Below are positions 1 to 64,000 of a DNA stretch of 64,000 nucleotides, piece by piece. The notes below the pieces were generated by a model that was given only the letters and a program-made list of their open reading frames with translations, ran no database searches and had not been told where the DNA came from. Position numbers and translations under genes: made by a program. The stretch spans positions 1 through 64,000 of the forward strand of contig JAVTVY010018717.1 in the NCBI GenBank assembly GCA_036873755.1, in the 5' to 3' direction. The DNA comes from Hanleya hanleyi. Lineage: Eukaryota; Mollusca; Polyplacophora; Lepidopleurida; Hanleyidae. Each line of letters starts with the position of its first letter. Position 1 is the stretch's first letter.

Positions 1-1004
1 TTCTAACCTTGAATTACCGACACCCCTTTCTCGTAATACCAGCGATATTACGGATTCTCACAATAAATCAGTTTCTGGGAATAAATCAAGAAATGGTAAA
101 ATACGGAAAATACCGCAAACAGAAAGTCGGAAAAGGATGGCCTCACCGCTGATAAATGACAGTTCAAGCAGTGATAATAATGACTCCGATGATAGTAGAA
201 CTACCCACAGTAGTAAAGAGCACAGTAGATGGACTGGAATACCAAGACAATCTAGCGCAAAACTACCATCATTCACTTGACTGGAAAAATGGAAAGTATG
301 GCACAACAGATTTAAGGATGTAGCCAGACTTAGGGGGTGGACTAAGGAGGAAAAATTAGCGGAAATTTTACCCCGTTAAACGGTTTACAAGGAAAGGCAA
401 GAGAGTTTGTATATGGTCAGCTTTCTTGGGAAATACGGGGCCAATATGACTCGTGAGAAGAAACGGGTGCAATTTGAAACGACCAACTCGTTTAGTGAAA
501 TTCGGAAACAAAGACGAGGAGACAACAGATATTGTCCCGATTGATGAACTGACAAAAGAAGCTCCATCGAATAACCGGGCAAAATTCAAAGGTGGCAAAA
601 AGCCAATCAACGGTACCAGTAAAATTGCCAACACCGAAGAAACTGTAAATCAAGTACAGGAGTTATTACGTAATGAACTAAAGACGGCAATGTCTTCGAT
701 AACGGAACGAATAGAGAGAATAGAACAACAACCAAGAAACAATCCCCAATCGAGAAATTTCCAACAAACACGACCACAAGATAATCACGGAAAGAATTTT
801 CAACCCAGAGGAAATTTTACTGTATGTTTTAAATGTGGTGGTTCTCACTATGCGAGATATTGTCAGAATTATCTCAAGGGACAATTAAATCCAAGAGCCC
901 AACAATTTACCCCACAGACTGGATATCGTAACTATGGAGAAAATGCTGGACGACGAATTTCAGCAGACAGCCATAATAATTCTGGTATTCAACAAACAAA
1001 CTAG
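1..1004 (+). pseudogene. gag: Ty3/gypsy gag, copy A (broken)
   Basis: Capsid/nucleocapsid gene of the retrotransposon, entering from the left edge. It is open at the start, then stopped by TGA at 278-280 and, after a frame change, by TAA at 377-379; a third open stretch (453-1004) holds the nucleocapsid end. That stretch has a zinc knuckle, CFKCGGSHYARYC (about 827-865), with spacing C-x2-C-x3-H-x4-C, one residue shorter than the usual CCHC box. A Gln/Asn/Arg-rich tail follows. The region between about 440 and 540 looks internally deleted, because the usual central capsid core cannot be followed. Gag ends at 1004, and the pol frame, one base back, is already open across this point, which suggests expression by -1 frameshifting. 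No canonical slippery heptamer was recognised. Confidence 0.8.
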
Positions 1005-2970
1005 GGATCGGCTCAATAGGCCGAGGGACGGCCCCTTACCACGAAGGCCACTCTTTTGTTATTGAAAAACCAGAAACTACATCTATACCACGTTATATTC
1101 CTGGGAAATCTAATTCATCAGAATCAGTTAGAAGAGAAATTCCGAAATATGACGGGGTATACATTAAAGGGGCTCTAAATGGAACGGAAGTTACTTATAC
1201 CGTTGACACGGGGACAACACGGACTATTGTGCCTGATAGGATCTTTCCCCAACTTCCGGGCCGTCAGCGTCCTATGTTACGGAAAACAGGGAAAGGCAAC
1301 ATTTCATGTGCAGATGGACGAACCCTGAAATATACAGGGAAAAGTGACTTCAAAGTTTCTCTTGGATTTCTTATATTAGAACAGGAACTGGTCGTCGCTG
1401 ATATTGAGGATGATATCCTTTTAGGAACAGATATACTACAGAAGGTCCCGAAAGGACCAGCTGATATACTACTTGGTGAAGGGAAAATAATTTTTAACAA
1501 GGTAACAATTCCTCTGAGTCAAATCCCAACACCAAGAATTAGGGAAGTAGTAGCAGTGACTGATACTAACATCCCTGGTATGAGTGAAATGATCGTCGAT
1601 GCGGTTATAAACAAGGTGACAGGGCGATCGGATGAAACTGTCTGCTTGATAGAAGGATCGGCGGAGTTTTCCGAAAAGCATTCACTTATAGTGGCACCCT
1701 GCCTCGTTGATACAGGGATTGAGACTGATTTTAAAGTTCGAATATGCAACCCTTTCGCTGAGTCCAAAATCATTCAACAGAATACATGCCTGGGGTATGC
1801 GGAATCTGTAGATGATGATATTCAGACACTCTTAGACAAAGAAGAAGAAACTGACGAGGAAAATTTTGACGTTGTTCGTCGAATTCAGTTGATCAATGAG
1901 CATCCCAACATCACACGACAAGTATCTCACGATCGCCAAAATAAAAGTAGTGGTAAATTGGGGGTTCCAAGTCATTTAAAGGACTTGTATGACAAAACAG
2001 TACAGAGGCTGGATCCAGACCATCATGCCGAGATAGCGGAGCTGCTGAACGACGACGAGGATGTATTCTCCAAAAACGAGTTTGATTTAGGTTGTACGGA
2101 TTTGGTGGAACATTCCATAGATACGGGTGACGCAAAACCCATCAAACAACCTCCAAGGCGGTTACCCATGGCATTCGCTGGAGAGGATAAGAAGGCTTTG
2201 GAAAATCTACAAAAACAGGATGTATTCGGCCATCAACTTCACCCTGGGCTTCTCCAATAGTTTTAGTACGGAAGAAATGTGGCTCAGTGAGGCCATGTGT
2301 GGATTATCGCAGGGTAAATTCGGTCACTCGTAAGGACGCTTTTCCATTGCCAAGAATTCAAGACTGTCTCGATGCTATAGAAGGCGCAACATGGTTTTCT
2401 ACATTGGATCTTACATCAGCGTATAACCAAGTCAAGGCCAAAGCGTCCGACATTCCTAAAACGGCGTTCGTGACGAAATATGGACTGTGGGAATACACAA
2501 AAATGCCGTTTGGTCTTTGCAATTCTCCAGCAACGTTTCAGCGATGCATAGAACTTGCACTCTCTGGTCTCCAGTGGATCTCTTGTCTTTTATACCTGGA
2601 CGATGTGGTCATATTTGGGCATACATTTGAAGGACATACACAAAGACTGAAGGAGGTATTACAGAAAACCAGACTCGCAAAGCTGAAACTTAAACCCATA
2701 AAATGTCACCTATTGAAAAGGGAAGTGGAATTTCTGGGCCATGTTGTATCCAAGGATGGAATTCGTCCAAATAAGGCAAATATGGAGAAAATCATAGCGT
2801 GGCCAACTCCAAAGAACGTTACTGAAGTGAGAGGTATTCTGGGGTTGGGAAGCTATTACCGTCGTTGGGTGAAAGACTTCTCAAAGTTGGTACATCCACT
2901 CACCGAACTGACAAAGAAGGACAACTTTTCTATGGACTCCTCAATGCGAAGAAGCTTTTATGGGGATTAA
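1005..2970 (+). pseudogene. pol: Ty3/gypsy pol, protease and reverse transcriptase, copy A
   Basis: The N-terminal half of pol. The aspartic protease active site is VDTGTTRTIV, with its DTG codons at 1205-1213, and is followed by a typical GTDIL-type strand near 1425. A long linker leads to the RT, with the substrate-binding segment at about 2290-2330, LDLTSAYNQV (motif A) near 2407, MPFGLCNSPATFQ (motif B) near 2503 and the catalytic YLDD at 2593-2604. A one-base deletion near 2217, absent in copy B, breaks the frame just before the RT core. A second frame change near 2935-2945, shared with copy B, separates RT from RNase H. All catalytic residues of PR and RT are still present. Confidence 0.88.
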
Positions 2971-3500
2971 AGCAGCTCTTACTGGAGCAGAGATTATGGG
3001 ATATCCGAAAGATGGTTGTCTGTTTATCCTCGACACGGATGCATGCGATGTCAGCATTGGGGCAGTTCTATCTCAAATACAAGATGGGAGAGAGCGCGTT
3101 ATTGCTTATGCAAGTCGTGTCCTTAACAAATCAGAAAGGAACTACTGCGTGACAGACAAGGAACTGTTAGCTGTCAAATCTTTCACTGAGTACTTTCGAC
3201 ATTATTTACTTGGAAGGAAATTTCTGGTGAGAACAGATCACCAGGCCCTGAAATGGCTTTTCAGTTTGAAGGAACCAAAAAAACAGAATAGCGAGGTGGA
3301 TAGAGATATTATCGGCTTTTGATTTTGAAATAGAATACAGGCCAGGAAAGCGTCATCAGAACGCTGATGCGTTATCCAGATGTCCTAATCCCAGGCTTTG
3401 TCAGTGTGATGACGAAGACAAACCTTTGAAGTGCGGCCCTTGTGTGAAGTGTCAAAAACGGACTTCAGAGATGCAGGGAGTAAGCACAGAGAATTGAGAG
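2946..3500 (+). pseudogene. pol: Ty3/gypsy RNase H and pol tether, copy A
   Basis: The RNase H domain begins after the shared frameshift near 2940. Visible motifs are DTDACDVSIGAVL, the TDKELLAV helix and RTDHQALKWL (to about 3256). A frame change in the A-run near 3275 breaks the domain end. In the next frame the sequence continues with the usual RPGKRHQNADALSR motif of gypsy RNase H and then a short Cys-rich segment (several CxC/CxxC pairs, about 3385-3470), ending in a TGA near 3497. Copy B lacks everything from about 3185 on. Confidence 0.82.
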
Positions 3501-3620
3501 ATAGTAGATGAACTGCGGAGAGCAAAGTCAAAAAGTGAAGCCTATAGTGGTTTTGATCACATTAAATTAGTACGACCTATCTGTTTTCTTCATAGATTAG
3601 GGAGTACTGCCTTCTGGTAT

Positions 3621-5153
3621 ATGAGGAATTTGATATTACTATTGCTGAGTATCGTCACCTGGAGTAACCATGGATTTTCAGACCAGAACGATGGAGCAAA
3701 TCGAACTTGGCAGGAAAAGGTTACGGTGTATGGACAGCACGTGATAGATCATTTTAAGAAACTTACTCAGAATGTCACTCATATGGACAATTCGGATAGT
3801 AGTTGTAGCCGAAAAGTGGGGGAGACACCACGGATGCAGGGCTATGCAAGATCAACATTGCGGAAAAAACAATTGGAGGATCTAGACATAGGACCTGTTT
3901 TAAAGTGGTATGAGGAAGGTAAGCGGCCATTCGGACCAGATGTATGCTCATCCAGTCCAGTCTCGAGACACTATTGGAATTCATGGGATAGTCTAAATAT
4001 GAAGGATGGTTTATTATTCAGACGATTTATACGCAAAGATGTGACTGGGAGTCACTGGCAATTTTTGGTACCTAGGAACATGAGAGATCAGATTCTGAAT
4101 CAAATGCATAATTCTATCCTTGTGGGATACCTAGGAAAGAAAAAAACTTGCGAGAAAGTACTTCAGAGATTTTATTGGTGGAAAGTACGGGAAGATGTGG
4201 ATAACTGGATACGTTGTTGTGACACTTGTGGAGCGAACAAGGCCCCAGCACGTACACCCAGAGCCCCACTAGGCGATATGCGAGTTGGAGCCCCTCTGGA
4301 TAGACTTTCAACCGATATCTTAGGCCCATTTCCGGAAACAGAGAGAGGGAATCGATATATCCTGATTGTAACAGATCATTTTACAAATTGGGTTGAAATA
4401 TTTCCAATACCAGACCAGACTGCCGTGACTTGTGCACAAGTGATATTAAATGAAGTCATTAGCAGATACGGTTGCCCATTGGATTTGCACACTGACCAAG
4501 GTACAAATTACACTAGTGAAGTGTTCACTGAGCTTTGTAAGCTTTTAGAGATACGGAAAACTCGAACCTCACCCAGGCACCCACAGTGCAATGGAAAAGT
4601 CGAAAGATTTAACCGAACACTGCTCCCAATGATCAGAGCATATCTTAAAGACGTTGGGATTTATTCCTTGGATGTCTAGCTGCTGCATATAGGGCCACTC
4701 CGCATGATGGTACGAGTATGACGCCAAATTTACTCATGCTGGGTCGAGAAGTAAGACTACCTGCAGAAGTAATATTTGGTAGAGTTGACCCAGATGCTGA
4801 TGATGAAATGCCTAGTTACGGAGAATATGTTGATCAACTTCGTGACAAGTTACAGCATGCACACGACATTGCACGTAAACTCCTGAAAATAGCTGCAAAA
4901 CGACAGAAAAAGACATACGATGGGAAAACTCATCACACACATACCAACCTGGGGATTATGTGTGGTATTATCACGAAAAACGTGAGAAGGGTGTTAGCGC
5001 AAAACTGCAATTCCCATACAGTGGTCCGCATCTAGTCATAAAGAAACTAAACGACTTAGACTAGATCATCCAAATGAATGAGGCAGGAAAATTAAAGGTC
5101 TTGTACCACAACAAACTAAAACCATATAAAGGAACCATAGTATTGCTATGAGC
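3621..5153 (+). pseudogene. pol: Ty3/gypsy integrase, copy A
   Basis: Integrase of the retrotransposon, which inserts the cDNA. The N-terminal HHCC finger is present except that the second His reads Tyr (in VGYLGKKKT, about 4120-4145); the CxxC pair is intact (RCCDTC). The catalytic core has the three acidic residues: D in STDILGPF, D in HTDQGTNY and E in NGKVERFNR. The frame breaks near 4655 just after the core, continues at 4680-5030 in another frame, changes frame again near 4940 and carries TAG at 5062-5064 (shared with copy B). A GPY/F-like module (FPYSGPHLV) lies near 5010. A private TGA ends the frame near 5151, where copy B reads Trp. The N-terminal hydrophobic stretch at 3621-3665 is probably fortuitous. 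Confidence 0.85.
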
Positions 5154-5325
5154 AAGGAAATCACTCGCACAGGCCAAAAGGAGGGTAACCCAAGCTCTTC
5201 ACTCACAAGAGTAACTAACAAACCTGGTTATGGCACTGGAACTGGTGGCTGATTAAATATAAATATCTTCACATAAATATCAACACAACTGATAAAATTG
5301 TTTACTTACTCTTTGCAGAGACAAG

Positions 5326-7374
5326 ATGTCAGATAAAGCCATCAAGTCTTATGGAAAGAGGGGAGCTGTGTACAGCTGTTCTCGGTGTATCTACACCGGG
5401 GACAAACCACAGATGAATAACCATCTACCCCGACTTGAGGCACCGTACACGTGTAACAATTGTAACAAAATTGGATTGAAGTACGATGAGATGAAGAAGC
5501 ACATGGAAGCTAAACACCCAACTGTTGATGGTATGGAAAGCGTTGGCGGGACTAAGTCACCGTACATACTTCAATCAACTGATGCTACAATCATGTCTAA
5601 AGAAGACTCCATCCAGTTCTATGATGGTATAAAGCCAACCCATAGAAGTACCACAAACACTCATCAAACGTCAACAGAGACCATCGCAGTTACGCCACAG
5701 CCAGATATTGAACCACCAGCAGAAACATCACGGCACTCGGACATCCAAATAACATTTAGTCAACCACCAGTCAGGACAGTTCCAACAGCCAAACCCAAAG
5801 TGAAGTTCACCAAAAAACACAAATCTGTCCAGCCAACCGAAAAACCAGCACGCAAACAACTGAAAACAACCAACAAAGCAACAACAAAGGATGGGGACAC
5901 ACAACATCAACAGGAAAATAATCAAACTCAAACAGCCAAATCCAAACTGTCCAAGCCTGACCAAACCATCACCACGAAACAACACCAACAGTCAACATCC
6001 TCAACGTCTACGTTTCCTCCACTGATACCTGTCGAAATTCCTTTGAATGGGCCAGAGAATCCTCGATGTAATCTTCGTGAGGTCATGGGAGTGCTCACTA
6101 CCTTCCCACGAATTCTACAGCAAGTGAACGATATTGGTGAACTACAACGTGCAGTGGATTCTATATCCCAAGATGAACCAACCACCGACCCAAACACCGT
6201 GATCCTTGATACCAACCCTGTTGTTGAAATGGACATTCAATTACATCCGAACGAAGGTGAAGAACAGCAACTACTTCAGGGGACCGCTGATTTACTTCCA
6301 CCTGTTACAACATCAGTCAAGCCTAAATCGAACTCGAATGAAAATACCAAATCAATCAAGCCTCATCCCAGAGCAGAATCAAGTGTTACAGTCAACACCC
6401 ACACAGATTCGGTCGAGATGTTGGCTGCAGCCATAGTAGGTGCAGCCAGACGACAACCTATCCTGCCGGAGATAGACCTCAGACCGATATCTAATCAACT
6501 CGTGGCCACTAATTTGAATCTTTCCCAGGTCGGAGGAGTGTTGGAGTCTAATAATAATGCTAAACACTCTATACTCACTGATGTGATTGAAGAGTTTGTC
6601 AAAACGATGTCCAGTTCAAACGCCGAAATGTCACGGATGTGTAGAGCAGCCTCCGTCCTGAGTGAGGCATCCATGAAAGTTGACCAGGCCGTAACGAAGC
6701 AAACTGCTGTTCTTCGTTCACTGTATCAGGCAACAATAGACGCACAGTCCAGCCTTGCATCAGCGCTGAACCGCCAAGCTGAAAGTGTGGAAAAGATTGT
6801 AGCAATCTACGAAGGTCACCAGAGTCGTCAGGTAGCAGGAGTCGATGAAAGTACCCTGAATATTAATCAACAGCCATCAGTGACAACAGTTATTTCATCC
6901 ATTCCAACAGTTTCAACTTCATCCGTTTCATCCGCCTCACATTCATCAAGCAGTTCATCTTCATCAAGTTCATCCAAATCCTCTGTTCCAACTACCAAAC
7001 CAGCTGTTCTTTTCGCCAGTCCTGTCCGTGTTCCAGTCGAAGCCTCTACGTCCCACGAGGAACATCCCGACCGGCAACCGCATAATTCCAGACGTCTAGA
7101 CCGATCCTATGAGTCCTCCAGATCTAGGAATGAGGAAGCTCGGTCAAGGGAAGATGCCAACCGTCCCAGGAGTATCATTAGTCGCCTTGGTCGAGATTCT
7201 AGCCATCCAAGATACGGATTTCACCAATACTGTCGTTGGCAACAGTACAGGGATCCTTGGGCGCGTCAACCAATGCATGGGAAAAGACCACGGAGCCCCA
7301 GTCAAGACCGTCGACGAGTGTCCAGTCATGGAGATGGTGATATCAGGCGACCTGTAAAAAGGATTGAACAGTGA
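5326..7374 (+). CDS. ORF3 of the Ty3/gypsy element, copy A: zinc-finger, Ser-rich, Arg/Ser-tail protein
   Basis: Intact 682-codon ORF between integrase and polypurine tract, in the position where env-like genes sit in some Ty3/gypsy elements. I see no signal peptide, transmembrane segment or fusion-peptide region, so an envelope is unlikely. An N-terminal Cys pair (CSRC, residues about 17-20) precedes one canonical C2H2 finger (residues about 43-64: C-x2-C-x12-H-x4-H). A long Thr/Gln/Pro-rich segment, a more ordered middle (about residues 350-500, possibly helical), a run of serines near residue 540 and a strongly basic Arg/Ser-rich C-terminus follow. The tail resembles nucleic-acid-binding or RS-like regions. 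Its openness contrasts with gag and pol. Function unknown; nucleic-acid binding is an inference. Confidence 0.82.
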   Translation: MSDKAIKSYGKRGAVYSCSRCIYTGDKPQMNNHLPRLEAPYTCNNCNKIGLKYDEMKKHMEAKHPTVDGMESVGGTKSPYILQSTDATIMSKEDSIQFYDGIKPTHRSTTNTHQTSTETIAVTPQPDIEPPAETSRHSDIQITFSQPPVRTVPTAKPKVKFTKKHKSVQPTEKPARKQLKTTNKATTKDGDTQHQQENNQTQTAKSKLSKPDQTITTKQHQQSTSSTSTFPPLIPVEIPLNGPENPRCNLREVMGVLTTFPRILQQVNDIGELQRAVDSISQDEPTTDPNTVILDTNPVVEMDIQLHPNEGEEQQLLQGTADLLPPVTTSVKPKSNSNENTKSIKPHPRAESSVTVNTHTDSVEMLAAAIVGAARRQPILPEIDLRPISNQLVATNLNLSQVGGVLESNNNAKHSILTDVIEEFVKTMSSSNAEMSRMCRAASVLSEASMKVDQAVTKQTAVLRSLYQATIDAQSSLASALNRQAESVEKIVAIYEGHQSRQVAGVDESTLNINQQPSVTTVISSIPTVSTSSVSSASHSSSSSSSSSSSKSSVPTTKPAVLFASPVRVPVEASTSHEEHPDRQPHNSRRLDRSYESSRSRNEEARSREDANRPRSIISRLGRDSSHPRYGFHQYCRWQQYRDPWARQPMHGKRPRSPSQDRRRVSSHGDGDIRRPVKRIEQ

Positions 7375-7496
7375 ACATGTTATAAATATATTCTCTCACG
7401 GAACAATATTTTTCCTAAGAGACTAGGCTGTTCAATTCGTTTCAACTGTATATATTTATATGACCGTGATATACGTTGCTGAGGACAGCATACTTT

Positions 7497-7510
7497 TAAG
7501 AGGGGGGAAG
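7497..7510 (+). promoter_or_regulatory. Polypurine tract, copy A
   Basis: The purine run AAGAGGGGGGAAG lies immediately upstream of the LTR start TGTGACG at 7511. This is the expected site for priming plus-strand DNA synthesis. The same tract occurs before the copy B 3' LTR (about 21661-21674). Confidence 0.85.
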
Positions 7511-8031
7511 TGTGACGATTCGTTAATCCGTGAATATTCGCTGTCAGTTCAGACGTGTACATATAATAATGTTTGATATGACGATTGACGATTTCTGACC
7601 CTGTATTTGTTGATTTTTATCAATGTAATGTTCGTTCAATTAATTCTTTATCGGAGTGGATTAAATACCTTGTTCTTGTTGTTACCCAGTAGTTGTTGTT
7701 GAATATCTGGATGTGTGGAGTGAGATTTTCACGTTTATGCACATAATTTTGTTGGCAACCTTTTCCGATGTCAGCCATGTGTACGATGATATCAAAACGA
7801 GGCTATGCTCTGAAACGCTGCATCTTATGGACGATAACGTAATTGTACTAGCGTTTCATGAATTGTAATTGTTCGAAATAATCTCTTCTGAAAGAGATTG
7901 TCTTTATTAATCGCAACCTTTCAATGATTATTTGGTGATTAGCCATTTACGACGCTAAGCTCTCTTGATGGTCAGAGTATTACACTGGATTCATCCTACC
8001 AGGTGGCGCTGGGATCGTCTGCCCGCGAAAG

Positions 8032-8039
8032 TATAAAAG
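8032..8039 (+). promoter_or_regulatory. TATA box of the LTR promoter
   Basis: TATAAAAG follows a GC-rich stretch, about 520 bp into the LTR. Its equivalent in the copy B 3' LTR is at 22156-22163. Transcription would be expected to start about 30 bp downstream, giving a short U3 and a very long R-U5. The start site is inferred, not seen. Confidence 0.6.
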
Positions 8040-8613
8040 GCCAAACATACTAATAATTCGGCACTTGGTAATCACCGGGTCAGCTACACGGTCATAATAA
8101 CTGTGAGAATAGCCAACGATATCCCAGCAATTAATTGTCTGAAACAGCCAGCAGGAGATTATCATACCTTAGGTAACTGGATACCATTGGAATATAAGAA
8201 TGAGTATGAGAAGCAGATAATTTTATTGGTGCAAGGCCTACTCTTCAGTGTAAACAAACCGTTGTCAAGGAAATTATGGGAACCCCGATCCCCTACGAGA
8301 TATAAATATGGGTGAAAGAATTTCAGCTGTATGCATATTTACTAGTCAAGTATAGCCTAAAATGTGTTTTGCAGTGAAATATCTTTATCTTCAAGATCAA
8401 CATTGATGTTATTCAGCTATTATCTGATGTTATACATTCAGCCCCGAATTCCAGTGCCAAACCAGTAAATATATAATAACAGAGGAAACCAACAGGAATA
8501 TACACAGAAGAAATACACAGACTGCATTCCGTACATTAAATAAGAGATATTATAATTCGGGAGTGATTTAGTTCTCACTCAGTGGCATAACGTCAGAGTC
8601 ATTAGAATTGAAT

Positions 8614-9079
8614 ATCACTACCCGCTTTTATAAATCCGAGTGACCCCAAAAATAAAAGACGGGTAACTCTCAAAGTCAAGACAAAGTCAATTAAGTTAAC
8701 AGTTACTCCCAATTACGGACACGGGAAGGGTTTAGCTGATATTCTAGACTTGTTCTAGTTTAAGGCTTTAAGCATAGCCCGTGAAAGTTAAATATTGGGT
8801 TGAAACAGCGCCAGCATATCACGACCCGCATTTATAAACCCGGGTATCCCCTATAATAAAAGACGGGTAACACCAACATCAAGACGAACTCGATTAAGTT
8901 CACAGTTACTCCCAATTACGGACACGGGAAGGGTTTAGCTGATATTCTAGACTTGTTCTAGTTTAAAGCTTTAAGCATAGCCCGTGAAAGTTAAATATTG
9001 GGCTGAAACAACGCCAGCATATCACAACCCGCATTTATAAACCCGGGTACCCCCAAAAGTAAAAGACGGGTATCTCACA
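8614..9079 (+). repeat. Internal tandem repeat of the LTR (about 204-bp unit, 2.3 copies)
   Basis: Units at 8614-8817 and 8818-9020 and a partial third at 9021-9079. Each begins with an imperfect hairpin made of ACCCG...CGGGT segments around ATTTATAAA and continues with a conserved block containing CGGACACGGGAAGGGTTTAG. The copy B LTR carries the same structure at about 22738-23205. Related shorter CACCCGTA/ACCCGGGTG hairpins lie at about 9218-9280. Confidence 0.85.
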
Positions 9080-9789
9080 GAACAAGATTTGACGCCTGAC
9101 AAAAATACAGGAGACGTTCATTTAGTAATTTGCACCAGAGCTTCATGGGAAAAGATTTAATACTCATTATAATCACACAGTACTCAGACATATCCAGATT
9201 CTCTTCAATAAGCTTATCACCCGTAAATAGATATCCGGATCTCGATGGCACATATCACCCGTAGATAAAAACCCGGGTGATCTATCAAAATAAGATCGTC
9301 ATAGCTCTACACCTGAGACTAGCTGAACACAGAATCCCGGGATTGGATTATTACTCTTGGATGACAGACAGAGATACCAGCTTTAAAATACATGCTACGA
9401 TACAAAGACGGAACTAACGAGTGTACAAACCCGAATTATCAATGATATACCGGAGACAGCGTTGGAGTGGAATCATAAAGAAATAACAACACAACACGAA
9501 TGTTCACGAGAGACTTGCTGTTTTTATTATCATGCATCGAAGTTTGTATGATATGTACATATTAATTCAGATGGAATAAAATTTGATCTAGTTGAACATA
9601 AGGGGCATTATTCTTTGCCGATATTCTTGATAAGAATACTCGGTCAACTGTATAAATTCCGGATATTCCGGTGGTGTCAGAACTGATTAAATAATAATGG
9701 CGATTGGTATAACGTATTAATCAGCCATCCTGACGAACAACTGTGTAACAGTATTGGAGTATTGTTGCACAGGTTGACCTTTACATTTT

Positions 9790-9808
9790 TGGTGTCCGAG
9801 AAGTGGGA
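9790..9808 (+). promoter_or_regulatory. Primer binding site of copy B
   Basis: Starts with TGGTGTC four bases after the LTR end and continues AGAAGTGGGATTC after a two-base difference. This resembles the complement of a metazoan tRNA-Leu 3' end. It marks the 5' boundary of the copy B internal region and shows that the LTR on its left acts as a 5' LTR. Confidence 0.7.
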
Positions 9809-9882
9809 TTCAGAATATACCCTGGATCCAATGATACTTACCCAGCCCGGATATGGTAATTGTCAATTCAAATGGGGTAACC

Positions 9883-11048
9883 ATGGAAACTGAGAAAAAA
9901 CGTGGGATTAAACTCGGGAGACACGCTCGAAGTTGACAGACCTATGGGGGAACTACGTAAAGAAGTATCTAGTATGGTCGGAGATATATCACGTGGAACA
10001 ATGCATGATGTAGCTTCAATGATCAAAGGAGCGGTAACGGAAGCAATTTCTAACCTTGAATTACCGACACCCCTTTCTCGTAATACCAGCGATATTACGG
10101 ATTCTCACAATAAATCAGTTTCTGGGAATAAATCAAGAAATGGTAAAATACGGAAAATACCGCAAACAGAAAGTCGGAAAAGGATGGCCTCACCGCTGAT
10201 AAATGACAGTTCAAGCAGTGATAATAATGACTCCGATGATAGTAGAACTACCCACAGTAGTAAAGAGCGCAGTAGATGGACTGGAATACCAAGACAATCT
10301 AGCGCAAAACTACCATCATTCACTTGACTGGAAAAAGGAAAGTATGGCACAACAGATTTAAGGATGTAGCCAGACTTAGGGGGTGGACTAAGGAGGAAAA
10401 ATTAGCGGAAATTTTACCCCGTTAAACGGTTTACAAGGAAAGGCGGGAGAGTTTGTATATGGTCAGCTTTCTTGGGAAATACGGGGCCAATATGACTCGT
10501 GAGAAGAAACGGGTGCAATTTGAAACGACCAACTCGTTTAGTGAAATTCGAAAACAAAGACGAGGAGACAACAGATATTGTCCCGATTGATGAACTGACA
10601 AAAGAAGCTCCATCGAATAACCGGGCAAAATTCAAGGTGGGAAAAAGCCAATCAACGGTACCAGTAAAATTGCCAACACCGAAGAAACTGTAAATCAAGT
10701 ACAGGAGTTATTACGTAATGAACTAAAGACGGCAATGTCTTCCATAACGGAACGAATAGAGAGAATAGAACAACAACCAAGAAACAATCCCCAATCGAGA
10801 AATTTCCAACAAACACGACCACAAGATAATCACGGAAAGAATTTTCAACCCAGAGGAAATTTTACTGTATGTTTTAAATGTGGTGGTTCTCACTATGCGA
10901 GGTATTGTCAGAATTATCTCAAGGGACAATTAAATCCAAGAGCCCAACAATTTACCCCACAGACTGGATATCGTAACTATGGAGAAAATGCTGGACGACG
11001 AATTTCAGCAGACAGCCATAATAATTCTGGTATTCAACAAACAAACTA
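9883..11048 (+). pseudogene. gag: Ty3/gypsy gag, copy B (broken)
   Basis: Probable start is the ATG at 9883 (METEK...). The frame shifts at the A-run 9895-9900 and the remainder is open from 9902 to TGA at 10325-10327. The next lesions are TAA at 10423-10425 and loss of frame until about 10499. The nucleocapsid part (10735-11048) carries the same CFKCGGSHYARYC knuckle as copy A. The TGA and TAA lie at the positions equivalent to 278 and 377 in copy A, so the damage predates the separation of the copies. Confidence 0.8.
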
Positions 11049-11616
11049 GGGATCGGCTCAATAGGCCGAGGGACGGCCCCTTACCACGACGGCCACTCTT
11101 TTGTTTTTGAAAACCAGACACTACATCTATACCACGTTATATTCCTGGGAAATCTAATTCATCAGAATCAGTTAGAAGAGAAATTCCGAAATATGACGGG
11201 GTATACATTAAAGGGGCTCTAAATGGAACGGAAGTTACTTATACCGTTGACACGGGGACAACACGGACTATTGTGCCTGATAGGATCTTTTCCCAAATTC
11301 CTGGCCATCAGCGTCCTATGTTACGGAAAACAGGGAAAGGCAACATTTCATGTGCAGATGGACGAACCCTGAAATATACAGGGAAAGGTGACTTCAAAGT
11401 TTCTCTTGGATTTCTTATATTAGAACAGGAACTGGTCGTCGCTGATATTGAGGATGATATCCTTTTAGGATCAGATATACTACAGAAGGTCCCGAAAGGA
11501 CCAGCTGATATACTACTTAGTGAAGGGAAAATAATTCTTAACAAGGTAACAATTCCTCTGAGTCAAATCCCAACACCAAGAATTAGGGAAGTAGTAGCAG
11601 TGACTGATACTAACAT
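11049..11616 (+). pseudogene. pol: Ty3/gypsy protease region, copy B, interrupted by LINE
   Basis: Protease with the DTGTTRTIV active site (about 11249-11275) and the following strand region, equivalent to 1005-1570 of copy A. The frame runs into the LINE insertion at 11617; the continuation is found at 17401. Confidence 0.85.
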
Positions 11617-11845
11617 TCAGTATGAGACTCGGTATGAGACTCGGTCGAGAGTAGACGTGTTCTAACAGCTCCTGGCAAATGCAAAAACAACAGGCCTGTG
11701 ACTGAAACCTACTCAGACAATGTTACAATAGAACGGGCCTATACAGTAACAGTGCAACAGCCTAATTAGCCGGCAGTGCTATACAGATACGCTTACGTTA
11801 GAAAATTACACACAGTTTACTGGGAATATACACGGAGTTTACGCC

Positions 11846-12673
11846 ATGGGAAAACCAAAGCAGACGAAAACTAAAAGCCCTAAAGGAACTGACGATTCGG
11901 ATAAGAACTCGGACATGGAAGACTTGGCCAGAGAATCAATGGAAAATCCACCTGTCGTGGAAAATCCTGAGGTGAGTTTTCGCAGCTTTGTGACGCAGTC
12001 ATTAGCTGACCTACAACACACCATAAACAGGGTAGAAAAAAGACAGATTGACTTTCATGAAAGACTTGTGATTGTCGAACGTAAGCAGGTTGAATTCCAG
12101 AAATCACTTGAATACACTCAAAAAGAAACAGAGACACACTCCAAGGAACTTCCAGACGTCCATGAAGCAGTAGCCATGCTTAAACGCGAGTTGAAACGGC
12201 TGGGTGATGAAAACAAAGCTCTGCTAAATCGAATACTTGAACAAGAGAGATATAGCCGTGGATATAACCTCCGATTTGGCGGTATTGAAGAACAGGCCGA
12301 TGAAAACCCCATGGCCATTGTACAAAACCTGATAAAAGAAAAACTTCAACTCCCTAATGTTCATGTTGAGAACGCTCATCGTGTTGGCCGCAAACGAGAT
12401 GACATCACGCGACATATCCTCGCCAAATTCGTTTATCGCCCTGAACGACGCGACGTACTCTTCAAGGCCAAATCAGTACTTAAAGAAAGTCCCGTGTTCG
12501 TAACAGAAGACCTCATTCCAGAAGACAGAGCAAAAAAGAACGCCGTACGAAACTATATGAACAAATGCTACCAGGAAAATAAAAAAGTACGGTTCACAAA
12601 AGGAAAATTGTACGTCGACGGACGTGAAGTTCCAGACTCAGAATCTTGTGCTCCAGCAGAAAGTGTATCATAA
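11846..12673 (+). CDS. LINE ORF1 protein (coiled coil plus RRM-like)
   Basis: Intact 275-codon ORF; the ATG follows an ACGCC context. It is the RNA-binding chaperone of the LINE RNP. After a Lys-rich N-terminus, residues about 50-140 form a long heptad-like coiled coil (Glu/Lys/Leu-rich). Residues about 140-240 match the RRM-like/CTD arrangement of L1-type ORF1 proteins, with NLRFGGIEE as RNP-like strand and AHRVGRKR after it. ORF2 starts 1.1 kb downstream in another frame. Confidence 0.85.
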   Translation: MGKPKQTKTKSPKGTDDSDKNSDMEDLARESMENPPVVENPEVSFRSFVTQSLADLQHTINRVEKRQIDFHERLVIVERKQVEFQKSLEYTQKETETHSKELPDVHEAVAMLKRELKRLGDENKALLNRILEQERYSRGYNLRFGGIEEQADENPMAIVQNLIKEKLQLPNVHVENAHRVGRKRDDITRHILAKFVYRPERRDVLFKAKSVLKESPVFVTEDLIPEDRAKKNAVRNYMNKCYQENKKVRFTKGKLYVDGREVPDSESCAPAESVS

Positions 12674-13790
12674 AACACTCTGAATCAATATCTCTCTGTG
12701 CACAACAAATTTCCAGAATATCTCCATATGAGATATGTATTATCAATCTATCCATCTGATCCCAACAAATACGAACCAAATACAAACACCCAATAGCATG
12801 TACTATATCAATATATGCAAATCTTTCCCCATTAGATACATTTTTATTTTTGTTTAATCTACAGAATTATTTGTCTAGAGACCACTTATTAATTATTTCA
12901 AGCCTCATCTTGCACAGCTCAAATAACATTCTCCGTTTAAATGCTTAATTTGTATTTCAAAACTGTTCAATATATATCTTGAGAAATTCACATAATATTA
13001 ATATCCGGACTATATACAGTATAGTGCAAGTACAACGTATTCCATAGCAAACAGTATGTTCTTTAATTATACAGCCAATTGTTTACACATAGTTTGGGAA
13101 TATTCCATGTACCAGAATTGTTTTGTTTCTTTGTTTTTCACTCTAAACAACAGAATTGTGTTGTTGCTTTGTTTTTCGCTGAAAACAATCTGAGTTGCCG
13201 CTCAACCTATTAGCATTGTACTTCTCTATAGACAGTTTGGCGCCGCTGCAACCACGCTGTAGCTAATAATCAACTGTAATCAAGCTGATATAATTAAAAC
13301 AACTAAATGACATCTTAGCTGTTCACGTGAGTGTAAAGCTTGTATTCCAGAGAATGTAGAATTGTGCGTATCGCGTTAATCTTTCAGCACCTCTATAAGA
13401 CGCTGTATTGTTGTCACTAAAACCATATGTACTATCTGATACCAGGTAGCCGTTTTAGCCCTTGTTATATCTATATGTTTTCATTGTACTTTGTTTTTGT
13501 ATATACCAATGTTTTTCTAGTCTTGATTTGTTCGTCCTGTAAATGTTTTCTAAGCTCCCTATACACAGAGCACACGCTCAACACAAACTTGTTTTCATTA
13601 TTCTTCCAAGATATATCAATCGCACATTTGACACATGCTGAACTATTTAGAACCTCGTTCACGCAACATATACATGTTACTCTGCCACTACTTGTGTACA
13701 CAACCGACTGGTTCAATGTTGTTACGGCAACATTACACGTCAGTTATTTACTATGCAGGCTGTTGATTATTTTACATATATCTTTGACTA
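12674..13790 (+). other. LINE inter-ORF region
   Basis: 1.1 kb of AT-rich sequence between ORF1 and ORF2. It holds a pair of similar short repeats (AGAATTGT.TTGTTTCTTTG near 13115 and 13150). A 128-codon hydrophobic frame (13427-13813) lacks recognisable features and is probably chance. The spacing is long for a LINE. Confidence 0.6.
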
Positions 13791-16700
13791 ATGACGATGA
13801 ATACTCTATGTGAATTACCTTTTTATAATGAAGATCTAACTCATGTGGAAGTACAAAAGCAACATGATTCTGAATATCTACTTGGTGATTTAGAAAAAAT
13901 GTTATTCAACCCGTTGGATCTAAATGTGACTGAACACAATAGCTATGCGACAGACGACACGGATGGCGAGTTGAATTACTGGGATAAACTTAACAACTCC
14001 CGCTCTAATTATTGTTTTGTAGAAACGTTTAAATCACATATAGGCAACAATCTTATATCTGACTCTAAAACCCTATCTGCCTTGCATATCAATGCGCGAA
14101 GTCTGAAAAAGCATTATACAGAAATTCTTTCCCTACTTTACAATCTGGATCATAAGTTTTCGGTAATTGGTATATCCGAAAGTTGGCTCGATCCCGCAAC
14201 ACAAGAGCTGTATAACATTCCTGGTTATTCTCCTTTCCCACTATCCAGATCCGTGCGAAAAGGTGGTGGAATAGTTTTGTACATTAAAGAAGAATATAGA
14301 AACTGTTTTATTCGAGAAGATCTCTCAAAAATCGATCAAAATGGCGAATACGAGGCTCTTTTTGTTGAAATTAACGACAATAACAACTCTTGTGTTGTGG
14401 GACTAATTTATCGACCACCTGGCAAAAGTGTTGACTATTTTAATGCAAGTCTTTTGAATATGTTTGATATTTTAAAACCTGAAAATAAACAGTGTATGTT
14501 GCTTGGCGACTTTAATATCGACCTACTAAAGACGGGAAATCACAGCCCAACTAATTCATTCTTTGAAATCATGAAATCGTTTCACTTTTTCCCCAAGATA
14601 TGTAATCCAACTAGAGTAAAATCAAGATCCGCAACACTCATCGATAATATTTTTACAAATTTCCACGAAGATGATATAAGCGCTGGTATCTTACTTACAG
14701 ACATTTCTGATCATTTTCCTGTATTCTTCCTCTGTAACTCTTCAATTTCCAAGCACAATAAGCAGAACAATATAACATATAGACATATTAGCACCAGCAA
14801 CCAGACTCTTTTCGAAGAAAAAATACAATCTGTCGATTGGAATATTTTATATATGGAAACAAACGTTCATTCAGCTGCTAGGTCTTTTAGTGACACATTT
14901 AATTCCATCTACAATGAATGTTTTCCAATTAAATGCCATAAAACACAAACAAAAACAAAAAAACCTTGGATAAGCACAGCTCTTTTACAATCAATACATG
15001 AAAAAAATCGACTATATAGATTATGGATGACCACACGTCACACCGAACTGAACAACAGATACAAAGTATATCGCAATAAACTAAACCACACGTTACGGAT
15101 TGCGAAAAAGTCATACTATGAAAATAAATTTAAACAGTTCAACAACAACATTCAGGGAACATGGAAAACTATAAATAATTTATTAGGCAAGGCAAAATCT
15201 TCGATCTTGCCTTCTGCCGTTGTTGTAAATGGTACAGAGACCTCAAATCCTGAAGACATAGCAAACTGTTTCAATAAATATTTCTGCTCAGTAGCTACTG
15301 AACTTGCCGATAAAATTCCAGCTACCAATTCTGAATAATAAATATACGAGTGAGTTTACGCTATCACCATGTAGCCCAGAAGAGATTTCTGGCGTAGTTC
15401 AATCTCTGAAAAACGCCTCCCCTGGCCAGGATGGAATTCGCATGTCGCTAGTAAAACCTATAACAAACTACATTACCTCTCCACTGTCGTTTCTACTAAA
15501 TCTGTCGTTCACAACAGGTGAATTTCCGAATATTTACAAAATTGCTAAGATCAGTCCAATATACAAAGGCGAGGAAAAAAACAGAGTAACTAATTATAGA
15601 CCGATATCTGTACTGCCTTGCTTCAGTAAAATATTTGAAAAAGTTATGGCAAACCGAATGATCTCATATCTTGAAGACCAAGGCATCATCAGTCCCAGCC
15701 AATACGGATTTCGTGCAAACCACTCAACTTCCCATGCTGTAGTGTCGCTATATGAAAAATTAGCCATGGCCAAGGAAAACAAACAATTTAGCATAACAAC
15801 GTTTCTTGATTTAAGCAAAGCATTTGATACTGTCAATCATAATATACTTCTAAAAAAAACTTGATTATTACGGCTTTCGAAATATAGCAAATGACTGGTT
15901 CAGAAGTTACTTCTCAAACCGCACCCAAATTGTCTCCCTAAACAATACATTCTCAACACCTTCTAACATTACATGCGGAGTTCCCCAAGGTTCGATTCTT
16001 GGCCCAATCTGCTTCTTACTTTACATCAATGATATCACAGCTGCTTCAGATGTTGAAATTACTCTTTTTGCCGACGACACGAGTATTACCTACTCTTCCT
16101 CCGACCCGAAACTCCTTTCTGAAACCATGAATGTGGAATTATGCAAATTATACGAATGGTTTTGTTGCAATAAGCTCTCTCTAAATGTTTCCAAAACAAA
16201 ATGCATATTCTTTAAGCCGCAGCGTTCGTCATCTTCGTTTCATCCAATTATAAGAATTAACAACATTGACGTAGAACTTGTTGAAAATTTCAAATTTTTA
16301 GGAGTATATTTTAACAACAAACTCAACTGGCAAACACACATAAGCAAACTAAGCTCAAAATTATCAAGAAACATCGGAGTAATCAATAATATCAAGGACT
16401 GTGTCAATAAAAATACATTAATCACTCTGTACTATACATTATTTTACGCACTCGTTACATACTGCAATTTAATATGGGCGAATACCTTTCCTACTCACAC
16501 TGCCCCACTTACTGTTCTACAAAAGCGACTGGTTCGTATCATTTGCAAAAAAAACTAAATACGCACATACTCAACCATTATTCATCCAACTAAGCATGTT
16601 AACTTTCAATAAAATCAACGACTATGTAATCCTAAATTTAATCCACAAAGCTATACACCAACCACTTTCTTTACCAAATCGCTTCCGAACTTACTTTACC

Positions 16701-16912
16701 AGACTGCAAAACATTCATCAATACCAAACACGACAGAAACATCTCAATCTTTATCGACCGTTCTACAATTCTCAACTATCATTTTATACTACTTATATCA
16801 AAGGACCGCGAATATGGAACCAACTTAACACAGAACTCAAATCAATTACTTCCATATCATTATTCAAAAAAAGATTAAAATACCACCTAATAACTCGCGA
16901 CATTCAAAACTA
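13791..16912 (+). pseudogene. LINE ORF2 protein: APE endonuclease and reverse transcriptase (three frameshifts)
   Basis: Enzyme for target-primed reverse transcription. The first segment (13791-15338) contains the APE-type endonuclease: NARSL, ISESWLD, GLIYRPP, LLGDFNIDLL, NPTR and the catalytic SDHFP (near 14708). The frame shifts near 15330, in an A-run near 15855 and in another A-run near 16550. RT motifs are NYRPISVL (15594), FLDLSKAFDTVNH (about 15802), GVPQGSILGP (about 15975) and the catalytic FADD at about 16067-16078. A C-terminal segment runs to 16912. All active-site residues are kept, so inactivation looks recent. Confidence 0.87.
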
Positions 16913-16979
16913 AAAGTAAAATGACCATCCAATAGCCTACTATAAAAAATTATATCATTACATTAAGTCTCATATATAT

Positions 16980-17020
16980 TGGTGTGTGTGTGTGCGTGCG
17001 TGTGTGTACATGTGTGTTTA
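16980..17020. repeat. (GT)n-type microsatellite in the LINE 3' UTR
   Basis: Alternating GTGTGTGTGTGCGTGCGTGTGTGT followed by ACATGTGTG, in an AT-rich 3' UTR. Confidence 0.8.
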
Positions 17021-17400
17021 TATAAATATGTAATAATCATATTATCAAATAATCATAGTTATATATATCATTGTATCATATGTTCCCCAAGTACACCTAT
17101 TAAGCTATCCTCTCCTTTGTATATACGTTCAAAACAAATGTTATTGATCTCTCTGAGCTCATATAATTCACCATTATATTATTAGTAAATATATTTATAT
17201 ACTTAAATCTATTTTTTATTATAATATGCACTAAATTATTATGGGATAGAACAAGCCCATCTGGGTTTTATTCCCGCCATTATCACACCAACCATTATGT
17301 ATATATATATTGTATTATCTGAACCATTATTTTACCATTGTTATATTTATTGTTATGTTGGTATATGGTGAATAAATATCAATCAAAAAAAAATCAATCA

Positions 17401-18775
17401 ATCCCTGGTATGAGTGAAATGATCATCGATGCGGTTATAAACAAGGTGACAGGGCGATCGGATGAAACTGTCTGCTTGATAGAAGGATCGGCGGAGTTTT
17501 CCGAAAAGCATTCGCTTATAGTGGCACCCTGCCTCGTTGATACAGGGATTGAGACTGATTTTAAAGTTCGAATATGCAACCCTTTCCAAAATCATTAAAC
17601 AGAATACATGCCTGGGGTATGCGGAATCTGTAGATGATGATATTCAGACACTCTTAGACAAAGAAGAAGAAACTGACGAGGGAAATTTTGACGTTGTTCG
17701 TCGAATTCAGTTGATCAATGAGCATCCCAACATCACACGACAAGTATCTCACGATCGTCAAAATAAAAGTAGTGGTAAATTGGGGGTTCCAAGTCATTTA
17801 AAGGACTTGTATGACAAAACAGTACAGAGGCTGGATCCAGACCATCATGCCGAGATAGCGGAGCTGCAGAACGACTACGAGGATGTATTCTCCAAAAACG
17901 AGTTTGATTTAGGTTGTACGGATTTGGTGGAACATTCCATAGATACGGGTGACGCAAAACCCATCAAACAACCTCCAAGGCGGTTACCCATGGCATTCGC
18001 TGGAGAGGATAAGAAGGCTTTGGAAAATCTACAAAAACAAGGATGTATTCGGCCATCAACTTCACCCTGGGCTTCTCCAATAGTTTTAGTACGGAAGAAA
18101 TGTGGCTCAGTGAGGCCATGTGTGGATTATCGCAGGGTAAATTCAGTCACTCGTAAGGGCGCTTTTCCATTGCCAAGAATTCAAGACTGTCTCGATGCTA
18201 TAGAAGGCGCAACATGGTTTTCTACATTGGATCTTACATCAGCGTATAACCAAGTCAAGGCCAAAGCGTCTGACATTCCTAAAACGGCGTTCGTGACGAA
18301 ATATGGACTGTGGGAATACACGAAAATGCCGTTTGGTCTTTGCAATTCTCCAGCAACGTTTCAGCGATGCATAGAACTTGCACTCTCTGGTCTCCAGTGG
18401 GTCTCTTGTCTTTTATACCTGGACGATGTGGTCATATTTGGGCATACATCTGAAGGACATACACAAAGAATGAAGGAGGTATTACAGAAAATCAGACTCG
18501 CAAAGCTGAAACTTAAACCCATAAAATGTCACCTATTGAAAAGGGAAGTGGAATTTCTGGGCCATGTTGTATCCAAGGATGGAATTCGTCCAAATAAGGC
18601 AAATATGGAGAAAATTCATAGCGTGGCCAACTCCAAAGAACGTTACTGAAGTGAGAGGTATTCTGGGGTTGGGAAGCTATTACCGTCGTTGGGTGAAAGA
18701 CTTCTCAAAGTTGGTACATCCACTCACCGAACTGACAAAGAAGGACAACTTTTCTATGGACTCCTCAATGCGAAG
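17401..18775 (+). pseudogene. pol: Ty3/gypsy linker and reverse transcriptase, copy B
   Basis: Resumes the copy B pol frame after the LINE. An 8-bp deletion near 17588 (copy A has CGCTGAGT) breaks the linker. From 17537 the frame is open through the whole RT palm: STLDLTSAYNQV, MPFGLCNSPATF, YLDDVVIF (about 18415). An extra T near 18613 shifts the frame. The RT/RNase H frameshift near 18755-18768 is the same as in copy A. Confidence 0.87.
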
Positions 18776-19371
18776 AAGCTTTTATGGGGATTAAAGCAGC
18801 TCTTACTGGAGCAGAGATTATGGGATATCCGAAAGATGGTTGTCTGTTTATCCTCGACACGGATGCATGCGATGTCAGCATAGGGGCAGTTTTATCTCAA
18901 ATACAAGATGGGAGAGAGCGCGTTATTGCTTATGCAAGTCGTGTCCTTAACAAATCAGAAAGGAACTACTGCGTGACAGACAAGGAACTGTTAGCTGTCA
19001 AATCTTTTCACTGAGTAACTTCGTGACAAGTTACAGCATGCACACGACATTGCACGTAAACGCCTGAAAATAGCTGCAAAACGACAGAAAAAGACATACG
19101 ATGGGAAAACTCATCACACACATACCAACCTGGGGATTATGTGTGGTATTATCACGAAAAACTACAATTCCCATACAGTGGTCCGCATCTAGTCATAAAG
19201 AAACTAAACGACTTAGACTAGATCATCCAAATGAATGAGGCAGGAAAATTAAAGGTCTTCCACCACAACAAACTAAAACCATATAAAGGAACCATAGTAT
19301 TGCTATGGGCAAGGAAATCACTCGTACAGGCTAAAAGGAGGGTAACCCAAGCTCTTCACTCACAAGAGTAA
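18770..19371 (+). pseudogene. pol: RNase H start fused to integrase C-terminus, copy B (internal deletion)
   Basis: RNase H is readable to TDKELLAVKS (about 19010). The sequence then jumps from the equivalent of copy A 3188 to that of about 4838, removing the RNase H end, tether, integrase HHCC finger and catalytic DDE core. A short ACTT-like match at the joint suggests a microhomology deletion. The remaining integrase tail is frame-shifted and carries TAG at 19219-19221 (shared with copy A). Beyond it the frame ends with a basic tail at 19371. Confidence 0.85.
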
Positions 19372-19482
19372 CAAACAAACCTGGTTATGGCACTGGAACT
19401 GGTGGCTGATTAAATATAAATATCTTCATATAAATATCAACACAACTGATAAAATTGTTTACTTACTCTTTGCAGAGAAAAG

Positions 19483-21538
19483 ATGTCAGATAAAGCCATC
19501 AAGTCTTATGGAAAGAGGGGAGCTGTGTACAGCTGTTCTCGGTGTTCTCGGTGTATCTACACCGGGGACAAACCAGATGAATAACCATCTACCCCGACTT
19601 GAGGCACCGTACACGTGTAACAATTGTAACAAAATTGGATTGAAGTACGATGAGGTGAAGAAGCACATGGAAGCTAAACATCCAAATGTTGATGGTATGG
19701 AAAGCGTTGGCGGGACTAAGTCACCGTACATACTTCAATCAACTGATGCTACAATCATGTCTAAAGAAGACTCCATCCAGTTCTATGATGGTATAAAGCC
19801 AACCCATAGAAGTACCACAAACACTCATCAAACGTCAACAGAGACCATCGCAGTTACGCCACAGCCAGATATTGAACCACCAGCAGAAACATCACGGCAC
19901 TCGGACATCCAAATAACATTTAGTCAACCACCAGTCAGGACAGTTCCAACAGCCAAACCCAAAGTGAAGTTCACCAAAAAACACAAATCTGTCCAGCCAA
20001 CCGAAAAACCAGCACGCAAACAACTGAAAACAACCAACAAAGCAACAACAAAGGATGGGGACACACAACATCAACAGGAAAATAATCAAACTCAAACAGC
20101 CAAATCCAAACTATCCAAGCCTGACCAAACCATCACCACGAAACAACACCAACAGTCAACATCCTCAACGTCTACGTTTCCTCCACTGATACCTGTCGAA
20201 ATTCCTTTGAATGGCCCAGAGAATCCTCGATGTAATCTTCGTGAGATCATGGGAGTGTTCACTACCTTCCCACGAATTCTACAGCAAGTGAACGATATTG
20301 GTGAACTACAACGTGCAGTGGATTCTATATCCCAAGATGAACCAACCACCGACCCAAACACCGTGATCCTTGATACCAACCCTGTTGTTGAAATGGACAT
20401 TCAATTACATCCGAACGAAGGTGAAGAACAGCAACTACTTCAGGGGACTGCTGATTTACTTTCACCTGTTACAACATCAGTCAAGCCTAAATCGAACTCG
20501 AATGAAAATACCAAATCAATCAAGCCTCATCCCAGAGCAGAATCAAGTGTTACAGTCAACACCCACACAGATTCGGTCGAGATGTTGGCTGCAGTCATAG
20601 TAGGTGCAGCCAGACGACAACCTGTCCTGCCGGAGATAGACCTCAGACCGATATCTAATCAACTCGTGGCCACTAATTTGAATCTTTCCCAGGTCGGAGG
20701 AGTGTTGGAGTCTAATAATAATGCTAAACACTCTATACTCACTGATGTGATTGAAGAGTTTGTCAAAACGATGTCCAGTTCAAACGCCGAAATGTCACGG
20801 ATGTGTAGAGCAGCCTCCGTCCTGAGTGAGGCATCCATGAAAGTTGACCAGGCCGTAACGGAGCAAACTGCTGTTCTTCGTTCACTGTATCGGGCAACAA
20901 TAGACGCACAGTCCAGCCTTGCATCAGCGCTGAACCGCCAAGCTGAAAGTGTGGAAAAGATTGTAGCAATCTACGAAGGTCACCAGAGTCGTCAGGTAGC
21001 AGGAGTCGATGAAAGTACCCTGAATCTTAATCAACAGCCATCAGTGACAACAGTTATTTCATCCATTCCAACAGTTTCAACTTCATCCGTTTCATCCGCC
21101 TCACATTCATCAAGCAGTTCATCTTCATCAAGTTCATCCAAATCCTCTGTTCCAACTACCAAACCAGCTGTTCATTTCGCCAGTCCTGTCCGTGTTCCGG
21201 TCGAAGCCTCTACGTCCCACGAGGAACATCCCGACCGGCAACCGCATAATTTCAGACGTCTAGACCGATCCTATGAGTCCTCCAGATCTAGGAATGAGGA
21301 AGCTCGGTCAAGGGAAGATGCCAACCGTCCCAGGAGTATCATTAGTCGCCTTGGTCGAGATTCTAGCCATCCAAGATACGGATTTCACCAATACTGTCGT
21401 TGGCAACAGTACAGGGATCCTTGGGTGCGTCAACCAATGCATGGGAAAAGACCACGGAGCCCCAGTCAAGACCGTCGACGAGTGTCCAGTCATGGAGATG
21501 GTGATATCAGGCGACCTGTAAAAAAGATTGAACAGTGA
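19483..21538 (+). CDS. ORF3 of the Ty3/gypsy element, copy B
   Basis: Equivalent of 5326-7374. The original ATG is at 19483, but a 9-bp duplication (TTCTCGGTG) and a 2-bp loss near 19574 put the first 30 codons out of frame. From 19508 a 676-codon frame, including the C2H2 finger (about 19610-19675), the Ser run (about 21110-21150) and the Arg/Ser-rich tail, is uninterrupted. Differences from copy A are scattered single substitutions, both silent and replacement. No stop has been acquired in 2 kb. Confidence 0.8.
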
Positions 21539-21674
21539 ACATGTTATAAATATATTCTCTCACGGAACAATATTTTTCCTAAGAGACTAGGCTGTTCAAT
21601 TCGTTTCAACTGTATATATTTATATGACCGTGATATACGTTGCTGAGGACAGCATACTTTTAAGAGGGGGGAAG

Positions 21675-23909
21675 TGTGACGATTCGTAATAATGTTTGAT
21701 ATGACGATTGACGATTTCTGACCCTGTATTTGTTGATTTTTATCAATGTAATGTTCGTTCAATTAATTCTTTATCGGAGTGGATTAAATACCTTGTTCTT
21801 GTTGTTACCCAGTAGTTGTTGTTGAATATCTGGATGTGTGGAGTGAGATTTTCACGTTTATGCACATAATTTTGTTGGCAAACTTTTCCGATGTCAGCCA
21901 TGTGTACGATGATATCAAAACGTGGCTATACTCTGAAACGCTGCATCTTATGGACGATAACGTAATTGTACTAGCGTTTCATGAATTGTAATTGTTCGAA
22001 ATAATCTCTTCTGAAAGAGATTGTCTTTATTAATCGCAACCTTTGAATGATTATTTGGTGATTAGCCATTTACGACGCTAAGCTCTCTTGATGGTCGAGA
22101 GTATTACACTGGATTCATCCTACCAGGTGGCGCTGGGATCGTCTGCCCGCGAAAGTATAAAAGGCCAAACATACTAATAATTCGGCACTTGGTAATCACC
22201 GGGTCAGCTACACGGTCATAATAACTGTGAGAATAGCCAACGATATCCCAGCAATTAATTGTCTGAAACAGCCAGCAGGAGATTATCATACCTTAGGTAA
22301 CTGGATACCATTGGAATATAATAATGAGTATGAGAAGCAGATAATTTTATTGGTGCAAGGCCTACTCTTCAATGTAAAGAAACCGTTGTCAAGGAAATTA
22401 TGGGAACCCCGATCCCCTAGGAGATATAAATATGGGTGAAAGAATTTCAGCTGTATGCATATTTACTAGTCAAGTATAGGCTAAATTGTGTTTTGCAGTG
22501 AAATATCTTTATCTTCAAGATCAACACTGATGTTATTCAGCTATTATCTGATGTTATACATTCAGCCCCGAATTCCAGTGCCAAACCAGTAAATATATAA
22601 TAACAGAGGAAACCAACAGGAATATACACAGAAGAAATACACAGACTGCATTCCGTACATTAAATAAGAGATATTATAATTCGGGAGTGATTTAGTTCTC
22701 ACTCAGTGGCATAACGTCAGAATCATTAGAATTGAATATCACTACCCGCTTTTATAAATCCGAGTGACCCCAAAAATAAAAGACGGGTAACTCTCAAAGT
22801 CAAGACAAAGTCAATTAAGTTAACAGTTACTCCCAATTACGGACACGGGAAGGGTTTAGCTGATATTCTAGACTTGTTCTAGTTTAAGGCTTTAAGCATA
22901 GCCCGTGAAAGTTAAATATTGGGTTGAAACAACGCCAGCATATCACGACCCGCATTTATAAACCCGGGTATCCCCTATAATAAAAGACGGGTAACACCAA
23001 CATCAAGACGAACTCGATTAAGTTCACAGTTACTCCCAATTACGGACACGGGAAGGGTTTAGCTGATATTCTAGACTTGTTCTAGTTTAAAGCTTTAAGC
23101 ATAGCCCGTGAAAGTTAAATATTGGGCTGAAACAACGCCAGCATATCACAACCCGCATTTATAAACCCGGGTAACCCCAAAAGTAAAAGACGGGTATCTC
23201 ACAGAACAAGATTTGACGCCTGACAAGAATACAGGAGACGTTCATTTAGTAATTTGCACCAGAGCTTCATGGGAAAAGATTTAATACTCATTATAATCAC
23301 ACAGTACTCAGACATATCCAGATTCTCTTCAATAAGCTATCACCCGTAAATAAATATCCGGATCTCGATGGCACATATCACCCGTAGATAAAAACCCGGG
23401 TGATCTTTCAAAATCAGATCGTCATAGCTCTACACCTGAGACTAGCTGAACACAGAATCCCGGGATTGGATTATTACTCTTGGATGACAGACAGAGATAC
23501 CAGCTTTAAAATACATGCTACGGTACAAAGACGGAACTAACGAGTGTACAAACCCGAATTATCAATGATATACCGGAGACAGCGTTGGAGTGGAATCATA
23601 AAGAAATAACAACAAAACACGAATGTTCACGAGAGACTTGCTTTTTTTATTATCATGCATCGAAGTTTGTATGATATGTACATATTAATTCAGATGGAAT
23701 AAAATTTGATCTAGTTGAACATAAGCGGCATTATTCTTTACCGATATTCTTGATAAGAATACTCGGTCAACTGTATAAATTCCGGATATTCCGGTGGTGT
23801 CAGAACTGATTAAATAATAATGACGATTGGTATAACGTATTAATCAGCCATCCTGACCGATCAACTGTGTAACAGCATTGGAGTATTGTTGCACAGGTTG
23901 ACCGTTACA
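21675..23909 (+). repeat. 3' LTR of Ty3/gypsy copy B (2235 bp)
   Basis: Starts TGTGACG after a polypurine tract and ends GTTACA. Collinear with 7511-9785 except for a deletion of about 40 bp near the start and scattered substitutions. TATA box at 22156-22163; internal 204-bp tandem units at about 22738-23205. The sequence after 23909 is unrelated to the element. Confidence 0.88.
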
Positions 23910-23919
23910 ATACAATCTC

Positions 23920-24219
23920 TGCTGTTCAGCCTACAAATAAAGAAGTTCTGTCGACCATCTCGACAGATGCTGAAAACTCTATGTAGTGGTTTCGTGAAAA
24001 TCACATGGAAGCTAATACAATTAAATTTCAAGCCATACTGATGAGGGGACCATCTGATCAATCACAAAACATTCAAGTTAACAGTGTGCCAATCAACACG
24101 GAGCCAGAGGTGTCGTTTTGGACAATAAACTGAATTTTAACTCATGTCCAGCAGTTGTGTAGGAAAGCTGGTGCTCAGTTGAATGTACTTCAAAGACTTG
24201 CTTACCCTTATTAAAATAC
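23920..24219 (+). pseudogene. LINE reverse-transcriptase relic
   Basis: Fragment of the C-terminal part of a LINE RT. Conceptual reading gives WFRENHMEAN, then KFQAILMRG, DNKLNF and QLCRKAGAQLNVLQRL, a pattern of CR1/Rex-type elements after the catalytic motif. It contains an in-frame TAG, a frame change near 24110 and a terminal TAA near 24212, and lacks both ends. It does not belong to the LINE at 11617. Confidence 0.65.
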
Positions 24220-24237
24220 AAGCCTTCTGGTGACTAA

Positions 24238-24485
24238 TTGCAGCAATATTGCTGCAACTATGTCGCTTTTCGTATGCAAATTAGGTTGCTGCAATATCGC
24301 CAGAAGTGTTGCGGCTATATTGCTGCAACTAGTTGCCAGAAGGAGAATTTGCGGCAACATTGCAGCAATATTGCTGCAACTATGTCGCTTGTCGTATGCA
24401 AATTAGGTTGCTGCAATATCGCCAGAAGTGTTGCAGCAATATTGCTGCAACTAGTCGCCAGAAGCTGAAATTGCAGCAACATTCC
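24238..24485. repeat. 122-bp tandem repeat with 16-bp palindromes (2 copies)
   Basis: Units at 24238-24359 and 24360-24481. Each opens with the perfect palindrome GCAGCAATATTGCTGC and contains related TTGCTGCAA/TTGCAGCAA half sites and TATGCAAATTAGG. Looks like a short non-autonomous element or satellite seed. Confidence 0.8.
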
Positions 24486-24499
24486 AGTCAAAATTTGCG

Positions 24500-26100
24500 G
24501 TAATATTGTCAGATATTGCTGTAATATATTGACCAGATACAAACATGTACATATGTGATTGACATCCGAAATCAGCAAAAATGTGAAAATATTTAAGTTT
24601 GTAACCCAACCAAGTATAAGTCTCTCTTGAGTCCTGGGTGCATGGATTTCGAGAACGAAAGGAAAGAAGATATTGGAGTCATGCACTGGCACAGCTGCTC
24701 AGATGGCTCACATGCAATTTAAGTTGTAATCTTTGAACTGATCAACTGGGGTACCCAAATGTATACAACAGGACCCCACCTGTGTCGGTCCTGGGTGTAA
24801 AGCAATGAAACACAGCCTCTCTATCCTCATTCTCGCAAGCCAGGGCCTTGCCCATTCTTTTCCGCACTCAGAATCCCTTTAGAATAGCATTAATTACTTC
24901 CGTAAATTCAATACATATGTGTTTCAGCAGACAATGCGCAGAAACGTATTGCATTTGACATCATTCTCTCAAGTCAGAGCCCATTTCTGCTAGAATTTAC
25001 TGGTTCTATACACAATTTACGTTACTTTGTCAATCAGTTTTACGAATGGAATTACGTCATATATAGCAGATACTGACCATAAAAACGATCTAGTTGACCT
25101 CTTTGCCAAAAGCTAGGGCCTTTCTTTTCATGGAGGGGTTTTGAGTTTGATTTTGATACTCAGATACCTTTCGCATTGACTTTACGTACCTTGGCAGTCA
25201 TTTTCGCGAATGCAACAATTTGATGTATCAAAGATAATAACGAGAATTCGACATCATTCTCTTACACACAGACCATGTTTAGTGAACTAGCCCCGAAACG
25301 TCGCACTTGAATCACCTTCGGAATGACTTAGTGACAAACATATTCGCGAACTGAGTATAGGAAGATATCCATAGATACTGACTAGAAATGTTTCTTGTTT
25401 GCAGAATTTGATTTTAAAGAAAAGAAATTAATAAAATTAGCAACCTTCGAAAAGGCTTAGCCAAACATGTCAGATGAGATTATATTTCCTAAGAATGAAA
25501 TAGTTAATCATTTATATAGAAGGAGCAAGCCATGTCTTGATATTGACTTGCTGCATGGAAAAGAGTGGCAAGGTATTTAGTTCGCAGATGATAACAAACG
25601 TAAATGCAGAAACCTAATTAATTATTCTTCTAATCGAATATCAAGACTGTAAGAGGCCTCAATTTGAATAGTGAAAAAGTGTCATTATGCCTCTTGGACA
25701 GTTCGATAAAGCCTTAAACCCCATTCCATAGTTTCACAGATCAAAGTGATAGACCTGATACTAAATTTATTGAAAAATAACTTTGAAGGAAATATAAATT
25801 TTCCATTTTGATCGGCAAAGTAATTGAGAAGGGAGACTGAAGAGCACAGATTTTCGCGCTATGACTAAGACATTTCCAAAGCGATCATTGTGAGTTCGTC
25901 TGTCAATTCAGTATAGACGACACGGACCAGTCAAAATCGTCGGATTTTGAACGGGGAAAGTGAATATATATATATGGTATCAGAACTATTAGGCAATTCC
26001 TACAATTGTGGGTTACAAGTTGAAAATTACTTCCCTTGGCATGAAAACACTGGCAGATGGCGCTTTTTTCTGTTGAAGTTTATTCGTTACGCCGGTAACC
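24500..26100. other. Unassigned sequence
   Basis: About 1.6 kb, AT-rich. No long frame, recognisable domain, tandem repeat or RNA gene was seen. Confidence 0.5.
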
Positions 26101-26176
26101 ACTATTGGTTGAATTCTTTCACAAAACACAAGAAGATTGTCAAGTATTTCATCGGCAAGTGATTTCGAAACGTGCA

Positions 26177-26757
26177 ATGAAGACCCTGATCCTCGGTCAT
26201 TCAATTATTCGAAACTTGGAGTCGTTTCTTTTATCGGGCGTAAACCCTTCTCTCTCTGCTAATCTTCGCCTTTCCGAATCGACAAACGTCCGTTTTCATG
26301 GTGTTGGAGGGCGGACGATCGCAAAAATTTGGGACGACGATCTTCAGGTCGTGTCACCGTACCAGCCTGACATCGTCGTTCTACAAGTGGGATCCAACGA
26401 CCTAGACTGGGAAGGAGCACATGAGATTTCGGTAACGGTAATGAAATTTCTTCTTCTATTAGACCTTCTCCATAATCGCCTACGGGTACGACTCATTGTT
26501 GTAAGTATGATTTTGCCTAGATTACGACCAAGAACATCCGATTTCAACCGCAGAGCAGAACTAGTGAACACCAGTCTATTCAATCGGTTGAAAGAACACC
26601 CACTTGCTTTCTTTTGGTGGTCGCCTCATTTTGCCAAACCTAATATGCCAGCTTAATATTTCTCAAGGGACGGGGTCCATTTAAACGACAGGGGTAATTA
26701 TTATTTATATAAATCCATTCGGGGCTCATATTTAAAGGCCATCTGCTGCCTACAGTA
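26177..26757 (+). pseudogene. SGNH/GDSL-type hydrolase-like gene, probably from a retroelement (one stop)
   Basis: An ATG at 26177 opens MKTLILGHSIIRNL, with the nucleophile Ser block in GHS form. VLQVGSNDL (about 26385) is the block with the conserved Asn, and DGVHLNDRG (about 26673-26699) the C-terminal Asp/His block. TAA at 26654-26656 interrupts the frame just before the last block; the frame then runs to TAG at 26755. SGNH domains of this style are known as accessory ORFs in tyrosine-recombinase and other retroelements, and such an element lies 2.5 kb downstream. A host esterase is less likely because there is no signal peptide and no exon structure. Confidence 0.7.
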
Positions 26758-26764
26758 GTTTTAC

Positions 26765-28049
26765 ACTATAGTATTTTTCTTATAATTAGTCGCGGGTTTG
26801 AGGGCTTCTATAAAATCAGCCGTATGGTTAAAATAAATTTCCTTTTTTAAAACGTATATAACAAAGTTATATCTATAGAATGTCATACCACTCTCCGTGA
26901 TAACTGCTACAAAACTTGAGTTTTAGAGCTTTTTTGTACTACCCCGGTTAAATGCCATAAGGGTTGTTCACGTGAATCTTCACCAATACATGTTATGTCG
27001 TCATAATCTATTCCTTTTTCTCTGGCCAAAGGGCAATAGGCGGGGCGAGATGTCATTCAAGGGTTGCTCTGTTTGTCGTTTGGTTATGAAGACATGAGAT
27101 TAAACTATTGTCGTTGACAAAGAACGAAAGATTCGAGAATACGGGTGGACCAGTACAGCCGCTATGTTATGCAAATGTCCTCGACACCTCAAAGATTTGG
27201 ACGCCTCTCAGACACAGCATAACCGTATCACTTCAATAGTATGGTGATCTAGTTGGACCAAAAGTGTGCCCCGCATTACCTCATCAAAAGCGTGAGCGAC
27301 AACGCAAAGGGTGACGTCGTCTTCCAAAACACGATGTCGCCCTTTCGCGTCGCGTGTCGCCTTTGACAATGTTGAGTGATAGGACGACGACGTCGCTTTC
27401 ATACACCAGGACGTCGTGTTATTTGTACCTATCAATAGTTCAATTTGTAGGCAGAATTTCAATCAGTGCTCTTCGATGCATCGTAGGTTTACAAATGTAA
27501 TTAACGAGAGAGCAATCAAATTAAACTATACACTTACAATACCGTTGATGATGTCCGACTCTAATCGACTGGATCAATAATGGGATATTTGCTATAAAAA
27601 TGTAAATATAGGTCATACGGCCATCCATAGATTACACCGTCATTGAAATAAAGATCGTGTGAAGTTGTCATTTTAATTCATGCAGTCACTCATGGAGGCA
27701 TTGCCCCTGTCCTTGTGAAGGTAACATCGATTGAGGACACTTCCCCATATATAGAACTGAATAGCTCACCCCGCCTATTGCCCTTTGGCCAGAGAAAAAG
27801 GAATAGATTATGACGACATACCATGTATTGGTGAAGATTCACGTGAACAACCCTTATGGCATTTAACCCGGGTAGTACAAAAAAGCTCTAAAACTCAAGT
27901 TTTGTAGCAGTTATCACGGAGAGTGGTATGACATTCTATAGATATAACTTTGTTATATACGTTTTAAAAAAGGAAATTGATTTTAACCATACGGCTGATT
28001 TTACAGAAGCCTTCAAACCCGCGACTAATTATAAGAAAAATACTATAGT
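26765..28049. mobile_element. Inverted-repeat (foldback) element with 285-bp arms
   Basis: Arm 1 (26765-27049) and arm 2 (27765-28049) are near-perfect inverted copies of equal length, starting ACTATAGTATTTTTCTTATA and its complement. The 715-bp spacer has no recognisable coding sequence. It sits directly behind the SGNH frame. No clear target duplication was seen. It could be a MITE-like foldback transposon or the terminal repeats of a decayed element. Confidence 0.85.
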
Positions 28050-28334
28050 TCTAGTACGCAAACATTTGAACAAACAAAAATAGTACTAGGCCTTTATGAT
28101 TCGGTTAATTTTCTTTTCATCACTGCCGATTATCGTAACTCTTTATCCAAAGTGCCAACATTCAATTATCCCCTACCAGACGAATGGCACGCTAACACGT
28201 GGCAGATTTCTTTGTTCGCCGTTTATTTCTTCACTCAACTCGGGCCATATCAGCTAGGCTGCGACATGGATCAAAAATTTTTACAGTTAATCTCAGTTTA
28301 TTTCCTCTCATTTATAACTAATCTGTTTGTCGTC

Positions 28335-29190
28335 TATGCGCAGTGCGGAAATCGCCAGTCGCTTGGTTATCCACCCCATATTCATTTACTCTCAGCCTGT
28401 GCGATAATCGCCCGTGCTGATTTATATGCGCAGTGCGGAAATCGCCAGTCGTTTTTTTTTTGGTATATGCGCAGTGCGGAAATCGTCAGTGGCTTGTTTT
28501 TGTATATGCGCAGTGCGGAAATCGTCAGTGGCTTGTTTTTGTATATGCGCAGTGCGGAAATCGCCAGTCGCTTGTTTTGTATATGCGCAGTGCGGAAATC
28601 GCCAGTCGCTTGGTTATCCACCCCATATTCATTTACTCTCAGCCTGTGCGATAATCGCCCGTGCTGATTTATATGCGCAGTGCGGAAATCGCCAGTCGTT
28701 TTTTTTGGTATATGCGCAGTGCGGAAATCGTCAGTGGCTTGTTTTTGTATATGCGCAGTGCGGAAATCGTCAGTGGCTTGTTTTTGTATATGCGCAGTGC
28801 GGAAATCGCCAGTCGCTTGTTTTGTATATGCGCAGTGCGGAAATCGCCAGTCGCTTGGTTATCCACCCCATATTCATTTACTCTCAGCCTGTGCGATAAT
28901 CGCCCGTGCTGATTTATATGCGCAGTGCGGAAATCGCCAGTCGCTTGGTTATCCACCCCATATTCATTTACTCTCAGCCTGTGCGATAATCGCCCGTGCT
29001 GATTTATATGCGCAGTGCGGAAATCGCCAGTCGTTTTTTTTGGTATATGCGCAGTGCGGAAATCGTCAGTGGCTTGTTTTTGTATATGCGCAGTGCGGAA
29101 ATCGCCGGTCGTTTGTTTTTGTATATGCGCAGTGCGGAAATCGCAAGTCGCTTGTTTTTGTATATGCGCAGTGCGGAAATCGCCAGTCAC
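28335..29190. repeat. Higher-order tandem array (27-bp core, about 37-bp and 240-bp periods)
   Basis: Seventeen copies of TATGCGCAGTGCGGAAATCG followed by YCAGTSG are separated by 9-12-bp T-rich spacers or, four times, by a 60-bp spacer (at about 28365, 28610, 28855 and 28945). The long spacer itself contains a diverged core (TGTGCGATAATCGCCCGTGC). The flanks on both sides share TTTATTTCCTC.CATTTA. All three forward frames stay open only because the repeat lacks stops; it is not treated as coding. Confidence 0.9.
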
Positions 29191-29277
29191 TTGTTTATTT
29201 CCTCCCATTTACATTCAATCTCACTCTGTGCGGTAAAAACTGATTATTTTTGATGGTCTTTAAGTATTTTACAGGTA

Positions 29278-30215
29278 TACCACCCAAGAGACGTGCTTCC
29301 GCCCGCGTGCAGGATGTCGTAGCGGCGGTTACTGGCAAGCGCAGTAAACGGGGCAGACCATCTTCCCTTTCAGCGCCTAACATCTGGGCAGAAATGAGGG
29401 AGGAGATAATTCAACTATCCACAGCGGCAGCCGTCGCTGCTGCTACACAAGCTGCCACACAAGCTGTTCAAGCAGCCTTTCAGTCTCGATCCGATTCTAT
29501 ACAACAGCCGACATCACTCGCAACATTTAGCCATCCAACTGACGAGGTGAATGATTTAGTCCAACGGTCCGTCATCACGATGACAGGTGAGTCTCCACAT
29601 ATAGTACAACCCCAAGTGGGCGCCAATATTCAGCAGGTCCCCCTTGCGGCACATGTCTCAGGTGAGATTCAGGCAAAAATCAGGGCAGATGAATTTATAG
29701 AGCTACATACACTCGACCCCGATTGGAAAAATCAACCTGCCTACACGTTAACGCTTAGCGAACCCAACAGTGCATCGGATACCAGTGCAGCTTCCCCTGC
29801 ATTGGCTTGGGCTCCAGCAGACCGAAAATAAAAACTTACTTTCGAAAAATGGGCACATTTACTTTCTATCTTCACGGCAATTTACACCTCTCACAAACCT
29901 GACCAACCACCCCACATGATGAAATATATTGAAACGGTTCGCCATATCCACCAGAAAACGGGCGACTGGTTCACATATGACCGTCGTTTCCGACAACTGA
30001 AGTCCATGCAAAACTGTTCCTGGGATTCACTCCAAGGGGAAGTTTATGTAGAGAGTAGATTGGACCGCTTAGCAGAATCACTTAGTGGTCCCGCGTTCAA
30101 ACGTCCATTGACAAGCACGACACAATCGCACCAGTCGCAATCAGTCCCAGCCGGTTACTGTTTCAAATTCCAACTGGTATTCCGCGTGACGCTGCAACGG
30201 TACAGTATGCCACCA
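29278..30215 (+). pseudogene. Gag-like ORF of YR retroelement 1
   Basis: A splice-acceptor-like TATTTTACAG lies just before a start that now reads ATA; the homologous ORF of element 2 has ATG here. N-terminus PPKRRASARVQDVV, Ala/Gln-rich coil, then the conserved region with KWAHLLSIF, GDWFTYDRRFR and DSLQGEVY typical of DIRS/YR gag-like proteins. An in-frame TAA at 29829-29831 splits the ORF; downstream it remains open in the same frame into the RT N-terminus. Confidence 0.7.
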
Positions 30216-30390
30216 TCGATGATGCTATACACCACATCCTCTCAGCAGGTCGGAACTATTTTTTTTTTTTGGCCAAAAAATTTAATGTGCTAGCTGATGC
30301 TCTCCCACGTATACAGGTAGACGAATTCAGACGTCTGGCCCCCGATGCTCAACGGAACCCCAATTTCATCTCGCCACTTCCTGCGTTCCC
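30155..30390 (+). pseudogene. DIRS-type RT/RNase H remnant (core deleted)
   Basis: Contains the start of a DIRS RT (VQYATIDDAI) ending in a T-run at about 30260-30272, directly joined to the RNase H C-terminus (KFNVLADAL...RIQVDEFRRLAPDA). The catalytic RT palm and most of RNase H, normally about 1.2 kb, are absent, so the element is non-autonomous. Confidence 0.7.
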
Positions 30391-30393
30391 CTG

Positions 30394-31266
30394 TTGGAAG
30401 GGCTAGAACATCTCCTACACCACACCCTTGCCCCCTCATCCAGGCGGTCATACCACCGCACGTCGCAAGTTTTTTCAGGTGTTTTGTCACCAGTATCAGC
30501 TCAGCAGCAAGTTACCTCTGTTCATCCCCACCATGGCTCTTTTTATTTCGTACCTAACCTCAAAACAACTTTCGGCTTCCACAGTCACTTCTCACCTGTC
30601 CGCCATTTTGTATGCACACAAAGTTCTGAAATTTTTAGATCTCACCTCCAGTTTTCTGATCCATAACTTACTGCGCACATGTCGAAAATTGTGCCCACCA
30701 AAGGATAATCGTTTACCAATTACGAGGGAAATTCTCCATCGCATTGCCGATGTCCTGCCTTTGTCAATTCCTACCCATTACCACGCTTTAGTGCCTTCCT
30801 GCGTGTCGGCGAAATAGCTTCAAAAGGTCCCACATCAAAGAATTTGCTGCAACTCACGGCAGTTCGTTTCGATCCAGCTACGTCGAACCTTTGCTTAACC
30901 ATCATAGATTTTAAACACACCTCGGTGGATCCGTTCCACCTTACTATCCCAAAATCAGACTCTCCATATTGTCGTCAGAGCGATGCGGGAGTTCATCGAC
31001 AAGCGGGTAATGCTCCAGGTCCATTATTCGCATATCCACCAGCCCTTCCAGTGTCTCAACAGGAATTCACGACCGAACTCCATAATGTCCTGAAGACATC
31101 AGGGCTTCCCGTCGAACACTTCCGCAGCCATAGCTTTCGCATTGGAGCAACTACGGAAGCTTCAGCTAGAGGATTATCTGACAGCCAGATTCGCCGACTG
31201 GGGAGATGGAAATCAGACGCATTCAAGTCTTACATTCGTACAAATTGCGCTATCAATAATGCATGA
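30394..31266 (+). pseudogene. Tyrosine recombinase of YR retroelement 1 (frameshifted)
   Basis: Site-specific recombinase that would integrate the circular cDNA. N-terminal SAM-like region at 30394-30470. Frame changes occur near 30465 and near 30800. The catalytic domain shows the first Arg (FLRVGE, about 30795), HSFRIGA with His and second Arg, LGRWKSDAF and the Tyr in SYIRTN (about 31230). It is about 40-50 percent similar by eye to the intact recombinase at 52473-53369. Confidence 0.82.
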
Positions 31267-31269
31267 AAC

Positions 31270-32030
31270 TTCCTTAATTGGTCCTCGGCACCCAAATCCT
31301 TTTGCGGGTTGCATCTGCTTTGTGTTTCAATTCTATAAATATACAGACGTTTCAACTACTCTAATACGTCAACGCGGGGAATGTCAATGAGCTTCTTGCG
31401 TGCTGCAGAAGCCATATATCGATGACATTAGTAACATCTAATCTCACAATTTCCCCTTTATCCTTTATTTTATTGTGTATTTTGCTTTCTAATGCCTTTG
31501 TATTACTATTCATTTACATGACATTACGGGTTGTAGGCTACACCCAGTTGTCCTCCAGGATGGTTCTGACCAGTTCAGTTTAGTGCAATATGTCTGGAGA
31601 TTACGGGCTGTGTCTCTTAGTCAGACGTCAATATTCTGGTAAACTGTCATTTCAAACGTAGTTGAACCATTCTGGAGGAACATGTGTTTGTGTCCATCTT
31701 TTCCCAGCAAAACCCCCATAAATTTGGGGGGCTGGGTTTTTAATGCGGGGCACATCCCAAGGTGGTAGAGGCACGGAAGGAGGTTGGTTCATTTAGGATC
31801 CCGTCCCAAGACACTCCCTTCTTCTTTTCCATTGGTCGGCTAGGCGCGTACGGATTGGGATCGGGGTTGCCACACGCGAGCGCCGCGAGCGGTGGTGGCG
31901 GTTCAGCCCCACTTCCTTCATTTGGTCTTTTTTGGTCAGCCCCATACTTTCCGTGTTACCAGTTATACTTTAATAAATACGTTTTAGTTCACAAATTTCG
32001 ATCTATTTCTGGTAACACGTACAGCTAAAT
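31270..32030 (+). other. 3' region of YR retroelement 1
   Basis: No coding sequence. Holds an inverted repeat (31551-31566 with 31664-31679, one mismatch), a CCCCC...GGGGG hairpin near 31715 and the GTGTTACCAG/CTGGTAACAC pair near the end. GC-rich stretch at 31830-31920. No split direct repeats were found here. Confidence 0.5.
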
Positions 32031-32034
32031 TCTA

Positions 32035-32197
32035 CTAAATTCAGGATTTTCAATTCATCCATTATATAGCCACTAAATGTGGACTTTTTGCTAAATTCTG
32101 GATTTTAATTCATCCATTAAACAATCACTAAAAGTGGATTTTTTGTAAATTCACGATTTTCAATTCATTCATTAAATAGTCACGAAACGTGACCTTA
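32035..32197. repeat. Tandem repeat, about 55-bp unit, 3 copies
   Basis: Units at 32035-32090, 32091-32145 and 32146-32197 sharing CTAAATTC.GGATTTT.AATTCATCCATTA and CACTAAA.GTGGA.TTTTTG. The third is more diverged. Confidence 0.85.
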
Positions 32198-32389
32198 GTC
32201 GACCATATCCCGGTGTGTTTATTGTTTCTTTATTCATTCGTCTCCACGCTGAATGCAGGCACAAATGAAATTGGTACCGCATATTCATGCAGTGGTGCCA
32301 TCAAATGACGTCATTGTTCTGTCTATTGACCATATTCTTGGTAGTTGTGTTCATATATCTATCAATGATGAAAATATGTGGATTTGTGA

Positions 32390-32655
32390 ACCCCTACAAT
32401 ATTCTCTCACCAAAATCTGAGTAGATTCTTCTGGGAATCTAGTGAGAATCTTGTGAGATTCTGACAAGATTCTCACTCAAATTCTGATCAGATATTTGTA
32501 TGCAAATTAGCGAGAAAACTGAGAGAATCTTACAAGAATCTGATCAGATTCTCATTTAGCATGTTTAGTATCTGATCAGATTCTGTTATGATCTGATAAG
32601 ATTCTCATTAGAATCTGATCAGAATCTGATCGAATTCTAATGAGATTTCTCAAGC
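32390..32655. repeat. Cluster of AGATTCTGATCAGATTCTC-like palindromic repeats
   Basis: Dense, imperfect repeats of AGATTCT, GAATCT and GATCAGATTC, many arranged as palindromes around TGATCA. No coding content. Confidence 0.75.
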
Positions 32656-32768
32656 TCCTCCCATCCATTGGGGTTCTATATAATCACAAACACAAGTTAA
32701 TTTGTTAGGTTTTGAATATGAAGAACAAGACAAGAAGCTGATATGAATTATATTTAATTTGGTATTTT

Positions 32769-34567
32769 TAGCCCACCATCACCAGATGGTGGGCTGTTCA
32801 AATCACTTTTCGTCCGTGGTCCGTCGTCCGTCCGTCGTCCGTCCGTCGTCAGTCCGTCCGCAAACAATTCTTGTTACCGCGATTTCTCAGGAACTACTGC
32901 ATGGATCTTTTTCAAATTTGGTACACAGGTTCCCCTTGGGGTCTAGTTGTGCAAGAAACCTTTTCTGGTCCGATTCGAAAATCCAATATGGCCACCAGAC
33001 AGCCATCTTGGATTTCCCCATGAAACCTTGTTACCGCGATTTCTCAGGAACTACTGCATGGACCTTTTTCAAATTTGGTACACAGGTTCCCCTTGGGGTC
33101 TAGTTGTGCAAGATACCTTTACTGTTCTGATTCGAGAATCCAACATGGCCACTAGGCAGCCATCTTGGGTTTCCTCATGAAACATTGTTATCGCCATTTC
33201 TCAGGAAGTACTGCATGGATCTTTCTCAAATTTGGTACACAGGTTCTCCTTGGGTTCTAGTTGTGCAAAAAACCTTTTCTGGTCCGATTCGAAAATCCAA
33301 TATGGCCACCAGACAGCCATCTTGGATTTCCCCATGAAACCTTGTTACCGCGATTTCTCAGGAACTACTGCATGGATCTTTTTCAAATTGGTACACAGGT
33401 TCCCCTTGGGGTCTAGTTGTGCAAGAAACCTTTTCTGGTCCGATTTGAAAATCCAATATGGCCACCAGGCAGCCATCTTGAGCCATCTTGGATTTTCCCA
33501 TGAAACCCTTGTTACCGCGATTTCTCAGGAACTACTGCATGGATCTTTTTCAAATTTGGTACACAGGTTCCCCTTTGGGTCTAGTTGTGCAAGAAACCCT
33601 TTCTGTTCCGATTGGAAAATCCAATATGGCCACCAGACAGCCATCTTGGATTTCCCCATGAAACCTTGTTACCGCGATTTCTCAGGAACTACTGCATGGA
33701 TCTTTTTCAAATTTGGTACACAGGTTCCCCTTTGGGTCTAGTTGTGCAAGAAACCTTTTCTGTTCCGATTGGAAAATCCGATATGGCCACCAGGCAGCCA
33801 TCTTGGATTTCCCCATGAAACCTTGTTACCGCGATTTCTCAGGAACTACTTCATGGATCTTTTTTCAAATTTGGTACACAGGTTCCCCTTGGGGTTTAGT
33901 TGTGCGGGAAACCTTTTCTGGTTCGATTCGAAAATCCAATATGGCCACCAGGCAGCCATCTTGGATTTCCCCATGAAACCTTGTTATCGCGTTTTCTCAG
34001 GAACTACTACATGGATCTTTCTCAAATTTGGTACACAGGTCCCACATGGGGTGTAGTTGAGCAAGATACCTTTTCTCATCCGATTCGAAAATCCAATATG
34101 GCCACCAGGCAGCCATCTTGCATTTCCCCATGAAACCTTGTTATCGCGATTTCTCAGGAACCACTGCATGGATCTTTCTCAAATTTGGTACACAGGTTCC
34201 CCTTGGGGTCTAGTTGTGCAAGATATGTTTTCTGGTCCGATTCGAAAATCCAATATGGCCACCAGGCAGCCATCTTGGATTTCCCCATGAAACTTAGTTA
34301 TCGTCATTTCTCAGGAACTACTGCATGGATCTTTCTCAAATTTGGTACACAGGTTCGCCCTGGAGTCTAGTTGTGCAAGATACCTTTTTTGGTCCGATTC
34401 GGAAATCCAATATGGCTGACAGGTGGCCATCTTGAATTTCCCCTTGAAACATTGTTATCGTGAATTCTCAGGAAATATTTCATGGATCTTTCTGAAATTT
34501 GATTCACAGGTCCTACATGGGGCCTAGTTGTGCAAGATACCTTTTTTGGTCCGATTCGAAAATCCAA
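32769..34567. repeat. 158-bp satellite array headed by a hairpin (about 11 units)
   Basis: Begins with a perfect hairpin AGCCCACCATC-ACCA-GATGGTGGGCT (32769-32794) and a CGTCCGT-rich microsatellite (32812-32865). About 11 units of about 158 bp follow, each with TTTCTCAGGAACTACTGCAT, TTTGGTACACAGGTTC and ATGGCCACCAG. The layout of hairpin plus about 160-bp core repeats recalls bivalve pearl-type, Helitron-related elements (inference). Long frames in it shift phase each unit and are not genes. Confidence 0.85.
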
Positions 34568-36340
34568 TTAATACGGTATTCCCGAGTTGTGATGTTGCAT
34601 CACAAGAGTCGGCGGATCAAACGGTGGGGCATATTCTATATATTGACTATAGAGAATATCCATATCTTCACCTTCCATATCAAGGAGTTCAAATAATTCG
34701 GAATTAAAATGTATTTCTTCAAATTTTAAATCAGTTTTCTTTAGTCCATGCAGTTGCAAGTCAGCTGCTCAACCCTTTCATCTGCCGGCGGGTCAGCTAC
34801 ATGAAGGGACGTCACTCTTGTGACACAATGTCACAACTCGACAGCTGTAAACTACTGCATGTTTCGATCCAAGGGAAATAATCAAGATTCAGACACTTTC
34901 AAATTCGAAGTTTCAACATTACTGTGCGGACCAGATAACTTCAGTATTAAGTATTGTACCATCTTACTATTTTCGAGCATGGTATCTTAAAAGAGATATC
35001 TCAAACTAGTCCAGTAAACAGAACAGAATTAGCATTCGTTCCTAATTATAAAATCTTAAGTATGCCAAAGTGTCAAAGAGATTTTTCTTCGCTTCCAGTA
35101 CTCAATGATGACACGTGGAAAAAAAAAATAAAATAAAAATACTACAAAACGAAGACGAAGGATCCTCCGTACATGTACATTCACTTTCAGACTAACTTTG
35201 CTCATTTCTCTTATACTATGACAACCGACATAAGTACAGTTTCTAGAAATCTTGAACTCCTGAAACTTAGAAAGATTATATCTTGGTGCTTTCCAGTGTC
35301 CCTTTTTCGATCTTTTTCGCTCAGATTCGAAATTCTGTCAACAAAATTACAACTCAATCGTCTTAGTAACAATGGACAAAAAGATCCCCTTGTCATTATC
35401 TTACAATTATCGGACAATGGTGGGCGCCAAGATCCTGCAGGATCTCTCGTATTATTAAGGGTTGAAATACCACTATTATAAACTTGAGTGGCATAATGGA
35501 CTCAGCATGGTATTGTATTTTTCCTACCTGTTATCCAGAGTCCTAAACAAGAGACAGTATGTAAATACTTAGGAGTGTGGGGCTTTTCCAAATTTATTGC
35601 ACTGCCTGGCCCTGGCAATATAATTAATTAGATCTGAGGAAACTCCAATGCCGAATAGGAGCAAACTCTCTCATGATCTGGGAAGACTTCAATTTCTTTA
35701 ATTTAAATTATGAATAGTTAGCACACTTTAGCATGTTCAGTGACATAACCATCTGTCATGATTTTATAAAAATCAGTCATCTATGCATCCACTATTTCGA
35801 CAACACTCGGTTCACTGAAAGGATTGATCCATGCCTTGTGAATATGTTTTTTTCAATAACTACCAGCACAGTGCTACTTCTTTGAAAATTATGGATCGAC
35901 AGTATGTCTTGTGCCACAACTCCAACCTGGGATGTCCAGTGTGCCGCTTCATGCTGTTCTTCCGAAATTCCCCAATATCAGTTCCACGATCAGTACACCG
36001 GTATAGGCCTACCTGAAAATAAGTTGCAAACAAATAAAATCAAATATAAAATTTATATTCTGACGTTTTTGCCCATATTTCGGATATAAATTTTCACACA
36101 AATGAATCTTTTGGATATTAAACAATTATTGAAATTAATAGTTATCAAGGATCACAATTTTGCTTTTCTGAATTTCTTGGTAAAGTTACCATACATGCCA
36201 TAGTTGCAGTGTCCTCTTTGGAGCAGAATATGTTGTGGAAATGTCAGGAACGAACGAGCATGTTGGTGTTGGTTTTTACCTGCGGCACGCAGGTCTACGA
36301 GAGGCTCGAAGTAGTATATAATTAATTATATCATTAATTT
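34568..36340. other. Unassigned AT-rich sequence
   Basis: 1.8 kb with only short frames (the longest about 100 codons, at 35173-35481, no recognisable domain). A short inverted repeat CACTCTTGTGACACAATGTCACAA lies near 34816. Nothing else supported. Confidence 0.5.
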
Positions 36341-36948
36341 CCGTTAATTTCCGGAAAATGAGGTTCTCGACGGGTACCCTCAGAGGTCAAGGCCATTATA
36401 GTTCCGGCACTTCTGGTCACGTGACCTTTGGGGCATGTATTCCTTCGCGGTGATGCGGTCTGCCTCCGCGGACAGAAAGTAGTCCCACGGGAAAAAATGC
36501 ATGGAATGCATGTATTTATTACATGTACCGACCTTCAACATCCGGGAACTTTTCAACATCCGGATGACGTCATGAGTGACGTCAGATCACACGTGACCTT
36601 GAAGCGGGGTTTCCCAGTGGGTTTCCCCACTGGGTTTTCCCCCGGGCCCGGCCGCACGCAGCGCGCGGGTTATCCGGCCGCACGCCTGCGCGATGCCTGT
36701 GCGGATTATCCGGCCGCACGCCTGCGCGGTATCGCCGGAAGTGCACAGGTCGCGTTGGTATAATAAAAGGATTGACCTGTAATCTTTGATGTTGTTGTTG
36801 TTGTTGCTCTCTTTTTGGACTAACCAATCAGAATAGTACTTATCATGGACTACACCCCGTAGAGCTACGTATAGGCGCGCATGTGTGACATGGTCTATAA
36901 AACACGTCCCTCTGCATCCCACACCCCCATTACTACTGTTGCAGAGCC
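36341..36948 (+). promoter_or_regulatory. Upstream control region of Polinton 1
   Basis: Contains the palindrome GGTCACGTGACC (36415-36426), two perfect CRE sites TGACGTCA (36565-36572 and 36577-36584), an E-box CACGTG (36590-36595) and a very GC-rich block with a 36-bp tandem repeat of TTATCCGGCCGCACGCCTGC (36670 and 36706). A TATA box (36896-36902, TATAAAA) lies about 47 bp before the first ATG. No terminal inverted repeat could be paired with the other end of the element. Confidence 0.55.
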
Positions 36949-37176
36949 ATGACGGACACCCAGCCCTATGCGACTCGTATTTTACAGCATGCGAGCGTAG
37001 TTAATTCACTCACGGGTTACCGAGCAGTGGTTCGGTCCATGTTTGTAGATGGCGACGACAACGAGGGGCGACGCCAGATCCTGAAAGAATCCACAGAAGC
37101 GATCTTCGACAAGAGTACACTTGATGGAGAGGTGTGCTATCACTCACCACTACTCGACTATGACAGTCATTCTTGA
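36949..37176 (+). CDS. Hypothetical 75-aa protein, first gene of Polinton 1
   Basis: Opens with MTDTQPYATRILQHASVV, about 47 bp after a TATA box. Acidic and soluble-looking, no recognised domain. Its 3' end overlaps the next ORF by 17 bp. Its position at the left end, behind a CRE/E-box-rich region, suggests an early gene, by inference only. Confidence 0.5.
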   Translation: MTDTQPYATRILQHASVVNSLTGYRAVVRSMFVDGDDNEGRRQILKESTEAIFDKSTLDGEVCYHSPLLDYDSHS

Positions 37177-37531
37177 TGCCCGGACTATTGACCACGAGCG
37201 CTCACGCCGGAACCAGCGACGGCTCGTTGGCCTAGTAATGGTCCTTGTCCTATTGACCCTGACGATGTGGCAATTACAACGACAGAAAAAGAACGGCCCT
37301 TCAGAGCCTCCACAGATGCTCTTATGTGCAACCGATATATACGAGGGTCAGTCACAGTGTGCGTCATTCACCGTTCGTCATTGGGTCAACCATGTCACAA
37401 AGAGACCTGTCCATAAATACGAGAGACAGTCAGAGTGTGTGTCATTCACCGTTCTTCATTGGGTCAACCATGTCACCAGTCCTACGAACCATCCTTCCCC
37501 TTACACCCCAGGTGGGGTTACACGTCTATGA
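37160..37531 (+). CDS. Hypothetical single-pass membrane protein of Polinton 1
   Basis: ATG at 37160 overlaps the preceding gene. A basic stretch (about residues 12-21) is followed by one strong transmembrane segment (LVGLVMVLVLLTLTMWQL, about residues 22-39) and a polar tail. The last half (from about 37330) is read through the duplicated promoter segments of the next gene, so the native protein may have ended earlier. Small membrane proteins of unknown role are common in Polintons. Confidence 0.45.
   Translation: MTVILDARTIDHERSRRNQRRLVGLVMVLVLLTLTMWQLQRQKKNGPSEPPQMLLCATDIYEGQSQCASFTVRHWVNHVTKRPVHKYERQSECVSFTVLHWVNHVTSPTNHPSPYTPGGVTRL
37333..37472 (+). promoter_or_regulatory. Duplicated promoter/leader segment
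   Basis: Two copies (about 37333-37395 and 37411-37472) of TATA-like ATACGAGRGWCAGTC, then GTGTGCGTCATTCACCGTTC and TTGGGTCAACCATGTCAC. The second copy leads into the ATG of the PC4-like gene at 37470. The same module (TATAAATACGAGAGACAGTC) precedes the paralogous gene at 38253. Confidence 0.65.
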
Positions 37532-38087
37532 AGATAAAAATCCCCATCGTTGAAGATAGTGGAGATGTTTGCTGGTCGAAAACGGTTACGCTACACCGTG
37601 ATGGCTGGACCAAATTTAAACGGGTGTTAAGCGGTGAGCTCGACGGAAACCTCATCCACATATACAATGCCATCTACGTATGCCGTGGACCCTTCTTCCC
37701 ACGCCTGTCCCGTTACCAGGGCCCTACGCGAGGCGTCGACCGTAGACTATACTGTGAAGTCATGTGGCTCTGTCAGTATGTCGGTACCTCTTCCCACTTC
37801 CCTTATATGTGTTGTAATTCACCCTAGACCCCGATCTGTGGACAGCCTTCGAGAAAGTGGTGCCTATTGTGAACCAGCTGTTTACACCGGACGAGCGGTC
37901 AGCTGATCAGTTGGGGTGGATCCGTGCCCTTAGTGAAGCGGCGGCAGAACCCATTGAACAAATTACCAAACCTACCAATGAAGCGGAGGCAGACGACGAT
38001 GCCATTGATTATCCGGCTAGACTCAGTCAGCCCAGTGACAATTGCATCCATACAACGGAGGCCGGTACGGCATCGGAACCCAAATGA
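37470..38087 (+). pseudogene. PC4-like small Polinton protein, paralog 1 (frameshifted)
   Basis: Begins MSPVLRTILPLTPQVGLHVY and loses frame near 37535. It continues in two other frames through GWTKFKRVLSGELDGNLI (about 37600-37655), shifts again near 37790, and ends with an acidic tail at 38087. Collinear with the intact paralog at 38253, with shared motifs WTKFKRVLSGELDG, RGPFF and an EQI.KP.N tail. The two genes arose by tandem duplication including their promoter. Confidence 0.7.
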
Positions 38088-38205
38088 AAGCATCCAGAAA
38101 GGAACTGTGACCCCAGCGCCAAATATTAACAGATAATATGGGGTGTACGTTTCATGTTGCAAGCCCATAATGCACCATGTTCTGACGTCATAAACTTTTC
38201 TTCTC

Positions 38206-38252
38206 TATAAATACGAGAGACAGTCAAATCTTGTACCATTCACGCACTGACC
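38206..38252 (+). promoter_or_regulatory. Promoter of the intact PC4-like gene
   Basis: TATAAATACGAGAGACAGTC followed by a short leader ending directly at the ATG at 38253. Same module as at 37411. A related TATAAATAAGC lies about 43 bp before the integrase ATG (38795-38805). Confidence 0.6.
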
Positions 38253-38738
38253 ATGGCGGAGCATATAATATGGGCGTTTCTCAGCTTGACTCCCGAGGTC
38301 TTTCTGCACGTCTATGCGGATAAGGTCGATATCTTGGGGGAGGTGAGAGATATTTGTGATGTGGACCCTACACAACCGTGTCCGGCTCACATTCGTCTGC
38401 CCCGGAAGGGCTGGACCAAATTCAAACGGGTATTGTCTGGTGAACTGGACGGCGACCTCATCCAATTGTGTCATGATGTGTACGTCCGACGCGGCCCCTT
38501 CTTTGCTCAATTGGCTCGACTAGATGGGGGTAGAGTGCATTTTACCCTTCACCCAGTTCTATGGTCTGCATTGGAAGATGCCGTGGCAGATGTGGATCAA
38601 GTGCTTACGAAGGAAGAGCGTTCATCAGACGAGTTGGACTTGTCATTTACCATGGACAATGTGAATCCCAATGAACAAATTATCAAACCTAGCAATCAAG
38701 TGAAGGCAGACGACGAAGCTAATAGACTATCCAGCTAG
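38253..38738 (+). CDS. PC4-like small Polinton protein, paralog 2 (intact)
   Basis: 161 codons. Residues about 15-75 fit, loosely, the ssDNA/transcription-cofactor PC4 pattern: beta strands with VFLHVYADKV, then IRLPRKGWTKFKRVL and DGDLIQL, where PC4 proteins have a Gly/Trp/Lys helix start followed by an acidic 'idxal' helix. The C-terminus (about residues 105-161) is acidic. A PC4-like role (ssDNA binding or late transcription) would fit a virus-like element, but this is inference from pattern only. Not recognised otherwise. Confidence 0.6.
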   Translation: MAEHIIWAFLSLTPEVFLHVYADKVDILGEVRDICDVDPTQPCPAHIRLPRKGWTKFKRVLSGELDGDLIQLCHDVYVRRGPFFAQLARLDGGRVHFTLHPVLWSALEDAVADVDQVLTKEERSSDELDLSFTMDNVNPNEQIIKPSNQVKADDEANRLSS

Positions 38739-38838
38739 ACTCAGTCAACCTAGGATATGTACAACGGTGGTAGGACCCAAACATCATACCTCGTTATAAA
38801 TAAGCTATACTCTCCGGGTCCATCATCATTTTGTCACC

Positions 38839-39852
38839 ATGAAGCGCTGGGAGAAGGTGATGGATAACTTATACCACAGTCCCGACAGTCCTGCTGAGTA
38901 TAGTGCATTGTCGGTTCTCTATCGAGCGGCCAAACTCCAGGGGATACAACGTGCCCAAGTTCGAGATTGGTTAAAAAAACAAGACACCTATACCTTACAT
39001 CGAGCTGCCCGCCGCCATTTTTTACGGAACCGATACATCGTGGGAGGACTAGATGCCCAATGGCAAGCGGATTTGGTCGATATGAGAGCCTTTGCCAAAC
39101 TCAACGATGGGAATCGATCTATCTTGACGTGCATCGATATCCTGTCGAAGTATGCGTGGGTGGTACCCATCCGGACGAAAACGGGGGCGAATCTCATAGC
39201 GGCGTTCAAGGGCATCTTCAAGACCGGGCACAAACCTTTGTATTTGCAAACCGACGAAGGCACGGAATTCCTCAACAGACCGTTCCAAGCCTTTCTCAAG
39301 AAATATAAGGTCTTCTTCTTCCATACGTACAACGAGACCATGGTTTCCGTAGTGGAAAGGTTCAACAGGACATTCAAAGGTCGCATGTATAAATATTTCA
39401 TCTATAAAAATACAAGACGGTACATCGATGTTCTCCCGAAAGATATGAGTGGTTACAATCGAGCCTATCACCGGAGTATACAGAGAGCCCCCATCACCGT
39501 CACCCAACGAAATGAAGCCCAAATCCAGCGTGTCTTGTTTCCCAGGCAATCACAGCGAACGCCGAAGGAGGTGCTCAAGGTCAGGGACCCTGTACGGATC
39601 AGTAAAGTCAAAGATCAATTTGAGAAAAGTTACATGCCCAACTGGAGCGATGAGCACTTCCTAATTAAACGGCGCCTAGCCCGACAGCAGCGAGTCTACG
39701 AACTGGAAGATCTTCAAGGGGAACCGTTGCTAGGGACGTTTTACGAGATGGAATTACAGCCTGTCGTAAAAACAAAGCAAGAATACTACTCGATGGAGCA
39801 GATTTTGAAAACGGAACGTCGACGTGGCAAACTGTTTCATTTCGTCAAATAG
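38839..39852 (+). CDS. INT: Polinton retroviral-type integrase with truncated chromodomain
   Basis: Integrates the Polinton DNA. 337 codons open. The N-terminus (residues 1-75) is an all-helical DNA-binding region without HHCC finger. The rve core follows, with D in WQADLVDM, D in QTDEGTEF and E in VVERFNRTF (DD-35-E-type spacing). An SH3-like segment leads to a C-terminal chromodomain start, YYSMEQILKTERRRGKL (about 39786-39836). TAG at 39850-39852 interrupts it; in the same frame the typical second half (WPSSFNSWVAANQV, about 39859-39900) follows and the frame continues to 39993. The core is intact, so the truncated product might still have catalytic activity. Confidence 0.9.
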   Translation: MKRWEKVMDNLYHSPDSPAEYSALSVLYRAAKLQGIQRAQVRDWLKKQDTYTLHRAARRHFLRNRYIVGGLDAQWQADLVDMRAFAKLNDGNRSILTCIDILSKYAWVVPIRTKTGANLIAAFKGIFKTGHKPLYLQTDEGTEFLNRPFQAFLKKYKVFFFHTYNETMVSVVERFNRTFKGRMYKYFIYKNTRRYIDVLPKDMSGYNRAYHRSIQRAPITVTQRNEAQIQRVLFPRQSQRTPKEVLKVRDPVRISKVKDQFEKSYMPNWSDEHFLIKRRLARQQRVYELEDLQGEPLLGTFYEMELQPVVKTKQEYYSMEQILKTERRRGKLFHFVK

Positions 39853-39968
39853 CAAGTCTGGCCCAGTTCCTTCAATTCCTGGGTCGCGGCCAACCAGGTG
39901 AAACGACTATCAAGCCAGACACCACCACCATCATCCTTCATTCCACGTTCGCCCATGAACACGGTGCT

Positions 39969-40103
39969 ATGGACAAACAGCAGCTGCCTCTGAACACAGC
40001 GTCTCTCAAAACGCGCAAAGCGCAAGTGGGCTTTGTGGTGACATTGTTGAGTGTGTTATATGGGGGTGTTTTACGACGTGGCCTATCTCAGCACTCTACT
40101 TAA
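39969..40103 (+). CDS. Hypothetical 44-aa protein with one hydrophobic segment
   Basis: ATG at 39969, overlapping the end of the read-through integrase frame. After a polar N-terminus (MDKQQLPLNTASLKTRKAQ) it has one hydrophobic stretch (VGFVVTLLSVLYGGVL) and a short basic end. Small membrane ORFs occur at similar places in Polintons; expression is unproven. Confidence 0.35.
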   Translation: MDKQQLPLNTASLKTRKAQVGFVVTLLSVLYGGVLRRGLSQHST

Positions 40104-40424
40104 CCAACCTAGGACACCAGCCGCGAGTGCAGATCAGACAAATGTACAGACTTTGTCTACACCAGTCAACCCTTCTCATCGAGCGACCACCACCACACCA
40201 AGTGTACAATCCACATCGAGCTCCACACCGAGTATACAGTTTAGGTCAACACCTACACCAAGTACTGCAGGGCCCACTACGTCTGAAAACCCTCCGGATT
40301 TCATCACTCACAGTGAACGCCCATCGACAACGGCGACCGACGTTGTTGTTGTACCCACCACCCCAGTTCACTCGTACCAAATTTACAAGAGCGGGTCACC
40401 ACGACAGCGGATACACCTCCAACC
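40104..40424 (+). other. Thr/Ser/Pro-rich open stretch before the ATPase
   Basis: Open in the frame starting at 40051; encodes low-complexity TTTTPSVQSTSSST-type sequence. It contains a first copy of CTAGGACACCAGCCGCGAGT (about 40109) that is repeated inside the ATPase P-loop at 40471. Probably the remnant of a separate small gene. Confidence 0.4.
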
Positions 40425-41103
40425 ATGGACCCCCGGTGGCAACATACCTTCACTTGCGTCATCGCAGGACCTAGGACACCAGCCACGAGTGCAGGTCAGC
40501 TCCGGCAAGACGCCCTTCGGCAGGAAGCTCCAACACGCCGACAACATGATCACCCCACTCATTTCCCGGGTCGTGTGGTGTTACGGAGAATGGCAAGCGG
40601 CGTATGCTGCAATGCCCCACATCACGTTCGTGGAAGGCCTACCCGACCTGGCCGATTTGGAACTGGACACTTTGGTGGTCCTCGATGATCTGATGGCGGA
40701 GACGGACAGTCAGGTCACCCAATTCTTTACCAAAGGCAGCCATCATCGACGCCTCAGCATCATCTATATCGTCCAGAATCTCTTCAGTAAAAACAACGAA
40801 CATCGAAACATCACCTTAAATGCCCACTACCTGGTGGTCCTCAAAAACCCCAGAGATACCACTCAACTGCTGCTCCTAGCGAGACAGATGTACCCTGAAC
40901 GCACTGCGTTTGCGTTGGAAGCCTTTAAAGATGCGACAACCCCTCAGCACGGGTATATGCTCTTCGGCCTCAAGCAAGCCACCCCGACCACCTTCGACTA
41001 CGGACCAGTATCTTTCCCGGAAAGACCCACCACGTGTACATGCAAAAATAATGTAAACACACCCATAGTGGCTCCCCCAGCTGGGGTGTGTGCGTTTGAT
41101 CAT
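40425..41103 (+). pseudogene. ATPase: Polinton FtsK/HerA-type genome-packaging ATPase (P-loop split)
   Basis: Packaging ATPase of the A32/FtsK class. The first codons (MDPRWQHTFTCVIAGP, from 40425) lead into the Walker A motif. There an insertion of about 28 bp, a near copy of sequence at about 40109, separates AGP from SSGKT and shifts the frame. The rest is open: VVWCYGEWQAAY, the Walker B strand DTLVVLDDLMAETD (about 40670), the sensor-like YIVQNLFSKNNEHRNI and LVVLKNPRDTTQL, to about 41040. An AATAAA follows at about 41109. Confidence 0.85.
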
Positions 41104-41215
41104 AGAGATAATAAAAGAATTAATACAACATCATGGTTGATTTTTGTCTCCGTTCAATATTCACGAGGTATGTAGATAAAAAGTGCAGGGTTGTGGGTTC
41201 TAGCATTAGTTGTAC

Positions 41216-41542
41216 ATGATGTCTGCGCGAGTACGGAAGCACGCTCCGACGCTCCGTGTATTGAAGACGGCCTCACCCGAGTTGGTTCGAACCATTGTAC
41301 GCGGTGCGGACCCTGACCATGTACGCTGTATGTGCGAGATCGGGTATAACATGTTAAAAGGCAACGTACCACTGACTCCGATTCAGAAGACCAAGTTGGC
41401 CAAGCATAAGACAGGTCTGCGAACCCTAGTCCGGAAGCGAGTCTCTCAAACACAAAAGAACAAGGTTTTACAGAAAGGCGGCTTTCTCGGGGCCATCTTA
41501 GCACCGATGGCCGCTTCCGTGTTGGGTCCAGTATTGGGCTGA
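41216..41542 (+). CDS. Small basic Polinton protein with Gly/hydrophobic C-terminus
   Basis: 108 codons. The N-terminal half (about residues 10-50) is a helical domain (ELVRTIVRGADPDHV). A Lys/Arg-rich segment (KLAKHKTGLRTLVRKRV) follows, and the end (GGFLGAILAPMAASVLGPVLG) is an amphipathic, glycine-rich helix. Small proteins of this build recur next to the capsid genes of Polintons and recall the membrane-active or core peptides of adenoviruses; that parallel is inference. Three bases separate it from the next ATG. A frameshifted copy lies at 62765-63102 on the - strand. Confidence 0.7.
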   Translation: MMSARVRKHAPTLRVLKTASPELVRTIVRGADPDHVRCMCEIGYNMLKGNVPLTPIQKTKLAKHKTGLRTLVRKRVSQTQKNKVLQKGGFLGAILAPMAASVLGPVLG

Positions 41543-41544
41543 CA

Positions 41545-42386
41545 ATGAACCACACGAAAAAAATGGTCCGCGTCGAACCTCGGCTCCTTCAAAACCTCCA
41601 ATCACCGTACCCCGTACCGTCTACGGTGAAGACGATAAACACACTCGATGAAGAGATGCGTCAGATCTTACAACGGCCGGGGTTAAGCGACAGTGAGAAA
41701 GTACGACAGTACAATGAAACGCTTCAGCGGTACATGACGTTCATGGACCAATATAAAATCCTCTCTACCCCAGCAGCAGCACCACCACCACCACCACGCG
41801 ACACACCACCGAACTCAGCACCACTCCAACAGCCGCCATTACCAGGGGTACCACCCGCAGCCCCACAGTGGGTGGAAGACGAAGTCCTGAAGAGTGTACC
41901 TGCACCTTTCAAGAAACAAGCTGGCCTGGTATCACAACGGGTGAAACAGAATCCTAACATGACTTGGAATGATAAAGCGAACTACTGGTACAGAATCAGG
42001 TGGTCCCCGGTACCCATATGACGGATATAGTGAATGACCTGATGCGTCAACGCAGGTCGCACACGGATCCTCGAGGATGGGAGGTCGTCGCTCAAGGCTT
42101 GAAAGACATGCATGTACCACAGAAATTGGTGGGGAACCCCCAGCGCTGGGCCTGGAATGGGCTGCTGGGATGCAGCGTGACTCGCCGGTGCAGACTCCAC
42201 AACCTTGGGAAGCCGAGTAGGAACCGGAGTCACCCCCCCCCCAAAACACCACAACGGCGGGCACCTACTGTTTCACCCCTTTTACCACGCCACCCCCTGA
42301 AACTACGTCCATCAAGATCTATGACACGTAGCAAGTCATCGCGACCATCACGACGATTAGCGCCCAAGGTCTGGGAGAAGTATTAA
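41545..42386 (+). pseudogene. Conserved Polinton structural protein (frameshift)
   Basis: Starts MNHTKKMVRVEPRLLQNLQ. A helical region with RPGLSDSEKVRQYNETLQRYM (about residues 35-60), a Pro-rich linker, then a domain ending in MTWNDK (about 41985), where one base is lost. The second half continues in another frame: VVPGTHMTDIVNDLMRQRR, PRGWEVVAQGLKDMHVPQKLVGNP and a basic tail to about 42386. The homologous gene on Polinton 2 (61985-62764) is uninterrupted and shows the normal length (259 aa). Function unknown; position suggests a capsid or core component. Confidence 0.78.
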
Positions 42387-42419
42387 ACCCGGGAGCAGCA
42401 GCAGGAAAACTCAGTCGTC

Positions 42420-43207
42420 ATGTTTTGCCTCACCCTACCCAGTAACCGTTCGCTCGATGTGAATCCTGACAACACCTTGACCAAGAACGTGACCCAGTTA
42501 CCGCAACCGTTGCATTTACCTGGACGCTGGGAATGTGGACTCGTGGATATCCAATACCTTTACTCGTGGTACAACGTGCGAGCCGGTGAAGTGTGGGACG
42601 AGGTGGCCTACGAAGGACAAGAAACCCGACTCACCCTACCCGAAGGCAAATAAGATACCCCAAGGGATTCATGCAAGGACTGAGAAGTCTGATGCATTAT
42701 AAGTCTCTACGGGACGTCACGATTATTTCAAAACCCATAAAAACCTTTCCCTTCAAAAATCGGGTGGACTTCGATTACAGTGCACACAACGACAAGGCCT
42801 GTCTCACTCTCAGCTCCAACGGGAGTGTCGAAATCAGTCCTACCCTACAGCAAATGCTGGGTCTCGATCTACAGGGGTACGCTGGCCTCACCGGAGAGAC
42901 AGCCCACATCACGATGGACATGCGTGGTGGTATGTATGGCCTGTACATCTACTCAGACATGGTCAATGCACATATTGTCGGACACAGCAACGTACCTCTA
43001 CTACGCGTCTGCCCGGTGAAAGGCAAGTATGGAGATCAAGTCATCCACAGTTTCAAGCACATCGTATATCTACCGGTCAGTCAGACCGATATTAGCTCCA
43101 TCATGATCGATATAAGAGACGACACCGGTCAACCGATTGCATTCGAGCGTGGGAAAGTGGAGCTGACACTTCATTTCCGTCAAGTCCGAGCGGTTCACTT
43201 TGCATAA
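42420..43207 (+). pseudogene. mCP: Polinton minor capsid protein (penton-like, frameshift)
   Basis: Starts MFCLTLPSNRSLDVNP, then WECGLVDIQYLYSWYNV, matching the start of Polinton minor capsid (single jelly-roll, penton base-like) proteins. The frame is lost near 42650 after LTLPEGK. The rest continues from about 42655 through QQMLGLDL, GMYGLYIYSDM, VIHSFKHIVYLPVSQTDISSI and ELTLHFRQVR to TAA at 43205-43207. The stop overlaps the next start as TAATG. Forms capsid vertices in the family. Confidence 0.82.
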
Positions 43208-43592
43208 TGAAGGTGCCTTACGAGTGCGATGCTCGAAGCTATATGAACTATTATGCCCAACAGGCCGGGGTAGCCTTCCAGTCTTTGCAGGTACACGCAT
43301 GCAGAACATACTCGGGAGCATCTTTAAACCGTTCCTGCCCTTGGTGACGCGTGGGGGCAAAGCAATCGGCAAACAAGCGGTACGCAGTGGACTGCAAGTC
43401 GCCGATGATGTCTTGGTGGGTACGGCTCCCAAAGAAGCACTGAAACGCCGAGCTAAAGAAGCAGGAAGCGTCTTGGTCGCCAAAGCACAACGCACCGTAG
43501 GGAATAAAAGACCTGCACCACCGAGACCACGCACCAGTCGACGACCGACCCAGCGACGACGCACATCGAAGACCCAGGATATCAGTTCTTAA
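43207..43592 (+). pseudogene. pX/VI-like small basic Polinton protein (one frameshift)
   Basis: ATG at 43207 within TAATG. N-terminus MKVPYECDARSYMNYYAQQ, then a one-base loss in a G-run near 43270. In the other frame follow LPVFAGTRMQ, GGKAIGKQAVRSGLQVADDVL, KRRAKEAG and an Arg/Pro-rich tail ending at 43592. The homologue at 60910-61302 is open throughout the common part. Proteins with this layout are widespread in Polintons beside the capsid genes and resemble adenoviral core/cement peptides (inference). Confidence 0.75.
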
Positions 43593-43594
43593 AT

Positions 43595-44959
43595 ATGGCT
43601 TTCATCCACGCCGAGTCCTGCCCCTCCACCAACAGTGAATTTGATTCATGGACCGTCCCACCTACTAAGACCAGTGCAGAAGAGGGCCAATGGGGTGAAC
43701 ATATCCCCCTTTCCAGCATTACAGTAACAGGCCCCATTGAATTCACCATCACCAACGCTGATACGACCTACCTGGATTTAGCACATACGTACCTGTACGT
43801 GAAAGCTAAAATCACCAATAAAGATGGGCCTGTCCTCAAAGCAGATGCACCCGTGGGTCCAGTGAATCTCTGGCTTCATTCGCTATTCCAGCAAGTGGAT
43901 ATATCGCTCAGTGATAAACTGGTGAGCCCATCGACGAACACGTACCCGTACCGAGCCTACATCGAAACACTGTTATCCTATGGGTGTGACGCTAAAAAGT
44001 CGTATTTGACAGTCCCGCTGTTCTACCGAGATACCCCAGGCAAGATGGAAGCGAGTTCCGATAATGACGGCTATACGAAGGAATGAATTTCACAGCAGTC
44101 ACTCGGTCGATATGATGGGACGTCTGCATGCGGACTTATTCATGCAGGACCGACACCTCTTGAATGGAGTACCTGTCAAAATACGAGGTCAGTCTGTTTG
44201 TACGCAAAGTGAAACTGAGCCCAGGTGTACAGTTGGGGCACATCAGAGCCTTGGAGAAAAGACCAGCCCAGTACCCGATTCGACGAGTACAGACCAAGGT
44301 TTTTTCCGTCCCAAGAGGGAATATGATTGTCAATCAAGAAAACCTGTTCCTGGGGAATTTGCCCAAGCGTTTAACCCTAGCCTGTGTGGGGAACGTCGGT
44401 TATAATGGGGCTATCTCGAGGAATCCGTTCAACCTAAATACGTTCAACATCAATTTCGTGGCCCTGCATGTGGATGACCAACAGTTCGATACGTCATGTA
44501 GGAACTATTGTCTGTGTCTTTGTGTCGTTGAAAAGGCACTTGTCTAGACACATTGTTGTCCCCAGACTTAGCTATTGTATGCATTATCTCGTGATTCTTA
44601 CATAATATATGAACCGGCCAACAGGTAGCGGCACGGCCCTTACAACCTAACTTCGGAACGGCCAATTACATCCGGAGCTATCTGGACCTCTTCACAGCAA
44701 CTGGCCAAATCAACCAAGACGAGGGAAATAGGATCAGTCGGGAGGACTACGCGAACGGATACACGTTGTTCTGTTTCGATCTCACGCCCACCTTAGACAA
44801 CGATCATCAACTGAGTCTCGTCAAGAAAGGCAACTTACGCTTGGAACTGCATTTCGGGAACATTTACCGCGAACCATCAATGTGATTTGCTACGCTGAGT
44901 TTGACAACATTATTCAAATCGATAAAAGCCGTAACGTCCTGTGTAATTACGCCATTTAA
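43595..44959 (+). pseudogene. MCP: Polinton major capsid protein (double jelly-roll; several frameshifts and a small insertion)
   Basis: ATG at 43595, two bases after the previous stop. The first 163 codons are open (HAESCPSTNSEF, PIEFTITNADTTYLDLAHTY, LFQQVDISLSDKLV, YPYRAYIETLLSYG). The frame changes at about 44085 and again near 44165. A third segment (44164-44505) carries RALEKRPAQYPIRR, VFSVPRG and LPKRLTLACVGN. About 120 bp at 44507-44628 look foreign. The last part (ANYIRSYLDLFTATGQINQD, GYTLFCFDLTPTL, LRLELHF) runs to about 44960 with one more frame change near 44870. Forms the trimeric hexon-like capsomers. Confidence 0.85.
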
Positions 44960-44960
44960 C

Positions 44961-45353
44961 ATGGATACAGAGCAGATTACCGCCGTGCTGCGAAACGATC
45001 CGTGGGCACGGACGGTCTTTCAAGGGGTGTTCGCCCGAGATGTGTTCTCATTAGACCGTGTGTATCCTGCTGCTTACGTCCTGAATACAGACCCGATGGA
45101 TCGGCCTGGTCAACACTGGGTGGCCGTGTACTTGACAGAACAGCATGGCGAATACTTTGATCCGTACGGCCTACCACCCCTCCAACCCGATTTAACAGAC
45201 TTCATGGATCGAGGCACAGACACGTGGTGTTGGAATACTAAAACGTTACGAGGACTCTTGAGTTGTGTATGCGGACAGTACTGTGTGTTTTATCTCACTC
45301 ACCGGAGTCGGGGACATTCCATGCAGACGATCATCCACATGTTTGACGAGTAA
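44961..45353 (+). CDS. PRO: Adenain-type cysteine protease of Polinton 1 (intact)
   Basis: 130 codons from ATG 44961. Processes capsid precursors in the family. Catalytic signature in order: His in GQHWVAVYL (about residue 54), the acidic residue in EYFDPYG (about residue 68) and Cys in CGQYCVFYL (about residue 107), with the C-terminal helix after it. Length and motifs fit Polinton/adenovirus maturation proteases. This is one of the few undamaged genes of the element. Confidence 0.88.
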   Translation: MDTEQITAVLRNDPWARTVFQGVFARDVFSLDRVYPAAYVLNTDPMDRPGQHWVAVYLTEQHGEYFDPYGLPPLQPDLTDFMDRGTDTWCWNTKTLRGLLSCVCGQYCVFYLTHRSRGHSMQTIIHMFDE

Positions 45354-46830
45354 ACCAAGGCCGAGGATCGAGATGTACTCGTATATGACTGGGCCGCCGA
45401 TCATTTCAATGTACAAGCCTGTTCTGGGCTTAAGTTCTTTCACGTAAAGCTCCCTGTTCTTGGATTCAGTTTTTTCACGTGGTTGTTCTCACGTTTTTGT
45501 TGTTCACTGAATAAACAAGCGCTGGATGAGCGCAAAGACCTCCGTCGAGGCAACAGGGTCCGTAGCGTAATACATCACTGAATAACATACGGCCGGATGC
45601 CAAGCTCAATTTTGCATTTGTTGGACGTTAGCTTCATCAATGGTAATTAATCTGGGATTGAGGGTTCCTCACTAGCATGTCCAGACAGGGATGTGAAAGT
45701 CACATTCACAGCAAATAATTTTTGTTTGATTTGACGTGCTTGAAATATTGGGGTATGGAATAGAGTATATTGATGGAAAACCTGGAAAAGTGCTTGAGAC
45801 ATTAGGCCCCATCCCACCCACACCTCCCCATGAGAGGATCCCCTCACCCAAATCAACACGTTAGCGACAGAAATGAGACCCTGTGTGCCTAGTTGTACCA
45901 ACTTGCTTGTGATTTTGTGCTATAGGCCCAACACAGCAACACTTCATATTTTGTATGTGTACAGTATAGCATCATCATTGATGAGAGAATGCTCTTCAAA
46001 ACACACCTGATTTTACCGACACTTCGTTCTGATCTGTCTCAACATCATATGATGAGGATTCAATGCGCTCGGTATAATTTTGTATACTGGTGTTACAGGT
46101 CAGCTTCGCCTTCACCTTACTGTATCAATGACCATGGACTTGTACATGTATCACATTCACATTGAATGGTGATGGCTGATGAGAATATTGCCCCTATGGA
46201 ACAAATGACTGGATTCCACGCAGCAAATATTTATTGTGTAACAGTGAGAAGAAAATTAATTGTATAAACATTCCAAGCCTCATTGAACACAAGCTGCACC
46301 ATACTTGATATGAATATAACGCGCATACATTAGCTCGCTTGGACGTCGCTTAGTTAAATATGGACAGACTCGCAAAAATCTCAAAATTTTCAAAAGCCAC
46401 AAAAATCCCCTCAGCTTGTACAGAGTAAGTAAAAATACTTATGTACAACTTGATGTTTAGAAATGACTGTGTTGAGCGGTTCTATTCCCAACTTCTCTTT
46501 TATTCTATGTCATAGAGGACAGGGTTTGGTAGATAATTAAAAACTGTATTAACTCGGCTTCACATTTTAGAGAATGACTTTAATTGAGCCAAAGATGAAA
46601 GAGAAATACACTTATAAAAAAATCTATTTAAAAAAATATATGTTTATATTAATTTCCATAATTTATTGAAAAAAACTATACGTAGACTTCGACCACCCAA
46701 TATCACACAGGCCAGGCAACTGTGAGAACAAGTGAAAGATACCCATCGAGTTGAGCGGATTTGCAGATAAACAACAACAAAAAATTGCACTTTGTGCCTC
46801 ACGAGGCCCTTCTCCATAGAGTGCATGCCA
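45354..46830. other. Right flank of Polinton 1 and unassigned sequence
   Basis: 45360-45560 contains two related 38-bp segments (ending AGTTCTTTCACG and AGTTTTTTCACG); the element end is probably near here. From 45600 to 46830 nothing coding or repetitive was recognised; AT-rich. Confidence 0.45.
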
Positions 46831-46836
46831 GTTATT

Positions 46837-46970
46837 TTTCTAGACTACAACAACAACAGTTTTTGCCTGTATCACAGTCCGAGCTTCCGATTACCCTTCA
46901 ACCTTACCCAGACGACGGATAATTTTTGACAGATTGTCCGGCTAGGTTGTTGATCGGATTCACAGATCAT
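46837..46970 (+). repeat. Direct repeat R1, copy 1 (about 132 bp)
   Basis: From CTAGACTACAACAACAACAG to GTTGATCGGATTCACAGAT; repeated at 47938-48070 with a few changes. One frame reads CAA-repeat Gln codons (LQQQQFLPVSQ), but no gene is evident. Confidence 0.8.
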
Positions 46971-47817
46971 GAATTCCACCGTGACGGAATCACCGTTGGG
47001 AAGACTTTTTCTTTATTCAAAGTCATGTACTCGGAAGTTCCGTGGTCATACCCATGTAGTTTCAAGTTTAGTTTGCTATTCTATATGACATCTGTTTACG
47101 GATCCATGAAAAATCTACAGATGATCCAGCATTTTCAGTAAATCATGCTTCGAAATGTTCGTGACGGAATCACCTGAAACGGACATGACTCTTGACTAGT
47201 GTTGCTTGTCTATTTTTTTGCTGCTCTGTTTCAATCTGACTATTCTTATATGACATCTCTTACTAACATACAGTACCCAAGGATGATAAGATTTTTTTCA
47301 TCGTGAGAAAAACGCGACTGGATCATCCCAGGGGTTAAATCTAGTCCGTGACGGAATCGACAAAAAATCGTGATGGAATCACGAGTGCGCTTTTTAAATC
47401 TTATCGGTAAAAGTGCTTTATTAATTACACATTTTCTTCAAAAAAATATTCCTAGAGTGAATTTATCTCTTCTACTTAGAAAATTAAAACTCTGACCTCT
47501 TATTTTTACTAAGGTATACAGCTCCCGCCACATGCATATCTTTTCTGCAGATGTTTCAAAATAGTATAGTTTTCAGTAAAGTGCAATTTTTCTTCTTTGA
47601 CAATTTAGAATTTCCCGAGTTCTTCATGTTAAAAAATTGCGGGAAAAATATTTCGCTATTAAAACACATCTTCTCTATTATTGGCTTGTTCCCGGGGATC
47701 ATAGGAAGCGAATAGAACAAACAGCATGCTAATATAGGGTCTACGACAGAATGTGGAGTGAATTTTATGCGAAAAAGGGCTGTTTAGCAATGTCCGCTTT
47801 TCCGTGGAATTCATGAG
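46971..47817. other. Unassigned AT-rich sequence
   Basis: GTGACGGAATCAC recurs (46981, 47161, 47346, 47370) as short dispersed repeats. No other structure or gene seen. Confidence 0.45.
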
Positions 47818-48170
47818 CGCACGATTGAAGTATCATGGGAAGATATATATTTCCAGTCGCTATCTCCCCCCCCCCCCCCCCATCTTCAAACAAAAGGAAA
47901 AGAAAAAGCCGAGAGAGCGCCTCGTGAGGCAGAGTTATTTTTCCAGACTACAACAACAACAGTTTTTGCCTGTATCACAGTTCGAGCTTCCGATGACCCT
48001 TCAACCTTACCCAGACGACGGATAATTTTTGACAGATTATCCGGCTAGGTTGTTGATCGGATTCACAGATAACGATTGAAGCATGGGAAGATATATTTTT
48101 TCAGTCGCTATCTCCCCAACCCTCACCCCCCAACTAAAAAAAAAAGAAAAGAAAAAGCCGAGAGAGTTCT
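47818..48170 (+). repeat. Nested direct repeats with poly-C run
   Basis: A block of about 105 bp (CGATTGAAG.ATGGGAAGATATAT, then CAGTCGCTATCTCCCC and AAGAAAAAGCCGAGAGAG) occurs at 47821-47925 and 48071-48168. Copy 2 of direct repeat R1 (47938-48070) lies between. A run of C lies at about 47866-47881. Confidence 0.8.
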
Positions 48171-48494
48171 TCGGAGTTTTACGTTTTTGACCTCTGACTT
48201 TGAATTTGACTTCTCACTTCCGACTCGCATCCTGGTGAATGACACTTGTCCTTTATCTTTTTGCCGATTCAGAGATTCTCGAGGAAGTTTCCAATTATAC
48301 TATCTGGAAAGCGAGTTTTTCTTTCGTGAAAATTTACTTTTTATGAAAGCGCAGGTTTGTCGATACCGGCCATCTGTACCAGCGCGAAGCTATAAGTACA
48401 CGCGCGAATTTAGTACCCATGGAATACTCGTACCTCTATCGATGATGACGTTCCTGATCTGTATGGTTAACATCAGTGATATCTTAATCTTAGG

Positions 48495-49045
48495 ATGACA
48501 TTAGTGATTCCCATTTTCTATGGATGACGTTTGTAATCGTTCTAAGATTACTTATGTACTTTCTAATGGATGACAGTTTGTAACCAGTTATTTCGGATAG
48601 TGTAATCTTCTTGGCATCACAGTTTCCAATATTTGAACAGTTCCACAAGAACCAACTTCAAGTCAGATATATTCAGTTGAATAATATTCATAACACAGTT
48701 CATTCTTTAATCAGATGATCAAATATATATACAGTTAATTCAATCAGGTAAGTTTGTCGATGTAATCATAGATGTAATCATCAAATATAGTTGTTCCAAG
48801 TTTCTGGTGACATGGTATTTCCCAATTATAGCGAAAAATATACTCAGTTCCTCAAATAATGCTTGAAATAGGAAGTACACGGTTAATTTCACTGTTCCTA
48901 GCTCCCCTATATACGCAGGTGACATGTAACCATGAGACATGTAATCATGGGTCATGTAATCATTTACTATGTAATCATTTACTGTTTAGCATGTAATCAT
49001 TGAACATGTAATCATCTACTATGTAATCCTAAACTGTAATCTTCA
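48495..49045. repeat. Dispersed TGTAATCAT/ATGGATGAC short-motif cluster
   Basis: At least seven copies of ATGTAATCAT between 48755 and 49025, spaced 11-22 bp in the densest part (48915-49020), and three of ATGGATGAC at 48495-48570. Possibly a decayed minisatellite. Confidence 0.7.
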
Positions 49046-49819
49046 CACTTGACTGTAGGCTGTCCTTTTGGTCTGTATGCTATAGGCTGGCTGGTATAGA
49101 TCCTTACCCTCCGAGTGTCTCAGATCGTCTGGCATATTGGCAAAATTTCTGCCTTTTATAGTGCTGGGTTGCTAACCAGTTGCCAAGCCAATGACGTAAA
49201 ATTATACGGCTGAACGAAAATGCCGAATTTTGATTGGTCAATAATTACAATTCCGCAAACGCGGTGACGTAATGTTCTCGACAACTGATGCAGCCGGCAA
49301 GCTGAATCGAAAGCGCACTTTACCAAAACGCATGCTAGCCTATTTCGAGGCAAAAATTATACAAAGTTCCGATGAATCGTTGACAGAACCAGATATCATT
49401 CGAAAGCCTATATCCTGAACTTTCCATGGATATAATTATATTCCAAAAAGAACACATTATAGACGAAGATGGAAAAGTTGTCTCTCCTGAACTTGCACGA
49501 GACATGTGCACGGAAAACTACATGCAAAATTAAGCATGTTTTTCACATCGCATCGGCGGAAACAAATGCCGATCTAAGGAAAAATACTACATCTAAGGCA
49601 GCAATCTGGCTAGCAAGGTAAGCCTAAACAATTATATTTTCAATGAATGCCAGGATTAATTAACGATTTTCCATCACGACAAACGAACACCGGCTAAACA
49701 AATATGGCGGCTATACGAAGCTCGAAGTCAGAAAATATTGTCCAACTTCCAAAATCCATCTCTCGACAACCAGAACGTCTTATGTGCTGACAGTTCATAA
49801 CTAAATCGTAAAATATATA
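49046..49819. other. Unassigned sequence with CCAAT/CRE-like motifs
   Basis: Contains two TGACGTAA sites (about 49191 and 49264) and GCCAAT/ATTGGTCA motifs near 49185 and 49233. No gene can be linked to them; significance unclear. Confidence 0.35.
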
Positions 49820-50340
49820 TACTTCCTAAGGGGTCACGTCCAATTTTGCCTACTTTCCCGTGTTCGATCATATTGGTTAAGACTGGATAGAGCTATTGTG
49901 ACGTTTACCGAACTGAAGCTATTCCCCTCACCCAAGATGCCTCCCAGTGCAGTTGTGCCCTGCATTGAGCAGGAGGGGCTGTTCCTAGAGCTGTGTTTGA
50001 TATGACAATCTGTTAGCCTACAATGATAACTGCATGCATCACAGGCTGGGGCTGAGGTATCCTTATTTCAGCCTTCATTATGCTAGCTGGTCGAAAGGAA
50101 TGATACATATTTGAGTCAAATTGAATTATAACGCAGTGAGTGTTGGCAGTCACTTCTCTCTGATTGCTGATATGGCAGATTTGAAATAATTTTGCTTTAT
50201 TACTAAATTCATCAACCCATTTATTAGCCCCGGTCAGTGATGTTGGGGTCTGTACAGAGACGCTGTGCCGACCCTGTCAGTTGGCCTGTATCACATAGGT
50301 CGTTGGGCTGATTGTCATTTGTTACCATCTCTGGAGGTGG

Positions 50341-50663
50341 ATTCCTGAATGGGTCCAAGTATTGGATGATATTCCATTTGTTTAGAATGCTCAGTTAGAG
50401 GCATTCAGCTATATTGTGTATGGATTCCTGAATGGGTCCAAGTATTGGATGATATTCCATTTGTTTAGAATGCTCAGTTAGAGGCATTCAGCTATATTGT
50501 GTATGGCTTCCTGAATGGGTCCAAGTATTGGATGATATTCCATTTGTTTAGAATGCTCAGTTAGAGGCATTCAGCTATATTGTGTATGGATTCCTGAATG
50601 GGTCCAAGTATTGGATGATATTCCATTTGTTTAGAATGCTCAGTTAGAGGCATTCAGCTATAG
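50341..50663. repeat. 83-bp tandem repeat, about 3.9 copies
   Basis: Units start at about 50341, 50424, 50507 and 50590 with ATTCCTGAATGGGTCCAAGT; virtually identical except an A/C change at the third start. Recently homogenised. Confidence 0.9.
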
Positions 50664-51185
50664 TATTATCTCCGTTGATCACTCATACAAGCACCCTGAA
50701 GGTAGAAATCAACATGTACAAGCCCTGTATTACAAACCGAAGGGTTACAGGTGTTGTTGTTGTATGGGGGGGACACAGGTTTCATATATGGCCGCATTTC
50801 ACTGGTTCATACCCACTCAAGATAACATGGATAGAGATGAGAAAGTTGTGTGAATAAAGAATAGGGTATTTTTATGTGCCACGCTTTTGATTGCTGGTCC
50901 ATTTGTGGGACATATAAGATTACATGTACCAGGCCATGTTATTCTGAATCCCTGTATGGTTTTAATTTAACTGTACCAAAGTTAATTGTATGCATAGCTA
51001 ATGTTATGCTGTAGATGACACCAACATATGAGATTGTCTAACTCTGACATAATTCATAATGACTTAGGTCATTTTAACCCCCCAGTCGCCCCCCCCCCCC
51101 TGTTCTCACCTGTAAGCACACACATCCTGATGCTGGGAGCTGTTTTTTAATGCATGGCAAACAAAGCATGGTTTATTTTACAGCA
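50664..51185. other. Unassigned sequence before the gag-like ORF
   Basis: Ends in a poly-C run (about 51088-51101), a possible donor (CACCTGTAAGC, about 51107) and a splice-acceptor-like TATTTTACAG four bases before the gag ATG. A spliced leader-type 5' UTR is possible. Confidence 0.4.
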
Positions 51186-52181
51186 ATGCCCCCCAAACGA
51201 AAGTCTGCATTGAGGGTTGCAGAGGTGGTAAGCGCCGTCAAGTCGCCCAGGGTTGCAGTGCGACGGGAATCCACTCGGGCTACAGATGGGTCCAACATAT
51301 CCGAGTTGTCGCCGATAACCCTGCTGAATATTGCTCAGCAAGTGGAATCGAACATTTTGCCACGTTTGACTGAACAAATTAAACTAGCTGTAGAGTCCTC
51401 TGTTACAGCAGCCATTGCACAGGCTCTTTTACCTGGTATCGTATCACAATCTGCTGCAGCCAACTACGGGGTTGGGACAAATTCTGTTGCAGAATAGGAT
51501 AATGCTGGGGCCAATATGGTTACAGGGGAGGGTGTTCCTGAGAATCCCCCAGCTGTTGCTGAAGTGGTTACAAATAATATTACAGGAATATCCGCTGTAG
51601 GTGAGTGCCCACCAATCATTCCCATCCAGGAAATTGAAGAGCTTAAGACCCCTCCGGTTACAGCAACTATTCCGGTTTATTCCACTGTTTCGGACAAGTT
51701 GAAGGAGAAAATTTGGGCTAGCAAATTTATAGAATTCCGACTGCTGTTGGAACCTCGTGATCAGGAGGCATATACATTGCGCTTGAATGACCAGGACGGC
51801 AATCCTGCCCTGACTTGGTCACGTAAGATGCCCAACTCTAAGAAATTCATGACAATGAATGACTGGCTAACTTGCTGGAATCGGTTTTCGGCCATTTACC
51901 TTCTGAAACACCCTGCATGCGCAGACGGTCTGGCAAAGCATTTTGAGGTGGTTCGAGACCTTTTCGGGGGGGATGGCAAGTGGTTCACGTATGATGAATC
52001 ATATCGTTATGAAATTGCCCAGGGCAGGTGTGCATGGGGTCAGCCGCATACAGAGCTGTATGTAAAATCTATTATGGTAACTAATAGGTCCTTCCGTCGT
52101 CCTCAGCAAGGTACTACAACTAAGTCTCCATATTTGCCACATAACTTTGCTGGAATTTTATCCGATTATCCTTGCAGTTGA
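51186..52181 (+). pseudogene. Gag-like ORF of YR retroelement 2 (one stop)
   Basis: ATG 51186 starts MPPKRKSALRVAEVVSAVKS. An in-frame TAG at 51495-51497 splits an otherwise single frame to 52181. Downstream conserved parts are KIWASKFIEFRLLL, WLTCWNRFSAIYLLKHP, GDGKWFTYDESYR and HTELYVKS. Same architecture as 29278-30215. The last codons run past the point where the RT domain should begin. Confidence 0.75.
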
Positions 52182-52479
52182 AGTTTGGGGGGCCCTCCTA
52201 GCCAATAAGTGTATCACTTTTCATACAGATAACCAAGCTCTGGTTAGTATTATTAACAATCAAACTTCTAAGGATAAAAGTATCATGTTTCTTGTGAGAA
52301 AACTTGTGCTATACTGCCTTCAGTGGAATATACTTTTTCAGGCCTCCCATGTTGCAGGCTATAACAATTCCTTAGCCGATTCTCTCTCTCGACTGCAGGT
52401 ACCCAAATTCAAACGCCTGTTGCCGGAAGCAGACCCGTTTCCCACAGCTATACCTCCCCTTCCAGCTTTGCCATGCTAG
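52147..52479 (+). pseudogene. DIRS-type RNase H C-terminus, RT core missing
   Basis: Open 110 codons: LEFYPIILAVEVWGALL, CITFHTDNQALVSIINN, WNILFQASHVAGYNNSLADSLSRL. These are the second half of a DIRS RNase H (Asp in TDNQA, His and Asp in HVAG...LAD). The RT domain that should precede it is deleted, joining it to the gag-like ORF at about 52110-52147. The stop overlaps the recombinase start as ATGCTAG (52473-52479). Confidence 0.8.
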
Positions 52480-53369
52480 AAACTAAGTTGCAGAGCCTTC
52501 TTACTAGTGCGCTAGCAGCCACCTCGGTTAGAGCTTATAGACGTGCCTGGGCCATTTATCATGCATTTTGTCAGGAATACGGCATGGAATATTGTATTCC
52601 GGTCAAGGCTTCTCAGCTGGCATATTTTGTGGCATACTTAGTGTCTCAAGCGTATGCTTCTTCGAGTATCACTTCCTACCTATCAGCAATTAGTTACGTA
52701 CATAAATTAAATTCCCTTCCTGATCCAACATCTTCTTTCCTCATTGGCAAGCTCCTTCTAGGATGCCGGAATTTGTCTACGCCTGCTGATGCCCGGTTAC
52801 CGATTTCTAAATCTATTTTGCACAAGCTAGTTCTGGCTCTTAGCCACACAACATCTTCACTATTTAAGCGTCGCTTGTATCAAACCATGTTTTTGTTAGC
52901 ATTTCATGCATTCCTTCGGATTGGAGAAATGACAGTATCCTCTCACAATTTGCATTATTCTCAAGTCGCGTTTGTTGGGTCAGATTCGCTTATCACTTTT
53001 CAGAACTATAAGCATTCCGGTGGAAAGTCATTTCAATTGCGTGTCTGTGGTCAGAAGTCAACTTTGTTCTGCCCGGTTCATGCTTTAAAGTTATACCTAA
53101 ACTTAAGAGGCCTATCTCCTGGTCCTATGTTCGCTTACCCACCTAACCGTGGCATCGGTCGCAAGGAGTTCTGTCGCGAATTGAGGCGAACTCTGGTCTT
53201 CGTGGGTTTAGATTGTTCACGGTTTAAGTCGCACAGCTTTAGAATAGGTGCTGCTACGGCGGCCGCTGAGGAGGGTTTGTCCGACAGCCAAATTCGGCAG
53301 CTTGGCCGCTGGAAATCTGACGCATTCAAGATTTACGTTCGCCATTCCCTACGCGTATCCGCTTTATAG
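52473..53369 (+). CDS. YR: Tyrosine recombinase of YR retroelement 2 (intact)
   Basis: 298 codons, uninterrupted. N-terminal core-binding region (residues about 1-100: ATSVRAYRRAWAIYHAFCQE, ITSYLSAISYVHKL). The catalytic domain shows Arg I in AFLRIGEM (about residue 149), His and Arg II in HSFRIGAA (about residues 251-254), LGRWKSDAF (third conserved position Trp) and the nucleophile Tyr in IYVRHS (about residue 289). Cuts and rejoins DNA to integrate a circular cDNA in the DIRS/Ngaro group. The ATG lies inside the stop of the RNase H frame. Although the RT is gone, this enzyme looks functional. Confidence 0.9.
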   Translation: MLETKLQSLLTSALAATSVRAYRRAWAIYHAFCQEYGMEYCIPVKASQLAYFVAYLVSQAYASSSITSYLSAISYVHKLNSLPDPTSSFLIGKLLLGCRNLSTPADARLPISKSILHKLVLALSHTTSSLFKRRLYQTMFLLAFHAFLRIGEMTVSSHNLHYSQVAFVGSDSLITFQNYKHSGGKSFQLRVCGQKSTLFCPVHALKLYLNLRGLSPGPMFAYPPNRGIGRKEFCRELRRTLVFVGLDCSRFKSHSFRIGAATAAAEEGLSDSQIRQLGRWKSDAFKIYVRHSLRVSAL

Positions 53370-53456
53370 TCTTTGCGAGGTGGCTGAGTGCATTGTCAGT
53401 GGGTTATCTGAATGGTCGTTTTGCAAGGACACGATACAGCAACTGTTAAGTTCACG

Positions 53457-54271
53457 GTCTGGTTATGGGTTCATGCCAGATTTGTCCCACCAGAAAGGTC
53501 TGCAGATACAGAATGTCATTATGAAACTTTGTTCTAGTTAGGTTTGAGCCTTAGTTAATGTGTTTGATGGGTGATGGGTTCATGCCAGAGTTACATGTAA
53601 CTTACATATACAGGGTTTTGATACGAGGATCAGTGCATAAAATTGTTGGTAGCATGCCTGGCGATAGGTTCATGCCAGGATTACGAGTTTGCTACTCATA
53701 CAAGGAAGAACTGATAATTACGGGTTTCTGTTTAGTGCATAAATTGTTTGCAGCTTATCCCAGTGTCTGGTTATGGGTTCATGCCAGACCCCCTTTTTGG
53801 TTTGCATAGCATGTATTTCGGATCCGATCATGGGTTCATGTCGGGTCATATTGTTCTGGGTACTTTGTGTTGTTACTTGTAGGAGAGAAATGGTTTCCGA
53901 TTAATTTCTAACTATAGCTGGGGCTAATTGTATTTACTTGTTGGGAGTGATTCGCAACTCTAAGCTAGTCAACAATCGTTGATGGTCATGGGTTCATGCC
54001 ATCATTCACTATTTAGACTTGTCAAGTTGGATAGCGTGTATTTCGCATTGCAGGGTTAGTTTGGGTTACCATATAAAGCTTGCAGTACAGGGGCATTCCG
54101 ATCATGGGTTCATGTCGGATCATATTGTGGCTGGTACTTTGAATTGTGTTATACAACAGAAATGGTTTCGGAGTGTTTTCTAACTACAGCAGTAGCTAAT
54201 TATGTTGACTTTTTGTGAGAAACTCAATGCTCTAGTTAGCAATCATTAATGGTCATGGGTTCATGCCATTA
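53457..54271 (+). repeat. Array of eight hairpins with constant apical 13-mer and covarying stems
   Basis: The 13-mer (variants of TCATGGGTTCATG) occurs at 53463, 53572, 53662, 53771, 53828, 53986, 54102 and 54253. It is flanked by complementary arms in seven of eight copies: GTCTGG/CCAGAT, CCTGG/CCAGG, GTCTGG/CCAGAC, GATCCGA/TCGGGTC, TGATGG/CCATCA, TCCGA/TCGGA, TAATGG/CCATTA. Copy 2 (53572) has lost its stem. The apical part can itself pair as CATG-GGTT-CATG. Spacing 57-153 bp. Lies between the recombinase gene and the terminal repeats. Confidence 0.88.
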
Positions 54272-54370
54272 TTTGCTATTTAGCCTTGTTAATAATAAGC
54301 AAATTTGTTCTTTTCCTTGGGTGCAAGGATCAATTGTATATGCCTATGCAGTTCAAAGAAAAAGCATGGC
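53821..54370. repeat. Diverged tandem duplication (about 274-bp unit) carrying hairpins 5-6 and 7-8
   Basis: Units from about 53821 and 54095 share CATATTGT..CTGG.TACTTTG, GAAATGGTTTC, TTTCTAACTA and the two hairpins each. An older, shorter duplication (AGTGCATAAA.TTGTT) relates hairpins 3 and 4. Confidence 0.75.
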
Positions 54371-54451
54371 ATCGACTATGTTGCACTTCTCATTCTGGAA
54401 GTTTTCCACATTTGGCGTAGTTTTTTCGCTGTGTGTGTATCGGTCTTTATT

Positions 54452-54510
54452 ATGGGGCTACCTCCCACAAAGTCTGAAGGACATGTGGGAGGTGGTGGCG
54501 CGTAGCCCCA
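54452..54510. repeat. Long imperfect hairpin at the B1 repeat start
   Basis: ATGGGGCTAC...CTCCCAC pairs with GTGGGAG...GTAGCCCCAT across a short loop, straddling the start of the B1 repeat (54489). Confidence 0.7.
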
Positions 54511-54731
54511 TTTCATGGCTGATATATAGACATATATATTTACTAAACACTAAAGTTATCTAATTTATAGTATGGTACACATTCTTTACCTTCGCGGTTC
54601 ATTTGATGTACACCGCGTTATCATGAATATAAACCGTCACACAGTGGCCTAAGATCTACGCCATTCAATGTGTTTGTATTATTCCCTTTAACGTATTCCT
54701 TTTATTTATTCATCAGGGCTAGAACATAAAT
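54489..54731 (+). repeat. Direct repeat B1 (243 bp) of YR retroelement 2
   Basis: Starts GAGGTGGTGGCGCGTAGCCC and ends GCTAGAACATAAAT. Repeated at 55063-55305 with about two mismatches. Direct repeats enclosing an A2 segment at the 3' end are the layout of Ngaro/PAT-type YR retroelements. Confidence 0.88.
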
Positions 54732-55062
54732 TCGATTTACACCTCGAGTGTAAATTTATTTATGGGCATAGCGGGTCAAACCGAGTTAGCTCCCCTGCTC
54801 TAGCTCCCGCGTCTTTTCGGTTGCTTGGCGGATAACAGACGAAAACTTGAAGCTGTTCTTCTTGTGTGCTCTGAAGATTCAACGGTATATCCTTTAAAAA
54901 TTAAGTTTATCACCCGCCTCCGTCCCCTTAGCCCCTCCTGGCTTCCAGCTTGGGTAGTGTGATTGAATGATAATTGTATTGTTTCTTTTTGAATTTCTGG
55001 CTCTTTTTCAGGTGACATCAGTCCTATCGGTTGTGTTCCCAGCCTCCTTGGAGATCGGATGA
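54732..55062 (+). repeat. A2 segment (331 bp) of YR retroelement 2
   Basis: Sequence between B1 and B2. In Ngaro/PAT elements a copy (A1) should form the 5' end; none was seen between 49400 and 51190. Confidence 0.6.
54735..54755. promoter_or_regulatory. Palindrome at the B1/A2 junction, candidate recombinase site
   Basis: ATTTACAC-CTCGA-GTGTAAAT: two perfect 8-bp arms around 5 bp, four bases after B1 ends. Tyrosine-recombinase crossover sites commonly have inverted arms around a short core; assignment here is inference from position. Confidence 0.45.
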
Positions 55063-55305
55063 GAGGTGGTGGCGCGTAGCCCCATTTCATGGCTGATATA
55101 TAGACATATATATTTACTAAACACTAAAGTTCTCTAATTTATACTATGGTACACATTCTTTACCTTCGCGGTTCATTTGATGTACACCGCGTTATCATGA
55201 ATATAAACCGTCACACAGTGGCCTAAGATCTACGCCATTCAATGTGTTTGTATTATTCCCTTTAACGTATTCCTTTTATTTATTCATCAGGGCTAGAACA
55301 TAAAT
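55063..55305 (+). repeat. Direct repeat B2 (243 bp) of YR retroelement 2
   Basis: Second copy of 54489-54731; its end coincides with the start of unrelated sequence (ACTTCCTAA and the MITE), so it probably marks the element's 3' terminus. Confidence 0.85.
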
Positions 55306-55314
55306 ACTTCCTAA

Positions 55315-56963
55315 GGGGTCACGTCCAATCGATCGAGACGGTTTCTCGATAAACGAGTAAAACCGATAAATATCTCGTCTCGAAGGGTCCCGGTTTATCT
55401 CTATCGATTGTTGTCCCGGTTTGCTCCCGGTTTTCTCTCGAAGTAAAAGTCCATCTCGATCCCTCTCGAAATAAATCGACTTGCTTCGAGAATGGAATCG
55501 AGATGCCTTCAAATGAAGGTTTGAACCATTCGGAAGGCGTATCCTCGCACTGTTACTTATCTGTGGCAGCGAGACTAATCTCGGCGAGTACATATGCATT
55601 AAGCCATGAATAATGAAGTACATTAAACATGATTCTTTTAACATTATTTTGTTTTTTCGTCTCCAGATCTGTAGTCGCATACTTGCTCTGGCAGCGCAAT
55701 TTTTATGTATGGAAAGGAAATAAAATCACCAATTGAATTACATAAGTTGGCTCATTATTGGTAAGTGTAAATTATTTCGAACCTGTTGTAGAATTTGAAT
55801 AACTTTATGAGATATGTCCAGGAACTGCGAATTGAAATAAATTCTACAAGTCTGGAATAAAATTCCATATGTTCTTCTGAAAGTATATCAGAATGGGAGA
55901 TTTTCGTTGATATTACTTATTTGATAGGATCTTGACTAGGATCTTGATAGGTTTATCAACATAAACGCGCGATCGAAGTGTTTGAGCATTCCCTATATGC
56001 TTTGCTCAATGACAATTAACACGTGATATTGTTGTAGTAAAATGTACATGAACGTGGATTTAAAGCTTCATTGCACTCTGAATTTGGCGCTAACTACTTT
56101 CATTATTTGATTAATTTGCTAGACACATGAAACTAACAATAAATAATAGAACGTGAGTATTTTATCAAGCCCCGCTAAATGTGTTTTTCTCCCCAGTTTT
56201 TCTTTCAAAGTAATTAACCCCTCTGTCTCTTCGCTGTTGTTTCAAGCCGACGGTTTTCACAGACCGAATGTGGTGAGAATTATCAACACCTCTAGTACCG
56301 ATTGTCATTAATTCCGCCAACCTCTACCAGGCAAGCTTATATGAGAAACAAACTTTGTTGATATAATCTCCTTACTTGAACTATATCTCAAGACAGTAAT
56401 TCTCAGTAAAATGAAATCTGCAATGAATAATTCAAAACTATAAAACGAATTATACACCGAGATTAAAACACCGGTCAAACACTTCATTTTGCGGTTGAAA
56501 CGATCCATGTTTGGTTTTAGAACAATTTTATGGAACAATTATTATCGAATGATTCCAAATCATTATTATTCAGATTATATCCAGTTGATGTGTCATTTAT
56601 TCCGCGCCGAATATTAGTCAGATATAATTTATATGGATAAATGAAATGTTTTCTTTCAATTGGATTCAGGAAACATCATGAAGATCATGGATATATCGAT
56701 TTTAGGCTGCGATATACTTATAGAGCGATCGCCCCCAAAATATGATACAAAAAACGGACATACAAACCGGGACCCCCTTCGAGATTACCGATCAATTTCG
56801 AATCCATCTCGAAAACCGGAACGTTTCGATCGAGATAGAACCGGGAGCAAACCGGGAGACGTCGTCAGGGGTCCCGGTTCTGCTCTACAGGTTTCAGCCG
56901 AGAAATTTCTCGACCCATCTCGAAGGCATCGAGAAATTGCCTCGATTAATTGGACGTGACCCC
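55315..56963. mobile_element. Harbinger-like MITE (1649 bp, TAA target duplication)
   Basis: Terminal inverted repeats begin GGGGTCACGTCCAAT and end with its complement. Both ends are flanked by TAA (55312-55314 and 56964-56966), the 3-bp TWA duplication of PIF/Harbinger. Subterminal regions on both sides are rich in CTCGA and CCCGGTTT motifs and are imperfectly inverted over about 200 bp. No transposase frame; non-autonomous. Confidence 0.75.
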
Positions 56964-56981
56964 TAACCTTAGTTGGATTCG

Positions 56982-57410
56982 TCATGTCGGAGGCGCCCGT
57001 ATCAGTCGGATTTTGATGGGAATCTTGTTCAAGAGGTATCGGTCCTGCATGAAGAGGTCTGCGTGCAGTCGACCGATGAGATCGACCGAGCTGCCGTTCG
57101 CAGTGAAAGCCGTCCTTTTGTTATATCCCGCATTGTTCTCCGTGCCCATGTGCTCGGCTGTGTTTCGGTAGAATAAAGCGGCTGTCAGCTGAGATTTTTT
57201 AACCTCTCGTCCATACGACAACAGCGTCTCGATGTAGGCTCGACAGGGGTACGTGTTGGTCGAGTCACTGATGAGTTTGTAGCTGAGAAACATATCCACC
57301 TGTTGAAACATAGAGTGCAGCCAGAGATTCGACGGACCCACCGTTGCACGGTCGAAGATTCTGGAGCCATCCCCATTGACGATGTGGGCTTTCACATACA
57401 AGTACGTATG
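56982..57410 (-). pseudogene. MCP: Polinton 2 major capsid protein, middle part
   Basis: Open 140-odd codons matching 43780-44200 of Polinton 1 (HTYLYVKAHIVN, NLWLHSMFQQVDMFLSYKL, YPCRAYIETLLSYG, RLHADLFMQDRYLLN). It keeps the frame across the point where Polinton 1 is shifted. It ends abruptly at about 56985 near the MITE; the C-terminal half of the protein is missing. The N-terminal piece lies beyond the Penelope insertion. Confidence 0.83.
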
Positions 57411-57418
57411 GGTACATT

Positions 57419-58073
57419 CCACACCTAAATGATGTGCGGCTAAAACAGGCGTGGGTTCGGATCTTCGGCCATAAATAGATGTAAAATCTTTAACAAAAAC
57501 CCTGTAAAAGTATATATTTTCTAAATGGGCACACTCGTGTCATTATTTCAGGAGACTTGTGAGCTATTGAAATTGAAAAGGAAATACGTCCAATCCTCCT
57601 TGAACCTTCTTCAACTTTTCTGAAAAACTCCATAAAATATATGAAAATGTGTCAAATTCTACCCGCAACCCAGAGAAAACGTACGAAATAATTTTCTTCT
57701 TATGTATGTTAAAGTGTTTCCCGTCCAAAGGACAATTTAAAATGGCGAAAAAACCAGGGGGTCGACCTACTCGTTTTTTGTAAAATTTTATCGCCATAAA
57801 GGAATCTTCATTTTCGCTTCCCGAAAAAGTGCGGATTTTGGCCCTCCAGATATTCAATTCCGGACACGATTAACTCTGTAGTGGCGAGTGGGTGCGATCA
57901 ACAAGCAATTGTTATAGCGTCGTTTGGAGAAATGGTTACGTCCAGCAGGATGATACTATAGATATCAGTTAGTAGAAAGGTAAGAAGAATTACCATGCTG
58001 TCAAAATCGGGCGACCTTCCTTATTATAAAGTTAGGGAGGGCCCACTTTTGCGAAACCGTGTGGAGTGCACCC
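57419..58073 (-). repeat. Penelope-like element direct repeat U'
   Basis: Near-identical to 60178-60828 with small indels (for example GTGTCAA near 57650 and loss of TTGCAAGTG near 58060). No coding content; no hammerhead-ribozyme core could be identified with confidence. Confidence 0.85.
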
Positions 58074-58842
58074 TTAAAGGCTAGGGGTTTTCTCAAAATT
58101 TCTGATCTCAAGGCTATGACAATCTGGGAGTGTTTGCGAGTTTCTTGGTATGCGACACCTGCTTGTAGTATGCAGTTTTATCGGATATCCCGTCAATCAC
58201 TTTCCCCCTACCCCATCTTTGGTTTTGCGACTTTTGCTGAAAAATCACTAGTTTACGAGCTCAATAAGAATATCATAGCAGTATGCATTGACCGTGACGA
58301 CCAGACCCATGTACAAAGATCGGGAGTGATGACCAACTTTCGAATGAGATATGAGGAGCAAAATAAACGCAAAAATAACTGAAATTCGAGCCAAATTGTC
58401 AATAATTTTTCATTCCGACTTTTCCAAAAGGTTGGGGGGTGGGAGCATAAACTTCGAGATAAAAGGGACAAAACCAGAATAATACGCCCTCATTCACTTT
58501 AGATCAGGGTGTTGGTGTGAGCCGTAATTAATCAATTTGACATTCACATTGACAATAATAGGACATACAGGTCACTAATCGTAACATATATTCCTAACCA
58601 AGGGGAGGTAATTCTGTATAGAGCTAAATAGCATATATGCAAGGCCAATGCAATCATACCATGTCGTATGCATAAGATCGAAACATTTCTGACTAAGATA
58701 AATGATTTTTATGATCCCGTTTCATATCAAGTCATTACAAGGTCCGAATAAGCGCTTTTAACGAGTGTAGTGTAGGAGGACATACGATATTTGGCATACT
58801 CGTGTATTATAACCGCGCAATGGAGCCTACATTACGGGTGCA
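58074..58842 (-). other. Segment W of the Penelope-like element
   Basis: Between the RT 3' region and repeat U'. No coding sequence recognised. If the insertion is a head-to-tail partial tandem, W is the 5' end of the downstream copy. Confidence 0.45.
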
Positions 58843-59232
58843 TTACAAGCGTCTAATCCGTCATTCATAATTCAGCCGTCGTCCATTAGAGAATATCCGC
58901 GTCCATAATCCAAAGACATATTCCATATAACAGTATTAGCATCAAATTCAAAAAGACATAGCATACATAAACATAGGCTTGTTTCCTGCAAGAGAGAAGC
59001 GGTCAACAGTTTTCAATGATGCCGGCAAGACATCATGATGTTCCGAAAATATCAAATCCGTATCGCTGATCAGTATTCTTAATCCATAATATTCGTTGTA
59101 AAGTCGTCATCTAAAGAATGATGTATCTCAGTCACGCTTTGATTGTGGCTGTTCATATGAGTACCATGAGGATCTTGAAGTACATGGGTTCATACGGCCC
59201 CTAGCCCCGGGTTAAGCGGAATTAGACACAAG

Positions 59233-60232
59233 TTACGAAACATAGCGCCATAGATCTTGCACGCTTCGTTCGTGTTTTGCTCTCAGGCGTTTGATGGAAT
59301 AGCCTTGTTTTATAAGTTTCTGCAACAATGTTTTGTGACGTTGATTAAAATCGTCAAATTTAACACAGGATCTAGCAAATGCTACTAAGCGAGATATGTA
59401 TACGCCATATGCAGGTCCCACTGGGATATTACTGTCCAGAAAGGGATAGTTTACGATGTCGAAATTGTAATCATCTCTTTTGTCATAAAGTCGACGATAG
59501 AAAATGCCCGCTTCATTTTTATAGAGATATAGATCTAAATATGATGTGCCTGTAGGGCTGTCTGTAGTTTCCTTCAAATCCGGTGAAGGTGGATATATAT
59601 CCTTCACTGCGTCATTTATCTTATTATCCACAGCGAGAAGATCGTCTATATAGCGTTTGGTGAATAAGAAGGAACGGGCTTTGAATGGATCGGTTTTTGA
59701 AAGCGCCTGCTTATAGTCATATTCATAAGAGAACAGATACAGGTCAGCCAACAGGGGTTCACAATTAGTACCCACTGGAATACCTATATGCTGCTGATAT
59801 ATTGTGTTGCCAAATTTCACATAGATATGTTTAATGAGAAATTCAAGCAACTCTATAAACAAAGAAACATCCCATGAATGATATCTCTTGTATGTAGTAG
59901 AGCTAAAGAATGCTTTATGGCTTCCGACATTAATATATCTACGATCAGTTTTCTTGAACACAGATACTATTAAGGAACTTAGACGGTCAGTAAGGTCCTG
60001 ATGAGGGATTGTAGTATAAGAGAGTCGAGAAATCCCATGTGGATACATGTCTGTACGGTATGTGACCTTTAGCATCAAGTTCTTCGGTAAGACATTTTGA
60101 GTTTTTCAATATCGACATACATTCAACGCCAGAGTTCTTAGAAATAGTGGCGCAATACCTTTCCCAAAATGCTTTTACCACACCTAAATGATGTGCGGCT
60201 AAAAGCAGGCATGGGTTCGGATCTTCGGCCAT
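59233..60232 (-). pseudogene. Penelope-like reverse transcriptase (N-terminal part missing, one frameshift)
   Basis: A first frame (60232 down to about 60015) ends in the motif A start (STWDFSTL), where one base is gained. The second frame runs from there (YTTIPHQDL) to TAA at 59233. Motif B is GIPVGTNCEPLLADLYLFSYE, read here as GIPVGTNCEPLLADLYL, and the catalytic motif is FTKRYIDDLLAVDN (YIDD). The C-terminus ends DLWRYVS. These motifs fit the Penelope-like RT group common in aquatic invertebrates. The protein is much shorter than complete members; the missing 5' part may lie in W or outside, possibly with an intron. Confidence 0.78.
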
Positions 60233-60828
60233 AAATAGATGTAAAGTTTTAACAAAAACCCTGTAAAAGTATATATTTTCTAAATGGGCACATTCGTGCC
60301 ATTATTTCAGGAGACTTGTGAGCTATTGAAATTGAAAAGGAAAGACGTCCAATCCTCCTTGAACCTTCTTCAACTTTTCTGAAAAACTCCATAAAATATA
60401 TGAAAATTCTAGCCGCAACCTAGAGAAAACGTGCGAAATGATTACTTCTTATGTATGTTAAAGTGTTTCCCGTCCAAAAGACAATTTAAAATGGCGAAAA
60501 AACAGGGGGTCGACCTACTCGTTTGTTGTAAAATGTTATCGCCATAAAGGAATCTTCATTTTCGCTTCCCGAAAAAGTGCGGATTTTGGCCCGCCAGATA
60601 TTCAACTCCGGACACGATTAACTCTGTAGTGCCGAGTGGATGCGATCAACAAGCAATTGTTATAGCCTCGTTTGGAGAAATGGTTACGTCCAGCACGATG
60701 ATACTATATATATCAGTTAGTAGAAAGGTAAGAAGAACTACCATGCTGGCAAAATCGGGCGACCTTCCTTATTATAAAATTAGGGAGGGGCCACTTTTGC
60801 GAAACCGTTGCAAGTGTGGAGTGCACCC
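60178..60828 (-). repeat. Penelope-like element direct repeat U
   Basis: Upstream copy of the about 650-bp repeat, directly preceding the RT region on the - strand and abutting Polinton capsid sequence at 60830. Confidence 0.85.
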
Positions 60829-60829
60829 G

Positions 60830-60946
60830 ATGTGCTAAATCCATCTAGGCCGTATCCGCATTACTGATGTTGAACTCGATGGGCCCTGTTTCGTTGATGC
60901 TGGAGAGTGTTAGTCGAAGGACAGGACTCTGCGTGGATTAAGGACA
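60830..60946 (-). pseudogene. MCP: Polinton 2 major capsid protein, N-terminal piece
   Basis: ATG at 60946 with MSLIHAESCPSTN, then a deletion of about 80 bp relative to Polinton 1, then the segment equivalent to 43712-43778. It is cut by the Penelope-like insertion at 60830. Confidence 0.75.
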
Positions 60947-61302
60947 TGTTTAAGAAAAGATATCCCGGGTATTTGACGTGCGTCGTCGCTGGGTCGGTCG
61001 TCGCCTGTGCGCGGTCTCGGCGGTGCAGGTCTTTTATTCCCTACGGTGCGTTGTGCTTTGGCGACCAACAAACCTCCTGCTTCTTTGGCTCGGCGTTTCA
61101 AGGATTGTTTGGGTGCCGCACCGCCCAAGACATCACCGGCGACTTGCAGTCCAATGCGTACCGCTTGCTTGCCGATCGCTTTAACCCCACGCCCATAACC
61201 TCGTTGAATGCGTGTACCTGCAAAGACCGGAAGGCCACCCCCGGCCTGTTGGGTATAATAGTCCATATAGCTGCGTGCATCGCACTCGTAAGGCAACTTC
61301 AT
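60910..61302 (-). CDS. pX/VI-like small basic protein of Polinton 2
   Basis: 130 codons from ATG 61302, which overlaps the minor-capsid stop as TAATG, as in Polinton 1. MKLPYECDARSYMDYYTQQ, LPVFAGTRIQRGYGRG, GKQAVRIGLQVAGDVLGG and KRRAKEAGG, then an Arg/Pro-rich tail. About 15-20 codons are missing after RGYGRG compared with 43300-43350. The last 20 codons run into the capsid gene start, so the native stop is lost. Confidence 0.75.
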   Translation of the reverse strand: MKLPYECDARSYMDYYTQQAGGGLPVFAGTRIQRGYGRGVKAIGKQAVRIGLQVAGDVLGGAAPKQSLKRRAKEAGGLLVAKAQRTVGNKRPAPPRPRTGDDRPSDDARQIPGISFLKHVLNPRRVLSFD

Positions 61303-61883
61303 TACACAAAGTTGGGAAAACGTGCTTGTCGAAAATGAAGTGTGACCACCACTTTCCCAATCTCGAATGCCAGAGGTTGTCCGGTGTCATCCCTTATATC
61401 GATGGTGATGGTACTGATGTCAGTTTGTCGCACCGATAGATAGAGTACGTGGTTAAAGCTCTGTTTGACTTGATCTCCGTGGTCCCCTTGCACTGATCAG
61501 ACGCGGAGCAGGGGCGCATCGATATCGCCTGCAGTGTGACCATCCACCACATTCGAATAGACATATAGAGTCCATACAAGCCAGCCTTAAGATCCAGCAT
61601 GATCTTCCCCCGGAGCCGTCTGGGCCCGACATAGTTATCCGTCTCCAGTGCACACAGTTCCTTCGACGTCTTGCTGAAACGTACGGTCACATTGCTCTGG
61701 AGAATGATCAGGAACTTGTGGTTCCACTCGTGGTACTCCATCTGGTTTGCAAACGGGAAGATATTGATTCCTTCAGGAGTCGAGCTCTTCATTAGGTTGT
61801 GGCAGCTGCGTGACATAATGGGCCAAGGTGTTGTTGGGAAACATCGCAGCCGAGCTGTTACTGGGTAGGGTGAGGTAAAACAT
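61302..61883 (-). pseudogene. mCP: Polinton 2 minor capsid protein (deletions, frameshifts)
   Basis: ATG 61883 starts MFYLTLPSNSSAAMFP. About 150 bp of the following region are missing and the frame changes repeatedly. Recognisable later parts are WNHKFLIILQSNVTVRFSK, LDLKAGLYGLYM and, in the last frame, QSFNHVLYLSVRQTDIS and VVVTLHFRQAR to 61302. Confidence 0.75.
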
Positions 61884-61984
61884 AGCGACTGAGCTTTCCT
61901 GCTTCCGCTCCCGGTTTTAATAGTTGTCCCTCGCCTTGGGCGCTTGTACCCGGCGTCGTGATCGTAGCGGTGTCTTGCTATGTG

Positions 61985-62764
61985 TCATAGATCTTGATGA
62001 ACGTAGTTCCAGGGGGTGGTGTGGTAAAGGGGGTGAAAAAGATGGTGCCCGCCGTTGTGGTGTTTGTGTGGTGACTCCGGTTCCCACTCGGCTTCCCAAG
62101 TCTGTGGCGGTTGCGTCTGTCGTTGTGCACGTATCGGCGATTGCTGGGTCCGCTGCATCCAGGCCCAGCGCTGGGGATTCCCCACCAATTTCTGTGGTAC
62201 ATGCATGTCTTTCAAGCCTTGATCAAAGATCTCCCATCCTCGAGGATCCATGCGCGATCTACGTTGACGCATTAAGTCATTCACTAAATCCGTCATGTGG
62301 GTACCGGGGACGACCTGATTCTGTACCAGTAGTTCGCCTTTATCATTCCAAGTCATGTTAGGATTATCTTTCGCCCGTTGTAATACCAGGCCAGCTTGTC
62401 TCTTGAATGATGCAGGTACACTCTTTAAGACTTCATCTTCGACCCACTGTGAGGCTGTGGGTGGTACACCTGGCAATGGTGGATGTTGGAGCGGTGCTGA
62501 GGTCGGCGGTGTGTCACGTGGTGGTGGTGGTGGTGCTGGGGTAGAGACGGTTTTGTATTGGTCCATGAACGTCATGTACCGCTGAAGCGTCTCATTGTAC
62601 TGTTGTACTTTCTCACTCTCGCTTAAGCCCGGTCTTTGTAAGATCTGACGCATCTCTTCTTCGAGGGTGTTTATCGTCTTCACCGTAGGTGGGATCGGAT
62701 ACGGCGATTGGAGGTTTTGAAGGAGTAGTGGTTCGATGAGGACCATTTTTTTCCTGTGGTTCAT
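61985..62764 (-). CDS. Conserved Polinton structural protein, intact (259 aa)
   Basis: ATG 62764 (MNHRKKMVLIEPLLLQNLQ), uninterrupted to the stop at 61985. Helical N-terminal half with GLSESEKVQQYNETLQRYM, Pro-rich linker (about residues 75-105), second domain with MTWNDKGELLVQNQVVPG, DLVNDLMRQRR and GWEIFDQGLKDMHVPQKLVG, and a Gln/His-rich tail. Full-length homologue of the frameshifted gene at 41545. Function unknown; always beside capsid genes here, hence probably virion-associated. Confidence 0.8.
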   Translation of the reverse strand: MNHRKKMVLIEPLLLQNLQSPYPIPPTVKTINTLEEEMRQILQRPGLSESEKVQQYNETLQRYMTFMDQYKTVSTPAPPPPPRDTPPTSAPLQHPPLPGVPPTASQWVEDEVLKSVPASFKRQAGLVLQRAKDNPNMTWNDKGELLVQNQVVPGTHMTDLVNDLMRQRRSRMDPRGWEIFDQGLKDMHVPQKLVGNPQRWAWMQRTQQSPIRAQRQTQPPQTWEAEWEPESPHKHHNGGHHLFHPLYHTTPWNYVHQDL

Positions 62765-63102
62765 TGTCGGTCGAAGAGTCCACCCAATACTGGACCGAAT
62801 ACGGAAGCGGCCAACGGTGCTAAGATGACCCCGAGAAAGCCACCTTTCTGTAAAACCCTTTTCTTTTGTTTGAGAGACTCGCTTCTGGACTAGGGTTCGG
62901 AGACCTGTCTTATGCTTGACCAACTTGGTCTTCTGAGCCGGAGTCAGTGGTACGTTGCCTTTTAACAGGTTGTACCCGATCTCACACAGACAGCGTACAA
63001 GGTCAGGGTCCGAGCCGCCTACAATGGTTCGGACCAACTCGGGTGGGGCCGTCTTCAATACAATGAGTGTCGGGCGTCCTTCCGTACTCGCGCAGACATC
63101 AT
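62765..63102 (-). pseudogene. Small basic Polinton protein, copy 2 (frameshifts)
   Basis: ATG 63102 (MMSARVRKD), frame lost within ten codons. The body (LKTAPPELVRTIVGG, CEIGYNLLKGNVPL, KHKTGLRTLVQKRVSQT) is open in the next frame; a second change near 62870 follows before the glycine/hydrophobic end. Homologue of 41216-41542. Confidence 0.75.
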
Positions 63103-63188
63103 GTACAAATAATGCTAGAACCCACAACCCTACTCTTTTTATCCTTTTGCGGGCTACCTCCTGAATATTCTTCACTTCAGAGACAAAG

Positions 63189-64000
63189 TCAATCGTGATT
63201 TTTAAAGGCTTCCAACGCAAACAGCGTGCGACCGGGGTACATCTGTCTCGCCAGGTGCAGCAGTTGAGTGGTATCTCTCGGGTTTTTGAAGACCACCAGG
63301 TAGTGGGCACTTAAGCTGATGTTCCGATGTTCTTTGTTTTTACTGAACAGATTCTGCACAATGTAGATGATGCTGAGCCGTCGATGATGGCTGCCTTTGG
63401 TAAAGAGTTGGGTGACCCGCGCATCCGTCTCCGCCATCAGATCATCCAGAACCACCAAGGTGTCAGGTTCCAAATCGGCCAAGTTGGGTAGCCCTTCCAC
63501 GAACGTGATGTGGGGCAGGCGCTACGTTTCGTAACTTGTGTCTAATTCCGCTTAACCCGGGGCTAGGGGCCGTATGAACCCATGTACTTCAAGATCCTCA
63601 TGGTACTCATATGAACAGTCACAATCAAAGCGTGACTGAGATACACCTTTTTTTAGATGACGACTCTATAACGAATATTATGGATTAAGAATACTGATCA
63701 GCGATACGGATTTGATATTTTTGGAACATCATGATGTCTTGCCGGCATCATTGAAAACTGTTGACCGCTTCTCTCTTGCAGGAAACAAGCCTATGTTTAT
63801 GTATACTATGATTGTCTTTTTGAATTTGGTGCTAATACTGTTATATGGAAAATGGAATAGGCCTTTGGATTATGGACGCGGATATTCTCTAATGGATGAC
63901 GGCTGGATTATGACTGACGGACTAGACGCTTGTAATTGCTGCATACGCTGCCTGCCATTCTCCGTAACACCACACAACCCAGGCAAAGTGTGGGGTGATC
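63189..64000 (-). pseudogene. ATPase: Polinton 2 packaging ATPase, C-terminal half, split by Penelope-like fragment
   Basis: From the window end: WCYGEWQAAY-type segment (64000-63936), then the 418-bp insertion, then DTLVVLDDLMAETD (Walker B), IIYIVQNLFSKNKEHRNI and FKNPRDTTQLLHLARQ to about 63205. The frame ends early compared with Polinton 1. The Walker A part lies outside the window. Confidence 0.82.
63518..63935 (+). mobile_element. Penelope-like element, 3'-end fragment (418 bp, 5' truncated)
   Basis: Starts within the last codons of the RT ORF (GCGCTACGTTTCGTAA equals the RT end at 59233-59246 on the other strand) and ends at the same base as segment D (58843). Inserted in + orientation in the ATPase gene; the interrupted host sequence rejoins cleanly at 63517/63936 with at most one duplicated base. 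Confidence 0.85.

Follow-up and report, generated by a model that had tools for sequence, protein, structure and literature searches.

Arrays of bulged hairpins behind the tyrosine recombinase of Hanleya hanleyi retroelements, with apices that differ between clades and may mark the element RNA

We found that a tyrosine recombinase (YR) retroelement of Hanleya hanleyi carries an array in which a clade-specific apical key stands on lower stems that change and stay complementary, and that this array is kept, in whole or in part, in copies without genes. The bulged-hairpin structure with its covarying lower stems is strongly supported. The sequences suggest that the hairpins may label the element's RNA for recognition by proteins that the element itself encodes. 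We give about even chances to the more specific proposal that the array acts in cis as a recognition site in RNA, with a zinc-finger Gag as its most likely binding partner in selective packaging.

The window, that is, the whole stretch of 64,000 nucleotides that we analysed, contains the following parts of this element:

51516..52181, + strand: Gag-like ORF with an internal deletion, junction near 52140
52183..52479, + strand: last part of the RNase H domain, in a different frame; start position approximate (compared with the L025 ORF)
52473..53369, + strand: YR ORF, 298 aa (Pfam Phage_integrase 7.3e-6, homologues)
54452..54511, + strand: long hairpin at the B1 entry, ATGGGGCTACCTCCCAC / GTGGGAGG...GTAGCCCCAT (folding)
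54486..54731, + strand: B1 repeat, 98.8% identical to B2
54732..55059, + strand: A2 segment, with a full or partial match in 8 of the 20 loci searched
55060..55305, + strand: B2 repeat; the sequence after its end is unlike the window in L019, L024 and L027

The YR scores 26.3 with Phage_integrase, just under the gathering score of 27.1, and homologues back the assignment: a protein search returned 664, the closest named ones among the 120 matches listed being 44-45% identical and from Littorina saxatilis. Its full-length genomic matches at 97-100% number 11, counting the window's own. Through the internal deletion the window copy has lost the zinc fingers of Gag together with most of RT/RNase H. 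Relative to L025, the same junction occurs in L019, L029 and L024 (four copies including the window); since the window, L019 and L024 are unlike one another after B2, they represent separate insertions. Three copies with a YR (L022, L025 and L027) encode a Gag with two Cys/His motifs, CFPFHRGLKCSSGKSCKYQHKCCNCGEMHPLLKC, which we take to be a CCCH finger and a CCHC-like knuckle. In L025, RT and RNase H also lie in an open frame (RVT_1 2.4e-8; RT_RNaseH 2.5e-4, under its cutoff), and the Pfam matches of its 551-aa stretch up to the YR start include no methyltransferase domain.

According to the parts of two papers available to us, Ngaro elements have the order A1-[ORFs]-B1A2B2, a YR and no methyltransferase (PMC9210276, PMC8547959). 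The window element shares with them the B1-A2-B2 order, RT and RNase H, the YR and the lack of any methyltransferase domain found; it differs in that clades I and II (and III, with two hairpins) hold hairpins between YR and B1. Upstream of its genes, the window element has no A copy, and A-like pieces lie upstream in L030 and L032, apart from the left end common to gene-less copies. DIRS1-like elements are defined, in the portion of PMC3266345 at hand, by a methyltransferase domain and inverted terminal repeats; here we found no such domain, and the inverted repeats within 50000-56500 are short (73-88%). The element fits an Ngaro-like YR retrotransposon.

Several other observations concern the ends of the element. 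A 26-bp direct repeat flanks the window copy (49819-49844 and 55304-55329) and resembles a long target-site duplication, which YR integration would not be expected to leave; at the left end we found no A1. Tandem repeats with a period of 83 (about four copies, 50255-50662) occupy the 5' region, as they do in L019 and L029, and an A-repeat piece lies inside inverted repeats of ~140 bp, 99% identical, at L030 1001-1443. The long hairpin at 54452-54511 (ATGGGGCT...AGCCCCAT) extends from the final part of the array region into B1, and is possibly a terminator or an RT-related structure. Similar closing stems fold in L059, L060, L062, L063 and L064 (clades I and III), and the B2 entry is without its left arm.

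The array itself comprises eight hairpins (53456-54271) between the YR stop and the B1 repeat, beginning 86 bases past the stop:

53456..53482, + strand: hairpin 1, GGTCTGGT.T.ATG.GGTT.CAT.GCCAGATT; arms kept in 14/14 complete rows of the copy alignment
53566..53590, + strand: hairpin 2, GGT.G.ATG.GGTT.CAT.GCC, weak arms; sole copy without 5-bp arms
53656..53680, + strand: hairpin 3, CCTGGC.G.ATA.GGTT.CAT.GCCAGG; ATG in 13/16 complete rows
53765..53789, + strand: hairpin 4, GTCTGGT.T.ATG.GGTT.CAT.GCCAGAC; L030 and L031 have TCGGAC, G-U paired
53821..53847, + strand: hairpin 5, GATCCGAT.C.ATG.GGTT.CAT.GTCGGGTC; inner pairs gone in the gene-less subfamily
53980..54004, + strand: hairpin 6, TGATGGT.C.ATG.GGTT.CAT.GCCATCA (alignment of copies)
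54097..54119, + strand: hairpin 7, TCCGAT.C.ATG.GGTT.CAT.GTCGGA (alignment of copies)
54247..54271, + strand: hairpin 8, TAATGGT.C.ATG.GGTT.CAT.GCCATTA; compensatory to hairpin 6

A sequence-only reading of this region had described eight copies of a 13-mer, seven of them with arms of 5-7 bp, and we could confirm this description. The copies and variants start at 53463, 53572, 53662, 53771, 53828, 53986, 54102 and 54253; seven have 0-1 mismatch (four are exact), and the eighth, at 53662, has three. With up to two mismatches there are 12 matches in the whole window, 7 of them in the array, where shuffling of the whole window gives a mean of 2.19 and a maximum of 6. Adjacent arms of 5-7 bp are present in 7/8 copies counting G-U and in 6/8 by Watson-Crick pairs alone, copy 53572 with its 2 bp being the exception in both counts. 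Across the window, a 13-nt gap is bordered by such arms at a background frequency of 0.0076. When the right flanks were permuted among the eight copies, seven armed copies were reached in 12 of 40320 orders, a figure to be read with the array copies being partly tandem duplicates and therefore not independent.

The compensatory changes claimed from the sequence, TGATGG/CCATCA versus TAATGG/CCATTA and CCTGG/CCAGG versus TCTGG/CCAGA, are present as stated, and so is the change of T-G to T-A in another pair of copies. The apex had been proposed to pair again as CATG-GGTT-CATG; it does pair, but as ATG-GGTT-CAT and with one base bulging from the 5' strand. The refined architecture consists of a variable lower stem, one 5'-strand bulged base, an ATG/CAT upper stem and a GGTT loop, which replaces an apex drawn as an open 13-nt loop. 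Conservation of structure rather than sequence applies to the lower stem, but not to the apex, which is conserved in sequence within a clade. As a whole, the interpretation of selection for structure is supported. In two tandem units, 3/47 hairpin sites were changed compared to 40/151 other sites (p 0.0017). Rfam returned nothing above threshold for 50000-56500; its three sub-threshold matches had E values of 1.7 or more, and none was an IRE.

In the 2.48-Gb assembly (52,793 contigs), TCATGGGTTCATG occurs 222 times compared to 47 for the reversed control. We examined 40 stretches around listed matches, part of these 222 places. A 13-mer equally frequent without paired arms had been named as an outcome that would refute the sequence-only reading, and these loci show the opposite: arms of at least 5 bp accompany 45/49 exact 13-mers in the window and the 17 stretches with array homology, and 0/24 in the 23 stretches without it (17 distinct flanks). 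In an alignment of the window with its 17 copies, most of the hairpins are paired in the majority of complete rows (8 to 17 of 18 rows per hairpin), and the differences consist of T or C as the bulge base, G-U versions and changes in single copies. Hairpin 2 is weak in all rows and hairpin 5 has lost its inner pairs in the gene-less subfamily; single hairpins are therefore dispensable, which counts against the array as a recognition tag. Hairpin sites were less changed than the remainder in 11/11 comparisons between copies (for example 9/184 versus 130/892). The p value was below 0.05 in eight of them and 0.052-0.072 in the other three, the comparisons sharing copies among them. In the 6.5 kb of L025, which begin inside gag, the apical motif occurs eight times, always within the array. 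L038, a decayed YR fragment with overlapping 13-mers, was set aside without any claim of hairpins.

The array is also kept where the genes are gone. L020, L021, L026, L028, L030, L031, L032, L040 and L056 have array homology, and the stretches examined match neither gag nor pol nor YR. The match to L025 starts at its position 3076, where the YR ends, in L020, L028, L030, L032, L040 and L056, and at 3202 in L031. Judged by the apical pattern, these seven loci contain 5 to 8 hairpins, while L021 and L026 contain only the 3' half of the array. A non-coding leader with its left end at L030:1549-1564 is common to L030 and L020, L028, L031, L032, L040 and L056. Such retention in gene-less copies fits any role in cis.

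The genome contains 133 YR matches, and we examined 35 further 3' regions (10 + 10 + 15), among which L061 and L066 were Ia copies. Families whose YRs are 41-66% identical have other arms and loops on the same bulged-hairpin architecture. In Ib (YR 61-66%), the six hairpins of L059 follow CTCTGAT.C.ATG.GGTT.CAT.ATCAGAG, part of them with different arms (shuffled mean 0.54, maximum 3), and L060 also has six (shuffled mean 0.7, maximum 4); the window UTR gives eight strict-form matches (shuffled mean 1.17, maximum 4), six of which are array hairpins and two are not. Ic (YR 41-53%; L062, L063, L067, L078, L085, L088) has GCATGAT.C.ATG.GACT.CAT.ATCATGT and similar hairpins with GACT, GATT or AACT loops and, once, an ACG/CGT upper stem. 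Since the strict count in L062, L063 and L067 is only two per UTR (shuffled mean 0.28-0.41, maximum 3), the evidence there lies in the common motif and not in the number. The 1-nt bulge is fixed in place and strand across Ia, Ib and Ic.

In the sister YR clade II (39-44%; L069, L070, L071, L073, L084) the apex of the array differs, with a 2-nt bulge, an NAG/CTN stem and mostly a YNNNGC hexaloop, as in GAAGAG.GT.CAG.TAATGC.CTG.CTCTTC. Here the upper stem covaries as well (CAG/CTG, TAG/CTA, AAG/CTT), and loop positions 1 and 5 are pairable (19 C-G, 5 U-G and 1 other, n=25). Single-sequence folding gave the expected form in 3/7 typed examples and a variant in the other four. Clade III (YR 43-48%) is characterised by two hairpins, GCTTCT.T.GC.GGGCT.GC.AGAAGC and GGAGAT.T.AC.GGGCT.GT.ATCTCC. 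Both are found in 6/9 UTRs and one in L079, and neither is unaltered in L082 or in a second element of the window.

This second YR retroelement, at about 29250-31270, is damaged, has a Gag-like ORF and belongs to clade III by its 3' motifs; the loop is altered in one of its hairpins, and the other contains a G-U pair. Elsewhere in the window, at 38253-45353, an integrase ORF (rve) lies among other ORFs that look to us like a Maverick/Polinton.

Other relatives are without an array. By eye, L072 and L086 (YR 41-43%) have at most one candidate hairpin; L081 and L087 (43-47%) have none of the three keys in their 3' regions; and the 3' screen revealed no recognisable array in L074, L075, L076 and L089-L093 (32-38%), the 3' region of L075 being full of satellite-like repeats. 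A search of the contigs of other genomes gave five loci, titled as bins of symbionts and other bacteria, and in one of them, L006 (Escarpia symbiont bin), no array was seen in the 3' part. Viral contigs, searched by YR protein, alignment and hairpin pattern, yielded no relatives outside the genome; five had one motif each by the hairpin pattern and, by eye, none had 5-bp arms.

A 20-row YR tree places the array-bearing families together in a fork of 13 rows with support of 100/98; clade I is supported at 95/94 and clade II at 99/97. This fork also includes L102 and L107, with at most one hairpin, and L006, with none seen; outside it are the array-less L104, L105, L106 and L108, plus L007. Hairpin type tracks the YR tree. 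Furthermore, 6/8 array-less 3' regions (L074, L076, L089, L091, L092, L093) have by eye an ORF with a G[SD]S...Y-type motif after the YR, which was not seen in L075 and L090. The five such ORFs scanned (L074, L076, L091, L092, L007) match Lipase_GDSL_2, all under cutoff (E 1.2e-6 to 0.006), and those of L074 and L007 are 43% identical. The array sits after the YR, in the position that a GDSL/SGNH-like ORF takes in array-less sister families. For Xenopus Ngaro-like elements, the available part of PMC9210276 reports an SGNH domain.

The pairing of the arms was assessed on rows picked by the apical motif alone, over five positions and with 2000 permutations of the right arms. The 82 distinct clade-I hairpins (174 instances) were paired in 375/410 cells (91%) compared to 72% when permuted, so that the arms of other copies and families do vary while staying complementary. 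The second outcome named as refuting the sequence-only reading, arms that vary without complementarity, was thus not seen either. Clade II gave 102/125 (82%) versus 64% with 25 distinct hairpins, and clade III 91/150 (61%) versus 47% with 30, which include clear non-hairpins. In none of the three clades did any of the 2000 permutations reach the observed value.

For covariation in clade I we used an alignment (A4) of 62 of the 82 rows, typed by hand without a formal rule, the 20 omitted being mostly single-copy variants. A separate alignment (A2) of 20 hairpins picked by choice is biased towards pairing and carries no weight here. In this set 88.4% of cells were paired versus 72.8% in shuffles, with 114 double-changed cells versus 43.0, and slid structures paired at most 49.6%. 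With 25/25 rows, clade II gave 83.0% versus 71.6% and 39 double-changed cells versus 17.0 (slid at most 50.8%). Double-changed cells and score are above shuffles in both clades, the rows being related and not independent events. The number of pairs with any double change was not above shuffles in clade I (186/500), and in clade II neither this number (45/500) nor further pair types (82/500) were clearly so. Over lower pairs 2-5 of clade I the raw count is 23 G-U versus 8 A-C. After collapsing it becomes 15 versus 7 (p 0.067), which leans to the sense strand and is not significant, and clade II gives 8 versus 5 (p 0.29).

How might such an array work? It would lie in the 3' untranslated part of a sense transcript, if, as we infer, this stretch is transcribed. 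A protein of the element itself, most probably Gag with its pair of zinc-finger motifs, would read the apical key in the RNA, and several hairpins together would make a high-avidity tag. Consequently, only element RNA, including that of non-autonomous passengers, would enter the particle where reverse transcription happens, and distinct keys per YR clade would keep coexisting families apart. An element-encoded reader seems likelier than a host reader because the keys differ among families in one genome; Gag would be the best candidate, given its fingers and given that gene-less RNAs must be selected at packaging. On the other hand, the Gag of L007 has a similar finger motif and its YR groups with array-less families, so that fingers alone do not predict arrays. 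L006, L081, L087, L072 and L086 have a YR of the array clade or of similar identity, yet the array is absent. Moreover, retroviral packaging signals are usually located 5' and not 3'.

The CTE of simian type D retroviruses is an export-type RNA element read by a host protein, and the array might similarly act in nuclear export, stability or translation of unspliced RNA. Its place past the last ORF and before the terminal repeat, and its retention in gene-less copies, would suit such a role; however, one host protein would not be expected to read apical keys that differ among YR clades of the same genome, and the unarmed 13-mers at the 23 loci without array homology (0/24) also speak against it, so that we regard this explanation as unlikely. 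A folded RNA tag bound by the YR or by RT/RNase H, for cis-preference or RT priming, would share the support for Gag packaging, and the key does follow the YR phylogeny. Priming would require one site and not eight, and we consider this explanation distinctly unlikely, even if nothing in the present evidence separates such a tag from one read by Gag.

Integron attC sites are folded DNA targets of a YR, each mobile unit carrying one of these single-strand recombination sites. Hairpins folding in single-stranded cDNA, as YR targets or as guides of cDNA circularisation, would resemble them in principle by their bulges and sequence-variable arms, and would account for a key type that tracks the YR. 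Recombination of Ngaro-type elements is expected in the A/B repeats, however, and the eight hairpins lie outside them, which speaks against an attC-like site. The raw excess of G-U over A-C, not significant after collapsing, is also in the wrong direction for first-strand cDNA, making this role improbable in our view. A purely mutational origin, with quasi-palindrome correction or template switching pairing the arms and gene conversion homogenising a functionless 13-mer, could draw on the partly tandem nature of the array, since such mechanisms yield paired changes. Nevertheless, the bulge should then vanish rather than stay constant from Ia to Ic, G-U pairs persist, hairpins are less changed than their flanks, and conversion tracts would need to end at the arms; this explanation is already disfavoured and very improbable. 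Double-stranded sites for a regulator (enhancer or silencer) would explain the conserved apical core and the palindromic look, but not lower stems that covary instead of keeping their sequence nor a strand-specific bulge, and we find them hardly probable at all.

Returning to the array as a packaging tag, its closest parallels are protein-bound RNA hairpins. The MS2-type coat-protein operator has a lower stem, one 5'-strand bulged base, a short upper stem and a 4-nt loop. The hairpins described here share these features and the presence of several related hairpins per RNA, and differ in the pyrimidine (or G) bulge, the ATG/CAT stem, the GGTT loop and the clustering after the last ORF; coat-protein binding belongs to the MS2-type system, and the array is a putative protein site known from sequence. 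Retroviral psi hairpins have GACG or GGAG-type tetraloops that the zinc knuckles of nucleocapsid recognise; here, too, tetraloop hairpins occur beside a zinc-knuckle Gag, and the differences are the up to eight copies, the 3' location, the bulge and the loop. The iron-responsive element has a CAGUGN loop and a C bulge 5 bp below. It shares with our hairpins the 5' bulge and, with the clade II hexaloop, a possible loop 1-5 pair; a 3-bp upper helix instead of 5, the 2-nt bulge and the lack of CAGUGN set clade II apart from this class. With dispersed packaging signals the array shares several hairpins with a common apical motif and variable, covarying stems, on what would be one RNA (on these signals and the MS2-type operator, see PMC4751978 and PMC6281560).

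The sequence-only reading knew of no equivalent in DIRS/Ngaro elements, and in the open-access literature searched (titles and starts of abstracts, most subscription papers lying outside it) we likewise recognised no description of hairpin arrays in them. The words 'hairpin' and 'stem-loop' occur 0 times in the available text of PMC3266345, PMC9210276 and PMC8547959.

Altogether, we see an even balance of probability for an RNA address code, in which a lineage-specific apical key would coevolve with an element protein and gene-less passengers would survive by keeping the array. To our knowledge, how DIRS/Ngaro-type retrotransposons choose their own RNA has not been described. The array provides a candidate cis element that is delimited, has an internal control in the gene-less copies and offers two, perhaps three, natural specificities in one genome. 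Direct tests of RNA selection and of its coevolution would need short RNAs and one protein, and the array may yield new orthogonal hairpin-protein pairs.
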